DNA from: Apoda limacodes
Lineage: Eukaryota > Arthropoda > Insecta > Lepidoptera > Limacodidae
Direction of reading: 5' to 3'
Assembly: GCA_946406115.1 (NCBI GenBank)
Contig: OX291544.1
Coordinates: forward strand, 11,160,001-11,224,000
DNA length: 64,000 nt
Position 1 is the stretch's first letter. Each line of letters begins with the position of its first letter. Made by a program: the position numbers and the translations under genes. Below are positions 1-64,000 of the stretch, in pieces. Under the pieces are notes generated by a model. It did no database searches. It was not told the DNA's origin and worked only from the letters and a program-made list of their open reading frames with translations.

Positions 1-2
1 TG

Positions 3-254
3 TTCTCTATTTTAAATGATCAGAACTCTTCATTTTATTTAAAATCTAGGTTTCAGTATCTTGATTCTTCGCACGACCGATCACTTCGTTCTTCTGACAG
101 CCTTCTCCTTGCCACGCCTCGTCACCGCTCTGGGTATGTTTCAAATTATTTTACTATCCATGCTATAGGGTTCTGGAACGCACTTCCCAAGGACATCCGC
201 TGTGCTAAATCTACAGGTGTCTTCAAACAGAAGTTAAAATATTTTTATCTTTAA
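3..254 (+). mobile_element. LINE ORF2 C-terminal fragment
   Basis: The frame starting at base 3 is open to a TAA at 252-254 and ends in a pattern typical of the tail of non-LTR retrotransposon ORF2 proteins: a basic stretch, then IHAIGFWNALPKDIR, then FKQKLKYFYL. The FWNALP-type motif lies just after the reverse transcriptase and thumb regions in Jockey/CR1-like elements. The left part is cut off by the window edge. It is a dead 5'-truncated copy, not a host gene. Confidence 0.7.
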
Positions 255-1282
255 CAATTTCAAAATTAAATGTTTCTGTGTACAGTTTCAGGCTTCTAGT
301 GATATTATTCTGTATATAATTTTTTTAGAAAAAACTGGAGAACAAGAGAAAAGAGAGTATACCACCTTGAGGTACGCCAGAGGTGAGTTCACACCAATCT
401 GAGACTAGACTGTCAATCCGGACAACTTGTTGGCAACCTCGCCGATATGTAGAAAGATATCTTGTTATATTTTAGTATGGCCAGTATAATGTCATGGTTG
501 ACAGTATTGAAGGGATTGGAAAAATCAATCAAGACCACAACCGACACCAAGACTTCTTCGATTCCATCACGTATGTCCTTTGTGACTTTCTCTTATATCA
601 CTTAATTAATGCAAACGTGAACTAATTACTAAATAATATGCCCTACTCTTAAAACTGTGCTAATTAGGTTTCATTACACGACTGCCCAAAAAAGGATTTT
701 TATTTTAGGGTTCATGTTTTATGTATGTGTTGAAACGTGATAACGAAATATAAGTAAGTTTTCTTTTACCTTCTACTGATTGTTTAACCTAAATACCTAT
801 CTACTAATGGACTACAATTTAGGTGGATATACCCAGTTGCACGTGTAGTGCTAGCAATAAGTCTAAGGTCTATATGGATGCACTGCAAACTGAACGCCGC
901 TCAAAGTGCGCTGCACACTTGACGGTAAACTGAATCGTGTATGGCGGTCATTCATTAGTAATTATTTGACTAAGCTAGCAACTCTGATTTTTGACTGATT
1001 TCTACTTTCATAGTATTTTTTTTATTTTCTGTAAACACGCCGCACTTCGTTTTAAGATAGTAAAACTGAAAAAAAATCTAATGGCTTTTACCAACAATAC
1101 AGACATCGTAGTGAAATTTATTTTAAAATAAAATGTATATGCTTAGAATCATAATTTAATACCGTTTTTCGGAATGATTTGTAGGAGTCGTTAAACAACA
1201 CGGCAATTTGCGTTTTTGTTGCCAGTGCTCACTTACCTCTTCCCCGATCTGATCGTATTTATAGCATACAATACCATTCTAA
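255..1282. other. non-coding, no gene seen
   Basis: AT-rich DNA following the LINE fragment. No open frame longer than about 60 codons with protein-like composition and no structured repeat was recognised. Confidence 0.5.
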
Positions 1283-1468
1283 CTGACCCAGCAGACGTTG
1301 TTCTGCCCTATGTGCTTCAGGGCGCAGTGGCGAGTTACAGTGAAATTTACCTCAGAAAAAACACTTCGATGTGCCAAGTTTCATGGTGATCGGTCAAACA
1401 GTATCTGAGTTCATCGATCTTATACGCACGCACACACACACCCACACACAAACACACACACACACATA
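1283..1468 (+). mobile_element. RTE-like retroposon tail with CA microsatellite
   Basis: The text GCAGACGTTGTTCTGCCCTA followed by a stretch of the type 'tgccaagtttcatggtgatcgg' and ending in an ACAC-rich run (1425-1468) resembles the 3' end of RTE-type retroposons common in Lepidoptera. The simple repeat end and lack of coding frame fit a 5'-truncated copy. Family is inferred from memory of the motif. Confidence 0.45.
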
Positions 1469-2103
1469 GCAATACAATCCAAAATTACCGATTTGATTGA
1501 CATTTGTGAAGTCACTTTCATTCAGATCAGCCATATCTGTCGATGCATACGAGTCGCAGTAGAAGGTAGTCGATCGATAGCATGGACATTATTGCGCTAA
1601 TGTGTCATAGGGCTCTCTGCTATCTCTAATCGCTGTTTTACTGCACATCAAATTTGTGTTGTTTACAGACGGCAAATATTGCTGCGAAGATGTCACTGTC
1701 AGTAATAGAGACGCTTATTACATGGCCAAAGGAATTGTGTCAAAATTATAACCAATAGATGGAATGACGATAGAAAAATTGGTCCAATGCAATACAACTT
1801 AATCATGCACATGCACTACTAAGAAAATCCCATTTGCTGCAGTTCTAAATTATCCATTCAATATACATATTTACAATTGTTGTGCATAATTAGTTACATT
1901 TGCGTCCGATAGGCGCTATGCAAATTGCATACAAACTGCTTACGATTACGTTACGAATATTTTTTCGATAGTGATTCGTGCTTACGCTACGGCCAAAAAT
2001 ATCGATATCTATCGATTGATAATGTCGCTTTTCGAATCTCTAAACAGTGTGACCAGACTTAGCAGGATCCTACTATTTTAGCAGGATTTGGCTCAATTTA
2101 CCA
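1469..2103. other. non-coding, no gene seen
   Basis: AT-rich stretch with no plausible coding frame. Close to the right end the word AGCAGGAT occurs repeatedly (about 2058-2085 and again near 2299), a short degenerate repeat without further structure. Confidence 0.45.
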
Positions 2104-2275
2104 GCGGGTGGATTCCGTAAAATGACAGCTAACAATTCTCGTTTGAAATCCATAGAAATAAGATATACATTGCGCATTTGAAATGACGTATGAAATTCAT
2201 CGATTGTCGCGAAACCGCAATGTATTTCTTATTTCTTTCAAAAAAGGTTAGCAATCTTTTACGGAATCGACCCGC
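2104..2275. mobile_element. 172-bp foldback MITE
   Basis: The segment begins GCGGGTGGATTCCGTAAAA and ends with the imperfect reverse complement (TTTTACGGAATCGACCCGC). Inner segments are also complementary: AAATAAGATATACATTGCG near 2155-2175 against CGCAATGTATTTCTTATTTC near 2216-2235. Almost the whole unit folds back on itself, as in a non-autonomous DNA transposon. No target duplication was resolved. Confidence 0.6.
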
Positions 2276-2835
2276 AGGTTAATGATATCTGGTTTATAGC
2301 AGGATCGGAATATCTGTCATCGGCATTTAAAATTACTTTAAAAAATTATAATGAAGATTTTAACGGAGAAAGAATGAAGATTGGTTGATTGAGAAATATG
2401 TAAAACGATTCAATAAATAAAATGGCGCCAAAAAGTGATTTCTGAAAAAAGTGTGACTCGTGCCTTTTTCGAAATGACGGGTTCAATTGTTTATTGACAC
2501 ATTTAAACCCTAGCTAGACCAGTGTTAAGAGGCTTCTAAGCTAGAAATTTACTAATACGGACGCGCACTCCGTGCATTCATTGTGTAGGTACTAGACGCC
2601 GCACACTGTAAGAAAATTTCTCGTGACAAAATGTATGCACAGAGTACCCGTCCGGCACGTACGAGAATTTGTCTATCGGAAATTTCTCTTAATATCCGTC
2701 GGCCTTACCCTGCCGGCTAGCAGAATCATATGTACTTTTAAATGGTCACACTGTAAAAAGTTTTTAAGGTTATGTATGATGAAATTATTCTTTTGAAGTT
2801 ATTACATTATTGTGAAAACTTAGGCGTTTTTAACA

Positions 2836-3597
2836 ATGATTTCGTCTTTAATGGGAATAATTGTGAGAAACACTGTCTCATCAAATGTCAAGTGTCTGTA
2901 TGCTTCCGTAGTCTTAGTTAATAAAACAATTCACACATCTCCTCCTTCTAGCGACTTAATGGAATTTTTCGATACTAAAAAGAATTGGGGAGAAACAAAT
3001 ATAAGAGTTGGCAGAGCATGGAGATTGGATGAATTAAGGATCAAATCCAATACAGATTTACACAAGTTGTGGTATATTTTGTTAAAAGAGCGAAACATGT
3101 TATTTACAATGGAACACGAATGTAAAGAACAAACTAGATTATTTCCAAATCCCGAAAGAATAGATAAGGTTCAAGAGTCAATGAGTAATATTGAAACTGT
3201 AGTCAGAGAACGGAATGTTGCTTATCATGAGCTTGAGACTGGAGAAACTGGGGAACGTCCTGTACAAGAAGTAGTCAACTTGATAGGTTTACCTGAAACT
3301 TATGTCAAATCTGAGTATCATATTCCTAAATTTATGAATAAAAAATGGGTGAGACCCTATCTTGAACATGGTTGGATTAATAGTCTAGCAGTTAAGAAAT
3401 TTAAAAGGTTATATAATGAGAAACAACATAATGAAGAAAGAAAAGCACGAAACAGAGATTTCAACCATGTCCAACAATTGCTAAAACGTTTTCCAAATAT
3501 GGACATGGCAAATTTAAAAGCTGAATACCCTAATGTTGATATAGAAAAAGCTAAAAAAAGCAAGAAGGCTAGGGGACATTATGTTCCAAAATATTAA
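2836..3597 (+). CDS. mRpL47: mitochondrial ribosomal protein L47 (uL29m)
   Basis: A single-exon 253-residue protein of the MRP-L47 family, the mitochondrial version of bacterial ribosomal protein L29, a component of the large subunit of the mitoribosome near the exit tunnel. The family signature is clear: FFDTKKNWGE at 44-53, then WRLDELRIKS (62-71) and LHKLWYILLKERNML (75-89), then PNPERIDKVQESM (105-117). The first 35 or so residues are rich in hydrophobic, hydroxylated and basic residues, fitting a mitochondrial targeting peptide. The C-terminal third is strongly basic, as expected for rRNA contact. The ATG at 2836 lies in an AACAATG context and is the first of the frame. It converges with the minus-strand gene ending at 4097, leaving a 500-bp gap. 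Length is close to animal orthologues. Confidence 0.93.
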   Translation: MISSLMGIIVRNTVSSNVKCLYASVVLVNKTIHTSPPSSDLMEFFDTKKNWGETNIRVGRAWRLDELRIKSNTDLHKLWYILLKERNMLFTMEHECKEQTRLFPNPERIDKVQESMSNIETVVRERNVAYHELETGETGERPVQEVVNLIGLPETYVKSEYHIPKFMNKKWVRPYLEHGWINSLAVKKFKRLYNEKQHNEERKARNRDFNHVQQLLKRFPNMDMANLKAEYPNVDIEKAKKSKKARGHYVPKY

Positions 3598-3995
3598 GAA
3601 CTTTGATAGTAGTGTTTAGAATCATAAGTACCTATTATTGGAGGAATATATGAGAAGGAAAAAAGGTTAAAAAAGGAATCTTGAAGGAGTACTCACATCA
3701 GTATGATTTTTAAAATACAATATGTCTTAGAATTTGCTATGTGCACATAATGTTGGCAACTAGTGAAAACCTCATAATTTTTTACAATAGAAAAACATTA
3801 ATGAACAAAGAGCAGTATTGCAGCCAAGGTTTTTTAATAAATATAGTTGACATTATTTGCATTCAAATGCAATGTTGGTCAGATATAGATGAGTTAAAAG
3901 GTCTTCTTGCCATAACTGCCAAAAGATTTAAGAAAATCAATTAACAAGGATTTCACTAGTTGCTGACAATGAACAGTCTCTGACATTTGAGTGAA

Positions 3996-4015
3996 AATAA
4001 ATTCTACAAAATAAA
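3996..4015 (+). promoter_or_regulatory. polyadenylation signals of mRpL47
   Basis: Two AATAAA hexamers (3996-4001 and 4010-4015) lie about 400 bases after the mRpL47 stop, just before the convergent gene begins its 3' end. They are the first canonical signals downstream of the gene. The 3' UTR between 3598 and 3995 contains no convincing frame. Confidence 0.5.
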
Positions 4016-4096
4016 TGTTTATATTGATTACTTCCTTTAATTCTATAAAAACAAAAAAACACTAGTTATTAATCAAGACAACTTCTGAGGTACTAA

Positions 4097-7000
4097 CTAT
4101 AAACTTAACAATCCTATATTATCAAAAATTGTGAAACTTTCTGGTAAACTTTTACTCTTTTTCATTTCTGACAAAATCAACATCAACTCCTTCAGCAGAA
4201 GGAAAATAGTCCTGTATTTCTTTATAAAATTTTCTGTTACAGAATATGATTGATGTTCAAAAACTAAGCCACAATCATCAATATTTTCTGTTAACATTAT
4301 CTTCTCATTAAGCCTATCCAATGTTTCTTGTACATCCTGAACACTGTAAGCATCTAAATAAGCTTCTAATATTGTATAAAAAGCATGTACAATATGATTT
4401 TGTGTTATTTCAGTATTAATTTTTTCTGGACTTAAATGTAACTTTGAGTAAACAGTTATATTTTCTTTAGGGTTTGTTGGATTTGAAAAACATTTTTTTG
4501 ACAGATAATTTAAAATATTTTTTACTTTTCTTTTTTTCCATGAATATCTCTTTGAGGTATCAATCTGATTTGCTTCTTCAGGTATTGTCTTCCATTGACA
4601 TGTCTTAACAAATTCCACTAAATTTCTGAGAAAATCAGAATCTGGAGTGGAGAGCACATTATTAATATGAATAGTTCCCACTAAATATTGCATGTAAGAT
4701 GGTTGTATTCTTTCAATCACTCCTAACATTGAAGTATGAGGTATCTCTGAAAAAAATAATGTATTACAAAAAACTTAACAAGAAACAATCCTGAAATAAT
4801 TCCCTAATAAATTACAGATTTACATTCATAGGCGAAAAAAATGGTTTGGCCAAAATAATTAAGCTAAGTAATTTACTGATTGCTTTGTTCTGTAATCATA
4901 TTAAACATTAATTTACTCTAAGCAAAAACATTTCTTCAGCATAAATTCCTGCTTTGAATTTGATTTCTGTATTCATATTTTTTAGTAGTTAGTAGGTGTA
5001 CATTTTTTTAATAATTGTGTTTGTATGCAATAGAAGTGGGAGTGAAAGGTATACCGGTGAAAGCCAGAAGATATACTACAAATTGTTTACCTGATGTTTA
5101 GTAGAAATTTCTGATAAACAACAATTTTATAAAAATCTCAGCCATGGCTTGCTTGTTTGTACCCTGCACATGCCTTTTCATAGAGAAAAGAGGCTTAGGC
5201 CATATTCCACCGTGTTGTGCGAAAGGCGGATGTTGTTGAGCTAGTGGCCACTCAACTATCAGAATTTTCAAGCCACCAACAGGGCCACACAAAGTGGTTC
5301 ATTTTCTAAGTTCCTCAGCACAGTCACCCACCCAATTACTGACGTTATCCAGTGTATCTACTTTTTATATCATTCCAACAGACAATGTAATTGTGCCATA
5401 AGATTCTCAATGTATGCATCACACAGAGAAACCAGTAATTATTGCAAAAACTTCTTTTTATTTCAGTCCTTGAAACATTCAACAAAATAATTATCAGGCT
5501 TTTATTTCAATATTATATTTTTATATTTTGACACCGAAAAAGCTGAAAAAAAACATGATCAATATGAAGTGAATATTAACCTGAAATAATTTTGTAGAAG
5601 GCTTTAGCAAAGGCTGTACAATATTTTCCGATGTTTGGAAAGTCACTATTTGAATTGTTTTCACATGAGTAAAATGTTTGAATCATTGTATTTAGCCAAG
5701 CCTGCAACAGAAAATATTGTTTTGTAATGTAATATCTAGTTGTGGTCCCTTTAGAATTGCTTCTTTCACTACAGTGAATGTCAAGTCAAAGAAGAAACAT
5801 AAAGGGGCTGCGCAATACAGGTGCAGCATGATTATTTATACAATTTTTTTAAAACTAATATAGTTTGGGGAAAAAACAAATGGTGTTTAAATTAAGGGCA
5901 ATGGAAAAAGTGACATTGTAACAACATTGGTCTCATTGACTGACAACAGCTCAGCAGAAGAATTAATGATGTATTAAAACTTTTAATTTTGTATATGGGA
6001 TTTAACATTTTTACAGTTTTGACTACATTTTTCACTTTTTGCTCAAACTTATAGTCAATGCCTAGTGTATAGTAATAACAACAAACTTTAATAATTAAAC
6101 TGATTTTCATGACAAGCGAACACCTTAAAAATCATAGGCATTTTAACAAGGTCACATTTAAATTATTTAACATTAAATACAATGGACCAAGTGCTTTGGT
6201 AGAGCGTGCGGCTGCCATGTTAAGGTCTCAGGTTCGATTCTTGGTGAGGGACAATCATATTGTTACAATTTGTCAATAGTAAAGGTGTCTCGCCTCTGGT
6301 TTGTGCCCGGTACGCGATAGACTCACCACCTATCATGTTTGCAGATCGGAATTCCTTCAGTGAAACGTAGATATTACGGGCATACATTCCTAACATTTCT
6401 GACCGGGTGGTCAGGGTCAGGTTGGTGATACATGATAGTATTTATTTATCTATTAGAATACAAAAAATTAAAACCACTCAGTAAGGTACTTTAGACATAT
6501 GAATTTCATACTTCAGATCTGGCCTATATCTTAGCGTTAAATGTAGCATTTATTTTCAAGCGAACTCTCGGAGATCTTATTTGTGAAAAAAGAAACTTTT
6601 AATTTGACACTCAAAATAAATACTATACAAAGCATATACTACAAAAAGGTTTTTTACTCAGGTTGACCTATAGCCAGCACTACAGCACCGTTATCTGTTA
6701 GCCCTACGGAGGCGTGTTCTCATATCGTTCGCAACCTTTCTCAACCTAACCTAACCGTCTGGTCGGAAATTTTCACACCTGTGGCCATCCTCATATAAGC
6801 AGATAGCAGTAACGGTTTCGAGAAGTGTATTTGATGGTGTAGATCAGTGGTTTTTCTTTTTCAATCCTAATCAACCCTTCTGGAGTATTCTCCCATTCAT
6901 CGGTACCTCTGCAATAGTCCGCAGATGACGACGGTGCAGTCAATATAATCCTTGAAAAATATTAGTGAATGTGGTATGGCGTAAAGAGAAGAGTTTTCTA

Positions 7001-10000
7001 TAATCGGCCTTATAGCATTTAGCCGCGACCTACGGTTTTGGTCAATAGAAACAATAATGTTGTTTTAAATGAAGTCTTAAAGGGGTTTGACTGTACTTAC
7101 AACCATAACTTTAATATGTTCCTCAGGATACTTTAGATATACTATGTAAACAAACAACCTGAGAATTTGTCGGCAGTTACTGTTTACAGCTCCAGTACAT
7201 AGAACGTCATTCGACCACAAAATGTATGCCATAAGAGGTTTGTGTGACCTCATTATGTGTAGGCCCAAGTTATTTGTGTATCTGAAAAACAATACAAGAC
7301 ATATATGAAGCAATAATGTGTTTAAGAATGCAATAACATCTCATGCCAGCACGCGTAATATGGTCGTCAAAATAAATGATATTTCGATTATGAATACAGA
7401 ACCTAATTAATCTCTAAAACGACTGTAGCACTAACTATGTGCAACTCTTTGTCTCCGTTGTGCGCTTGTGGTACCAATTATGTACCAGACTGAATTGTTT
7501 GGCTCTCTCTCAAATGGAGTGAAATTAGGACAAAGTTATATTTTGAGCAATAAGACAACAGATTTGGAATGAATGAAGCTTTCAATTTCGAAGAACGAAC
7601 TAAAAAAAATCAAAAATGGGATTGGTTAAATAAAATTCGGCCAAGTGTTTGCCAAAGGTTTCGGTAGCGCCAGCTGGTTTCAAACAGAGGCGGCTCGTCC
7701 TAAGGAGCGCTGGTGCAGCGCACTCCCATAAATAATTATCTACTTAAGAAACAATATTTTTAGATTTTACCTAAAATAATTAATTATTATGCTTCTATTA
7801 CTCTTTAAAGTAAAATAGCACTTAACTAAAACATTCTGTACACACACAGTTCACTAAAGATTTAGTATGGAATTGCACTGAGGAGACTGTGTGTTACTAA
7901 GCAGAGCGCTCCTATGAAACGAATTTCAGTACAGAGACTTAAAGCTAAAATTCACGAGTGTGAAAGAGAAATTTCGAAACAGTCTCACACGTGAAACAGA
8001 AGATTTTGTATGAAATATTAGCAAAATATGGCGCGCCGCTCCTAGCCCGTTGCCAGCTTGAACCTCGCGGCGCGGCGGGGGCCCCGCCTTCAGTCCGACC
8101 GACGCGGGCGCGCTGTTGTCCCTCTTGCTTATCACAACAAATGTTTAAGTTCGGGCGCGAGTTTTTGATTAACAAATTAAATAAATACAAACCTACATAA
8201 ACATAACAGTTTGTTTATTTTCTAATATGTTACTATAGCAAAATATTATTGTGATGTGATGAACAGTGCTAAAAGATTTTAGTAATTTAGTTTGAAATAA
8301 AGACAAATGGTCACAAAATGTGACACGAAAGCATACTCGCTCGACGCGCGTTTGTAGAAGCATAATAAAAGGTTAGCATTTAATAAGCAATTCCTCTTTT
8401 GTTTTTGTTTTTGAGTGAACACCCATTAAAACTTGTCACGAGCCGCCTCTGTTTTCAAATATACTAACCAACTTAAATTCTAAGAAACAATTAACCGTTT
8501 TCTTAAAGATGGCGATAACTATTTTTAGGATTCCATATGTCCCAACGAAAAAATGGCGGTACCTACCCTTAGGATAACTTATATATCTGTCACAGTCAAT
8601 TCGCTTCCAATCTACTGGACCGATTAAGTTGAAATTTGGTACACAAATGGGTTTCTTTGACACTTTTACAGAGGTGCAACGTTAATGAAGGAAATATTGA
8701 ATGTGGGGTTTACTTTTGTTGGTAAATAAGAAAATTTAAAACATGTTTGGCAAACTGTAAGTACCCTGTGTCATATATCAAACACATGGAAGTTTCAACA
8801 CTAAAACCCGACTAAGCAAGTTTTATATCTTATTTAGTTATTCAAGTCTATTGTCTTAAAAAGTAATTGAGAGATAAGTCAACGGACAATTTAATTGTTT
8901 TTTAGAATTCTATTAAGTACGGAACCACTGGTGCGCGAGTCCATCTCGCACTTGACTGGTTTTTTGGCTTGGGGTCAGCTCAAAACGAGACGCGAAATGA
9001 AGCGACTTGAAGGTGCAACAAGCTACACACGATACCTCCGTGCTGCGACTTTTGTGCTCTCACTATAATTTGTATCTTTTTTCTAGTAAACAAGGTCCAT
9101 AATGTGTTGCTATCTCAAAAGTGCCGCGTCGCGTCTCGGTATGAGCTGACTCTCAACAACTCAAGGATTTTTAAGGACGGATATTTGCTGCAACAAGCAT
9201 TGTATTTACTTATTAGGGTTCAAGAGATATAATACGAAATGCCCTAATTTTTTTACATACATTAGATCGTTTTTTTTTTAAGCTTAAGGTCCGTCTGATG
9301 GTAAGCGGTCACCGTAGCTTATGGACGCTTGTAACATCACGCGTTGCCAACCCTTCAAAAATCCAATACCTTCTTTCTTGAAGAACCCCATACTGTAGTC
9401 CTTAGAGAAAACCTTGGCAGGGATCTCATTCCACAACCCAAGCGTTTGCATCACTCGCGCGTTGCGACCTTTCAGAAATCTAATAACTTATTTCTTGAAG
9501 AAGCCCATACTGTACTTAGCAGGGAGCTCATTCCGCAACCCAAGCGTTCGCGGCAGGAAGTTTCTCTGAAACCTCACTGTACGCGACCATTTCGGTTCTA
9601 AAGTGTGAGAATGAATTCCCTGCCGATAGCGAGCGGTGCGATGGTAGAAAGTAGCCGTGGGCATCATTTCGAACAACTCCTCAGAACACATCCCGTTGTA
9701 CAAACGGTAGACATACACATAGTGAGGCAAAGTGTCTCCTTAGACTTAAGGGCTCGATACGGCAAGTGAGTTTGGGATCGTAGACAATTCTCACAGCTCG
9801 TAGTTGAACCGAGTCAAAAGGGGAAAAGCTGGTATCCGCATGCACCTGCCTGGAGATGGCAGCAGTACTCCATAAGGGGTACTGGGCCGAACGTGCGACT
9901 TGTAAAGCACCACGTCTGCCCCGACGTGAAGTAATGCCTGGCTCTGTAGCGTACACCAAGGTTTTTGGAAGCCAGCTTCACCTTCTTGCAAATGATCTCG

Positions 10001-13000
10001 AAACTGAACATCGCTAGAGATGTCAACACCAAGGATTCCAATGCTCTTAGAAATGGAGAAGAGAGTGTTCTGGAATTGTGGGACCACAGTGAATGGGGTT
10101 TTCTTAGTGGTGAACTCACAGACTTGGGTCTTTGTAAGGTTAAAAAGGATCAAGTTTTCCTTTCCCCAGAGACCTTGGACAGTGTGGTCTTGATTTGAGA
10201 CACAAGTTCTCGCGGTTTTCCTCCACAACGGAACGAGGGATGTTTGCATGACCCGTGTAATAAGCGTCTCCAGTACTGTCATCTGCATAGCGATGTATGT
10301 TGTTGATGTCCAACATGTCATTGATATGCAGAAGAAACAGCCTAGGAGACAGCACAGAGCCTTGCGAGACACCAATGCCCATGCTATCAGAGCAACTACC
10401 ATCAACTACGGCTCTTATGCGTCAGCCGGACAAAAAGCTAGCCACCCATTTGCAAAAAAATTTGTAAGATGGCAACTTTTAGAAGACACCGGTGCCAAAC
10501 CCGATCGAACGCCTTCGCTATGTCCAGGCTACATGCCAACGCCTCCCCCTGACTCTCAATGGCTGGTGCCAATCGGTGTGTCAGACTTTTGACCGTGGCA
10601 AAAGCAATAGTGACAGTTATTGACCAAGTCGTGTTGTTCTAGGTATCTTAGAAGCTGTGCGTCTATCACACGCTCCATAACCTTGGAGAGGAAGGAGGTA
10701 ATAGCGATAGGCCTCTTATTCGATGGATCTGATCTATCGCCTTTTTTGGGCACCGGCTGCACATTCGCAGTCTTCCATGAAGGCGGAAAATGCCTAGTGT
10801 GGTAGGAAAGCGCGAAGTAACGCCCGCCGGATCTCCCGCTGTGTTATGGAGATTTCCGGCATGGTCTCACCGCACCACGGTATAGTAGGTGGTACAACGC
10901 CTCCGTCGTTCATATTCAAGTTAGAGGCAAAGAGACTGCCCTGTAGATCGGCTTCCTCTTTTGTACTATGGGCCAAGTCACCATCGGTCTTTCCCAGTGG
11001 TCGTAACGACGGCTGGCTAAAGTTCGCTTCGGCAGCTTTAGCATGCGACCAGAGCGATAGCTCGCAAATCGCCCACCTATTTTGCCAATGAATTGGAATT
11101 TAGCTCTGGCAGTAGCTATCTTACTGAACCTCGAGGCAATATTTAATTTGCGTTTTACCCAGAAATCTTCGGATCCTTATTGTTACTAGCCGTGGTCCAA
11201 GCCGCATATGCAGTTTGCTTTAGTATTTTAGCTTCTCTGCAAGACCTATACAACGGTCGTTTTTTGACGCCGATAGTTACTCGCGGTTTAGGAATATTTA
11301 GAGTTTTTGGCAAATTTTTTTTTCGACGTTTAACTTTACAGGTCTGACAGATAACAGATAGACAGCATAGGCTTAGTAATAGGAAGGGACTGAATGGCGT
11401 GACTGTTAGTAGTTGTGATTGCGATGATGAAGAAGGCTTTTCTCATGGTAGTCGAACATATAGGGACAACTATTATTGTTAGAATTTTTGAATTAAAGTT
11501 GTCTTAACTTTGATGCCGCACAGTGCGGCTCACTGCCTATCACATCAGTGGCACGGAATATCATTGGTGAAACGTGGATGTTACGAGGTGTGTTAACGTA
11601 CGTTACATGGCGTTCGTAATATCTCTGTCTGACCTCTGTTAATCATAACTGTGTTCCCGGTTAAATATTGGCTAGCTTAATTGCTCGTTTGGTACTTCTT
11701 AAAAACATAAATGTAGTATAAAGTAGTAAACATGATTAACTACGTAAATACTTACAACTTTTGTGACGCGATTTAATGGGATTAAAAATCCACAGATCAT
11801 TGATTAGGTACGTCGCCAAATTATTAACGAGAACCCTAGCGGAATGTGTTGACAATTCTTTAATCTAGCACTAGGGTTCTTTTGAATACTTATTTAGCGC
11901 TTATCACAATTGGTACCTAATAAGTAATTTGTCGATTTTTGACACCATTATTACCCATGAACTTAAATACATACCAAGGGACTAATTTTTTTTAAATCAG
12001 AATTAGTTGATAGGTGAAAAAACCAAGATTAAAAATTTGAGCTCTTATTTTCTTACCTTGAATGCCATATACCAAGATCAAATTGCAAAAGTTCAATAAT
12101 ACTTGCCAGAACAGCCATGAGCCTATTTATTCTTTCTGGTCTTTCAAGTAATTCAAAAATTTCAAATTTCTCTTTTTGCCAATGCAAGCCCTTTACACTT
12201 TGTTTCATTTCTTCTGGAATATTCTCATATTTATCAACCAGTGGCTCATCTTTGCTCTCCTTGCTAATTTCGTACTCCATTCTGTTTAGACAATATTTCA
12301 CAATACCCTTTTCACATTCAAAACTGGTCCTATTTGTAAAGGTATTCTCTTTTAGATCCATAGAAGAAGTTAGGAAATTTAAGTAGCAACTTCTCAGTCT
12401 TTTCATTACACAAGGTGGATGGGTACTAAAATTTTGTGCCAAGATTTGTTGACATTTACCAATCAGGTATGAAATGGTATAGCCTGCATAGTCGTCTTCA
12501 TGAGCATTCTGAAATTAAAACTTAATAAAATCAATATGTATTTCAATGTCAAAGTTTATGATTGAATAATAAATTATCAATAAATGATTGAGCACATTTT
12601 TTTATTTTAATTATAAATAGGCAGGTAACTAAGCTTTTTTTATCTTTCAAATGAACTAAAAAAATAAAATAAATTCACGCAATTAAATTACTTTAATCAG
12701 TTCATGTTTGTATGTTTAACATCAAGGATTTTATCCCAAAAAGGGGGCAACCAGTGTAGTGGCTGAAGACACACCCGAAAATTGCTTCATCGTAAGGACT
12801 AGGCTAACAATGTGATTGAATGGAAAAATAAGTACAACAAGCGTAACATACGTGATTTTAATTGTAAGAAGTTTGCATTTAATTTTTACGCAGTCATCAA
12901 AAGTAATAAACTCATGAAAAACAAAATTGAAATAGCGGGAAGTATAGAAAACAATGCCACTGCCAGATATATGATGAATTAAAAAGTTTTGGCTAAAGTT

Positions 13001-16000
13001 AAAACTTGTAACTACTGGCTTGGCGCATACTTTATATTTTGCAGCTGTTTAGCTTTAATACATACATGATAGAATAAGCGCATCATTACCGCCCGTGGTT
13101 TCTATGAACGCGAACTTCGCCTTGGGGGCCATTCATTTATTACGTAAGACGATTTAGGGGGGAAGGGGGGTCGACCATGTCTTATTTTTTCTTACAAGAC
13201 GGTGGGAGGGAGTCTCGATAGTTCTTACGTAAGATCACAAAAATGCGCAGTTAAAATTATAATTTGTTTGTGCGACAATTATTGAACATGTAGGTTGAGA
13301 CCCCATTCAAAACTGTCCCTTACTGAAAATCGTCTTACGTAATAAATGAATGGCCCCTTGAGGAAAGTCAAATTAACAAAGAAAAGCAATTAATTGCTTG
13401 GTATATGGCACCTACGGAAGTTACGTCGCCGAATTAAGAGTATTCTGTTGCTTTGCCAAACCAAGTTAAAAATTTACGCATCGTAAATAGAGCGACTAAA
13501 TTTGCATAGCGAAACAAATAAACTCCACAAAGTGTGAAAAAAAAGGAATCAATCAGAGTGATTCTTATTGAGCGGAACATCCATTTAAAAATCCATTTGG
13601 AGTTTTTAGGATACTTTTTCTGTAAGATGTTTATTCCCAGAGTTGTTAGCTTCCAATGTTCTGAATATCAAAAAGAAAAACCATAGGGCTTCTTAAATAA
13701 TTAAGACGACATTTTGAATAACATTAGATTCTCAGATAACTGCAATAATTAATATTCTAACTCTATAATGTGTATGACACTCTCTTGGCACATGTAATTG
13801 TGGTTGGGGCTTTGCATTATAGTTACAAAAATCGTAATAAAAAAAGGGCCATGTAAATTACCTACACTAGGTTATGGTACAATAGGTTATACCTATAATA
13901 GGTGCATTACATATTACATACATAGTACATTTTAATGGATTACATATTCAAAATTGAAACTAATTACACACATAAAAGAACAAACTATAATAAAACTATA
14001 TTAAACCTAAATAAAAAAAAAAACTAACTTAAAAATCAAATTAACCTGGTTCCGGTGGCATAGTGGCAAGAATGCAGGCTGCGTTTCCTCTTTGGACAGC
14101 TAAGCTAATCCTTTGAGCTAAATAGCAGCCCGCATTCTTGTCACCGCTGATTCCGATTAGTCAAGGTAGTTGGTAGTTTTTGCACTTGAACCCCATGGAC
14201 CCAGAGTCTCAACTGCAAACGGCACAAACTCATAGTTTCCTAATATATGCGCCGTTTGCGAGACTCTGCAGCTTGGGCTGCTCCTCCAGCTTTAAGTTTG
14301 GTCCTAGGGAGGAGAGACGTAGCCAGGGTATCGACGCAAGTTGCATCCCATATTAAAGCCCGCCCCTTCTCCCAGGGAATCAACGATAAACCGTCCGGTC
14401 TCTTTCCATCATCACGACTTATGCCATGAGGTTCTAAAATAGAAGGTATATTGATGGTGGAAAGAGACCTCTTGATTATATCGTTAATTAAACCATGCCT
14501 GGAGAGTCTATCCGCGCTTTTGATACAGTAAAGTCCATGAAGTCCAAGGCCATCAACGTTTTCGCCACACGGACATATGTGTGGATCGCAAATTGTGGCC
14601 CGATTCGTATACCAACAGCAATTCAAAAACTCTCGTTGTCTAATAAAGTTCCCAGATTTGAAGAAGGAATACAATGAAGCCAATGTCCAGACTCCTTTTC
14701 AGAAACTGCTAAAAGGCGCGCTTTGTCGTGATCATTGGTAAAATTTTGAACCGAATTATTAAAAGTCAACTGAATCAGCAGAATATCCCAAAGTTTTTGC
14801 ATTTTTTTTCCATTGGAATATCCCGACTAGGATAGAGACTTTTCCAGGCTTCCAAAGCTTCCGCAGTGCCTACAATCTCAGTTTTCAAGTCTGCCATGAT
14901 TGATTGGCAAAGATTGTCAACACTGTGTATGGAAGACAGAAAAGCTGGAAGATCAATACGCGAAATTTTACGGATTAGCCTTAGCCTCCAAAATTTACAG
15001 GATTAGTAGCTTGATCCCATGTATTTTTACTTAAAGATAAATTTAGTATTTTTTCCACTGCTGACTTAACGCTAGCATCCATAACCTTAAGAAAATCTGA
15101 GATATCCATACGGGGATACAAGGGAGAAGGTAAGTTAATTTTGGAACGAAAAGGCAGTGTTTTGAAATCGTAAATGCAATATACAACAATAGGGAGAAGG
15201 TAAGTTAATTTTGGAACGAAAAGGCAGTGTTTTGAAATCGTAAATGCAATATACAACAATGGCTCATATACAAGTTGGCTCTAAATAATTGCTATTAAGA
15301 ACCATCTCCAAGGAAGCAATGACAAATTGCTTACGATTCCTAGTATTTCAGTTAGTAAGTAATGGCACTAGAAAAAAGTTTTAGTTGCTAATAGTTTATG
15401 ACTGCCATTTTTATATTGGCACAGAATCCTCAATATGCAAGGCAAGTGTGAGTTACACTTATCCTTTTGTTTTGTTTATGCTAATAACTTTTAACCAGGT
15501 CAAATAGTATCCACTTTGGACTTACAACTATTCTAAATCATTTTTCATTTCAAGCAGTTCAGTATTTAGGCTGGCAAAATAGTAAAAAAAAAAATAGATA
15601 GACTAACTTTCACATCTATAATCTTTATATGGATTTGATTACCATGATAATCTCTACTATGCCTCTAAGCACATTTGCAGATAAAAACTGTTCTGGGTTT
15701 ATGCACATCTGACATACTTCCAATGCTTCACACCACATATTTGTTTTCATTTCGATTTTAAAGGACTCCTCAGCAAATGACGGCATCTCCTTTATATTTG
15801 TCTGAAATATATTTACAAAAACTTATATTATGTTTAGTGTCTTGTAGATATTTTTGTATGTATTTCTTCTGGTAGATTTTTAGGATTTTTACTAACATAA
15901 AACATCTAACTAAAAAAGTGAGTGGGAATGCTACTCAGGAGCATGGATTATATTCCCCATGCGCAATAATTAAGCAAATGTGGCATGTTTTGAATTGCAA

Positions 16001-18043
16001 TTTTAGACTCGTAAAATTTAAACATAAAAATATGTTACAAATGGTTGTATGATAAGATCATAAAGAAGTAGTAGGAAGAGTATTTCTTAGTAAATAGGTT
16101 ATATAAAACTAAATAGGAAGAAGCCACTGGTTGTAGGTACAGTAAAATCAACTTCAATATTATAAATTACTAGATGACATGGATTTAATATTTTTACAAG
16201 TATTATGAAAATATACAGAGGGATGCTTTATATGTTATTAAGATTTCCTCCTGCAGTCATACTAATTATTTCAAATTGTTACAAAAATAATTAAAAAAAA
16301 ACATGTATACTGTTGTATCCCTCTAGAATGAGACTAGAATTGAAGTTCAAAAATTCTTACACAAACTTAAAGTTTCTATCTGAAAATCAAAAATAAAAAA
16401 TGCACCAAAAGAATTATAAAATAAACAATTTATCAATGATTGTTGTTATATAGACACCCTAACATTCAAGCAAAACCAGGCTTTGATTATATCTGCTGAA
16501 AAAGTTTATTTGTTTAATCACTTGAAAATGCACAATTTCGAGGGAGAAAAGTAGTTGATCTATATAAATCATATTAAATCAAAGTAATGCTATTTTTATG
16601 CAAAGAAGACTAAACAAAAAAAACCGGGTTTAAAAAGGAAAAAAATGTGTGCCTCCAGTATATGCTGCCGCAATTTTTACTTGCAACTTTCACCATTTAA
16701 AAAGTTTATACCAAAGACAAAATTACTAACAAAAGAACCTTATTAGTTGCTAGGAATTGCCCAGTAAAATGCCTGTGAATTTTCCTGAAATGAGTGAATG
16801 AACCGGAGGAATATCTCCAGTTATACTGAATGGATTTGAATGAATCATGTGTATAAAAGCAAAAGAATAGATTTGTGCCTATGCCATACTTTTCAACCCC
16901 ATTACTTTAAGAAAGGTGTATGCAAGCTACAACCACTGTATATGCAAGTACCCACCATAGTTAAAGCTATCTAACGATACCCCGGTTGTTTTTTACCCCT
17001 TGCGGCTTCTTTTAGGGTGCATTCGTTCTGGGATTAAGAGTTCCCACGAATGATACTTTTCACACTTTTGATAACGACAGTTTTGCCACCGACACCTACC
17101 GTTCGTTTAGCTTTGAAACGTTACTAACATAATTTTTGGTAACAAAACCTGCAAAACGAACGCTTGACGTATACACACTACGATAAAACACACACACACT
17201 ACCATAAACATGAATATGTATAGGCAGTTTGACAGATTAACACAAAAACCCCACCTCCAGACATGGGTCTAAAGTTTCATTTTTCGGTGGCAAAAGTGAC
17301 AAAAATAACAAAAATATCGTAAACGAACGCATGACAGTTTGTCACAGATGATACTTAAATTTTGATACTTTTGATACCAATGCTAAACGAATGGATGACA
17401 GGTGGCAAAAGTAATGAAAATAATGATTCTGCATCCCAGAAGAGAACGCGCTCTTAGTTACTCTGACAAACACCCTCAGTCTCCTAAGGTGTGTTATCCA
17501 CTAAGTCATCTCGCAGAACTCTGTAAGTTTTGACATCCCCTCCTTAAAAGTGATAGTTTTACACTTTGCATTGCTACTTTCCATCCTTTCTTACTTGCCC
17601 TTGTTAAGTACGTACTGGGACTGCTACTATAGGTTGAAACACGCTTTGCATTGCTACTTTCCATCCTTTCTAACTTGCCCTTGTTAAGTATGTACTGTGA
17701 CTGCTACTATAGGTTGCTACTATAGTCTTTTACTACTTCATACTAATGTTTGAATGACAATACTTACTGCATTTTTGTGATGATTACAAGTACTTCCTTT
17801 CATACAATTAGGTAAATATATCAGTTGCAATCGTGTTTGATAATCGAAGTAGGCCTTATAAGAAACTTGTTCACATGCTGTAACAAAATTCTTTCTTTTC
17901 TTAGATTGATGTTTACTATCAGAAGACTCTTGAGAAGTTTCAACCTTCAACCGTTTGGATTTCCCACCTTCTATCTCATTTTCTCTCTTTATTCCAGGTG
18001 AAGGAACAGACATTAATTTTATTTTCTTCTTTTCTGGGCTCAT
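4097..18043 (-). CDS. six-exon gene, unidentified protein of about 612 residues
   Basis: Six minus-strand exons join in one frame: 17768-18043 (start codon at 18041-18043), 15643-15801, 12057-12508, 7101-7281, 5581-5701 and 4097-4746 (stop at 4097-4099). All introns have GT..AG ends with good consensus (for example GTAAGT after exons 1 and 4, TTTTCAG before exon 4) and all phases match (0, 0, 2, 0, 1), which is hard to obtain by chance. The N-terminus is very basic (MSPEKKKIKLM, then KSKRLK and KKRK), suggesting a nuclear localisation signal, followed by a probably helical protein with Cys/Trp-containing segments such as MWCEALEVCQMCINPEQFL and short repeats of leucine-rich helices to the C-terminus. 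I did not recognise the family; helical-repeat nuclear or chromatin factors are candidates only. The gene converges with mRpL47. Exon 4 is preceded by intronic transposons. Confidence 0.72.
5017..5340. other. intronic repeat-like segment
   Basis: Intron 5 of the minus-strand gene. The part around 5185-5240 (GGCCATATTCCACCGTGTTG and neighbours) resembles the middle of a repeat that is widespread in Lepidoptera, in degenerate form. No coding frame is supported; the 64-codon minus frame here looks accidental. Confidence 0.3.
6181..6432 (+). mobile_element. tRNA-derived SINE
   Basis: The head carries pol III promoter boxes: an A-box-like TTTGGTAGAGCGTG near 6196-6209 and a canonical B box GGTTCGATTC at 6231-6240. 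The tRNA-unrelated body continues with GTTTGTGCCCGGTACGCGAT and ends in an AT-rich tail near 6430. It lies in intron 4 of the minus-strand gene, in antisense orientation to it. Confidence 0.65.
7677..8459. mobile_element. hAT-type non-autonomous DNA transposon with target duplication
   Basis: Element 7685-8451 (767 bp) has perfect 14-bp terminal inverted repeats CAGAGGCGGCTCGT, starting with the CAGNG typical of hAT elements. It is flanked by an 8-bp target duplication, GTTTCAAA at 7677-7684 and TTTTCAAA at 8452-8459 (7 of 8 identical), the duplication length expected for hAT. The interior has no transposase; a GC-rich core at 8030-8120 yields overlapping frames on both strands that look accidental. 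It sits in intron 3 of the minus-strand gene. Confidence 0.8.
8916..8962 (-). repeat. fragment of lepidopteran interspersed repeat (inverted copy)
   Basis: The reverse complement matches the start of the repeat at 49605: AAGTGCGAG, GACTCGCGCAC and GGTTCCGTACTT in the same order. This short copy abuts the foldback element at 8974. Confidence 0.5.
8974..9150. mobile_element. 177-bp foldback MITE
   Basis: Terminal inverted repeats of about 22 bp: the left end reads GTCAGCTCAAAACGAGACGC and the right end is its reverse complement with two mismatches (9129-9150). The interior is non-coding. No clear target duplication was found. Confidence 0.6.
9285..11300 (-). mobile_element. degenerate Jockey-like LINE (reverse transcriptase remains)
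   Basis: Minus-strand frames with several frameshifts and stops add up to a non-LTR ORF2. In transcript order they are: VPKKGDRSDPSNKRPIAITS (RT entry, near 10750-10700), GVSQGSVLSPRLFLLHINDM followed by YADDS (RT palm with catalytic YADD, near 10370-10290), then SIGILGVDISSDVQFRDHL, and the C-terminal MMPTATFYHRTARYRQ segment near 9690-9610. The end near 9285 carries the 3'-tail motif 'gtccgtctgatggtaagcggtcaccgtagc' seen again near 60505. Part of the 3' end is duplicated (9344-9440 resembles 9465-9560). The upper boundary is approximate. It lies in intron 3 of the minus-strand gene, on the same strand. Confidence 0.75.
11520..11650 (+). mobile_element. SINE body fragment
   Basis: The order CCTATCAC, CGGAAT, CATTGGTGAAACGTGGATGTTACG parallels the body of the SINE at 6181-6432 (CCTATCATG, CGGAATTCC, CAGTGAAACGTAGATATTACG). 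The tRNA head is absent, so this is a partial, diverged copy. Confidence 0.45.
13125..13357. mobile_element. MITE with 31-bp perfect terminal repeats
   Basis: The left arm 13125-13155 starts GGGGCCATTCATTTATTACG and the right arm 13327-13357 is its exact reverse complement. The 233-bp unit contains a G-rich stretch and no coding frame. TTG flanks both sides (13122-13124, 13358-13360), a possible 3-bp target duplication in the PIF/Harbinger style, though the usual form is TWA. It is inside intron 2 of the minus-strand gene. Confidence 0.75.
14045..15000 (-). mobile_element. LINE ORF2 C-terminal fragment
   Basis: In minus-strand order: LPAFLSSIHSVDNLCQSIMA, then LLAVSEKESGHWLHCIPSSN, then a CPCGENVDGLGLHGLYC segment with the C-x-C..H..C pattern, then DDGKRPDGLSLIPWEKGRAL and IWDATCVDTLATS. 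This array is the C-terminal part of a widespread animal non-LTR retrotransposon protein, downstream of the reverse transcriptase. At least one frameshift separates the two halves near 14640. The 3' flank (14045-14170) holds an inverted pair, GAATGCAGGCTGC and GCAGCCCGCATTC. It is in intron 2 of the minus-strand gene. Confidence 0.65.
15121..15260. repeat. perfect 70-bp tandem duplication
   Basis: Bases 15121-15190 are repeated at 15191-15260 with at most one end mismatch (AGGGAGAAGGTAAGTTAATT start in both). The near-identity indicates a recent local duplication in intron 2. Confidence 0.9.
17561..17720. repeat. 80-bp tandem duplication
   Basis: 17561-17640 and 17641-17720 align over their whole length with a handful of substitutions (ACACTTTGCATTGCTACTTT versus ACGCTTTGCATTGCTACTTT; CGTACTGGGA versus TGTACTGTGA). 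A further partial GCTACTATAG follows at 17716. The array ends about 45 bases from the donor of exon 1 of the minus-strand gene, inside intron 1. Confidence 0.85.
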
Positions 18044-19464
18044 ATTAGTTGCTCAAAAGTGAAAACTTATTTTCAAAGAAAAAAGGGAAACCATGCAAAG
18101 CATATTTTGAAATTCGCGTCTCATTCCTTTTGGTTAACAATTACCACCAATCTCTTTGACTACCATTATAGTACTCTATGATTACCATAGATAATAGTAT
18201 ATTCAGAGGGGGCACACCAACCAACTCCAGACCTAGTTGTTTGTAGTGCCATCTTGTATAAAAACGAAGACAACCATCGGCAAAAAAGAACATCAAAACT
18301 ACGCTAGATAACGCTACTGTGTCTGTTTACTATTCGGTATTCGGCCTATTCGGCTACTTTTATCCTTTTTTGCTTAATACCGAATATCTAGGTACTATTC
18401 GGCCGAACACCGAATACTTAAAATTTTCGTTGTAGTAGGACGATTAGCAAAATAAAAAGATTGTTTTTTTTTAATAATAATGTATTTTCTTGTAATTAAT
18501 AAAATAATATGCATCATCAGCTTCCGTACTATAGGCGAGTTCTTTTAGATAGATTACTATTTTCTTTGGCTTACACAATTTGACTTTTAAATATAATAAA
18601 TCAAAACGAAGACAGCAAGAAAATGTTCGCATTTACTATGAGCACCAAACTAAACATGTCAAAATACGCAGTGCACCGTGGGAGAGACGTCACGCGGGTT
18701 TTTGTTGTTCTGTTATCTCAGTGTTAGTTTCAATTATTATTGTTACGTTCCTAATTTAATTTAATTTCTCTGTTAAGTTTGAAAATACGTTTTACTTTTG
18801 TGACTTTTTATGTTAATTTGTAGTTTATAATTGTTTTGCCTGTAATCACTGAAAGTAAGTGGCCTTCTGCATTTTGATATGTCTTTCTTGTGTTATTTTG
18901 TCAAATAGGTATTAAAAAGATTAGGGCTTCGTTGGGTTTAAGTTTTTAATAAATTGCGTATGTTTTTGATTTTTATTCTATTTTCTAGTGCAGCCTAACT
19001 TGAATAGCTAGTTTTAAAAGAGATTAGAAAACACAGTAAGAAGAACCTACGTTTATTTAGAAGGTTTTTAGTAAGCGCAATTTCAATATCAATATGTACC
19101 TATTTAACGTAAATGTAAGTGTGGATTCTATGCTTTCTCGAAACAAGCTACCTCAATTAAACCCTCAATATTTAAAATAGACGTAGTTTAGCAGAAAGGA
19201 CTCAACCCACAAAAAATCACTTTTCAGATATTGAAGCTGTTTGAACTTAAAACTTGTGTAAAAGTGTGAAAATTATCTGACAAACTGACGTTCCTAAACG
19301 AGGGGAAAATTACTCGGCAGTGAATTAGATCGTAGCCTGGGAGTGTAATCAATTCATTGTATTAGAGTGCAATAGCCTCACAAAATTGACCTTGACAAAG
19401 AGACAAAGCAAACCAGTGGTATTTTTTCTCTTTCTATCAAAGTCCGACATTTTCTTTCTTATAA
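18044..19464. other. intergenic, 5' flank of the minus-strand gene
   Basis: Contains the presumed 5' UTR and promoter of the six-exon gene near 18044-18300, but no clear core-promoter motif. The remainder is AT-rich with no plausible gene. Confidence 0.4.
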
Positions 19465-19566
19465 TTCTTTATTGTACAATACAACAGATATCAGCACACA
19501 AACAAAAGAAAAGTTATAAGTACAAAGGCGATCTTATCCCTTAAAAGAGATTTCTTACAGCAAACT
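19465..19566. mobile_element. retroposon 3'-end fragment
   Basis: The phrase 'ggcgatcttatcccttaaaagagatttcttacag' following an A-rich run resembles 3'-terminal sequences of CR1-like LINEs in Lepidoptera. Short and diverged; family assignment is from memory. Confidence 0.35.
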
Positions 19567-20915
19567 TAAGAGTGTAAAAGATAATAATACACATAGAAAA
19601 GTAGGAGGTATACAGTGTAAATACAACTAATTTAACTTAAAAACAATTATTAATGTAAATAAATAATAAAAGGATTAAATATATAAATAAAATTACTATT
19701 ATTTATTTGTTTGATATTAGAAAGAAAAAAGAGACATTCGTTTCGCTTAGTGTCTGCCAAACTTTTGCAACACATATGGCTAGGAAATTAAATGTTCTGT
19801 TTAATTCTCTATCTATAAATCGATTTATTTAGACCATAATTAGACAGCTGAAAAATAGCCGGAGACGGGTTTTTTTGCCACACCCGTGTATAACTTTGCC
19901 AAGTAATGTGAAACTTACTTATTTGGGCGGATACTAACGTTTCTATTATCATTTTTGTTGTTTTTCTCACTTGGCTAGAGGCCCAGCTCTATGTCTATGG
20001 TTTGAGACATTAGGCGTTTCTTATGTTAACACCGCTAGATGTTCCTACCTTGGTGCGTGTCAGCGACGTAGAAGCGTAAAGTAGATAAGCGTAAACGTAA
20101 AGCGTCTTGCGATAAGAAGTCACGCAATCGAATGTCAAAACCCACTGGTTCACAATCCAATTTTGAATCGGACATTGCCATTAAATTACTAAACTGAATT
20201 AGGCGAATTAAGTATTTAAAAAATATTTCTAATTAATAAGCAGTATAAACAAAAAACAAAGACCACATGTATCTACATTAAAAACCCTAGGCGGTAAGCA
20301 GAACAGATTTTTATATTTGTAACTAAAATTAAATGGGTAAATAATTAATATTTTTTTGTTTATAAATTGTACCTATCATTGCAATAGGAGCTCACTGAAC
20401 CTTTCGCGCTTTCTCGGAGCGAGGTCCTGTTAGTTTTTGGCCCAGTCGCAATCGCGTTAGGCTGGTCAGGATACATATAGCTCACTTATGTTGGCCGTTT
20501 GAGTGGCCTGACCGCAGAGAAAACTTTAACGTGTCATGCTTAAAATCGTAGAAGAACTATTAAACAGGGAGATCTTATGTCCCTGAAACGGTTCACAGTT
20601 GTACTCAACGATGACTTTAAGACTGTAACTGGAAAAGACAAGGCATAAATGTAAATACATGTAGGTACAAGGGCGTCTCCAGCTTATGACTAAGGGCGGG
20701 GGCAATGGGGCAATATTATGGAGGATAAAAAATATGAACGCCTGGTACAGTCGAAAGCATGAAGCGTTACACTTTGGCAGTCTTTGCCTCGATGACGATT
20801 GTAATAAGAACGGTTCTGATATCAATGTATAAAAGTTTACAAGCCCTCGACAGCACAATAACTAAATCAAACTTTTAAACACATTAATAATTATTTATTT
20901 TAACAAAAATAATAT

Positions 20916-21611
20916 TTAATTAAAACATAACCTGCGGAGATTTTTTGCAAAACTTTCTACCACTTTATCATTAAAATTATTTAGGGTTTTATTTATTATA
21001 GCTCTGTGTACACTCATTATGGCCAGACCATTAAGAGGATACACTTCGCGGCGCCTCGCAGCAGGCTTCAATAAATTAGGATTTGGCGCCAGAGCCAGAT
21101 ATCTAGAGGAACTTGGTCGAGGTAGTTCCTGCGGCTGAATATAACCTATTGTGGTTGTGGTGACAGATGAAGACACTGGCGATATTGTCGTTACTTTGTC
21201 CTGTTCATCGCTGTCGCTACTTGATTCATCAGTTTTTTTCGTTTCAAACTTCCTGCAAGACAAAACGCTTTGATAAAACTTTATGTAATTAATTAAATTT
21301 TTACGGGAGAGCAGTTTCGTTCAATTACTTATAAACATTATCTCAGGAAGCTTTTTTAGCCTCATTTATATTAAGGATCTGGTTTAATTTGTATTTAATT
21401 AAAGCACAAATATAATTTATGTTTTGTTTTCATAATTAATTACTGAAAACGAAACCACTGTTTAGTTAACGTAAAATTCATAGAGATTGAATCAATAAAC
21501 TCGTTTTTAATAAAATAATAGTTTTTCTTAACATTTACCTTCCACATAATCGATCCTTTTTTTCCACATCAAAAATATGCCAGATAAAATTAAAAATGAT
21601 ATTCTTAACGA
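20916..21611 (-). CDS. possible terminal exons of an unidentified gene
   Basis: Two minus-strand segments could be spliced: one ending at a donor at 21539 (GGAAG then GTAAAT) and the terminal exon 20916-21252, preceded by the acceptor TGTCTTGCAG. The joined frame reads DVEKKDRLCGRKFETKKTDE over the junction and continues through a serine/aspartate-rich stretch to RRREVYPLNGLAIMSVHRAI and a stop at 20916-20918. A minus-strand AATAAA occurs about 20 bases after the stop. The 5' part of the gene was not found and the upper limit given is approximate. It could be a small host gene or the end of a transposon protein. Confidence 0.35.
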
Positions 21612-21840
21612 TTATTAGGGTAGAACCGGCTAACGGCGGTTAGGAGATAAAGCTGGTCATTACAATTTCCCCCATATTACTGGGTTTCCACGCAGGCACA
21701 CGTACAAAACGGTTAGCGTGGCCTTACCCCGCGCCGACGCACCGGCTCCCCGCTCATTCTCCAGCCGACATTCAGGTGGAACGCACGTCAATTTTTTTCA
21801 CGCCTTCTTAAAGTAAATTTTCAAGGTCAAACAATAAGAG

Positions 21841-22700
21841 GTGAGTGTTATTTTACATTTCTTACATTGTTTCCTATAATTTTTGTAGTATAATTTTCGA
21901 GCATCTTAAGTCACGCTGATATGGTTAGTTTTATAGTTTAATTTACTGATTGTATAATATTTCAGAATGTCCAAAACCAGAAGCCAACCACGTTCAAAGG
22001 CGTCATGGAGCCAAGATCAATTGCACAGAGCTTTTAAATTAATAGATGAAGGGAAACCTATAAGAGAAGCCGCTCGATCTACTGGCGTGCCATTTTCAAC
22101 GCTTCAAGAAAGATTGAAGACCAAAAATCGTGTTACCCATAGCTGGGAAGAAATCCAGTCTTCACAAGGGAACAAGAAGATGAAATGGCTTCCCAAGTTA
22201 AGTTCCTAGGTAAAATATTTTATGGGTGCACTTCACTTCAAATTAGAAAGATGGCTTATGAATATGCTGTAAAAAATAACAACAAGCATAATTTTAATGA
22301 AATGGCGAAAGAGAAGAAAAAAGAAACGCTCAAAATTAAATCTGAAAAAAATATTAGAAAAAGAAAAGGAAAATTGATTAACATGAAGAATGCTAAAAAA
22401 AGAGTGCTTCAAGACAAAAACAAGAATGATAGTACTTCGGACTCAGAAATAGAAATGACAGACCTACGTGAAGATGAAGATACTGACGCTGATGAGAACT
22501 TAGAAAGTAAATGTATAATCTGTGATGATTATGGGCGAAACAACGAAATGGGGTATAGGTGTGTGCTGTGTGGTCTCTGGGCTCACGCTGAGTGCTCAGG
22601 ATACGACTCTTCTGAGGGTTACATCTGCGACTTATGCCTCAACAAAGCCTGCCTCGGGTTTAAATACCAATCAAGTATTGTGATTTTGTTAGAAGAATAG
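21841..22700 (+). pseudogene. pogo/Tigger-type transposase, DDE domain deleted and frameshifted
   Basis: A possible 5' UTR intron (GTGAGT at 21841, TTTCAG ending 21965) precedes ATG 21967. The first frame (21967-22209) carries a Psq/pogo helix-turn-helix: WSQDQLHRAFKLIDEGKPIR then EAARSTGVPFSTLQERLK. Near 22140 the frame shifts by one: a second frame continues with LGRNPVFTREQEDEMASQVK and KMAYEYAVKNNNKHNFNE, the usual continuation in pogo transposases. Directly after this, where the DDE catalytic domain should be, the protein jumps to a lysine-rich stretch and an acidic region, ending in a PHD-type finger (C-x2-C, C-x2-C-x4-H-x2-C, C-x2-C; about 22510-22643). So the catalytic core is missing and the copy is non-functional. 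Terminal repeats were not located. Confidence 0.75.
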
Positions 22701-25194
22701 TTTAAGTTTACTAAGCAAAAAGATTAATGAAGAAAAATTGATTATCATTTGATTTGTGAAATTACCTCCTTAAGTGAGTAATACCCATTCTTACTACGTC
22801 TCTAGCTAGTATATCCGTTAGCAAAGCTATAAGCTAAGAGAAATAAAATAAAAATACTAGCTGTAAGTCCAAGATTAAAGCAGTACATAACTTACCAAAA
22901 AACTTTCTGATATCCATTTTGATAAGATGATGAATGGAGACACACCCAGAAACTTCACAAATCAACACTGAAATGATGAGATCTTACTTTTTAATAAATA
23001 TAAATCAATATTGACTAACACAGGCAAGCCGGTAGTCTTATAATCACTTTCCAATTCGCTTGTTAAGCTTGTATCGTTGATCGCTTCCAATTAATAAGTG
23101 ACTCGCTCGCAGCGGCCCACGTCTTTATATACCCATACGAACATCACACTAGAATGTATGGTAACATTCTGCCTGGTCTAGTAACTGCTACCAAATTCCA
23201 GAGAGTTCTTTGAACAAGCGCCATCTAGTGTCGAGTAGCAATACTAGGTTTTACAAGGATTGTAGTCGATTTATTCAACTGTAGGTGTTTCTTATGAACA
23301 CTTACAGATGGCAGTCCACAAAACCAATTTAAATTGTATGTTCGTTACAATAACTGCTACTTTAGGTATGTCGCATACAAATTATACAAAACTAACGTGA
23401 ATGTTGGTGAACGGCTGTCGTAGAAAGAAATGCAATGCACACACACACCAAATCTACCTCCTACCTACTTATTTTTACACTGTTTAATGGCCTGGTGTTT
23501 TGGCAAATCTGATATAGTCGTGATGAAAATGGCGGCGATTTTAAAAACGGATGTCAAAATCTTACTGTTATTCTGAATATTTCAATACTTTCAACTATAA
23601 ACATTAAACCTTGTGAATTTATTTACGTTTTGTCATGCGATCCGGAATTTATTAATAGGCAAGGAAGTCAATTGCTCGCACTTCGGTCGCTTTGCGGCTA
23701 GCTATATTTTCTCTAGGGGGGAAGCAACTGATTTGGGACTGGGAAAGATTTGATTGTCTGTTTTTTTTCTATAATTGAGGAGTTGCCGTAAGAACCTACG
23801 CCGATAAAGAACCTACGCCGATAACAAAATTTAGGGCGGGCGAAGCCGCTGGTAGAAGCTAGTAATATATACATTGAAAAATAATCAAGAGTAAGAAAAT
23901 AAGTAAAATAATGTCAAGGTCTGGCTAGTCATAGATATCCAAATGGTTGTCCAAATCCCGGTCTAATCACGTCCCCTAGTAACAATGACATTTTTTATTT
24001 ACTCAAAAAACTACGAGCTGTGTAAAACTTGAGAGCAATCGCGTGATGGATCAAGGCAAGATTCGGCAAGAACAGGCGTGGCTTAACTTAAATGCAACTT
24101 GACTGACTGCATCCAAAAGTGTCAACCGTGTAGTTATCAGAGCGCGCAGCTACGACAGTCAGATACCACTTCTGTGGAATGTGGTAACATCTAGTGGCCG
24201 TTGAACGAAACCACCCACTTGGTCTAGAGTATGACTTTTCGCGACCAGAAGGGGCCGTTCATTGCTACGGAACACCACATATCCTCATGATACTGTTTAA
24301 TTTGTTCAAGAGTATACGCCTTACCTTGGACATTTAGTGCAGTTGGGTAAAGCCCACTTCCAGAATTAAGCCGATAAGAGGACCCACTTAGGATGGGCAG
24401 GATTTACAAACCTGCGTCTCGTATTTACGTCGTTCATACTGCAAGGCTCTAAAGTTTTTAATTAGTGCTTTCTATCCGTGATTCCATATGGTGCTGAGAC
24501 ATAGGCACAGCCGATGGGGCTAGTCCATAAGCTTAAAATAAGCAAACTAAGGAAAGAGCTATGCTCCTCCTGTGTTTTCCTAAGAGATTGGATTCGCAAT
24601 TAGGTATTCCGACAGTAAACTAGTGTAACCGATGTCTTGGCAAACGTAGTGTGGGATGTCATATGACGTGAGGGTTTACGCAAAGTTGCCGGGAGCGATC
24701 AGGTGTATAAGGCACAGGATCGTGCAAAGTGGCGCACCTTGAGAGAGGCATAGTATAGTACAGCAGTGGAGGAATAATCCCGTTATTGCCGGTTATGAGA
24801 AATCACAGTAACAAAGACAAAACACAATAAAATATTGGAAGGGGTTCACTTCCCGGGACACTAGCCATATGGCCATATGATGTCGGCACCGCTGGAGGAC
24901 TCCTGTGGGCTGATGATGAAACGATTGCGAAGCGATCGCCAACACGTCTCGCCCAACATCATCGAAACACTCCCGAACTACCTTTCTACTCGTGGAAGGT
25001 TGGACAAACAGTTGATCTATTGGACCATAATGTAATGAGGGCGAACAAAATATGTACGTTATTGAATAATTAATTGATTTCGACTATATGCTTACTCATG
25101 CCCTGATGGGGCTGGGAAGGGGGGAGGGTTCTTTCAGCTATACAGCAGTTGAAAGGACAGATAAGAAAATTAGATAATTTTAAGCCTATATAGC
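22701..25194. other. intergenic, no gene seen
   Basis: About 2.5 kb of non-coding DNA. Includes a GC-richer part (24640-25020) with short fragments that look like decayed repeat sequence. No supported gene or RNA. Confidence 0.4.
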
Positions 25195-25330
25195 CTATAT
25201 GCTATTCCAGGACCAAACCTATATGTATGCCAAGTTTAATCTCGATCCGTCCAGTGGTTGAAGCGTGATTGAGTAATAAACATCCATCCAGACATACAAA
25301 CTTTCAGATTTATAATATTAAAGTAGGACA
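25195..25330 (+). mobile_element. RTE-like retroposon tail
   Basis: The text CCAAGTTTAATCTCGATCCG, then 'gtggttgaagcgtgattgagtaataaacatcca', then 'acatacaaactttcagatttataatatta' is the standard tail of a common lepidopteran RTE-type repeat. A copy in the opposite orientation lies at 61078-61190. Confidence 0.45.
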
Positions 25331-25603
25331 ATTAGGGCATAGATTTTACACATAGATTTGATAGGGCGGGGCAGAACTGCTTTCGATCGCCATAGAATAA
25401 CGGGTTGATTTTTGCTACAGAGATATCTGAAGAGACTAAGAGGGAGAGAGGATCCATATTATCCCGTTTGAGAGATATCAAGGAACTAGATTTCTTCGTG
25501 GATGAAACTGTGGTGTAAAAATTTAATAAAATTAAACCGACTTCGATTCGGAGTTATAGTTTTTGAGATATGCGCGGACTAATAGACAAACATACATAAA
25601 TAA

Positions 25604-26226
25604 ACCTATGAAACCTTAGAGAAAACTTTGGCAGGTAGCTCATTCCATAACCTAAGCGTTCGCGTGATGCAGTTTCTCTGTAACTGCACTGCACGTGACC
25701 ATTTAGGTTCTAAGGTGTGAGGATGAATTCGCTGCCGATGGCGAGCGGTGAGATGATAGAAAGTAGTCGTGGGCATAATTTCGAACAATTCCTCAGATAA
25801 AATCCTATTATAAAAGCGGTAGAACACACACAGGGAGACAGAGTCTCTCCTCAAACTTAAGGGTTCGATAAGGTTTGTGAGTTTAGGATAGTTGATAATT
25901 CTCACAGCCCGTCGTTGAACCGATTCAAAAGGGCTAAGTTGGTATCCGGGTGTACCCACCCAGAGATGGCCGCAATCTTGCGACTTGTAAACCAGCAACC
26001 TTTGTTCCAAGGCGAAGTACTACTTCTGTTGAAAACACCAAGTTTTTTGGACGCCAGCTTCACTTTGTCTTGCAAATGATCTCTGAACTGAACATCGCTG
26101 GAGATGTCATCACCAAGGATCCCAATACTCTTGGAGATGGTAAAGGATGTGTTCTAGAATTGTGGGACCTCAGTGAATGAAAACCTTCTTAGCAGAGAAC
26201 GCGCCAACAACCACCAGCGTTAATGT
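25604..26226 (-). mobile_element. Jockey-like LINE, left part of copy split by the LTR element
   Basis: The minus-strand frame 25606-26010 reads the ORF2 C-terminus: YQLSPFESVQRRAVRIINYP, then IEPLSLRRDSVSLCVFYRFY, then FEIMPTTTFYHLTARHRQRI and LWNELPAKVF. It is the same family as the copy at 9285-11300. The sequence is broken at 26226 by the giant LTR element and resumes at 48568, where the next upstream part of the same LINE is found. The 4 bases before the insertion (ATGT, 26223-26226) are duplicated at 48564-48567. Confidence 0.8.
26223..26226. repeat. target site duplication, left
   Basis: ATGT immediately before the 5' LTR, repeated at 48564-48567 after the 3' LTR. Removing the element rejoins the two LINE halves. 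Confidence 0.8.
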
Positions 26227-26946
26227 TGTAGTGGACCCAAGCCTTTAATAGAGAGTTGTAGCAATCCGGACCCCACGACACGGTGTTGATTTGCTAAATT
26301 AAGTCTTAAGAGAACAGGTAAATTAAAGAAAATGGGATTCATTAATAATAAATATAAATTAGATCAATCACCTTCGTAATTCATACCAATCGAATACTAT
26401 CGAGATCGATGAAACATTAAGTGAGTGAGTGGCCCGGATGTCCTCACCGGTCTTAGATTAATATATTTATATCTACGCCATAAGGCGTAAATCGCAGTGG
26501 GATCCTAAAATCATCAACACAAAGAAAAATAATTACTCGTTAAATACGACCGATTCGTAAAGTAGCAGATAACCAGGAGGTTAAAATATATGGAGAATAT
26601 CGATCGATTATTTTCAGTTAATTGTTATAAATATCGTAGGGTGCGAGAGGGATAGTAGAGTAGGCTCCGCGCCGCTTACGACGAGCCTTCAATGTGTAAA
26701 TTAATCGAAGCTGTATAATCGAGTCACAAAGAAGCGGAGAAACTAGTTCGGCAGGTAAAGAGTTTAGTAGAATCGGGTGACGATTTCGATATGATTGTTC
26801 GATTATTACTATAAAGTAACTGGCCACTAAAATGCGAAGCACGTGGGTACACGTGGAAGTAAAATAAAGAAGAAATTAACTGGCGCCACAATCCCTAGAC
26901 ACGCCACGTGTTCAGGCCGCGTCTATCGGGGGGGAGGGGAGAACGG

Positions 26947-26968
26947 TTATAAGCGATAGGCGTCAGTT
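26947..26968 (+). promoter_or_regulatory. possible LTR core promoter
   Basis: TTATAAG (26947-26953) followed by an arthropod initiator-type TCAGTT (26963-26968). The spacing is shorter than the usual 30 bases, so one of the two may be incidental. Position just upstream of the splice donor at 27109 supports a start here. The same sequence occurs in the 3' LTR at +16733. Confidence 0.35.
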
Positions 26969-27108
26969 GCGGCACCCTTTTCCACTGTCGTCGTACCGAG
27001 AGGCTGGCCGTGCTCGAGATTTCTGAGGAGGCGGGAAGGACAGGACGAACAAAGATTTGAAGAAATTTAATACCGACGCCGTGCACGTTTCGCCTACATC
27101 AAATATCA

Positions 27109-27114
27109 GTAAGT
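27109..27114 (+). promoter_or_regulatory. splice donor for leader intron (predicted)
   Basis: ATCA|GTAAGT, a strong donor. Paired with the acceptor TTGTTGCAG ending at 38172 it would remove 11,064 bases and leave a leader of about 200 bases before the gag ATG at 38226. Inferred, not shown. Confidence 0.45.
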
Positions 27115-27569
27115 GTCTTTTGTGAGAACTGAGGCTAGCAATGTCAACTTATTATTGATGGGTTTGTACTATGGGGCTTTGTGAGGGACTTCCTTTATAC
27201 CATGGCGTAAGGACTGTGTAAGGGACCGTGTAAGATGCCACCTTGGTTAAAGTGAAGGGTTGGTTGGGGAAAATTGAAAGTGGTTGACTTTTTGGTTGGG
27301 ATTCTAGTTGTAAATTTGGAGTAGAGAAGGGAAAAACCCTTGCTTATTAAAAATGCAGAGGTAGTTTGTTGACATTGTTGGCTATGTACTCTTAAAGGAA
27401 AAGAGATTGCCGATTTCTGCAGAAAATTTAGTGGAGAAAAGGGCTCCTGCCGGGATCGGCGTCTCTTAACATGATGTTGTAAATTTTGTGATACTTTGTG
27501 GGAAGAAACCCCGTAATTAGGCTCTGATCTGATTAGTTAAGAAATCGTTTAAGATTAGGGTTAAGGTCA

Positions 27570-28019
27570 GGCAACCCTTGTGTAAATCCTGTCCTGTGTA
27601 TATGTATATCTTATTGATGAAAGCCCTACGCAAGTCCTAAGCATCGACTTCGCGCTTTGATCGGACTCGAGGTGACGGGGCATGCTTACATGACTTGGCA
27701 GGCAACCCTTGTGTAAATCCTGTCCTGTGTATATGTATATCTTATTGATGAAAGCCCTACGCAAGTCCTGAGCATCGACTTCGCGCTTTGATCGGACTCG
27801 AGGTGACGGGGCATGCTTACATGACTTGGCAGGCAACCCTTGTGTAAATCCTGTCCTGTGTATATGTATATCTTATTGATGAAAGCCCTACGCAAGTCCT
27901 GAGCATCGACTTCGCGCTTTGATCGGACTCGAGGTGACGGGGCATGCTTACATGACTTGGCAGGCAACCCTTGTGTGAATCCTGTCCTGTGTATATGTAT
28001 CTTCATTGATGAAAATCCT
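27570..28019 (+). repeat. 131-bp tandem repeat in 5' LTR, 3 copies plus partial
   Basis: Units begin GGCAACCCTTGTGTAAATCC at 27570, 27701, 27832 and 27963; the fourth is cut after about 57 bases and diverges. Copies are nearly identical (one visible change, CTAAGC versus CTGAGC). Minus-strand frames in this array are a by-product of the 131-bp periodicity. Confidence 0.95.
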
Positions 28020-28575
28020 ACACGCTTTGGTAGACGCTCATTAGAATGGTACAGTTATGTTACATGTAATTGATGGTTATGTTAATGATATCTCTATATC
28101 CGCTACTTACTATCTCAATCATTTTAGTCCCGATGTCTTGTTGCGTTGCGGTATGGGTGACCCCCAAAGCAAGCAGACCCTTGGTAGATAGAGGTAGGTG
28201 AGGACGGGGCAATCACAGTAGGGGTTCTTCAAGCGGGGTCTGGCTTGTTATAAGATTAGGGAAGATTGGGGCTTGATGTTAGAGACATACTAGGATAACT
28301 GCAGGCTTCAGGAATCTAAGGGTGTGAGGGGGCTGATAAAACCTAAATCTGGGTTGGCTCCAGTTCCACCCTTCACCGGCGTCGAGTGGGGAAGCTGAAC
28401 TGTTAGATGCCGTTTAGGTAATGGGTGGCTAAAATTTAATGTGGGATTTTTAACCCAATCTCCTTAAGGAATCCATAGATAAATAGTACCTCCACTCCAC
28501 CCATTATTGCGACGGATAGATTTGGAAAGCTAAGTATTATTGTGTTCATATTTAAATATTTGTTTCCTGTGTAAA

Positions 28576-28581
28576 AATAAA
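28576..28581 (+). promoter_or_regulatory. candidate LTR polyadenylation signal
   Basis: AATAAA followed by a T-rich stretch (ATATGTTTTTCAG) some 15 bases later. It lies about 1.6 kb after the candidate start and about 235 bases before the ribozyme. Counterpart at 45309-45314. Confidence 0.3.
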
Positions 28582-28815
28582 CGTAAACCTCATATGTTTT
28601 TCAGAGCCGCGACATTAATCTAGAGAGTCTAATTTTTAATTAGACTATCTAAGCTTTATTTTATTGCTTTATACTGTTTAATTTATGTTTTGACTAAGCC
28701 ATTTAAGATAAAGATGACAGAACTTCAACATTGACCAAACTTTATTAACAGGCTATGAGGTGACGTTAGTGGGTCAGGATTTGTTCTATTCTTCGCCATG
28801 AATCACCCCGTTGAA

Positions 28816-28892
28816 GACGTATTAGTATAATCATACACAATTCTCTACTAACTGATGAGGCTCTGAATTGTTGTATGGAAAGCCGAAACGTT
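28816..28892 (+). ncRNA. type III hammerhead ribozyme, 5' LTR copy
   Basis: All conserved parts are present in order. Stem III 5' strand GACGT (28816-28820) ends in the U of the cleavage triplet GTA, with cleavage predicted after A28821. Stem I is TTAGTA (28822-28827) with TACTAA (28846-28851), six perfect pairs and an 18-base loop. The catalytic box CTGATGA is 28852-28858. Stem II is GGCT (28859-28862) with AGCC (28881-28884), closing an 18-base loop. GAAA is 28885-28888, with the last A opening stem III: ACGTT (28888-28892) pairs with 28816-28820 (four Watson-Crick pairs and one G-U). Stem III is open to the transcript, which defines type III. Loops I and II are mutually complementary over about 12 positions (28832-28843 with 28865-28877, one bulge). 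Confidence 0.92.
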
Positions 28893-28901
28893 AAGTTCTA
28901 A

Positions 28902-28958
28902 ACACTCAGAAAGGGCTAACCCTTACTTGATCTGGCTAATGCGCCGGGTCCTGAGTGT
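28902..28958 (+). other. structured RNA segment after the ribozyme (5' LTR)
   Basis: An 8-bp outer stem ACACTCAG (28902-28909) with CTGAGTGT (28951-28958) encloses a hairpin AAGGG-CTAA-CCCTT (28911-28924) and a smaller GGC/GCC hairpin (28934-28945). It follows the ribozyme by ten bases. Function unknown; the same structure is at 45635-45691. Confidence 0.5.
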
Positions 28959-31900
28959 GGATATGTCTTCCTTACAATCCACCTTAAACATATTTATTGT
29001 GTGTCAAACTAGGTGTTCTGTCGCCTTAATTACTCTGATGAACAATTCACCACTTAACCATGTGCGTAATCGCACACCTATTTTATTATTTCTTGTGAAC
29101 TTAGCTTGCACGGCATATGTTTCGGGCGAGTATAGCTTCTCCGGACTAGCGGCTATTTAAACTTAAGGAGCCTCTGGTTCGAACCGACCGATCGTAGGTT
29201 ATATTCAAATAATAACGAGATGGTCCCTTTAGTTCCGTAGTTAGTCATAGTAGTAAGGATAAGTACATGGTCGTCTGGTTGTTTGCCACCTCCGCAGCGT
29301 TATAAATGTAGGAGTTGGCGGGGAGCACTACTTACCTATCCTAAAGAACAGTTTAAGGCACGGTGTACGAAGGATAAAGGTTATCTATTAACTCAATTAC
29401 TAAATGACAGGAGGGCGAAGCCACAAGGTAAGCTAGTTTGATTAAACCTATCTACGAGTCTGTCAGGAGTTGGTCGTTATATACCTTCCTTGTTAAAGGT
29501 TCCAAGACGTCAGTCAGATAAGTACGATACAATTGACAACCGCTTAAGGCCAGACGGTACCCTAGGCCCTTAAGGCTATTCAAATTCAAGTTATACATAA
29601 TTAATTTTCAATATTCATTTTAGCGATCAAGTAGGAACAACCTAGTGTATGAGTTAGGCGAGCGTTAGGTTTTGTCTCAATTTTATAGTTTTGTTTTCAT
29701 AAACTTTATATTCTAGTGTAGATAATCGCCATAGCTTGTAACCATAAACTCAATTTTAGATCTAAGAACGAAATTCGTACTGACCGGGTCGCGAGATACT
29801 AAACCAAAACCGAACCAACGTAAATTAGTCGAAGGAAGGTCGAGTAACACGATTAGACTCTGTACCTGCGCAGAAGACTAAAATGTGAACTCTGCGCACC
29901 CACGTGACCACGAGACGCCAGCTGGGCACTTCGACGCACAGGCAAATGTATGGAAAGTCTGACCGGTTAGTCTTTAATTGGCCGAAGGGATAATTCGGTG
30001 GCGGGCCCAATAATTCTGAATAGAACAACTTACGAACCCTTAAGGAATGGTTGTATATGTGAATTTTCCTGGATGATTCCCAGTTAGGGTTACCCGTAAA
30101 CGACCTGGAAACTAGGATTGGTAGATTTAGATAGACTTCCATACTAAATCGTCCGCCCTTAGCGCCCTCTATAAGACCTCCTCAATATCTCCATTATTAG
30201 ACAGTTAGCTAAGATATCGATCGACCGAGTAATTCCACGATTATTACACAGATGGCGTGAGTTTCAGTGGTAAAATAATAATCATGAATGTATGTGGATT
30301 TCTGGATACCTACGGTTAGGACTATGTTATAACTTTATTTAAAGGGTAGGCTGTAGATGTATTTCAGGGTTACATTTACTTCTAATTTGTTAGTTTGTCT
30401 TTACGGCGATTCTACATATATTATTATAAGATTAGATTAGAAGAGAAGCTAGTAAGGATAGTGGTAGTCTTTTTATATACTTAGATTGCCTTTGGGGTGG
30501 CTTCTCGAATACCATTACGACTTTATAATTTCACTTAGGGGTTGTTAACGGGTTGTCAACAGGCTCTTTATGCAATTACTAAACTTATCGGTCAGTCTGT
30601 GGTGCATTCTTAAGTGTTATTGAGAGGGTTGTGTAATTTACGTAAGGGCCAGGCCGCGAGTATATTCGTTTTTATCTATATATATATATTCAATCTGTTA
30701 GTTCATCCGTATGGTGACCTTTCATATTACATTACAGTTTTATAACTTCGCTTAAGAGATCGATAGCTAGTCTACTAATAATTTATCTATGTACTTAATA
30801 GGTCCGCTTGTCTCCCTAATGCCTTATATATGTTGTTATTAGCTCCGACCTTCACTTAAGCGCAAGCTAGAGAACTGGTGACAGGTTAGTTGTGTAGGTT
30901 ATAGGTTAATTAAGGGATCAATAGCGTACCTGCTAATAATTTATTTAGTTATTAAATAGGTCTGTCTGTCTCTTAAATGATTTTGTTATATTATAAGTGT
31001 ATAAATTTAGTTAAGGGGAAGCCAGTGAGCTTATTAGTGGTTAGTACTTTCATATGTCTAAGGGTTCTTCCTTTTAAGGTGATTTTCCTACATTACTATG
31101 AGGTTACAAGTTTACTTAAGGGCAAGATAACTAGTGTATCGATGGACTACTTACCGTTTAAGAGTTCTCCTTTAAGGCGATTTCATACATTACTATAGGA
31201 TTACGACTTCACTTAAGGGGTATGCGGTCATAGTCGTTATAACTTCAAGGCCTATCGTGTTCGAGGGGTAACCGTGTTATTACGAGACATGTTCGGAGTT
31301 GTAAGGAGGTAGCTAGGCTGGTGAATAGGGTGACTTAGGCTAGGGTACTTCGACTACGTTAGGATAATAAATCGCATATATTTTAATCTGAAACTCGCAT
31401 TTAGTAATTTAAATTCTGGTCTAATGCTAATCAGGACTTAGTGGTTCTGCGGTTAAGGATTAGTTATAGGCCATTGCTTTTAATGTAGGTATAATGTAAA
31501 ATTAGGGTTTTGATTTTGTTCTTTCACACCTGGGACTGATTGAATCCATACCTCTTAGGATCTGGGGTTATTATCGGTCACAACGAGGGGTCCAAATAGA
31601 CGATTACGCCACTAGACGATCACAGCCAAATAAAATATTAGCTTTCTTTAATAATAACATTAACGGTTACAAAATATCATTAACATTTATAATAATAAAG
31701 GCAATAATAATATGTTAGGATTACGTACGCCATCACGTATTCAAATTGGCGACTACGTCAGTATACTCCACGTGAGTTCAAATTTATAATTTTATTATTT
31801 TTATAAAGAGGGGGGGGGGTTTCTACATTATGTGTTGCCGTTACCAGGATAGGATAAAGAACTAAAGGAGGCTTGTAAAAGCCTACATTTTGTTGTCGTA

Positions 31901-32108
31901 CAACGGATGGGAGGTCATTAAAATGGATTCCAGAAGAACAGGGGTGACAGAATGAGAAGTAAGGTACATACCTAAGCTTTCACTTTAGTAAAGGTAGACG
32001 GAGACCAATGTTATATTGGATCCCAAGGCTAGCCAGCAGGCAGAAATACACAAAGATACTGAGATTAAGGTATGTTTAATAAAAGAAAATCAAAAAATCA
32101 AAATGTTA

Positions 32109-32459
32109 TTAAACCTGGGGACGGAGGTATTTAGGTAGTCGCACCACTCCCCGGTGATGTCCACCATTCTTTTTGCGACGACCTCGACGCTTCCGTCGTT
32201 TCCTCTTCTCTTGCGGTGCGGATTCCGGTGGCGGTGGCCTACCCTCGGCGTTGTGGTCAGGAGACGCATTGTGATCGACAGGAAGGTCACCGGGATTGAC
32301 CACGCTGGAACACGTTGGAAAAGAAGGAGCGGAGACTCCGCCTGGGACATCGAGAACGTGGCGGATAACGCCACTGGACATAATAATAAGCTCGGAGGGC
32401 CTCCCCTCTACGACCAGACGAGAGCCGGTCTTCGAATACTCCCCTCGGGTCCGGGCCAT
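32109..32459 (-). CDS. antisense frame with arginine-rich motif, hypothetical
   Basis: A 116-codon frame running against the element, with ATG 32457-32459 in an AAATGG context. It ends with a very basic stretch EKRKRRKRRGRRKKNGG, similar in composition to nuclear/RNA-binding arginine-rich motifs. The segment is GC-rich compared with its surroundings, which makes long frames likelier by chance, and a sense frame of 152 codons overlaps it. A minus-strand ATTAAA lies about 30 bases beyond the stop. I do not recognise a family. Confidence 0.2.
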   Translation of the reverse strand: MARTRGEYSKTGSRLVVEGRPSELIIMSSGVIRHVLDVPGGVSAPSFPTCSSVVNPGDLPVDHNASPDHNAEGRPPPPESAPQEKRKRRKRRGRRKKNGGHHRGVVRLPKYLRPQV

Positions 32460-33496
32460 TTGGGATTTCAGGGGTTGTTATTTTTTAAACAAAATGGGGT
32501 TATTAAAGGACGATTTCACGGCCACGGAGTGAATGATACAAATAATGCTGGTATAACATCGAACTATATTAAATTTTCTGGAAGGAGGGTAGATTGGAAA
32601 TTGGATCGGTAACCTAAGGGGTAGATCGTTTTGTTTTCTCCCTTTTCCATGTGAGAGACCGAAAGGCGGAATAATAGTCTTAAATCCATACTATATCGAG
32701 ATATCTTTTAGAAGGTAGGTTGTAAATTAGTTGTTATGTAAAGCCAATTATAGACACAAGTTTAGGATAAAACCATATTAAATTAGTGTAAAAGAATGGG
32801 TTTATTTTAGTTAGGTAGTACAGTACATCTATTTAGGTACTAGTATAGTAAGATATATTCTACGACTTAGGCTTAGATATAGGAAGGCATTACTAGTAAT
32901 ATGTAGACATAAAATTACGGCTATTACGCAAAATTAAAATTACATTTATAGAATGGTAGGCAGGGGTATGTGTATGATCTAATAACCTTATTTATAAATA
33001 CATATTCGTATATCTCAATCATCCGAAACCTAGGGAACGGTATTCGTAAGATAAATCTTACTAGTCTCGTTCAATCTGAACTTCTATGTGGTAGTACCTA
33101 TATGCTTATTGTCATAACATAGGTTCAAGAAAATGTTTAAAAACTAGATTCGAATAAATTTATTATTGGATAGCACTATTCAATAATTATGGACCTTAGC
33201 TTAATATTGTGAGTACGGTTCGAATAAGCTTGTGAGTGTTGGTTTGTACGTATATGTGTGCGTAAGTAGATGTGGATAAGTATATAAATTCGCAGGTGTT
33301 TTATGGAAGGATTCTTGAACTTGTGATTGTCAACTGATAAAGTGGAGGAGTTAGCCGTACTATTTATAAAAAGGGGAACCCCCTTATGGACTTTAGTGGC
33401 CTGTCGCGAGGCATATTACCGTATGGACATAGATTAGAGATCAGTATAGTTGGGGTGGCCTTAATGAACTGTCTATATACATAGAATTATTATTAA

Positions 33497-33518
33497 GGGG
33501 GGGGGGGGGGGGGGGGGG
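33497..33518 (+). repeat. 22-base guanine tract
   Basis: An uninterrupted run of G in the leader, flanked by TATTAA and CACTGTGG. Similar G runs occur at 42753-42776 just before the 3' LTR and at the LTR ends (31810-31819, 48546-48555). Confidence 0.9.
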
Positions 33519-35469
33519 CACTGTGGAATAAAGGTCTTATATGCTGGGGGAGGGGGAGGACATAATAAAATAACGAGCACTTAAGAGGGCCCCAACGCAC
33601 ATATACCTTTGCTATGCGGGTGTGTAGCGGGAGTCGACAATGTTAGTTTCAGATAGAGCTCGTTTTCCAGTGGCGTAAAAATATTATAGATAGGCCCACA
33701 ACTTAGCGTAAAGGGGGGGAAATATTTGATTACAGTTACATCACATGCGATATAAAAATTAAATTACAGTAATTTTCTAGCTATGTAGTTATTTAACATG
33801 TCATGGAATAAATTATGCTCTCGCTAACTTGTTGATAACGAGTTATGAATTAAAAATAGAAAACGGGAAATTCGGCTGTAATTTTCTTAAAGAAAAAAAA
33901 AATTTGGTTTGGACAGAAACCGCGCAACCAAATGCAGTAATCTGCTAGTCAAAGAATGTAGAAGGCCATGTTATTTTCGGTTTGGAACTTGCCATAGGAC
34001 AGCGAAATCGATTTTAAACCCAAGCAGAAACCTGTACATTAAAGTAGGGTGCAGCCTAAATGTATCATTTTACTATTGAAGAGTTAGAGTGAGCTATTTT
34101 ATGATTAGGGAATGCATTGAAAGGCGGGATAGCGAGCATTTGGAATGTTAATGCAGAAGTGAGGTCATAAGGTCACTAAGATATTAGCTAAAGTAGGCCT
34201 CATCCATCTCAGTACTTTAATTTTATACTAAGTAGCGCTGACTTAGTAAGTTGGGGTCATCCCCATAGGCCATTTAGACATATCAGTATATATGTGTAAT
34301 TATCGGTTTATAAGTTTAGTTAAAGGGGTATTCCAAAGTACGAACATCTAATTACTGTTTCACTTGACGGTGACGTCTGTTAAGCCCTTAGACCAGGTGA
34401 ACTTCCTCCAACGGGAAGATTCATGTCTGGTAGAAGGTAACCTTAACAAAGTAAACAGTAGATGTTAAAACGACTAAATGTACTTTGTAAGTTGTTAGTT
34501 TAGGGATACGATATGGTGAAAGAAAATTATATCAAATAATATAAACGGGGGGAGAAAAGGGTGTGCGCTCGAGCGGGGATTTGAACTCGGAGTTTCCCGG
34601 GGTTTTGGCGCGAGCGTGAGGTGTTTGGCCGACGGAGCTGTCTGGGGTGATTCTGTGCGATCGAATGTAGACGTTAGGTTTAGGTCATCTTTTATAGATT
34701 CGTTGCTACCGTTCACGGGCTATTAGATTCAGATTTTTGGATACTTTTGGATCATGGTTTTGTTTGCCTAATTATATTGATTGTCGATAAATATTTTATT
34801 ACTAGGCGGACCAGTAATGTGAAAGGGTTTAACCTATTGTGATATTATTTATGAAGGTAATAAATTGGAAGTGTGATACTGAAATGTAAACGGGAAGTGT
34901 ACTTATGTATATATATATATATATATACAAATCGGATTAGGAAATTTAGTGTACTTAAAGGTAAGATAGGACAATGGCAGGTATTAGGTGGTGTTCAGGT
35001 CGGGTATGCCTGGTAGCGTGTTCCTTTTGAACTAAATAGGTTATTGTTAATAGGTATTATCTGTTTAAAGGGTTCTGTCGAGTAGGCGATATGTAGCAAT
35101 TGAGAAATGGGGTTGATGTCTGAGTAAAAACATTGACGTAGGTCAGGGACCGGTTTTGTTAGGGTAGTCATGTTAAGGGCGGTTAGAAATGAAATGTACA
35201 TTACGAGAGGGGAGGGTACCACAGTATAAATCGCTAAGTTGTTAGGGGAGGAGTCAACATAATAAATGTTTATTAAACTGCATTAACGTTTATTCAGAAT
35301 TAGGATTCGCATGAAATATAAATATATATATAAATTAGGTTCAGCGTAAGGTGAAAAGTGAGCTAGAACGTGGATAGATACTATTATCTGCTATGTAGAT
35401 GTGAAACTAAGGCAAAATTATTAAACCCAGCCGAGTAGGACAAGGTTATTATTTAGGTTGGTATGAATC

Positions 35470-36000
35470 GTGAATTGAAATGATTTTGGATTTTTATACA
35501 TGGCTAGTGTAACCCCTGTGATTTTTGCCGTGTGAGTTGCAGGGGGTCGTAATGTTTCGACAGGTACGATCCCTGAGTGACCGCGGGCGGTGCATGTCTA
35601 TGTGTGTGTATACATATTAGTATGCATACATGTGTATATGTGTCGAAGTTGAGGTCGGGCCCTGCCTTAATGGTGGGAGAGTCAGGTCCTTAACTGAAAG
35701 AGCGAAAAGGGTTATGCTGAGGGTGTGTTTAAATCGTCGCGGGTAAAGATTGTAATTTGTTAGGGCCTGAACTGAAATGATTTGGATTTTTTATACATGG
35801 CTAGTGTAACCCCTGTGATTTTTGCCGTGTGAGTTGCAGGGGGTCGTAATGTTTCGACAGGTACGATCCCTGAGTGACCGCGGGCGGTGCATGTCTATGT
35901 GTGTGTATACATATTAGTATGCATACATGTGTATATGTGTCGAAGTTGAGGTCGGGCCCTGCATGATGGTGGGAGAGTCAGGTCCTTAACTGAAGAAGAA
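35470..36000 (+). repeat. 297-bp tandem duplication in the leader
   Basis: Copy 1 35470-35766 and copy 2 35767-36000 (shorter). Both contain CTAGTGTAACCCCTGTGATT, CGACAGGTACGATCCCTGAG and the TGTATACATATTAGTATGCA palindrome-rich stretch. Differences are small indels in A and T runs. Confidence 0.9.
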
Positions 36001-36437
36001 AAGGGTGTTATGCTGGAGATGTGCTTAAGTCATCGGGAAAAAGATAAAAATAAAAAAGAAAAGGGGGGGGAAAGTTGTGAGTTGTTAGGATAGACAAACT
36101 TGCCTTGTGGGGTTCAGGGAGGTTTTAAGGTTCCGGCGACTGCCGTTTTGGTGGATCGCTTCCGGTGTATGGTTGGATAAGAGTGTGGAGGTATGCGTAC
36201 ATATGTATACGTCGTTAGTGGAAGTTAGGCTTAGCGTGAATGAGGGGTGGTTAGTTAAGGGGAGGAGGGGGATATGCGGAGTATGGGATTAGGCTGCTCT
36301 AGTATCAGCCTTATTACACAAGGTTCAAATTTTACAACCGGTTCTTATAGTTGCTGATAACAATTTAATATTTGCTTCTTAATATCATTAAATAAACAAC
36401 CCTCGGACGTCATTGCCCTATTCAGACTTTTGTACAT

Positions 36438-37655
36438 CATAACGAGCCTAGATTGAGTGAGGCCTTTGGTCCTTAACTAAAGCAGATCCGTCCTAGCTAT
36501 TTATTGCTAGAATGGACAAACTCCACCGTTTGCGTCCAAACATCATCGCCATATTCTAATTACTATATCTATCATAACGAGCTGAGGTTGAGTGAGGCCC
36601 TTGGTCCTTAATCGAAGCGTATACATTATAATGAGCCTAGATTGAGTGAGGCCTTTGGTCCTTAACTAAGGCAGATCCGTCCTAGCTATTTATTGCTAGA
36701 ATGAACAAACTCCACTGTTTGCGTCCAAACATCATCGCCATATTCTAATTACTATATCTATCATAACGAGCTGAGGTTGAGTGAGGCCCTTGGTCCTTAA
36801 TCGAAGCGTATACATTATAATGAGCCTAGATTGAGTGAGGCCTTTGGTCCTTAACTAAAGCAGATCCGTCCTAGCTATTTATTGCTAGAATGAACAAACT
36901 CCACCGTTTGCGTCCAAACATCATCGCCATATTCTAATTACTATATCTATCATAACGAGCTGAGGTTGAGTGAGGCCCTTGGTCCTTAATCGAAGCGTAT
37001 ACATTATAATGAGCCTAGATTGAGTGAGGCCTTTGGTCCTTAACTAAAGCAGATCCGTCCTAGCTATTTATTGCTAGAATGAACAAACTCCACCGTTTGC
37101 GTCCAAACATCATCGCCATATTCTAATTACTATATCTATCATAACGAGCTGAGGTTGAGTGAGGCCCTTGGTCCTTAATCGAAGCGTATACATTATAATG
37201 AGCCTAGATTGAGTGAGGCCTTTGGTCCTTAACTAAGGCAGATCCGTCCTAGCTGTTTATTGCTAGAACGAACAAACTCAACCGTTTGCGTCCAAACATC
37301 ATCGTCATGGTTAATTATCTATTGTGATTGAATACGGCTAACGATGAACGAACTCAACTGGTTGCTTCCCATTATCATCAAATTAACAAACTCAGTTAGT
37401 TGCTTCTGCACATCGCCGAATAGTTAAACTCAGCTGTTTATTCCTGAATGTCATTGAATGGATGAACGCAACGGTTTATTTCCGAAATGGACAAACTCAA
37501 CTGCTTGCGTTCAAATATAATCGCCATATTAAACCTATAAATATCTATCATGACGAGCCGAGGTTGAGTGAGGCCCTTGGTCCTTAATCGAAGCATATAC
37601 ATCATAATGAGCCTAGATTGAGTGAGACCCTTGGTCCTCAACCTAAGCATGTCAG
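36438..37655 (+). repeat. 189-bp tandem array in the leader
   Basis: The word GAGCCTAGATTGAGTGAGGC recurs every 189 bases from 36444 (36633 and on), about 4.7 good copies to 37308, then a diverged part to 37655. Each 189-bp unit contains two related half-motifs of about 55 bases, GAGCTGAGGTTGAGTGAGGC and GAGCCTAGATTGAGTGAGGC, each followed by a 'ttggtccttaa' segment. A short hairpin CTAGCTATTTATTGCTAG occurs once per unit. Confidence 0.92.
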
Positions 37656-38225
37656 TCAGTATCCGTCCTGATTACCGATGACAAATAGCGGACAACCTCA
37701 GTTGGCTGCTTCCAACCATCATTACCTTTTTCCCGAACTACTATATTCTTCATGTCTAACGAGTATATCTGGTGTTTCTTATTATAGAGCTGCAGGGGCT
37801 TGCTTTTGTTTCGACGGGGTGGGTTCTGGGGTGGTTGCGAGTTGAGGGTAAGGGGCTCAATAGGGGTTATTTATTTTTCTTTCTCCCCTTTGTTTTTCCC
37901 TTCCATGGGTGCTGTATCCTTTCTTGTTACCTTGATAGGTCTATAGTCTTGAGAGGACGCCATCTTCTATTATTAACCAATTCACGTGTGTTATCTCGAG
38001 AGGTCATTAAGAGGTTCCGTTCTTTATCTAAATAAGAAATTCTTGGTTTTGGCTTATTAAGAATAGTGTGTTAGGTCGTAGGCCCAGTTAGGTTGTTAAA
38101 GCCCTGTTAGGAATTAGGACAGGAGGAAATAAGTTTAGGGTCTTACCCAGACGGTCGTCTTGGTTGTTGCAGGGTTCGCGGAAGGGGCGCACGGTTATCG
38201 AGAAAATTTTTTGGAAGGGAGAATC

Positions 38226-39221
38226 ATGGGACGTCCTAGAAAACGACAAGCTAAGGGGAGCGACGATGAGAACAGCGATAGTGAGGATCTCAGAGCGACT
38301 AACGAAGGTTATAAACAGACCATTGCGGACTTAACTAAGCGAATACAAGAATTAGAGAAAAGGATAGAGGAAAGGGTCGGATTGGTTGTGGAGTCGGCAT
38401 CCCCCTCGATCAACCTTCCAGTTCCTAACCCGGAGCCAATTGTCGATCTGACCCCCCCGACGGTTAATGAGGAGGTAATAAAGTGCTGCAATCAAGTGGG
38501 CGCTATGTATAAATATGGGGGGGTGGAACGACCCAAGTTTAGCACCCCTGAGAGCTTGCATCCAGTAACGTTCCTTGAGAATTTGACGTATTACCTAAAG
38601 AGAGCACCTTTTAGGGACCATGAGATAGATGGAATTTTTGATTGCTTGGAGGGGGAGGCGAGAAATTGGGCTCGAGTGTATAAAGAGACATGGGGGTCTC
38701 TGGAGGACTTCAAAAGGGACTTCTTGGATACATATTGGGGGGAAAATGAACAAAATGCTTTGAGAAGGGACATAGTACAATCTGGTTGGGACAAGAAGGT
38801 TCATCCTACGATGCTGGGACATTTTTTACATTTAACCGGACAGGCTAAGATGTTGACATATGCCATTCCGGAGCAACAATTGGTGGGGGACATTATACGA
38901 CACTTTTCTAAGGAAGTACAGTACGCTTGGACAGTGGCAAGAGAAGAAGGGTTCGGGTTACTAAAGGCCACTAGTTTTCTGAGAAGACTAGACAACATAG
39001 ATAAGCAGAAGGGGCTTCTAGAGGGAGTGGGAGGATCCAAGGTGAGGCACATCCATGATGGTCAAGCTGGAAGTAAAGGAAACTGGAGGTACGGTCGTCC
39101 CGAAGCAAAGAAGAGCTTTACAAGATCTGGGCCCAACCGGTCGCCGGGTGCTGGAGGCCAGATGCCGCGGTTAATGGAAGTAAATTTAGAAAGGGAAGAG
39201 ACTTCCTTGGGAAACTATTAA
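38226..39221 (+). CDS. gag: Gag-like protein of the LTR element
   Basis: 331 residues from ATG 38226. The frame is open further upstream to a TTG, but 38226 is the first ATG. The N-terminus MGRPRKRQAKG resembles an AT-hook; a coiled coil follows (about 28-52, TIADLTKRIQELEKRIEE). Residues 95-260 match the retrotransposon Gag capsid fold: FLENLTYYL, LEGEARNWARVY, SLEDFKRDFLDTYW, then a segment around RRDIVQSGWDK. The tail is basic and glycine/serine-rich (271-312), but there is no CCHC zinc knuckle. Gag forms the particle that packages the element RNA. The stop TAA is at 39219-39221. Confidence 0.85.
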   Translation: MGRPRKRQAKGSDDENSDSEDLRATNEGYKQTIADLTKRIQELEKRIEERVGLVVESASPSINLPVPNPEPIVDLTPPTVNEEVIKCCNQVGAMYKYGGVERPKFSTPESLHPVTFLENLTYYLKRAPFRDHEIDGIFDCLEGEARNWARVYKETWGSLEDFKRDFLDTYWGENEQNALRRDIVQSGWDKKVHPTMLGHFLHLTGQAKMLTYAIPEQQLVGDIIRHFSKEVQYAWTVAREEGFGLLKATSFLRRLDNIDKQKGLLEGVGGSKVRHIHDGQAGSKGNWRYGRPEAKKSFTRSGPNRSPGAGGQMPRLMEVNLEREETSLGNY

Positions 39222-39297
39222 GAGCTGACGATTCGATCCCCTACTCAGCTCGTTACCCAGGGGAATTAGAGTTACGGTCCTACTTTCCTTTAAACAA

Positions 39298-42200
39298 ATG
39301 TTGGATGTAGGGTGGTTGCCTGGTTTGGGGTTAGGGAGAGGTAACGGTATACTTAGACCAATAATTTTAAAGGGGCAGGCCACGACTCAGGGTCTCGGGT
39401 TTCGTAACGATGATGTGTTGTCCGATCCAGTCGTCGGAGTGAGAGATAGGTTGTTAGATAAGGCTAATGAAGGACTAGGGCCTCTGAGTGTTAGGGTCAC
39501 ACCCGGGGTGAATTCAGTGTTCGAGGAAGAGGAGAAAGCAGTGGGATGCGAGGGGGAAGTCTTAAAATGTGAGATGAAAGTGAATATATGGGAGGAATGG
39601 GTCGATTGCCTCTTAGATACTGGTAGCGATATCACTTGTGTCAGCGAAGAATTTGTATTTAGACATAAGGACAGGACAGATATGGCGGTATTTCCGATAA
39701 GATGCTTACAGATCAGAGGGGCGGTGGGTCAACGTAGTTCGAAAATTCAAAAGGCTGTGGTGTTACCTCTAATGCTAGGGAAACATCGACTTGATTCTCC
39801 TTTCCTAATAGTCCCGAAATTAATAAGGCCGGTAATTTTAGGATTTGATTGGATGCGCCTTCATGGGGTGATACTAAAAATGGGGCCCACGAGGGTAGTA
39901 ATTACTATAACGATTGATGGAGAGGAGGTTTCGTTGGATCTGAGAAACCGAGAGATTAACTGCGTTTCGTCGGTTAGTCCTTTGGTGGGAGCTCCCGCCT
40001 TGCACCACGATAAACTCGAAGAAAACATACTTGTAGGGTTGGAGATTGGCCACGTAGGAAGGGCTCTACTTAAGGGGGTTATAGTGAAGTACAAGGATCT
40101 TTTTACGGGGGAGTTGGGACGCGCTAACTGTTATGAACATACTATTATCATGAAATCGGAGGAACCTGTGATGAAAAGATCTTATCCAGTTCCGTACGCT
40201 TATCGAGACCAGATGGGGAGGAAACTGGGACAAATGGAGAAGCAAGGGATCATCTCCCGAGCTTCCACTCCGTATTGTAGTCCACTTACTTTTAGATTCA
40301 AGTCTGATGGGGATCTACGGGTTTTGTTAGATGCTAGGGAGATAAATAAAGTTATGATAGCGGAGTCTGAAGCCCCTCCGGTTCAATTAGATGTGTTAAA
40401 CTCCTTTCATGGGGTACGTTTTATCAGCACCATTGACCTTAACAACGCCTATTTTCAAATTCCCCTGGCCGAGGGCAGTAAAAGGTACACTGGGTTCACA
40501 TTTAATGGAAAATCATATGTCTATAATGTTCTACCGCAAGGGCTGAAAACGTCGGTTGGTAGTTTTAGTCGGGCAATGGATAGGATATTGGGGCAAGAGG
40601 TTAGGACGTTTTGTGTCAATTATTTGGATGATCTGGCTATCCTTACTAGTGGTGATTTGCAGGAACACTTGGGTCACCTTGATGTCGTATTGGGTCGATT
40701 GCGCAAAGCCGGTCTAACCTGCAACTTGTCCAAATGTAGGTTTGTATGCGCGGAGGTGAAAATGTTAGGGCACATAATCGACACTGAGGGCATCCGGACT
40801 GACCCACAGAAATTGGAAGCCATTAGGGATTTCCCAGCGCCTAAGAAGATAAAACACTTAAGGGCGTTTTTAGGGCTTTGTAATTATTATCGCCGGTTTA
40901 TTCCGCGTTACAGCGAATTAATAAGGCCTTTGTGTAGGTTATTAGGAAAGGGAATACATTGGAGGTGGGATATGTCGGCTCGAGAAGCGTTCGAAGGGCT
41001 GAAGGGGGCCTTCATGAGTACGATTAGGTTACACCACCCTGATATAGGATCTCCATATATTCTGCAGGTAGACAGTTCGGGGGTAGGGGTGGCTGGGGTG
41101 CTATACCAGGGCCAGGGGGAGGATATGAAGGTTCTGGGGTATTGTAGCAGGTCGCTGAGAGGGGCGGAATTGAGGTGGACCGTTACCGAACAAGAACTAT
41201 GGGCTGTTATATATGGGATAAAGAAATTCGAGACTTACTTACGAGGCGCTAAGGTGATTATACGGACTGACCATAAAGCACTAACTTTTATGAAATCTTG
41301 TCGGCTGTTTAATAGTAGGGTTACTCGTTGGATTCTGTTTTTAGAGCAGTTTGATTATACTATGGAACACATAAAGGGGAAGGATAACCTGGTTGCCGAT
41401 GTGTTATCCAGGTACTTGCCGGAGGGTTTATCCATTCAGGAGGACAAAGTTTTAGGTCCCGAAATTAGTTATATGGGGGTAACGCTGGACCGGGAGTTGA
41501 GGAGCGATCTAACCCGTTTGTGCGAGTATCAGGCGGAGGACACTTTGTTGCGACTATTGAGAGAGCAAGTGGAAGGGCGAGGGGCCGCCACTGGTAGGCT
41601 GAAGCGAATTGGGGTTTTGAGTCGAATAATAGATGGAGTATTGTGCTTTGTGGGTTCGGGGAGAAATAGGGTGGTACCATTTTTACCTAGTGTTTTACAG
41701 GAGAGGGTGATATTGCAAGTGCATACGGAAATGGGCCACTTAGGGGCTCTGAAAACAGTAAAACTAATGCGCGACAGATATTATTGGCCGAACTTACGAA
41801 GACGCGTAAAGGAGGTGATATCGAGATGTCATATTTGCCAATTGTCTAAACCGAACAACGTGAACTTAGTCGGGAGCTGTAAATCCATTCTACCTGGGGA
41901 AATAGGAGATGTAGTAATGGCGGATTTGTACGGGCCTCTGCCCAAGGGGAAGTATGGATTAAGTTATTTACTAGTAGTACAGGATAGTTTCAGCAAATAT
42001 CTGAAGTTATTCGAACTAAGGAAGGCCACAGCTAAAGGAGTAGTTTCTAGAATTAGACTATACGGGAGGTTTATAAAACCAAAAACGATTCTGACGGACA
42101 ACGGCAGTCAATTCGTTAGTAGAGAGTGGAAGGAATCTTTAGCGGGGATGAGAATCCGACCTATCTACACCACGGTTAGGAACCCGCGGCCTAATATCAC

Positions 42201-42711
42201 GGAGAGGGTAAATCGAGAACTAGGGCGTCTGTTTAGAACTTATTGTCATAAAAATCACAAGGGGTGGGTCGACCAGGTAAGGAGGATAGAGGATTTGTAC
42301 AACAATACCCTTCACCTCAGTACCGGGTTTACCCCGAATGAGTTATTGTACGGTCGGAAGACGAGGTTGGCGATGGATGGGAAGACTAGTGAAGTGGTAA
42401 GCGAGAGTGAGTTAGAGGAAATGAGGAGGAGAGCTAGAGAGAAGTTGGTGGAAACTAGTAAAAGGCGAAATGAATATTTCGATAGAACGCACCGGTTGGT
42501 GAATTTCCAGATAGGAGATTTAGTGAAGGTGCGTCGTCACAATAAATCTAGTGCTATGCTTAAACAAATAAAAAAGTTCTCTTTACTATACGAGGGGCCT
42601 TATGTGGTTGCGGCAGTCCCCTTCCCGAATGTATATGTTCTAATGAATCCAATCAACAAGCAAATAAGAGGGAAGTTCAATGCCATACATTTGTCTAGAT
42701 ATTACAGTTAG
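39298..42711 (+). CDS. pol: Pol polyprotein of the LTR element (protease, RT, RNase H, integrase)
   Basis: 1137 residues, intact. Residues 1-36 fit a G-patch motif (GWLPGLGLGRG, then PI at 21-22, then GLGF at 32-35). Aspartic protease: LLDTGSD with D107, and VILGFDW at 179-185. Reverse transcriptase about 290-550, catalytic YLDD at 442-445. RNase H about 585-705 (VDSSG, EQE, TDHK, VADVLS). Integrase: zinc-binding H809-H814-C844-C847, catalytic D876, D934 (LTDNGSQF) and E969, then a GPY/F-type segment YEGPYVV near 1098-1104. Domain order is that of Ty3/Gypsy. The frame is +1 relative to gag and opens only at 39229, after the gag stop, so no overlap exists for classical frameshifting; ATG 39298 is the first start. 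All catalytic residues are present. Confidence 0.93.
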   Translation: MLDVGWLPGLGLGRGNGILRPIILKGQATTQGLGFRNDDVLSDPVVGVRDRLLDKANEGLGPLSVRVTPGVNSVFEEEEKAVGCEGEVLKCEMKVNIWEEWVDCLLDTGSDITCVSEEFVFRHKDRTDMAVFPIRCLQIRGAVGQRSSKIQKAVVLPLMLGKHRLDSPFLIVPKLIRPVILGFDWMRLHGVILKMGPTRVVITITIDGEEVSLDLRNREINCVSSVSPLVGAPALHHDKLEENILVGLEIGHVGRALLKGVIVKYKDLFTGELGRANCYEHTIIMKSEEPVMKRSYPVPYAYRDQMGRKLGQMEKQGIISRASTPYCSPLTFRFKSDGDLRVLLDAREINKVMIAESEAPPVQLDVLNSFHGVRFISTIDLNNAYFQIPLAEGSKRYTGFTFNGKSYVYNVLPQGLKTSVGSFSRAMDRILGQEVRTFCVNYLDDLAILTSGDLQEHLGHLDVVLGRLRKAGLTCNLSKCRFVCAEVKMLGHIIDTEGIRTDPQKLEAIRDFPAPKKIKHLRAFLGLCNYYRRFIPRYSELIRPLCRLLGKGIHWRWDMSAREAFEGLKGAFMSTIRLHHPDIGSPYILQVDSSGVGVAGVLYQGQGEDMKVLGYCSRSLRGAELRWTVTEQELWAVIYGIKKFETYLRGAKVIIRTDHKALTFMKSCRLFNSRVTRWILFLEQFDYTMEHIKGKDNLVADVLSRYLPEGLSIQEDKVLGPEISYMGVTLDRELRSDLTRLCEYQAEDTLLRLLREQVEGRGAATGRLKRIGVLSRIIDGVLCFVGSGRNRVVPFLPSVLQERVILQVHTEMGHLGALKTVKLMRDRYYWPNLRRRVKEVISRCHICQLSKPNNVNLVGSCKSILPGEIGDVVMADLYGPLPKGKYGLSYLLVVQDSFSKYLKLFELRKATAKGVVSRIRLYGRFIKPKTILTDNGSQFVSREWKESLAGMRIRPIYTTVRNPRPNITERVNRELGRLFRTYCHKNHKGWVDQVRRIEDLYNNTLHLSTGFTPNELLYGRKTRLAMDGKTSEVVSESELEEMRRRAREKLVETSKRRNEYFDRTHRLVNFQIGDLVKVRRHNKSSAMLKQIKKFSLLYEGPYVVAAVPFPNVYVLMNPINKQIRGKFNAIHLSRYYS

Positions 42712-42752
42712 TCAATGCTGTTATTCCGTTTTCCCGGGGCGACGGCTGAGAT

Positions 42753-42776
42753 GGGGGAGGGGGGGGGGGGGGGGGG
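42753..42776 (+). promoter_or_regulatory. purine (G) tract before the 3' LTR
   Basis: GGGGG-A followed by 18 G. A second, shorter purine run GGGGAGGA lies right before the 3' LTR at 42951-42958 and is the better placed polypurine tract for plus-strand priming. The large G run could be an accessory priming site or form a quadruplex. Confidence 0.45.
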
Positions 42777-44302
42777 ATTGGGAGAAAATCATTTTTTTTT
42801 GATTAACTTGTATCGTGGTCATTATTCAAAGAGGAGTGTATTAATATAAATAAACGATATCTATTGGTGACGGAGTTTCTTCTTGATACCCTGTCGAGTA
42901 TACCTTTAAGAAACAAGTCACAACTGATAAGTGTACATTTATGACTTGTTGGGGAGGATTGTAGTGGACCCAAGCCTTTAATAGAGAGTTGTAGCAATCC
43001 GGACCCCACGACACGGTGTTGATTTGCTAAATTAAGTCTTAAGAGAACAGGTAAATTAAAGAAAATGGGATTCATTAATAATAAATATAAATTAGATCAA
43101 TCACCTTCGTAATTCATACCAATCGAATACTATCGAGATCGATGAAACATTAAGTGAGTGAGTGGCCCGGATGTCCTCACCGGTCTTAGATTAATATATT
43201 TATATCTACGCCATAAGGCGTAAATCGCAGTGGGATCCTAAAATCATCAACACAAAGAAAAATAATTACTCGTTAAATACGACCGATTCGTAAAGTAGCA
43301 GATAACCAGGAGGTTAAAATATATGGAGAATATCGATCGATTATTTTCAGTTAATTGTTATAAATATCGTAGGGTGCGAGAGGGATAGTAGAGTAGGCTC
43401 CGCGCCGCTTACGACGAGCCTTCAATGTGTAAATTAATCGAAGCTGTATAATCGAGTCACAAAGAAGCGGAGAAACTAGTTCGGCAGGTAAAGAGTTTAG
43501 TAGAATCGGGTGACGATTTCGATATGATTGTTCGATTATTACTATAAAGTAACTGGCCACTAAAATGCGAAGCACGTGGGTACACGTGGAAGTAAAATAA
43601 AGAAGAAATTAACTGGCGCCACAATCCCTAGACACGCCACGTGTTCAGGCCGCGTCTATCGGGGGGGAGGGGAGAACGGTTATAAGCGATAGGCGTCAGT
43701 TGCGGCACCCTTTTCCACTGTCGTCGTACCGAGAGGCTGGCCGTGCTCGAGATTTCTGAGGAGGCGGGAAGGACAGGACGAACAAAGATTTGAAGAAATT
43801 TAATACCGACGCCGTGCACGTTTCGCCTACATCAAATATCAGTAAGTGTCTTTTGTGAGAACTGAGGCTAGCAATGTCAACTTATTATTGATGGGTTTGT
43901 ACTATGGGGCTTTGTGAGGGACTTCCTTTATACCATGGCGTAAGGACTGTGTAAGGGACCGTGTAAGATGCCACCTTGGTTAAAGTGAAGGGTTGGTTGG
44001 GGAAAATTGAAAGTGGTTGACTTTTTGGTTGGGATTCTAGTTGTAAATTTGGAGTAGAGAAGGGAAAAACCCTTGCTTATTAAAAATGCAGAGGTAGTTT
44101 GTTGACATTGTTGGCTATGTACTCTTAAAGGAAAAGAGATTGCCGATTTCTGCAGAAAATTTAGTGGAGAAAAGGGCTCCTGCCGGGATCGGCGTCTCTT
44201 AACATGATGTTGTAAATTTTGTGATACTTTGTGGGAAGAAACCCCGTAATTAGGCTCTGATCTGATTAGTTAAGAAATCGTTTAAGATTAGGGTTAAGGT
44301 CA

Positions 44303-44752
44303 GGCAACCCTTGTGTAAATCCTGTCCTGTGTATATGTATATCTTATTGATGAAAGCCCTACGCAAGTCCTAAGCATCGACTTCGCGCTTTGATCGGACT
44401 CGAGGTGACGGGGCATGCTTACATGACTTGGCAGGCAACCCTTGTGTAAATCCTGTCCTGTGTATATGTATATCTTATTGATGAAAGCCCTACGCAAGTC
44501 CTGAGCATCGACTTCGCGCTTTGATCGGACTCGAGGTGACGGGGCATGCTTACATGACTTGGCAGGCAACCCTTGTGTAAATCCTGTCCTGTGTATATGT
44601 ATATCTTATTGATGAAAGCCCTACGCAAGTCCTGAGCATCGACTTCGCGCTTTGATCGGACTCGAGGTGACGGGGCATGCTTACATGACTTGGCAGGCAA
44701 CCCTTGTGTGAATCCTGTCCTGTGTATATGTATCTTCATTGATGAAAATCCT
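44303..44752 (+). repeat. 131-bp tandem repeat in 3' LTR
   Basis: Same three copies plus partial as at 27570-28019, including the CTAAGC variant in the first copy, so the array has not changed since insertion. Confidence 0.95.
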
Positions 44753-45548
44753 ACACGCTTTGGTAGACGCTCATTAGAATGGTACAGTTATGTTACATGT
44801 AATTGATGGTTATGTTAATGATATCTCTATATCCGCTACTTACTATCTCAATCATTTTAGTCCCGATGTCTTGTTGCGTTGCGGTATGGGTGACCCCCAA
44901 AGCAAGCAGACCCTTGGTAGATAGAGGTAGGTGAGGACGGGGCAATCACAGTAGGGGTTCTTCAAGCGGGGTCTGGCTTGTTATAAGATTAGGGAAGATT
45001 GGGGCTTGATGTTAGAGACATACTAGGATAACTGCAGGCTTCAGGAATCTAAGGGTGTGAGGGGGCTGATAAAACCTAAATCTGGGTTGGCTCCAGTTCC
45101 ACCCTTCACCGGCGTCGAGTGGGGAAGCTGAACTGTTAGATGCCGTTTAGGTAATGGGTGGCTAAAATTTAATGTGGGATTTTTAACCCAATCTCCTTAA
45201 GGAATCCATAGATAAATAGTACCTCCACTCCACCCATTATTGCGACGGATAGATTTGGAAAGCTAAGTATTATTGTGTTCATATTTAAATATTTGTTTCC
45301 TGTGTAAAAATAAACGTAAACCTCATATGTTTTTCAGAGCCGCGACATTAATCTAGAGAGTCTAATTTTTAATTAGACTATCTAAGCTTTATTTTATTGC
45401 TTTATACTGTTTAATTTATGTTTTGACTAAGCCATTTAAGATAAAGATGACAGAACTTCAACATTGACCAAACTTTATTAACAGGCTATGAGGTGACGTT
45501 AGTGGGTCAGGATTTGTTCTATTCTTCGCCATGAATCACCCCGTTGAA

Positions 45549-45625
45549 GACGTATTAGTATAATCATACACAATTCTCTACTAACTGATGAGGCTCTGAA
45601 TTGTTGTATGGAAAGCCGAAACGTT
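45549..45625 (+). ncRNA. type III hammerhead ribozyme, 3' LTR copy
   Basis: Identical to 28816-28892. Stem III GACGT at 45549-45553, cleavage predicted after A45554, stem I TTAGTA 45555-45560 with TACTAA 45579-45584, CTGATGA 45585-45591, stem II GGCT/AGCC, GAAA 45618-45621. The distance to the 5' copy is 16,733 bases. Confidence 0.92.
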
Positions 45626-45634
45626 AAGTTCTAA

Positions 45635-45691
45635 ACACTCAGAAAGGGCTAACCCTTACTTGATCTGGCTAATGCGCCGGGTCCTGAGTGT
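45635..45691 (+). other. structured RNA segment after the ribozyme (3' LTR)
   Basis: Identical copy of the two-hairpin structure at 28902-28958, closed by ACACTCAG/CTGAGTGT. Confidence 0.5.
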
Positions 45692-48563
45692 GGATATGTC
45701 TTCCTTACAATCCACCTTAAACATATTTATTGTGTGTCAAACTAGGTGTTCTGTCGCCTTAATTACTCTGATGAACAATTCACCACTTAACCATGTGCGT
45801 AATCGCACACCTATTTTATTATTTCTTGTGAACTTAGCTTGCACGGCATATGTTTCGGGCGAGTATAGCTTCTCCGGACTAGCGGCTATTTAAACTTAAG
45901 GAGCCTCGGGTTCGAACCGACCGATCGTAGGTTATATTCAAATAATAACGAGATGGTCCCTTTAGTTCCGTAGTTAGTCATAGTAGTAAGGATAAGTACA
46001 TGGTCGTCTGGTTGTTTGCCACCTCCGCAGCGTTATAAATGTAGGAGTTGGCGGGGAGCACTACTTACCTATCCTAAAGAACAGTTTAAGGCACGGTGTA
46101 CGAAGGATAAAGGTTATCTATTAACTCAATTACTAAATGACAGGAGGGCGAAGCCACAAGGTAAGCTAGTTTGATTAAACCTATCTACGAGTCTGTCAGG
46201 AGTTGGTCGTTATATACCTTCCTTGTTAAAGGTTCCAAGACGTCAGTCAGATAATAAGTACGATACAATTGACAACCGCTTAAGGCCAGACGGTACCCTA
46301 GGCCCTTAAGGCTATTCAAATTCAAGTTATACATAATTAATTTTCAATATTCATTTTAGCGATCAAGTAGGAACAACCTAGTGTATGAGTTAGGCGAGCG
46401 TTAGGTTTTGTCTCAATTTTATAGTTTTGTTTTCATAAACTTTATATTCTAGTGTAGATAATCGCCATAGCTTGTAACCATAAACTCAATTTTAGATCTA
46501 AGAACGAAATTCGTACTGACCGGGTCGCGAGATACTAAACCAAAACCGAACCAACGTAAATTAGTCGAAGGAAGGTCGAGTAACACGATTAGACTCTGTA
46601 CCTGCGCAGAAGACTAAAATGTGAACTCTGCGCACCCACGTGACCACGAGACGCCAGCTGGGCACTTCGACGCACAGGCAAATGTATGGAAAGTCTGACC
46701 GGTTAGTCTTTAATTGGCCGAAGGGATAATTCGGTGGCGGGCCCAATAATTCTGAATAGAACAACTTACGAACCCTTAAGGAATGGTTGTATATGTGAAT
46801 TTTCCTGGATGATTCCCAGTTAGGGTTACCCGTAAACGACCTGGAAACTAGGATTGGTAGATTTAGATAGACTTCCATACTAAATCGTCCGCCCTTAGCG
46901 CCCTCTATAAGACCTCCTCAATATCTCCATTATTAGACAGTTAGCTAAGATATCGATCGACCGAGTAATTCCACGATTATTACACAGATGGCGTGAGTTT
47001 CAGTGGTAAAATAATAATCATGAATGTATGTGGATTTCTGGATACCTACGGTTAGGACTATGTTATAACTTTATTTAAAGGGTAGGCTGTAGATGTATTT
47101 CAGGGTTACATTTACTTCTAATTTGTTAGTTTGTCTTTACGGCGATTCTACATATATTATTATAAGATTAGATTAGAAGAGAAGCTAGTAAGGATAGTGG
47201 TAGTCTTTTTATATACTTAGATTGCCTTTGGGGTGGCTTCTCGAATACCATTACGACTTTATAATTTCACTTAGGGGTTGTTAACGGGTTGTCAACAGGC
47301 TCTTTATGCAATTACTAAACTTATCGGTCAGTCTGTGGTGCATTCTTAAGTGTTATTGAGAGGGTTGTGTAATTTACGTAAGGGCCAGGCCGCGAGTATA
47401 TTCGTTTTTATCTATATATATATATTCAATCTGTTAGTTCATCCGTATGGTGACCTTTCATATTACATTACAGTTTTATAACTTCGCTTAAGAGATCGAT
47501 AGCTAGTCTACTAATAATTTATCTATGTACTTAATAGGTCCGCTTGTCTCCCTAATGCCTTATATATGTTGTTATTAGCTCCGACCTTCACTTAAGCGCA
47601 AGCTAGAGAACTGGTGACAGGTTAGTTGTGTAGGTTATAGGTTAATTAAGGGATCAATAGCGTACCTGCTAATAATTTATTTAGTTATTAAATAGGTCTG
47701 TCTGTCTCTTAAATGATTTTGTTATATTATAAGTGTATAAATTTAGTTAAGGGGAAGCCAGTGAGCTTATTAGTGGTTAGTACTTTCATATGTCTAAGGG
47801 TTCTTCCTTTTAAGGTGATTTTCCTACATTACTATGAGGTTACAAGTTTACTTAAGGGCAAGATAACTAGTGTATCGATGGACTACTTACCGTTTAAGAG
47901 TTCTCCTTTAAGGCGATTTCATACATTACTATAGGATTACGACTTCACTTAAGGGGTATGCGGTCATAGTCGTTATAACTTCAAGGCCTATCGTGTTCGA
48001 GGGGTAACCGTGTTATTACGAGACATGTTCGGAGTTGTAAGGAGGTAGCTAGGCTGGTGAATAGGGTGACTTAGGCTAGGGTACTTCGACTACGTTAGGA
48101 TAATAAATCGCATATATTTTAATCTGAAACTCGCATTTAGTAATTTAAATTCTGGTCTAATGCTAATCAGGACTTAGTGGTTCTGCGGTTAAGGATTAGT
48201 TATAGGCCATTGCTTTTAATGTAGGTATAATGTAAAATTAGGGTTTTGATTTTGTTCTTTCACACCTGGGACTGATTGAATCCATACCTCTTAGGATCTG
48301 GGGTTATTATCGGTCACAACGAGGGGTCCAAATAGACGATTACGCCACTAGACGATCACAGCCAAATAAAATATTAGCTTTCTTTAATAATAACATTAAC
48401 GGTTACAAAATATCATTAACATTTATAATAATAAAGGCAATAATAATATGTTAGGATTACGTACGCCATCACGTATTCAAATTGGCGACTACGTCAGTAT
48501 ACTCCACGTGAGTTCAAATTTATAATTTTATTATTTTTATAAAGAGGGGGGGGGGTTTCTACA

Positions 48564-48567
48564 ATGT
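48564..48567. repeat. target site duplication, right
   Basis: ATGT directly after the 3' LTR, matching 26223-26226. Confidence 0.8.
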
Positions 48568-48872
48568 CTATGCTACCATAGCAACTACTACTTGTATGCG
48601 ACTACCGGACAAAAACCTAGCCACTCATATGCACAAACCCTCGGGCAGTCCGTCGGATGGCAACTTCGATAGAAGATCCCGGTGCCAGACCCGACCGAAC
48701 GCCTTCGATAGGATTCCAGGTTACATGCCAATGCCTCCCCCTGACTCTCAATGCATAGTGTCACCAGTCGAGCGACCGTGGCGAAAGCCGTATTGACGGT
48801 CGCTGACCAGTTCGTGTTTTTCTAGGTATCTAAGAAGCTGTGTGTTTATCACACGCTCCATGACCTTGGAGA
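48568..48872 (-). mobile_element. Jockey-like LINE, right part of the split copy
   Basis: Continues the LINE interrupted at 26226. Reading parallels 10400-10690 in the other copy: CGGACAAAAACCTAGCCACT versus CGGACAAAAAGCTAGCCACC, then the CCTCCCCCTGACTCTCAATG block, then TCTAGGTATCTAAGAAGCTG, and CACACGCTCCATGACCTTGG. It ends abruptly at a C run near 48873. Confidence 0.75.
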
Positions 48873-48879
48873 CCCCCCG

Positions 48880-49086
48880 CTGTGTTGCCTTGCTATTTCG
48901 GAGGCCAAGAAGGACGTGATAAGTCTATGTGCTAAAGTAATTATACCTCTTGAGTTGCATGCGTGGGACTATTCCCTACCTACTAGCAAAACTACAGGAG
49001 ATCAAGTAGTCGAACCAGATGTTATTAACGGAGAATGTTTCAAAGATTTCAACTTAAACTTATATAGGCACAAAAGGCTGTACTGA
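48880..49086 (+). pseudogene. orphan coding-like fragment
   Basis: An open frame of about 68 codons without its own ATG reads AISEAKKDVISLCAKVIIPL, then ELHAWDYSLPTSKTTGDQVV, and ends at TGA 49084-49086. The composition is protein-like and unlike the surrounding AT-rich DNA. It could be the last part of a transposase or a displaced host exon joined to the LINE breakpoint. Family not recognised. Confidence 0.35.
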
Positions 49087-49440
49087 GATCTTATTGGGAA
49101 CAGTCTGGAGCTATTCAGATTCTGGGATTCCCGAGAAAATGTTTGCAAGTAAATTCGACGTAGAGACATTTATGAAAACTTTTGCCGTTCATTTAAATCA
49201 TCATCATCATCTTGGTAATGGGAAAATTACTGTTTTTACTCATTTCGTTTCTTTGCCGATAACGATACGTGCCTTCGTTTTTTTACAATAATTTATAAAC
49301 TGGCGCTAACGTAAAGGTTTGGGAGGCAGTACAAATGGCCAGGGACCTTATTGGGAACAGTCTCAAGCTATTTGGACTCTGGAATTCGAGAGGAAAATGT
49401 ATGCAACTACATTTACGAGGTGAAGGTTTCGAGAGGTAAG
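49086..49440. repeat. diverged direct repeat pair
   Basis: 49087-49180 and 49345-49440 share CTTATTGGGAACAGTCT, then AGCTATT, TCTGG, GAGAAAATGT/GAGGAAAATGT, GCAA-TA and ACGAG/ACGTAG in the same order. Function not evident. Confidence 0.45.
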
Positions 49441-49604
49441 CCAGACTTCTATAGATTTTTGTCTCGAATTACAGAGACAGAATAGCTTGAAATTGTTCCC
49501 ACGAAAAAAAGTAAGCCACGACGTGATCCAGGAAAGCAATAACTAGCTAAATCGCATTCGGGAGCAGTTATCTGCAATTGCTCTCTGCAACTCGTCAAAA
49601 TTAA

Positions 49605-49862
49605 AAAATTGGCCAAGTGCGAGTCGGACTCGCGCACGAAGGGTTCCGTACCATTATCTACAAAAACGGCAAAAAAATCACGTTTGTTGTATGGGAGCCC
49701 CCTTAAATACTTATTTTGTTCTGTTTTTTAGTATTTGTTGTTATAGCGGCAACAGAAATACATCTTCTGTGAAAATTTCAACTGTCTAACTTTCACGGTT
49801 CATGAGATACAGCCTGGTGACAGACGGACAACGTAGTCTTAGTAATAGGGTTCCGCTAAAAA
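49605..49862 (+). mobile_element. common lepidopteran interspersed repeat
   Basis: Contains GCGAGTCGGACTCGCGCACG with GGGTTCCGTACC, ATGGGAGCCCCCTT, GCGGCAACAGAAATACATC, GTGAAAATTTCAACTGTC, GGTTCATGAGATACAGCCTG and ends AGTAATAGGGTTCCG. This order of words recurs widely in moth and butterfly genomes. Non-coding; transposon class not determined from sequence. Confidence 0.55.
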
Positions 49863-51828
49863 AATGTGAACCGACTGACATTCAAAACTCATTTTCGTCA
49901 AAAGTGTCACTTAGTTTTCGCTCTACGGGGACGATATATAGTGAGTTACGAATAAAATAAATGACCCCTAAAGTTGAAAATATCTTACGAAATTATTTTA
50001 ATCATGTAACGGGGTTAATTTTACTTTCAAAATGTTGTTATGATATACGCTAATTTATGTTTTTTGAGGATATCTATCTAAACACTGATAATTAAGATTA
50101 TAAGTATTAGGACGTGAGAAGTTTTTAAAAATCCAAAGTATATATAGAATTTACTTCATAAAATAGCGTCTCTGCTATTGCATCAAAAGGTTCAAATATT
50201 TGCAGCAATATCCCTCTATTGCAATAATGAGTGCCGAAAAACAATGTTTAGAAGCTCTTAGTTCCATGTTTGCTGCTTATTTGTTATTAAGGCTAGGTTA
50301 TAGGACAGACCGCGAAAATACGCCGTTTTTGTGCAAATTTTGTGGTTAAACTATAGCATCTAAAGCATTGAAAAAAATATATGTTATAAAACTTACTTTT
50401 GTCTAGTGCATTACCTTACTAAATGATTTTCATTTATTGTATTTAATGCAATAAAAAATCTGGAAGGGACCGTTGTTTCAAGACTTGTGCAAATTTTTAA
50501 AGCGTGTTTTGCATTTGCTTGTAATGAAAGTTGGTTAAATAATTAAAATAGCTTGTTATTTAGTGCATAGACTCTAAATTGTAGCGAAAAGTCAAAAAAT
50601 GTGACTACAAAACGGTAATAACGTTAAATTCCATACAAAAAATTTAAAGTTTCAAGGCGTCATTACGGTATTAACTACTTAAAAAGTATATAACATATAT
50701 ATCTCATAGTGATGTATATGGCATTATCTAGTGATTTATAGTACATTTACATACACAACGTTAGAATTACAGAAATTAGCTTTCTGGCCTATATCGCTCT
50801 CCTTATGGAACCTTCACCCCCATAAAAGTTTCTCAAATAGAGTATGTTTTAACCTGGAGTGTGAATTTGATAATGGAGTGTGAATAATATCGTAAATATA
50901 AAGCATTATAACTCATGTCAACAAACATTCATTTAGGGTCTGCAAAATGAATGCTAGAAACCCTTTTTCTCGAAAAAAATGCCATATTTTGTATTTGTTT
51001 TGCAATTCAGAAGTACCAAGAAGAAAAATTTCTTACTGCAGTGCAGCAATGGTTGCATAAACTGCCACGTGGATCAATTATGCAGCTAAATATGGCAAAA
51101 GAGATACAATTATAACTGAATTGCAATCAACAGCTACGTTAAATGCCACGCAAAACCATAATAAAGTCAAAGGTGGCAAATTAGATTAAATTATTACTAT
51201 GAAGACGAAACGTCTCGCTGTTTTCCCCATACATACGTATTCCCCTGTTTTCTCCCTGGAATTTGGCATTAGAGCATTTATATTTTTATGTATCATAGAT
51301 ATACACAATCACTATGCATGTTTTGCTTTTATTAATATGCCATTTCCATGAAAAACTGGGACTCTGCAAAAATCCAAAAAATGCCACTTTTTTCTGACAT
51401 GTTTAGACGTGTGCTTTACAAATAGGAAAACTATTTTTAAGAAAAAATAACATACAGACATGAAATAATTTATTTTCTTTAAGGTGAAGTAATTTTAATA
51501 AAATTTGGTTGAGAATTGGAGGAGGAAAGTGGGGAATACGATACCTCGATTTTGCTGATTACGATTACGTAAAACAGCCCGAGGTGCAGTTGTCTCAATC
51601 GCACATCCGTATTTTGGACCGGGTCCCAGTAGTCCGGTCAAATTAGACCAAAAAATAAGAGTTAAGCTACCTACATTCCCACCAAGCTGAAAATCAGTAA
51701 GATTGTTTAAATACAGTTCCGATGTATGGAATTTTTTTTATTCAAGTTCAAAAAAAAATAGTTTTTCGCGATTTTTACCAAAACGGTAAGTTTTATCATA
51801 AAAATACTACGACAAAAATTGTAGATCA
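49863..51828. other. intergenic, no gene seen
   Basis: About 2 kb of AT-rich sequence without a plausible frame, RNA gene or recognised repeat. Confidence 0.4.
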
Positions 51829-52058
51829 TAAAATTATCTAAAAAAAATGTATCAATACTTTTTTTTCAACGAGCCACCGTTTTTGAGATATAACGATTCG
51901 AAAAGTTAAAAAAAACGCGCTAAGTACACTACCTCATAGGTGGCGTGGAAACGTCTGCATATGACGATTACAACTTTTACAACTTTATGAATCGTTATAT
52001 CTCAAAAACGGTGGCTCGTTGAAAAAAAAGTATTGATACATTTTTTTAGATAATTTTT
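51829..52058. mobile_element. foldback element with arms of about 68 bp
   Basis: The left arm (about 51831-51898) includes ATGTATCAATACTTTTTTTT then CAACGAGCCACCGTTTTTGA and ends GATATAACGATT; the right arm (51990-52058) is its reverse complement, perfect over roughly 57 bases and near-perfect beyond. The 91-base spacer holds AAACGCGCTAAGTACACTAC. The unit is a long, near-perfect hairpin. Confidence 0.85.
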
Positions 52059-52267
52059 TTTTTAGCGAAATTTAAAAAGTTTGTGTTCTCCCCCTCTACA
52101 TTTTAAAATGTGAGTTCTAAAAATCTAAGAAAATAACATTAGGGTTTTATAAATACTTCCGCCAAAAATGTTTGGAACAATCGGTCCATAAGTTTTTAGA
52201 TATCTACATTAAGTCTTACTCTACGGAATCTTAACTTATGGATGTATGACCCGCACTTGACCGTTTA

Positions 52268-52545
52268 TGTTAGTCTGTATTATGTAAGCGGTCGCTGTAG
52301 CCTATGGACACTTGCAACATCAGGGGCATCACTAGCGCGTTATCAAAATGCCAAAAATCCAAAACCCCATATGTAGCCTCTAGAGATAACATCGGAAAGC
52401 TAATTCCAGAACCTAAGCGTTCTTTAACTCTTCGACTATATATGATTCTAAAGCTATACATCGATACCCTGCATTTGCTTATAATTGGTCTATGAGTCCC
52501 AGACAGGAAAGCGACGCTGAGGTTGGCTGCAATAGTTTCGTCCAA
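52268..52545 (-). mobile_element. LINE 3'-end fragment
   Basis: TAAGCGGTCGCTGTAGCCTATGGACAC at the left, then AACCTAAGCGTTC, match the 3'-end region of the LINE family at 9285 (GTAAGCGGTCACCGTAGC, CCAAGCGTTCGC). Strongly diverged. Confidence 0.5.
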
Positions 52546-54910
52546 TTTTATCTGTAATAAACTAATTAACTATTACTAAGTCTTTGGCTTTAGTAGCATA
52601 AAACTTCATTATTGCAAATACACATAAATATTTCTGCGAATAAAGCAAACCACGTCATTGTCAGTTTCTTTTGTGGCGTAACATAGCTTTTATAAATCTC
52701 AGCGCTGCCACCACCACCAGCCAATTTCATCTCTTCTCTACTGTCATCATAGTACTCATTCATTTATTTAGGTTTTTGTGTACTGGGAGGTGCAAAAAAA
52801 CAGAGTGATAACAGGTACGAAAATTCTTATAGAATAGGTTATTATAGTTCAAATAAAATACAGAATGATGATCTACGTATTTCTTATACAATCTTCATGT
52901 GTTCTATCACCATAATATGTGGAATGACAATTGACTAGTTGGTGTTTGTACACGCAATAACTTATAGTCCGAGATACGAAGACCAAAATCATCAAACCTA
53001 TCATCGTTCCACGGCCAAAACTTATGAAATTAGCTTAGGCCATACTGAACCCTACTAGGTGTGCAGTAACTGTCAAAAATGTCAAAGCTTTCTACCTTTT
53101 TTAGTTTTTCAGCTTAACTTCTTTTAGTTTTAGAATTAAAGGTAGCAAAATGTCCAGAAACGGTATTTTAATAAACCTGTCAGCCAAACAAATTATTAAA
53201 AATAAATGAACGGTTTCTATTAAACGTCGGTTTCGTTTATTGTCATTTTGAGGGTTCCGTACAGTACGCGAAAAAAGATCCCCCAATTCGTGATAATAAT
53301 AATATATTCCTTATTACACAGTTAGCAAGACATGTCATATACATTTTGAAATATAAAATAGTAAGTAACGGTGGTCTCTTCGCTAAGCAATTTTTACTAA
53401 ACAACCTTCGTGTGGAGGAATTATGTAAGAATTGAGTAAAAAAGAAGCAAAATTGAGTAAGGTGTGCATATATTTCTCACTTCAAAGATGAGATTTAAAA
53501 ATTTATAAATAAATATATTTGAAAAGTATATAGAAACATTTACGAATATTAATTTATAAAAATAACCTGAATACCTACTTCACAACGTAACACAGTCCTA
53601 AATGTCCGCAACAAATACTAAAAATGTTAACAACCAGTTAAACTTTTATAAGCGCTATTATTTAATTGTGAGCTAAAACTAGTACTCGTAAGCTCAGAAC
53701 TGTCAACTTACAGAAAGTTTACAGCATAGCTTACAAATAATGTGGCTGTGTGACGAATATTGAACAGTTTTTTTGAGGCGTCTGTGGCTACATATAAAAT
53801 TTTTAACGTGAATGTACCGTTTTACACATTTACTGTTTTTTCCACTTGTAGTCTAATAATATGTTATTATGAATAGTCTTTCATGAATGTATTATGTAAT
53901 CTCATTGTTATATCCTGTTCAACATAGCCGTCGGTGGGGTTGTGTTCTTCCATTGCAGATAGGAGCATGAATCGCATTTCGCTACGCTCACAAATTCAGT
54001 TATTTGTGCATATGACTCCGCTTGCACTAAATTCTGTTATCAGTGGGATTAAAGATAGCTATAGCAAACTATAACTGTAGAAATAGTTTGTCAACATCAA
54101 ATTCTGTTATAGTTTTCCTGCGAGAGCTTTTGAATTTCCCGAGATAAATCCTATGTCTTCCCCTGTCTTTTAACTACCTTTGTCGAAATTTCAACTGAAC
54201 TCCATTGCGACGTGAATAAAATACAAACAAATTTATAAAATAAAAATATATTTATTTGGATCTTATTGTTTGGTTAACGCTGTCTTAAAATAATTAATAA
54301 AATTCAATTTGTAATGTCAATTATTACTCTATCAATGTCAATCAGTGGATACTGAGCGTACAATTTCAATTATAAAAAAATAAATAGTCGACTACAGGGG
54401 CATTCGAAATGATATCGACATAACGTTTTGCCTAGCCTCTCTATTATAATATCTTATAAATATATAACTGCAGTAACTCTATACGAGTTACAAGAGAGTA
54501 GCAAATTTTTTGAAGTTTCGAACCATTCATTTCATGATTTGATAATTTTGCATTGACACGCTACATCAAATATGTTCTTAATTTTTTTTATAGTGTCAAA
54601 TAATAGTAGTAGCTGAATATTTGCTATAACCATAGTTTTAATTGTTAAAAAAATATTTGATCATAAAACATAATTAGAAAAATCGGAAGCAATGCTGACA
54701 GTTCGGTGAGCATGCTCACTAACAGCAGAAAAAAGGTACCAGTTGCACTTTACTTGAATTCAGTATATATATGTATTGTGTAGTTTAGTCAAATCATTAG
54801 AATTAGTTTAGAATCAATAGTTTATTAAGTAAAGTACAATTTTGACATTACTGAAAACTTACAGATAAAAAGGTCATAGAATGTCGCCACAAAGCGAAAT
54901 AAACGTGTTA
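52546..54910. other. intergenic, no gene seen
   Basis: About 2.4 kb AT-rich. A short match to the GGGTTCCGTAC motif of the interspersed repeat occurs near 53251. No gene supported. Confidence 0.4.
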
Positions 54911-54983
54911 GTCTTTACCAAAATTTACGTATATGAGTTGCTAGGTAGTTAAACAATTCATATACGTAAATTTTGGTAATGAC
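54911..54983. repeat. short perfect inverted repeat (hairpin)
   Basis: 54916-54936 (TACCAAAATTTACGTATATG...) is exactly reverse-complementary to 54958-54978, extendable by five more bases with one mismatch. The loop is 21 bases. Confidence 0.85.
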
Positions 54984-55559
54984 TTATTAAATATGGAACA
55001 AAATAAGTATATCATCTCATCGTAATGTGTTTGACAACTTTAAGTGCGTTTATTATATTAAGTATTACAAAACTTAGTTTACTGTGATTTTTATTTGCTT
55101 AACTAAATTTTTTTTATCAGTTATACCTCGAAATACTTGTTAACCAGTGTGCACGGGGGCTGCTGCCGACAAACTACTTTTTTTTGGCAGATTTAATTTG
55201 TTGTAAATGTATATTTTAAGAATTAAGTAAATAAATTAAAAAAAAGATATACAGACAGCCAAATAATTATGTAGAAAATAAAAAAGTATAACTTAAATTA
55301 AAATTAAAATTTTATCGTTATTAAATACTTCAAGAACACTAAGAGATCAATTTATTAGAGATGAGAGCCATCGAGGTAATCACTCTTTTGTGTCTAGACT
55401 CCTATAATAAATCTTGCCAGGGTACCGAGTGTGCTGCAATGAACTTCCGCTCCTTTGGTCCTAGCGAAGGCTTAATTAATACGGAATGACTTAGCGTTTT
55501 AAGCGTTTAGGCAAGCTCAGGATTAAAAGATTTTGCAGATAAAATAAAATTTATTTAAC

Positions 55560-55980
55560 TGTAACGGTGGTTTACACGATTCTAACGGTTTTGCGCCGCT
55601 TATGGCTCTTCCACATTTTTTCTGCGCTATAAAAACCTCATTTATGTCTGTGCAGTTTCCCCATAAAATAAGTCCGTATCGCAGTACAAAGTCTACATAT
55701 CCAAAATAAGCTGCCAGTGCCGTGTCTTGACTACTTGTTATCCTTAATCTTCTGAGTAAGGTTCAGGTTGAAAATTCATTATGGTTTTCTTTTCAACAAT
55801 AATTGATATATCGTCGGCAAACAGAACACATTGATGATTTGTTATATTTGGCAAATTGTTGACGTACAACAGAAAGAGAAGTGGACCTAAGCCTCTTCCT
55901 TGAGGAACTCTAAATCTCTTGTGAAGACCATACAAACTGTAAACCCCCATTTCATCCCTTCAGGGGGTGAGTTTTGAAAA
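55560..55980 (-). mobile_element. LINE reverse transcriptase fragment
   Basis: The minus-strand frame 55744-55950 reads VPQGRGLGPLLFLLYVNNLP and LFADDISIIV, the B and C motifs of a non-LTR reverse transcriptase (catalytic FADD). Next to it in transcript direction, 55740-55580, is GNCTDINEVFIAQKKCGRAI, a segment from the region after the RT palm. The sequence between them has been lost, so the copy is internally deleted. Confidence 0.7.
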
Positions 55981-56370
55981 ATACTTTCTTACCGCACGCC
56001 TACATCATAATGCTTATATGTGCGCTAAATATCAGCGCAATCCATTCAGTTGTTTGAGCTGTGCGTTGATAAATCAGTCAGTAATGGTTGCCTTTTATAT
56101 ATACAGACTTGGAAGTTATATTTGTCTAATATAATTTATTTGTCTATCATATTTTATAAAATAACGATGCTTAAGTTATAGTCGTCGTTTGTGCGTATTC
56201 AAAATATGTATGACATATACTTTACATACTCACACAAACGTCGCTTCGTTCCTTGGTTTTTTCATTTAAGGATTATTATTATATTTATTTTCTACTAATA
56301 TATGTGTCTTTATAGTGTATTATATTTATAACTATGTAAAAAAAAAATTATAGCAAAGATGCAGTCAAAA

Positions 56371-56440
56371 GATAACCTAGAGCCAGGATTTGAACCTGCA
56401 ACAATCCTTAAATTCCTATGTACGGTCATTCGAATAGTCC
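56371..56440 (-). mobile_element. tRNA-derived SINE fragment
   Basis: The reverse complement has a B box, GCAGGTTCAAATCCTGGCTC. The acceptor ends do not pair, so it is not an intact tRNA gene. Confidence 0.45.
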
Positions 56441-56677
56441 ATACATAGTGTAAAGGTTAAAATTGCGTGAAGCCATTCTGTGAATCTCGCACTCACACAT
56501 TAACATTATCAGAACTGTCAATAATATTAACCTTAAATCGACAAAATTAGGTTTAGTTTTCTTAATACTAACCAGTTTATTTAAACCGTTCTTCTGTCTT
56601 TTGGTTTCTTAACCTAACAAATTAATTAGGTGTAAACTGCATAAGTATTGTTTATTTCGCATTAAATGTTATCTGTC

Positions 56678-56770
56678 CGGTGGTGTAGTAGTAGTGTAGG
56701 TAGGCGTAGCGATTTAAACCGGCGAGCCTATGGTTCAAATCACGCTATTTGTGGTTTGAGTATTTTTGTT
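56678..56770 (+). mobile_element. tRNA-derived SINE fragment
   Basis: TCCGGTGGTGTAGTAGTAGT gives an A-box-like start and GGTTCAAATCA near 56731 a B box. It does not fold as a full cloverleaf. It lies opposite in orientation to the one at 56371-56440. Confidence 0.45.
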
Positions 56771-56929
56771 AGGAATAACTTTTTTTTTTATGTTTTGACA
56801 TCTAGTTCTCTCTGAAAAGGACCAGTTGGTATGAGAACTTTTTGTTTTGTTTGCAAGAATTAAAACACATGCAATCAAATAAAATGTTTTTTATTAAAAT
56901 TTTATAAATTATAAATAATGTTTTTGATA

Positions 56930-57192
56930 AATGTCTCTTTTTCTATATATATATTTCCTATGGTATAACTAAAATATTTAAGTACTCGTTTTCGTAATGA
57001 AAAGAAAATTGAAACTTAACCATAAGAATAAAAAAAAAATACAAGTCACTATTCATTCGGTAACGCTGCTATATTTTGAAAAACAACAAAGTAAAAAAAA
57101 AATGTTATGTCTTAGATATATTGAAATGTAAAAAAATATCTGTAAGAGAAATAGTACTTTATTTTTAGGGTTCCGTATAAATGTCTCTTTTT

Positions 57193-57223
<31 letters not shown>

Positions 57224-57345
57224 ACTAACCATAAGAATAAAAAAAAATACAAGTCACAATTCATTCGGTAACGCTGCTATATTTTGAAAAACAACAAAGT
57301 AAAAAAAAATATGTCATGTCTTAAATATATTGAAATGTTTTTCTC
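56930..57345. repeat. direct duplication of about 200 bp with TA microsatellite
   Basis: 56930-57130 and 57178-57345 share ATGTCTCTTTTT, TATATATAT, TAACCATAAGAATAAAAAAA, CATTCGGTAACGCTGCTATA and TTTTGAAAAACAACAAAG. The second copy has an expanded TA run (57199-57222). Confidence 0.85.
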
Positions 57346-58136
57346 TAGTTGACGGGTTAAGAATGCATTTAGTCCACTTTTTGTAAATTTAGTTTTTCTC
57401 CGCAATAAGATGATAATAAAAGTAAATTGTGTTCATTTAGGTTTAGGTTTTAGATATTTTAGTAGACTGAATTGCAAGCAGCGGGTGGCAAAACTCTGAA
57501 ATCGGCCATATCAAATCAATTCAGTCAACCACCGAATATTTCTGAAGATATTGTTCAGTTGAAGTCTGGGTGTCGTAAACCCTCTACAATACTGCACTTT
57601 ATAAAAGTGGAGAAACTTAACAATGACTGTCGAAAATGGGCTAAGTCCTTTTAATTCTGTGGCATAAGTGGACCATGGAGGAGTGGAGCACATTTTTGAC
57701 TGGAGAGAAATGTATGAAAGTAAATCTTGCTTGAAATCTAATTTTAAGGTCTGGAAAGGGCTAGATGTAAGATTATTCCAAACATTTCTCCCTAAGCATC
57801 GCGACATCCGAGTATCCAGACTTTTCGCAACAAACTCCCAGATCATGTACATTTAGCTGTAGTAACTATTTTATCTATTTAAGACAGTTATTGGAAAGTA
57901 TTTTAACCGATTTATAAACTCGATCAGTGTTTTCTAGCTAGAAAAAAGTAAAGCAAATAAATTTAGAGTTAGAAATAACAACAGATACGCAATATGGCTG
58001 TCTATTGTAGTGTTCCGCTGCGTATCCGGCATCGAATATTGAAAAATTATTGATTCATAGTTTGCTGCAAGTGCTGCAACCGTACTGTATAAGTTCATGA
58101 TTGCGTCTTTTTATTCGTTACTTAGATGTTGGCGAG
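57346..58136. other. upstream flank of the cuticle protein gene
   Basis: Includes frames on both strands at 57472-57856 without recognisable protein features. No specific regulatory element could be identified other than the TATA box that follows. Confidence 0.35.
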
Positions 58137-58143
58137 TATAAAA
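58137..58143 (+). promoter_or_regulatory. TATA box of the cuticle protein gene
   Basis: TATAAAA 68 bases before the start codon at 58211, as expected for a cuticle protein gene with a short 5' UTR. A TCAGTG initiator-like word is at 58184, somewhat further than the usual 30 bases. Confidence 0.6.
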
Positions 58144-58210
58144 ACTCAAGAACTGTGGAATAGACAACAGAACCGGTGGGAACTCAGTGTTATACCAACT
58201 ACGATTCAAA

Positions 58211-61200
58211 ATGGCTTCCATGTTACAGGTATGCATAATTAAATTATAACTATAAACTAATTTAAATTAGGATTAAATTCATAAATGATCATACCTGATG
58301 AGAATATCCCCAGTACTTACCGGGTAATTTAATGCATATAATTTGAAATAGGATTATATTACGATAAAGTAAGATTGATGTAACGTTAATCTGAAGTTCT
58401 TATAATTATGTAAATTATACCTACTTATAATATTAGTATTATTAAAATAATCAAATCAATAAAATCAGATTGTCCATTCCATATGGCAGGGTACCCAGAA
58501 CGCTGGATGAATTTCCTTGTTGGGTTCTTTGAGGAAGAAAAGAGACAATCCTAAATGTTTAAAATTTAAAGTAATACTGGTACCCTGATATTGGTACCCT
58601 CTGATACAGGTTCTATCGACAATGTATAATGTAATGTTGCTACATATTTTATTTATAGGGCGAAACCGATTTTTAAGTTTCGATAACAGTAGGACCGTTA
58701 TCGAAAAACGAATTATTTTTCCCCAAATCTGTACATATCTGTGTTTGGGTAGGTTTGACCCTGTAGGTTGGATACCTTCAAAAGTAACATACTAATGAAA
58801 TAAAAACGAAACAGAAGGTTTAACTAAAACATGTAAAATACAAAATTTGTATTCTATATGTCGTATTGCTATAAGCGATTTCTTTCAGGAGATTTTGTAG
58901 TAGGTAAAATTGTAGATGTGTAGTTGGTAGTCTTGGTAGTGCCTGTAAAGTGCGTAGGGAGCATCCATCCACTGAACCTTTACAGTGGATCAATTTCTTT
59001 ATTAAAATATCTAAGGTTTATTTTAGAATCATTGTTTTTTCACATATAATTCAAAGAAGAACTCCTAATCTTCATTTAAAAATGTTTAAGATTTGGATTT
59101 CATACTTCCATTTAGGAGCTTTAGACAGCGATTTATAGCTGGATTGCACAGCTTCGGATCTCAATGGATCACATATAAAAATATTGGTCTCTTTTTTAGA
59201 GGGGGATCCTAACGGCTTTTTTTTGACATTCTTTGATGATACTTAAGTTCGTAGAACTTGGTAGGTAGAGGGATGTACCAATAGTCAAAGAAATTCTGCC
59301 AGGAATATTAATTATGATTGTTCTTATCCTCTTTTTATCCTAATTATTGTACGATCTCTATAATTTGGTTTTCTATTTCTTATCTCGTGTCCTCCATTTG
59401 ACCTGTAAAACACCTTGTAGTTGCTAAACTACACATGGTTAGTACAAACAAATCAAGACCCTGATTTACTTAGTACAAAACGATCTACTGTAACATGAAG
59501 ACTATTTTGAAAACAAAAATACAAATAAAGCTAATTAATAGATAATATTATATTTTTACACTTTAATCAATATCGAAAATAATAGAAGTCGGTTAAAAAC
59601 GGTTAAAATAGGTAAGAAATATTTTTGAAAACTTATTAAAATTTAGTTTTGGTCTTACTGAGACCAATGCGTTGCTTGTGATAGTAACTAGTTTGACAGA
59701 CAGCTGTCTGGAAGGAAGTAATCCTATTGAAAGTACAGCTATGTGTGTATGATACATATTACAAATCCGTTGCAAAAGATCCACTGCAACTCACGATTCA
59801 CCGGCCCCGCTCTCGCCGACATGTTAATCTGAATATTTGCCATCACTCAACTTAACACAATTTAATAACCAAATTCTCGAGTTCACCGCTTTCCTTTAAT
59901 TCAAAAACCTTATTTCTTGATAAATGTTCCTGAATATTATATATTATTATTATTATTATGTATAATTACCACATGTAAGTGTTTAGACGCGTCGAATTAC
60001 TCTTTATTTACCAAAATTCTTGACTAAAAAAAGGTATGAGGTTTTACGTTATTGGTAAATTATTAGGCAATTATTAAAATCAAAACAAAATAACGTGACC
60101 CACAATAAACTGTTCGAATCAACGAACCTTTAACCCAAAAATGCTAGACACAAATAACACGAATCTAAAACTTTCTTTGAAGTCTGTAATGTTTTCATTG
60201 CCATGTTATTGAGTAACGGCTCGGCGCTAGTAAACCGTGAAGGTCGACCGAGTTTCTCCTTTGTTGACACTTTGCTCATGATTATTACCTACGGGAACTC
60301 TGTTTAGCACAGCCGAAACACTCATTTCATTTATTCAGTCAGTCACCGCCTTTGATAAATTTGACAACGTCGAGAAGTCATGGCGCCGCCGCGACAAGAT
60401 GTATGACTGGCTGGACAGGACCCGGCTAGCCATATAGGATGACACCGCGCACTTTTTTTTTTTTTTTTTTTTTTTACACTACTAAGGTGGCAAACAAGCG
60501 TACGGTCCGCCTGATGGTAAGCGGTCACCGTAGCCTATGAACGCTTGAAACTTATTTTACGATTGCTCTGTCTCGTTATCTTAGATGGCCGACTAAATGA
60601 AATTATTGTTTAGCCTCTGGTACACAGAGTTCCCGTAGGTAATAATCATGAGCTTTGGGTCTCAATGGATCAAATATAAAAAAATTGTTTCCATTTTAAG
60701 AGGGGGATCCTAACGACGCGCACCTTATTTCACGAGTACTCTGTCTCGTTACCTTAGATGGTCGACTGAATGAAATTATTGTTCAGGCTGTGGTAGTAGG
60801 CTTTATGTAGAAATGTTAGCTACTTACCATTATACTGGCATCAAAGGTGATTCAATGTGTAAGGTATATATGTATACCAATCACATGTTGACATTTTCAA
60901 CAGCTTTTGTGTGTGCCGTTAATAAAGCATGTGATTGGTTTAAACAGAAATACTATTTTGCAAATAGGTTCCAATGTGTATATACATACATACTGCTAAT
61001 ATTTGTTTAAAAGATTAGCCATCATCAAAATTAATGCTAACGTTTTGATCCAGGGTATCTCTGACTACAAATCCTAAATGTGAAAGTATGTCTGGATGGA
61101 TGTTTATTACTCAAGCACGCTTCAACCATTGGACGGATCGGCACACATATAGGTTAGGTCCTGGAATAAGACATAGGCTACTATTTATCATAAAAAAATA

Positions 61201-64000
61201 AAAAGTTCCCGCGACAAGCCACAGTTATAGCAAACTTCAGTAGTATATTAAGGAGTTCCATACGCCGATATTTGAATTTAGGGCAAAATCTAGTAATTTT
61301 TTTTTTTTTTTAATTTAAACACTACGTATTTTCCTACTTTCAAGATTATATTTTGTCTCCTGAAATTAATATCAGATGTGTTTTCAGGTCGTTACCCTCT
61401 TTACATTAGCATCAGCTGGTGCTTACGCGAAAGGTCAAGGAGGGTACTCCTACAACCGCTTCAGTGGCCCGGTCAGTGGACAGATCAGGGAGATCCAAGT
61501 ACCCGCAGCTCAGCACATTGCAGCGCAGCAACACGCTGACTACGGATATGATCATGAATCAGGAAAGATACATCCTGATACTAGCAAATATGCACATCTT
61601 AAGACTGTTGATTATGTGGTAAGTGTAAAGCGCTTACTACAATAAATTAATTGGTTAATGATTATTTCTAGAAGCTTTCCGAACTTTTGAGAAGAAAAAT
61701 AGTAGGTACTTAGAGCTTAAAAAAATCCGAAAAACATGGGCAATAAGTTTCTTTGTGATTGCTGAATATCCGGAATGTTTTGTATAGCCAGTGTTATGTT
61801 AGGTAATAAGGGTTTTCACCTTCGTTATCTGTGTCTGTTGAAATTACCAATGCTGCTATCAAGGACAGGTTGATATTGTTGTAAGGCCGCATCGCAATCT
61901 AGTGAGCTTATTCTAAAAAGTCTGGAGTAGTTGGATCGCAACAGTTTTTAAGTCACGAGAGACGAGATATATGTACTACAATACATTTTATCTCCGAGAA
62001 TGCGCGGCCTAAGTACTTCAGATTTTTCACATTGAGACTTCAGGTATTCATTTATGCCTATTGCATTACATTGCCTAGACTTTGATAGGTTACCTACTTA
62101 CCTTAATTCAGGCGATCGTGTAGTCACTAAGTTATACGTAGTTATACTATTAATGAAGTGTTTTCAGCTTTTAAATGACCTTGTTGTTGTTGTTGTGATC
62201 TTGTGTGTTTGTTTTTGCTTCGTTCGCTTCTGAGTTTGCGCAAATGTTATAGAATTCTTGCTCGTGTTGTGAATCATTGTTTGCCACCATATAAGACTCC
62301 TTTTTTGTGAGCATTTGAAGCTTGAGGCTACTTAAGCTACGGTAATAAATACATAAATATTTTCAATCTGTTCCGAAACCTTCTAAAGTGAATCTTCGAA
62401 CTTCGACTAGTACATACATACATACATAAGACATACTTAAACACAAACTCAAATTATTTTTATTCAAATTAGATTCTTAGTTACAAATACTTTTGAATCA
62501 TTAAAGTTATTAAATAATATTTGTATTTTTTGAACAACGTATGAACTTAAAACAAATTTTCTATATATAGGCTAAACCAGATTACCACTACTCCTACGGG
62601 GTAGACGATCCCCGCACTGGCAACCTCCAAAACCACAAAGAGAGCCGTGATGGTGATGTAGTGCAGGGAGAATACTCTCTCGTGGAGCCTGACGGTTCCC
62701 TACGTGTTGTAAGATACACTGCTGACCCTAAAAATGGGTTCCAGGTATGTTTTCAATAATGAGACGAACTGTGTCAAAATACAATACTATTAATACTAAA
62801 CGTAAAAGGTTCTACGTAGGCGCAGTCATTCTTTGCCGCTACTTTAAATAGCAATATAGTGTGTTTTTTGATGAAGGAGATAAACATCTTACTGAATTTA
62901 CATGCATTTTGTTGGCAAAGTAAGAAGCTATGACTAAATGTCAAAAATTCGTTAAGTAACAATGATGTAAAAGTGAAAAAAAATCGAAGACCTTGACTGA
63001 TCTTGAAATTGAATTCTGGGAAGCATCTTTCCTTTGTAGACTGCCGTTACATAAACTTCCGTGGCAAGAACCTACTTGGTCACGCATCGCCAGATTTCAA
63101 TGACGGCAGCAAAATACGGTGTTGTCCGTTGTTTATGTTACATGTTTAATAATTGATGTTATTATGTGCTTGTATGTTTATTATGCACTTTCATTTTCCT
63201 GTAGGTAGTCGGAAATAGATAGCGGAAGATGAGGGTTTGTGGCCGGCCTATATTGTAGGCCCATTTATAAATATAAATTGCATACAATAACATATATTTT
63301 TATAGGGTGAATAAACAATTACATTTTGTACTTTACAATCCTGGGATTTGAAATTTGTAACTTAAAAGGAAGGGTAACGGTTTTAACACTAGCATGTGTA
63401 TGTGGAAATTATGATAAAGATATTTTTATATTTACTGCTTAACCACCTACGTACCATATTTATAGAGGTATTTGTTTTTGTATCTATAGATTCGAAGAGA
63501 ACCATTAGCTATAAAAAGTAAACTAGAAATATGCATAGCATCAATAATGGGATTTTATCGTTTTCGGATATAAGTTTTTTAAAATTATTACTTTTTGAAG
63601 CAGTTTTAATACTAATTTGTTTTATATACCGGGTGTTATAAATAAGAGTACTAAACAGGCATCCCTGGTTAGTGTTAAAAGTATGAAAGCATTTAACACC
63701 GGTCTAAGGTTTAAATTCTAAACCTACAAAAAAATAGAAGTGAAAACCTTAAAATTAACTGTTTGGGATGAATCGCTAAAAGAGTAATGACCTTTGTCCT
63801 TAAATTCTATTCAGGTACGTTTTTCTTACATACTTTTAAGACTTTCGGGTAATGCTGGATTAGTACTCTATTCTGCTACACCATAAATATTCTATCTGTT
63901 CTAATTTTTTAAAGGCGGTGGTTCACAAACAAGCGAACGGTCAAGCACAGAGGCCAGTAGCTTATGGACATGGAGAAGAGCTGGAAGATGACACGAGAGA
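58211..64000 (+). CDS. RR-2 cuticular protein (CPR family), 3' end outside window
   Basis: Four exons in phase 0: 58211-58228 (MASMLQ), 61388-61618, 62571-62744 and 63915 to the window end; donors GTATGC, GTAAGT, GTATGT. The 169 residues seen begin with a secretion signal (MASMLQVVTLFTLASAGAYA). Exon 2 is rich in Gly, Tyr, His and Ala. Exons 3-4 carry the Rebers-Riddiford chitin-binding domain of the RR-2 type: PDYHYSYGVDDPRTGNLQ, then HKESRDGDVVQGEYSLVEPD, then GSLRVVRYTADPKNGFQ and AVVHKQ. The protein is secreted by epidermis and binds chitin in hard cuticle. A tiny first exon coding part of the signal peptide followed by a long intron is usual for this family. Expression would be moult-linked, which the sequence does not show directly. 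The end of the gene is missing. Confidence 0.93.
60363..60437 (+). mobile_element. LINE ORF2 extreme C-terminus
   Basis: Reads SWRRRDKMYDWLDRTRLAI and a TAG in a GC-rich patch; consistent with the end of a retrotransposon ORF. Family uncertain. Confidence 0.35.
60453..60550 (-). mobile_element. retroposon 3' tail with poly-T
   Basis: A run of 23 T (60453-60475), the reverse complement of a poly-A tail, precedes GGTGGCAAACAAGCGTACGG and CCGCCTGATGGTAAGCGGTC, the 3'-end motif of the LINE family seen at 9290. It is a recent-looking short insertion on the minus strand. Confidence 0.65.
60565..60797. repeat. diverged direct repeat
   Basis: 60565-60620 and 60739-60797 share CTCTGTCTCGTTA, CTTAGATGG, CGACT and AATGAAATTATTGTT. 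A related block GGTCTCAATGGATCA with GAGGGGGATCCTAACG occurs at 60657-60717 and again at 59157-59216. Confidence 0.6.
61078..61190 (-). mobile_element. RTE-like retroposon tail (inverted copy)
   Basis: Reverse complement of the tail type at 25195-25330: GGATGGATGTTTATTACTCA, AGCACGCTTCAACCATTGGA, CGGATCG and TAGGTCCTGGAATA. It lies near the end of intron 1 of the cuticle protein gene. Confidence 0.45.

Follow-up and report, generated by a model that had tools for sequence, protein, structure and literature searches.

A predicted type III hammerhead ribozyme in the long terminal repeats of a coding Ty3/Gypsy retrotransposon of Apoda limacodes

The element, its surroundings and its hammerhead motif

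The stretch analysed here, which we call the window, comprises 64,000 nucleotides of the genome of Apoda limacodes (GenBank assembly GCA_946406115.1, contig OX291544.1, positions 11,160,001 to 11,224,000 of the forward strand). An LTR retrotransposon of 22.3 kb spans positions 26227-48563. BLAST of the window against itself delimits a 5' LTR of 5601 bp (26227-31827), with TG...CA termini, and a 3' LTR of 5604 bp (42960-48563), both on the plus strand. The two LTRs start with TGTAGTG, finish with CTACA, have equal ends and are 99.93% identical, differing by one substitution and one 3-nt indel that spare the hammerhead ribozyme (HHR) described below. The target-site duplication (TSD) ATGT is found on the 5' side at 26223-26226 and on the 3' side at 48564-48567, and a polypurine tract (PPT; GGGGAGGA, 42951-42958, plus strand) adjoins the 3' LTR. 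The tRNA-His-like primer-binding site (PBS; 31833-31850, plus strand) matches the 3' end of a tRNA-His(gtg) gene of the same genome; that tRNA 3' end occurs at 12 places, the one that was read being the tRNA-His(gtg) gene. Among the 100 of 145 PBS sites listed in the genome, two forms are present: most sites have TGTTGCCGTTACC, and a minority have TGGTGCCGTGACC, which is complementary to tRNA-His in full. Because TGTTGCCGTTACC predominates among these sites, most copies would carry two mismatches to the primer.

A gag-like open reading frame (ORF) of 353 aa (38160-39221, plus strand) shows a weak match to Retrotrans_gag (E 0.058, below the cut-off). It is followed by a pol ORF of 1137 aa (39298-42711, plus strand), in which domain searches recognise reverse transcriptase (RT), RNase H, an H2C2 zinc finger and integrase, and whose best PDB match is the Ty3 polyprotein (E 9.6e-78). 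A weak protease match (RVP, E 0.0012, just below the cut-off) lies in the stop-to-stop frame 39229-42708. The Ty3/Gypsy features present are thus the RT-RNase H-integrase order, the LTRs, the PBS, the PPT and the short TSD. The 22.3-kb element is a recently active one.

In the stretch from the 5' LTR to the gag-like ORF, the plus strand holds one frame of at least 150 codons (157 codons). This non-coding leader contains 189-bp tandem repeats (4.6 copies, 36433-37308), and tandem repeats of 131 bp (3.5 copies, 27568-28021) lie inside each LTR. Poly(A)-like and TATA-like strings are numerous, and none of them is decisive for the transcript ends. Elsewhere in the window, a dispersed repeat (10468-10689 and 48656-48872, 81% identical) has its second place just downstream of the element, the segment 51830-52057 is 81% identical to its reverse complement over about 228 bp and may be a MITE-like palindrome, and the ORF at 2836-3597 encodes mitochondrial ribosomal protein L47 (uL29m), the sole host gene identified among five ORFs scanned.

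The predicted type III HHR lies in the 5' LTR at 28816-28892, and an identical 77-nt copy is found in the 3' LTR at 45549-45625, 16,733 bp downstream, both on the plus strand; the prediction draws on sequence, a descriptor, covariation and conservation. Stem III pairs GACG (28816-28819) with CGTT (28889-28892), its outermost pair being G-U, and is closed by U28820-A28888. T28820 and A28821 precede the predicted cut, which would fall after A28821 in the first copy and after A45554 in the second. Stem I has six perfect pairs (TTAGTA/TACTAA, 28822-28827/28846-28851) and stem II has four (GGCT/AGCC, 28859-28862/28881-28884), with the core motifs CTGATGA at 28852-28858 and GAAA at 28885-28888. The open helix is stem III, stems I and II being capped, as in the type III topology. 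The core order CUGAUGA...GAAA...UH is present here and in the HHR of a second family described below. An earlier note on this DNA had claimed a type III HHR with a complete core in the right order, cutting after A28821, inside the LTR of an animal Gypsy element. Our reading bears this out: every part stands at its position, the cut agrees with the core as read in the sequence, and stem III is open-ended with stems I and II capped. The place inside the LTR is supported by the 5601- and 5604-bp repeats with their TG..CA ends, the ATGT duplication, the PPT and the tRNA-His-like PBS, and the Gypsy assignment by the pol domains and the Ty3 match.

A type III descriptor (CTGATGA, GAAA and UH, with at least four pairs in stems I and II, at least three in stem III and loops of at most 25) gave two matches over both strands of the window, both of them the LTR copies. 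It gave none on either strand of first-order Markov sequence built from the window, in 8 Mb or in 64 Mb. When the whole window was scanned with Rfam, no family reached the gathering score, which is a curated cut-off and not a structural feature. On 301 nt, RF00008 scored 17.6 bits against a cut-off of 48.5 (E 0.36) in an alignment that displaces stem III, so the covariance match above threshold that the earlier note had proposed as a check was not obtained. A scan of three further loci (L038 of family 2, L001 and L065 of family 1) returned no HHR match up to E 5. Since the evidence from covariation and conservation is independent of the Rfam model, we read the low RF00008 score as a limit of that model and ascribe it to the 18-nt loops.

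Loop I and loop II of the window HHR, of 18 nt each, could pair with one another over 12 bp. The loop I arm (CATACACAATTC, 28832-28843) and the loop II arm (GAATTGTTGTATG, 28865-28877, with one bulged base at 28872), both on the plus strand, form a predicted pseudoknot duplex of -13.2 kcal/mol, and 2 of 2000 shuffled loop pairs were equally good. The predicted complementarity amounts to 12-13 bp in both families, at the level of sequence only. When pseudoknots are left out, the two arms form a hairpin of -17.0 kcal/mol, compared with -5.3 for the HHR fold; this hairpin is the predicted minimum free energy (MFE) structure in both families, and the fold energy of the HHR region does not stand out from that of its shuffles (z -0.57; 57 of 200 equalled it). 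Therefore, the HHR would have to gain from the pseudoknot pairing or fold co-transcriptionally. According to the accessible part of Perreault et al. 2011 (PMC3088659), loop pseudoknots are likely in about 40% of hammerheads, and type III pseudoknots are common when there is a two-pair difference between stems I and II. Stem I of family 1 is likewise two pairs longer than stem II (6 vs 4).

Conservation, a partner family and a second RNA structure

The genome searched comprises 800.3 Mb in 31 contigs. At the six contig starts that were read, CCTAA repeats open C1 and C5, two show N and the remaining two have different sequence. C31 (15.4 kb, of which 10 kb was read) is mitochondrial, and its tRNAs run Met-Ile-Gln; both this order and TTAGG telomeres agree with Lepidoptera. 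A 141-nt query gave 493 first-look candidates, and the 40 that were scored are all identical and make up 19 pairs 12.9-17.3 kb apart and two singles. The 75-nt HHR has 352 genomic copies with up to three mismatches (reversed control, 0), all of them exact among the 100 of 352 listed. In order to avoid choosing copies by the ribozyme, 22 PBS sites were taken from the 100 listed of 145, those already tied to HHR matches being excluded, and copies found through the HHR stand outside the substitution counts. A family 1 LTR with the HHR was found at 17 of these 22 sites. In the pieces read at the other five, there is no HHR at the family 1 place: L089 is a family 2 LTR, L088 is a family 1 LTR that breaks off at 28904, the LTR of L095 is diverged and its spacing is shifted, and L072/L084 and L077/L085 are family 1-like LTRs (97% and 84%) in which that place is taken by other sequence.

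In the 17 LTRs, substitutions affect 3 of 1105 cells in the core, stems and pseudoknot, compared with 13 of 204 in the unpaired linkers and 148 of 5728 in the flanks (Fisher 1.7e-8 on cells that are not independent, several of the 17 LTRs being near-identical). When variable sites of the first 10 LTRs are counted instead, the difference amounts to 2/65 vs 22/174 (p 0.029). The core has no substituted cell in 221 and the pseudoknot arms none in 408. Of the three HHR substitutions, a U-A to U-G change in stem II and a G-U to A-U change in stem III leave the bases paired, and the third, G to T, opens the outermost pair of stem III. Two family 1 LTR pieces that were found via the HHR (L007, C6:14345855-14348995, and L008, C6:14332459-14335599) come from an insertion of another subfamily; they are 2.2% diverged from the window's LTR over 2.7 kb and have an intact HHR.

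A pattern that excludes the stem II of the window gave 89+104 matches vs 8+17 in the reversed control, and most of the matches listed belong to one other family, called family 2. Its HHR reads GCGUA/UUAUUA...UAAUAA-CUGAUGA-GCCGG...CCGGC-GAAA-CGC, with a core identical to that of the window HHR. Between family 1 and family 2, both sides of a pair have changed in all three stems: G-C to U-A in stem I, A-U to G-C in stem III, G-C to C-G at the second pair of stem II and, by direct reading, U-A to G-C at its fourth pair. In both families, 13 of 14 aligned column pairs are standard, which sliding the partners destroys; the pair count was equalled in 67 of 500 shuffles, in a control that cannot reach significance with two sequences only. 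The loops of family 2 are unalignable with those of family 1, yet they are complementary to each other (-25.8 kcal/mol, 1 of 2000 shuffled pairs as good). Two outcomes that had been named in advance as informative, decay of the core in other copies and compensatory changes, thus came out in favour of the ribozyme, with no substitution in the 221 core cells and double-sided changes in every stem.

The family 2 HHR sits at the homologous place in the LTR, with 100-nt flanks about 70% identical to those of family 1 where aligned (64/92 and 66/93), and this shared place appears to argue against a recent insertion of the HHR as a small nested retrozyme. At five family 2 loci, the LTRs measure 3.5-4.8 kb and matching 4-bp TSDs are present (CCCT, ACAG, CAGG, AGCT and ATAG). 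Neighbouring family 2 HHRs are about 10.6-12.8 kb apart. In seven family 2 pieces scanned, no pol-like ORF of at least 150 codons was found, the frames being repeat-like only. Family 2 has in common with the window element its LTR ends, a PBS region of 114-115 bp (86-91%), a pol relic (70-75%) and the PPT context, the last of these over 67 bp at 79% in one piece by BLAST. Given the shared ends, PBS and pol relic together with a diverged LTR, family 2 is probably a non-autonomous derivative of a related element, which kept the hammerhead.

Patterns for a third HHR family, with both known families excluded, gave 8 matches (reversed control, 3) and 3 matches (control, 0); they fix several bases and cover third families of that make-up only. 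On reading, all three of the latter and four of the eight proved to be altered copies of families 1 or 2, and the remaining four look like chance; C1:3736288 and its inverted twin have no visible stem II. Searches for relatives in viral contigs by pol, HHR pattern and PBS gave no match.

A second conserved RNA structure is predicted, from its fold and covariation, directly 3' of the HHR (28902-28958, plus strand), with the 3' LTR copy placed by coordinate at 45635-45691. It consists of an outer stem (ACACUCAG/CUGAGUGU), a hairpin AAGGG/CCCUU and a hairpin GAUCUGGC/GCCGGGUC; the fold of 28893-28975 has -30.7 kcal/mol (z -4.1), a value that none of 200 shuffles matched. Across 13 sequences drawn from both families the last hairpin persists: 97.1% of its cells are paired, which 1 of 500 shuffles equalled, and double-sided changes occur in two pairs, a number that 153 of 500 shuffles equalled. 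The outer stem is kept in family 2, with a G-C to A-U change; it was read there by hand, MAFFT misaligning it by one column in A2. The first hairpin was not seen in family 2. Rfam has no match to the second structure (best E 2.5). The predicted folds of the 115 nt upstream of the HHR look different between the two families. The second structure would lie near the 5' end of the cleaved unit RNA discussed below, and our guess would be a packaging, ligation or translation signal.

Relation to known hammerhead-bearing elements

The closest parallels are with plants. Plant LTR retrozymes, in the accessible part of Cervera, Urbina and de la Pena 2016 (PMC4918200), likewise carry a type III HHR in both LTRs, a PBS, a PPT and a 4-bp TSD, and they likewise have a Ty3/Gypsy link and two HHRs that delimit one RNA unit. 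The same part of that paper describes them as non-coding, with LTRs of about 350 bp around 600-1000 bp and a tRNA-Met PBS, and reports no further Gypsy similarity. In contrast, it is here a coding 22-kb animal Gypsy element that itself holds the HHR, in LTRs of 5.6 kb. Family 2 looks non-coding, but unlike the small plant retrozymes it has units of about 10.6-12.8 kb. Judged by its sequence, the window element corresponds, in an animal, to the LTR retrozymes of plants, and it is coding and autonomous.

In the portion available of the work on metazoan non-LTR retrozymes (PMC7229834), these are also HHR-bearing animal repeats, with a unit RNA and circles of their own; however, their HHRs are of type I, their RNAs measure ~170-400 nt, and they form tandem repeats without LTR, PBS or PPT, whereas the HHR studied here is of type III and lies in LTRs. 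The hepatitis delta virus (HDV)-like RNAs of toad and termite and the motifs of termite and dipteran genomes, as described in the accessible text of PMC7936874, likewise have a type III HHR, with a Watson-Crick pseudoknot between loops I and II such as is predicted here. According to that text, the genomic motifs of termites are isolated, with no recognisable ORFs within 2 kb, and have a pseudoknot of about 4 bp and an extra hairpin in helix I; here, by contrast, 12-13 bp could form between plain loops of 17-18 nt, inside LTRs.

Penelope-like elements and Terminons show, in the parts available of PMC6431247 and PMC7761336, that an HHR may reside in an autonomous animal retroelement, although these HHRs are minimal type I motifs and their hosts are Penelope-type and not LTR/Gypsy elements. 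Burro and Ogre are likewise giant Gypsy-type LTR elements, Ogre having multi-kb LTRs and Burro tandem repeats, but the accessible part of PMC6431247 mentions no HHR in them, and the giant Burro polyprotein is absent from the window element. In the available portions of the open-licence literature we found no hammerhead within the LTRs of an autonomous Gypsy element from an animal, and the statement of the earlier note that no autonomous animal Ty3/Gypsy element with a type III ribozyme in its LTRs was known stands within those bounds. The parts and the kind are known; the combination is new relative to the open-licence literature searched.

A circular route of replication and the alternatives

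The two predicted cuts would release an RNA unit of 16,733 nt (28822-45554, plus strand), a figure obtained by arithmetic, with 3006 nt of the 5' LTR, 11,132 nt of internal sequence and 2595 nt of the 3' LTR. The LTR part of this unit, 3006 + 2595 = 5601 nt, adds up to a single complete LTR in circular permutation. The sequences themselves show the hammerhead fold, its presence in each LTR, the constraint, the covariation and the partner family, and from these we infer cleavage, a unit RNA, its circle and reverse transcription of that circle. We give even chances to the proposal that both LTRs encode a functional, pseudoknot-stabilised type III HHR, and that the cleaved unit RNA circularises and is reverse transcribed.

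In this proposal, which follows the circle-template model put forward for plant LTR retrozymes (accessible part of PMC4918200), the HHR in each LTR would cut, releasing a single-unit RNA that would lack the terminal R repeat used in ordinary first-strand transfer. A host RNA ligase, or the reverse reaction of the ribozyme itself, would then ligate the ends into a circle. The tRNA-primed RT would copy across the circle junction and so rebuild full LTRs, and the non-autonomous family 2, with its own hammerhead and a related PBS and PPT, may share this machinery. The terminal repeat would be lost wherever transcription starts, so a selected ribozyme is hard to square with ordinary strand transfer; since the unit would have no terminal redundancy, a circular, retrozyme-like intermediate fits better.

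The HHR may also be active and yet serve a linear RNA, by trimming its 5' or 3' end, by releasing it from read-through host transcripts or by limiting expression, while uncleaved RNA replicates by ordinary R-mediated strand transfer. We regard this as unlikely, though with a real chance of being right. There is a precedent in the HDV-like R2 ribozymes, which release the element RNA from 28S co-transcripts (accessible part of PMC3774820), and the position of the HHR in the middle of the LTR leaves room for such a role, none of the poly(A)-like and TATA-like strings being decisive. However, every cleaved molecule would lose its terminal redundancy and efficient cleavage would presumably cost replication, yet the HHR has been kept in two families.

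The genomic arrangement of copies bears on both readings. Among the 100 PBS sites listed of 145, at least nine pairs of same-strand neighbours are 7-17 kb apart. Three loci that were read are LTR-internal-LTR-internal-LTR arrays, one of them fully (C1:21.16-21.20 Mb) and those at C8:21.76 and C1:47.85 at their ends. One TSD surrounds each whole array: CCCT (L059-L062, C1:21163000-21202999), AGCT (L068/L069, C8) and ATAG (L070/L071, C1:47.85 Mb). Arrays with a single TSD are what multimeric cDNA from a circle predicts, but they are not unique to a circle, and unequal recombination between long LTRs also yields tandem arrays. At three of five family 2 loci (L059-L064, L070, L071), the LTR ends beside the PBS extend for 64-75 nt past a shared anchor and are short, compared with a long outermost 3' LTR end of 132-137 nt, and the TSDs match; of the other two loci, one has both ends short (C5) and one has both long (C8). 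These unequal ends are not expected from ordinary strand transfer, as the linear reading has it, and they fit a one-LTR circle no better, both routes predicting equal ends. Either gene conversion of inserted copies or a copying route in which the 3' LTR end is retained would account for them.

Returning to the circular proposal, a fuller version of it would have a circular genomic RNA of ~13-17 kb replace the R repeat, a large retrozyme-like parasite use the same trick, the HHR and the downstream structure act as one module, and the arrays derive from multimeric cDNA. We put this version forward tentatively, as one that could well be wrong.

Readings in which no ribozyme acts today fare worse. 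It seems very improbable that the motif is a once-functional hammerhead, now a passive passenger without present activity. Many young copies would be identical in any case, but constraint is concentrated on the core, stems and pseudoknot, and compensatory changes separate the families. The selected feature might instead be a hairpin or DNA palindrome of the loop arms, for example a regulatory or packaging signal, with the HHR core incidental. The arms are indeed the predicted MFE hairpin in both families, and a second conserved structure follows the HHR; however, such a signal would need neither CTGATGA, GAAA and the TA before the cut nor three separate stems, and with 0/221 substitutions in the core we give it only a very slight chance. 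Chance assembly of a hammerhead-like string, for which the weak Rfam score and nothing else speaks, is rejected by the 64 Mb of simulated sequence without a match and has a negligible probability in view of the hammerhead of family 2, which is distinct from that of family 1, covaries with it and sits at the homologous place in the LTR.

Our results have implications for the search for ribozymes, since the Rfam type III model can miss hammerheads with long predicted pseudoknots, of which LTRs may conceal others. Plant retrozymes are presumed to borrow Gypsy machinery, and a coding animal Gypsy element that itself carries a predicted ribozyme, in hundreds of LTR copies, hints at a possible origin of LTR retrozymes. 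Retrotransposition of LTR elements by way of a circular RNA becomes testable in an insect and, if it is true, an autonomous animal LTR retrotransposon would need no terminal R repeat for first-strand transfer.
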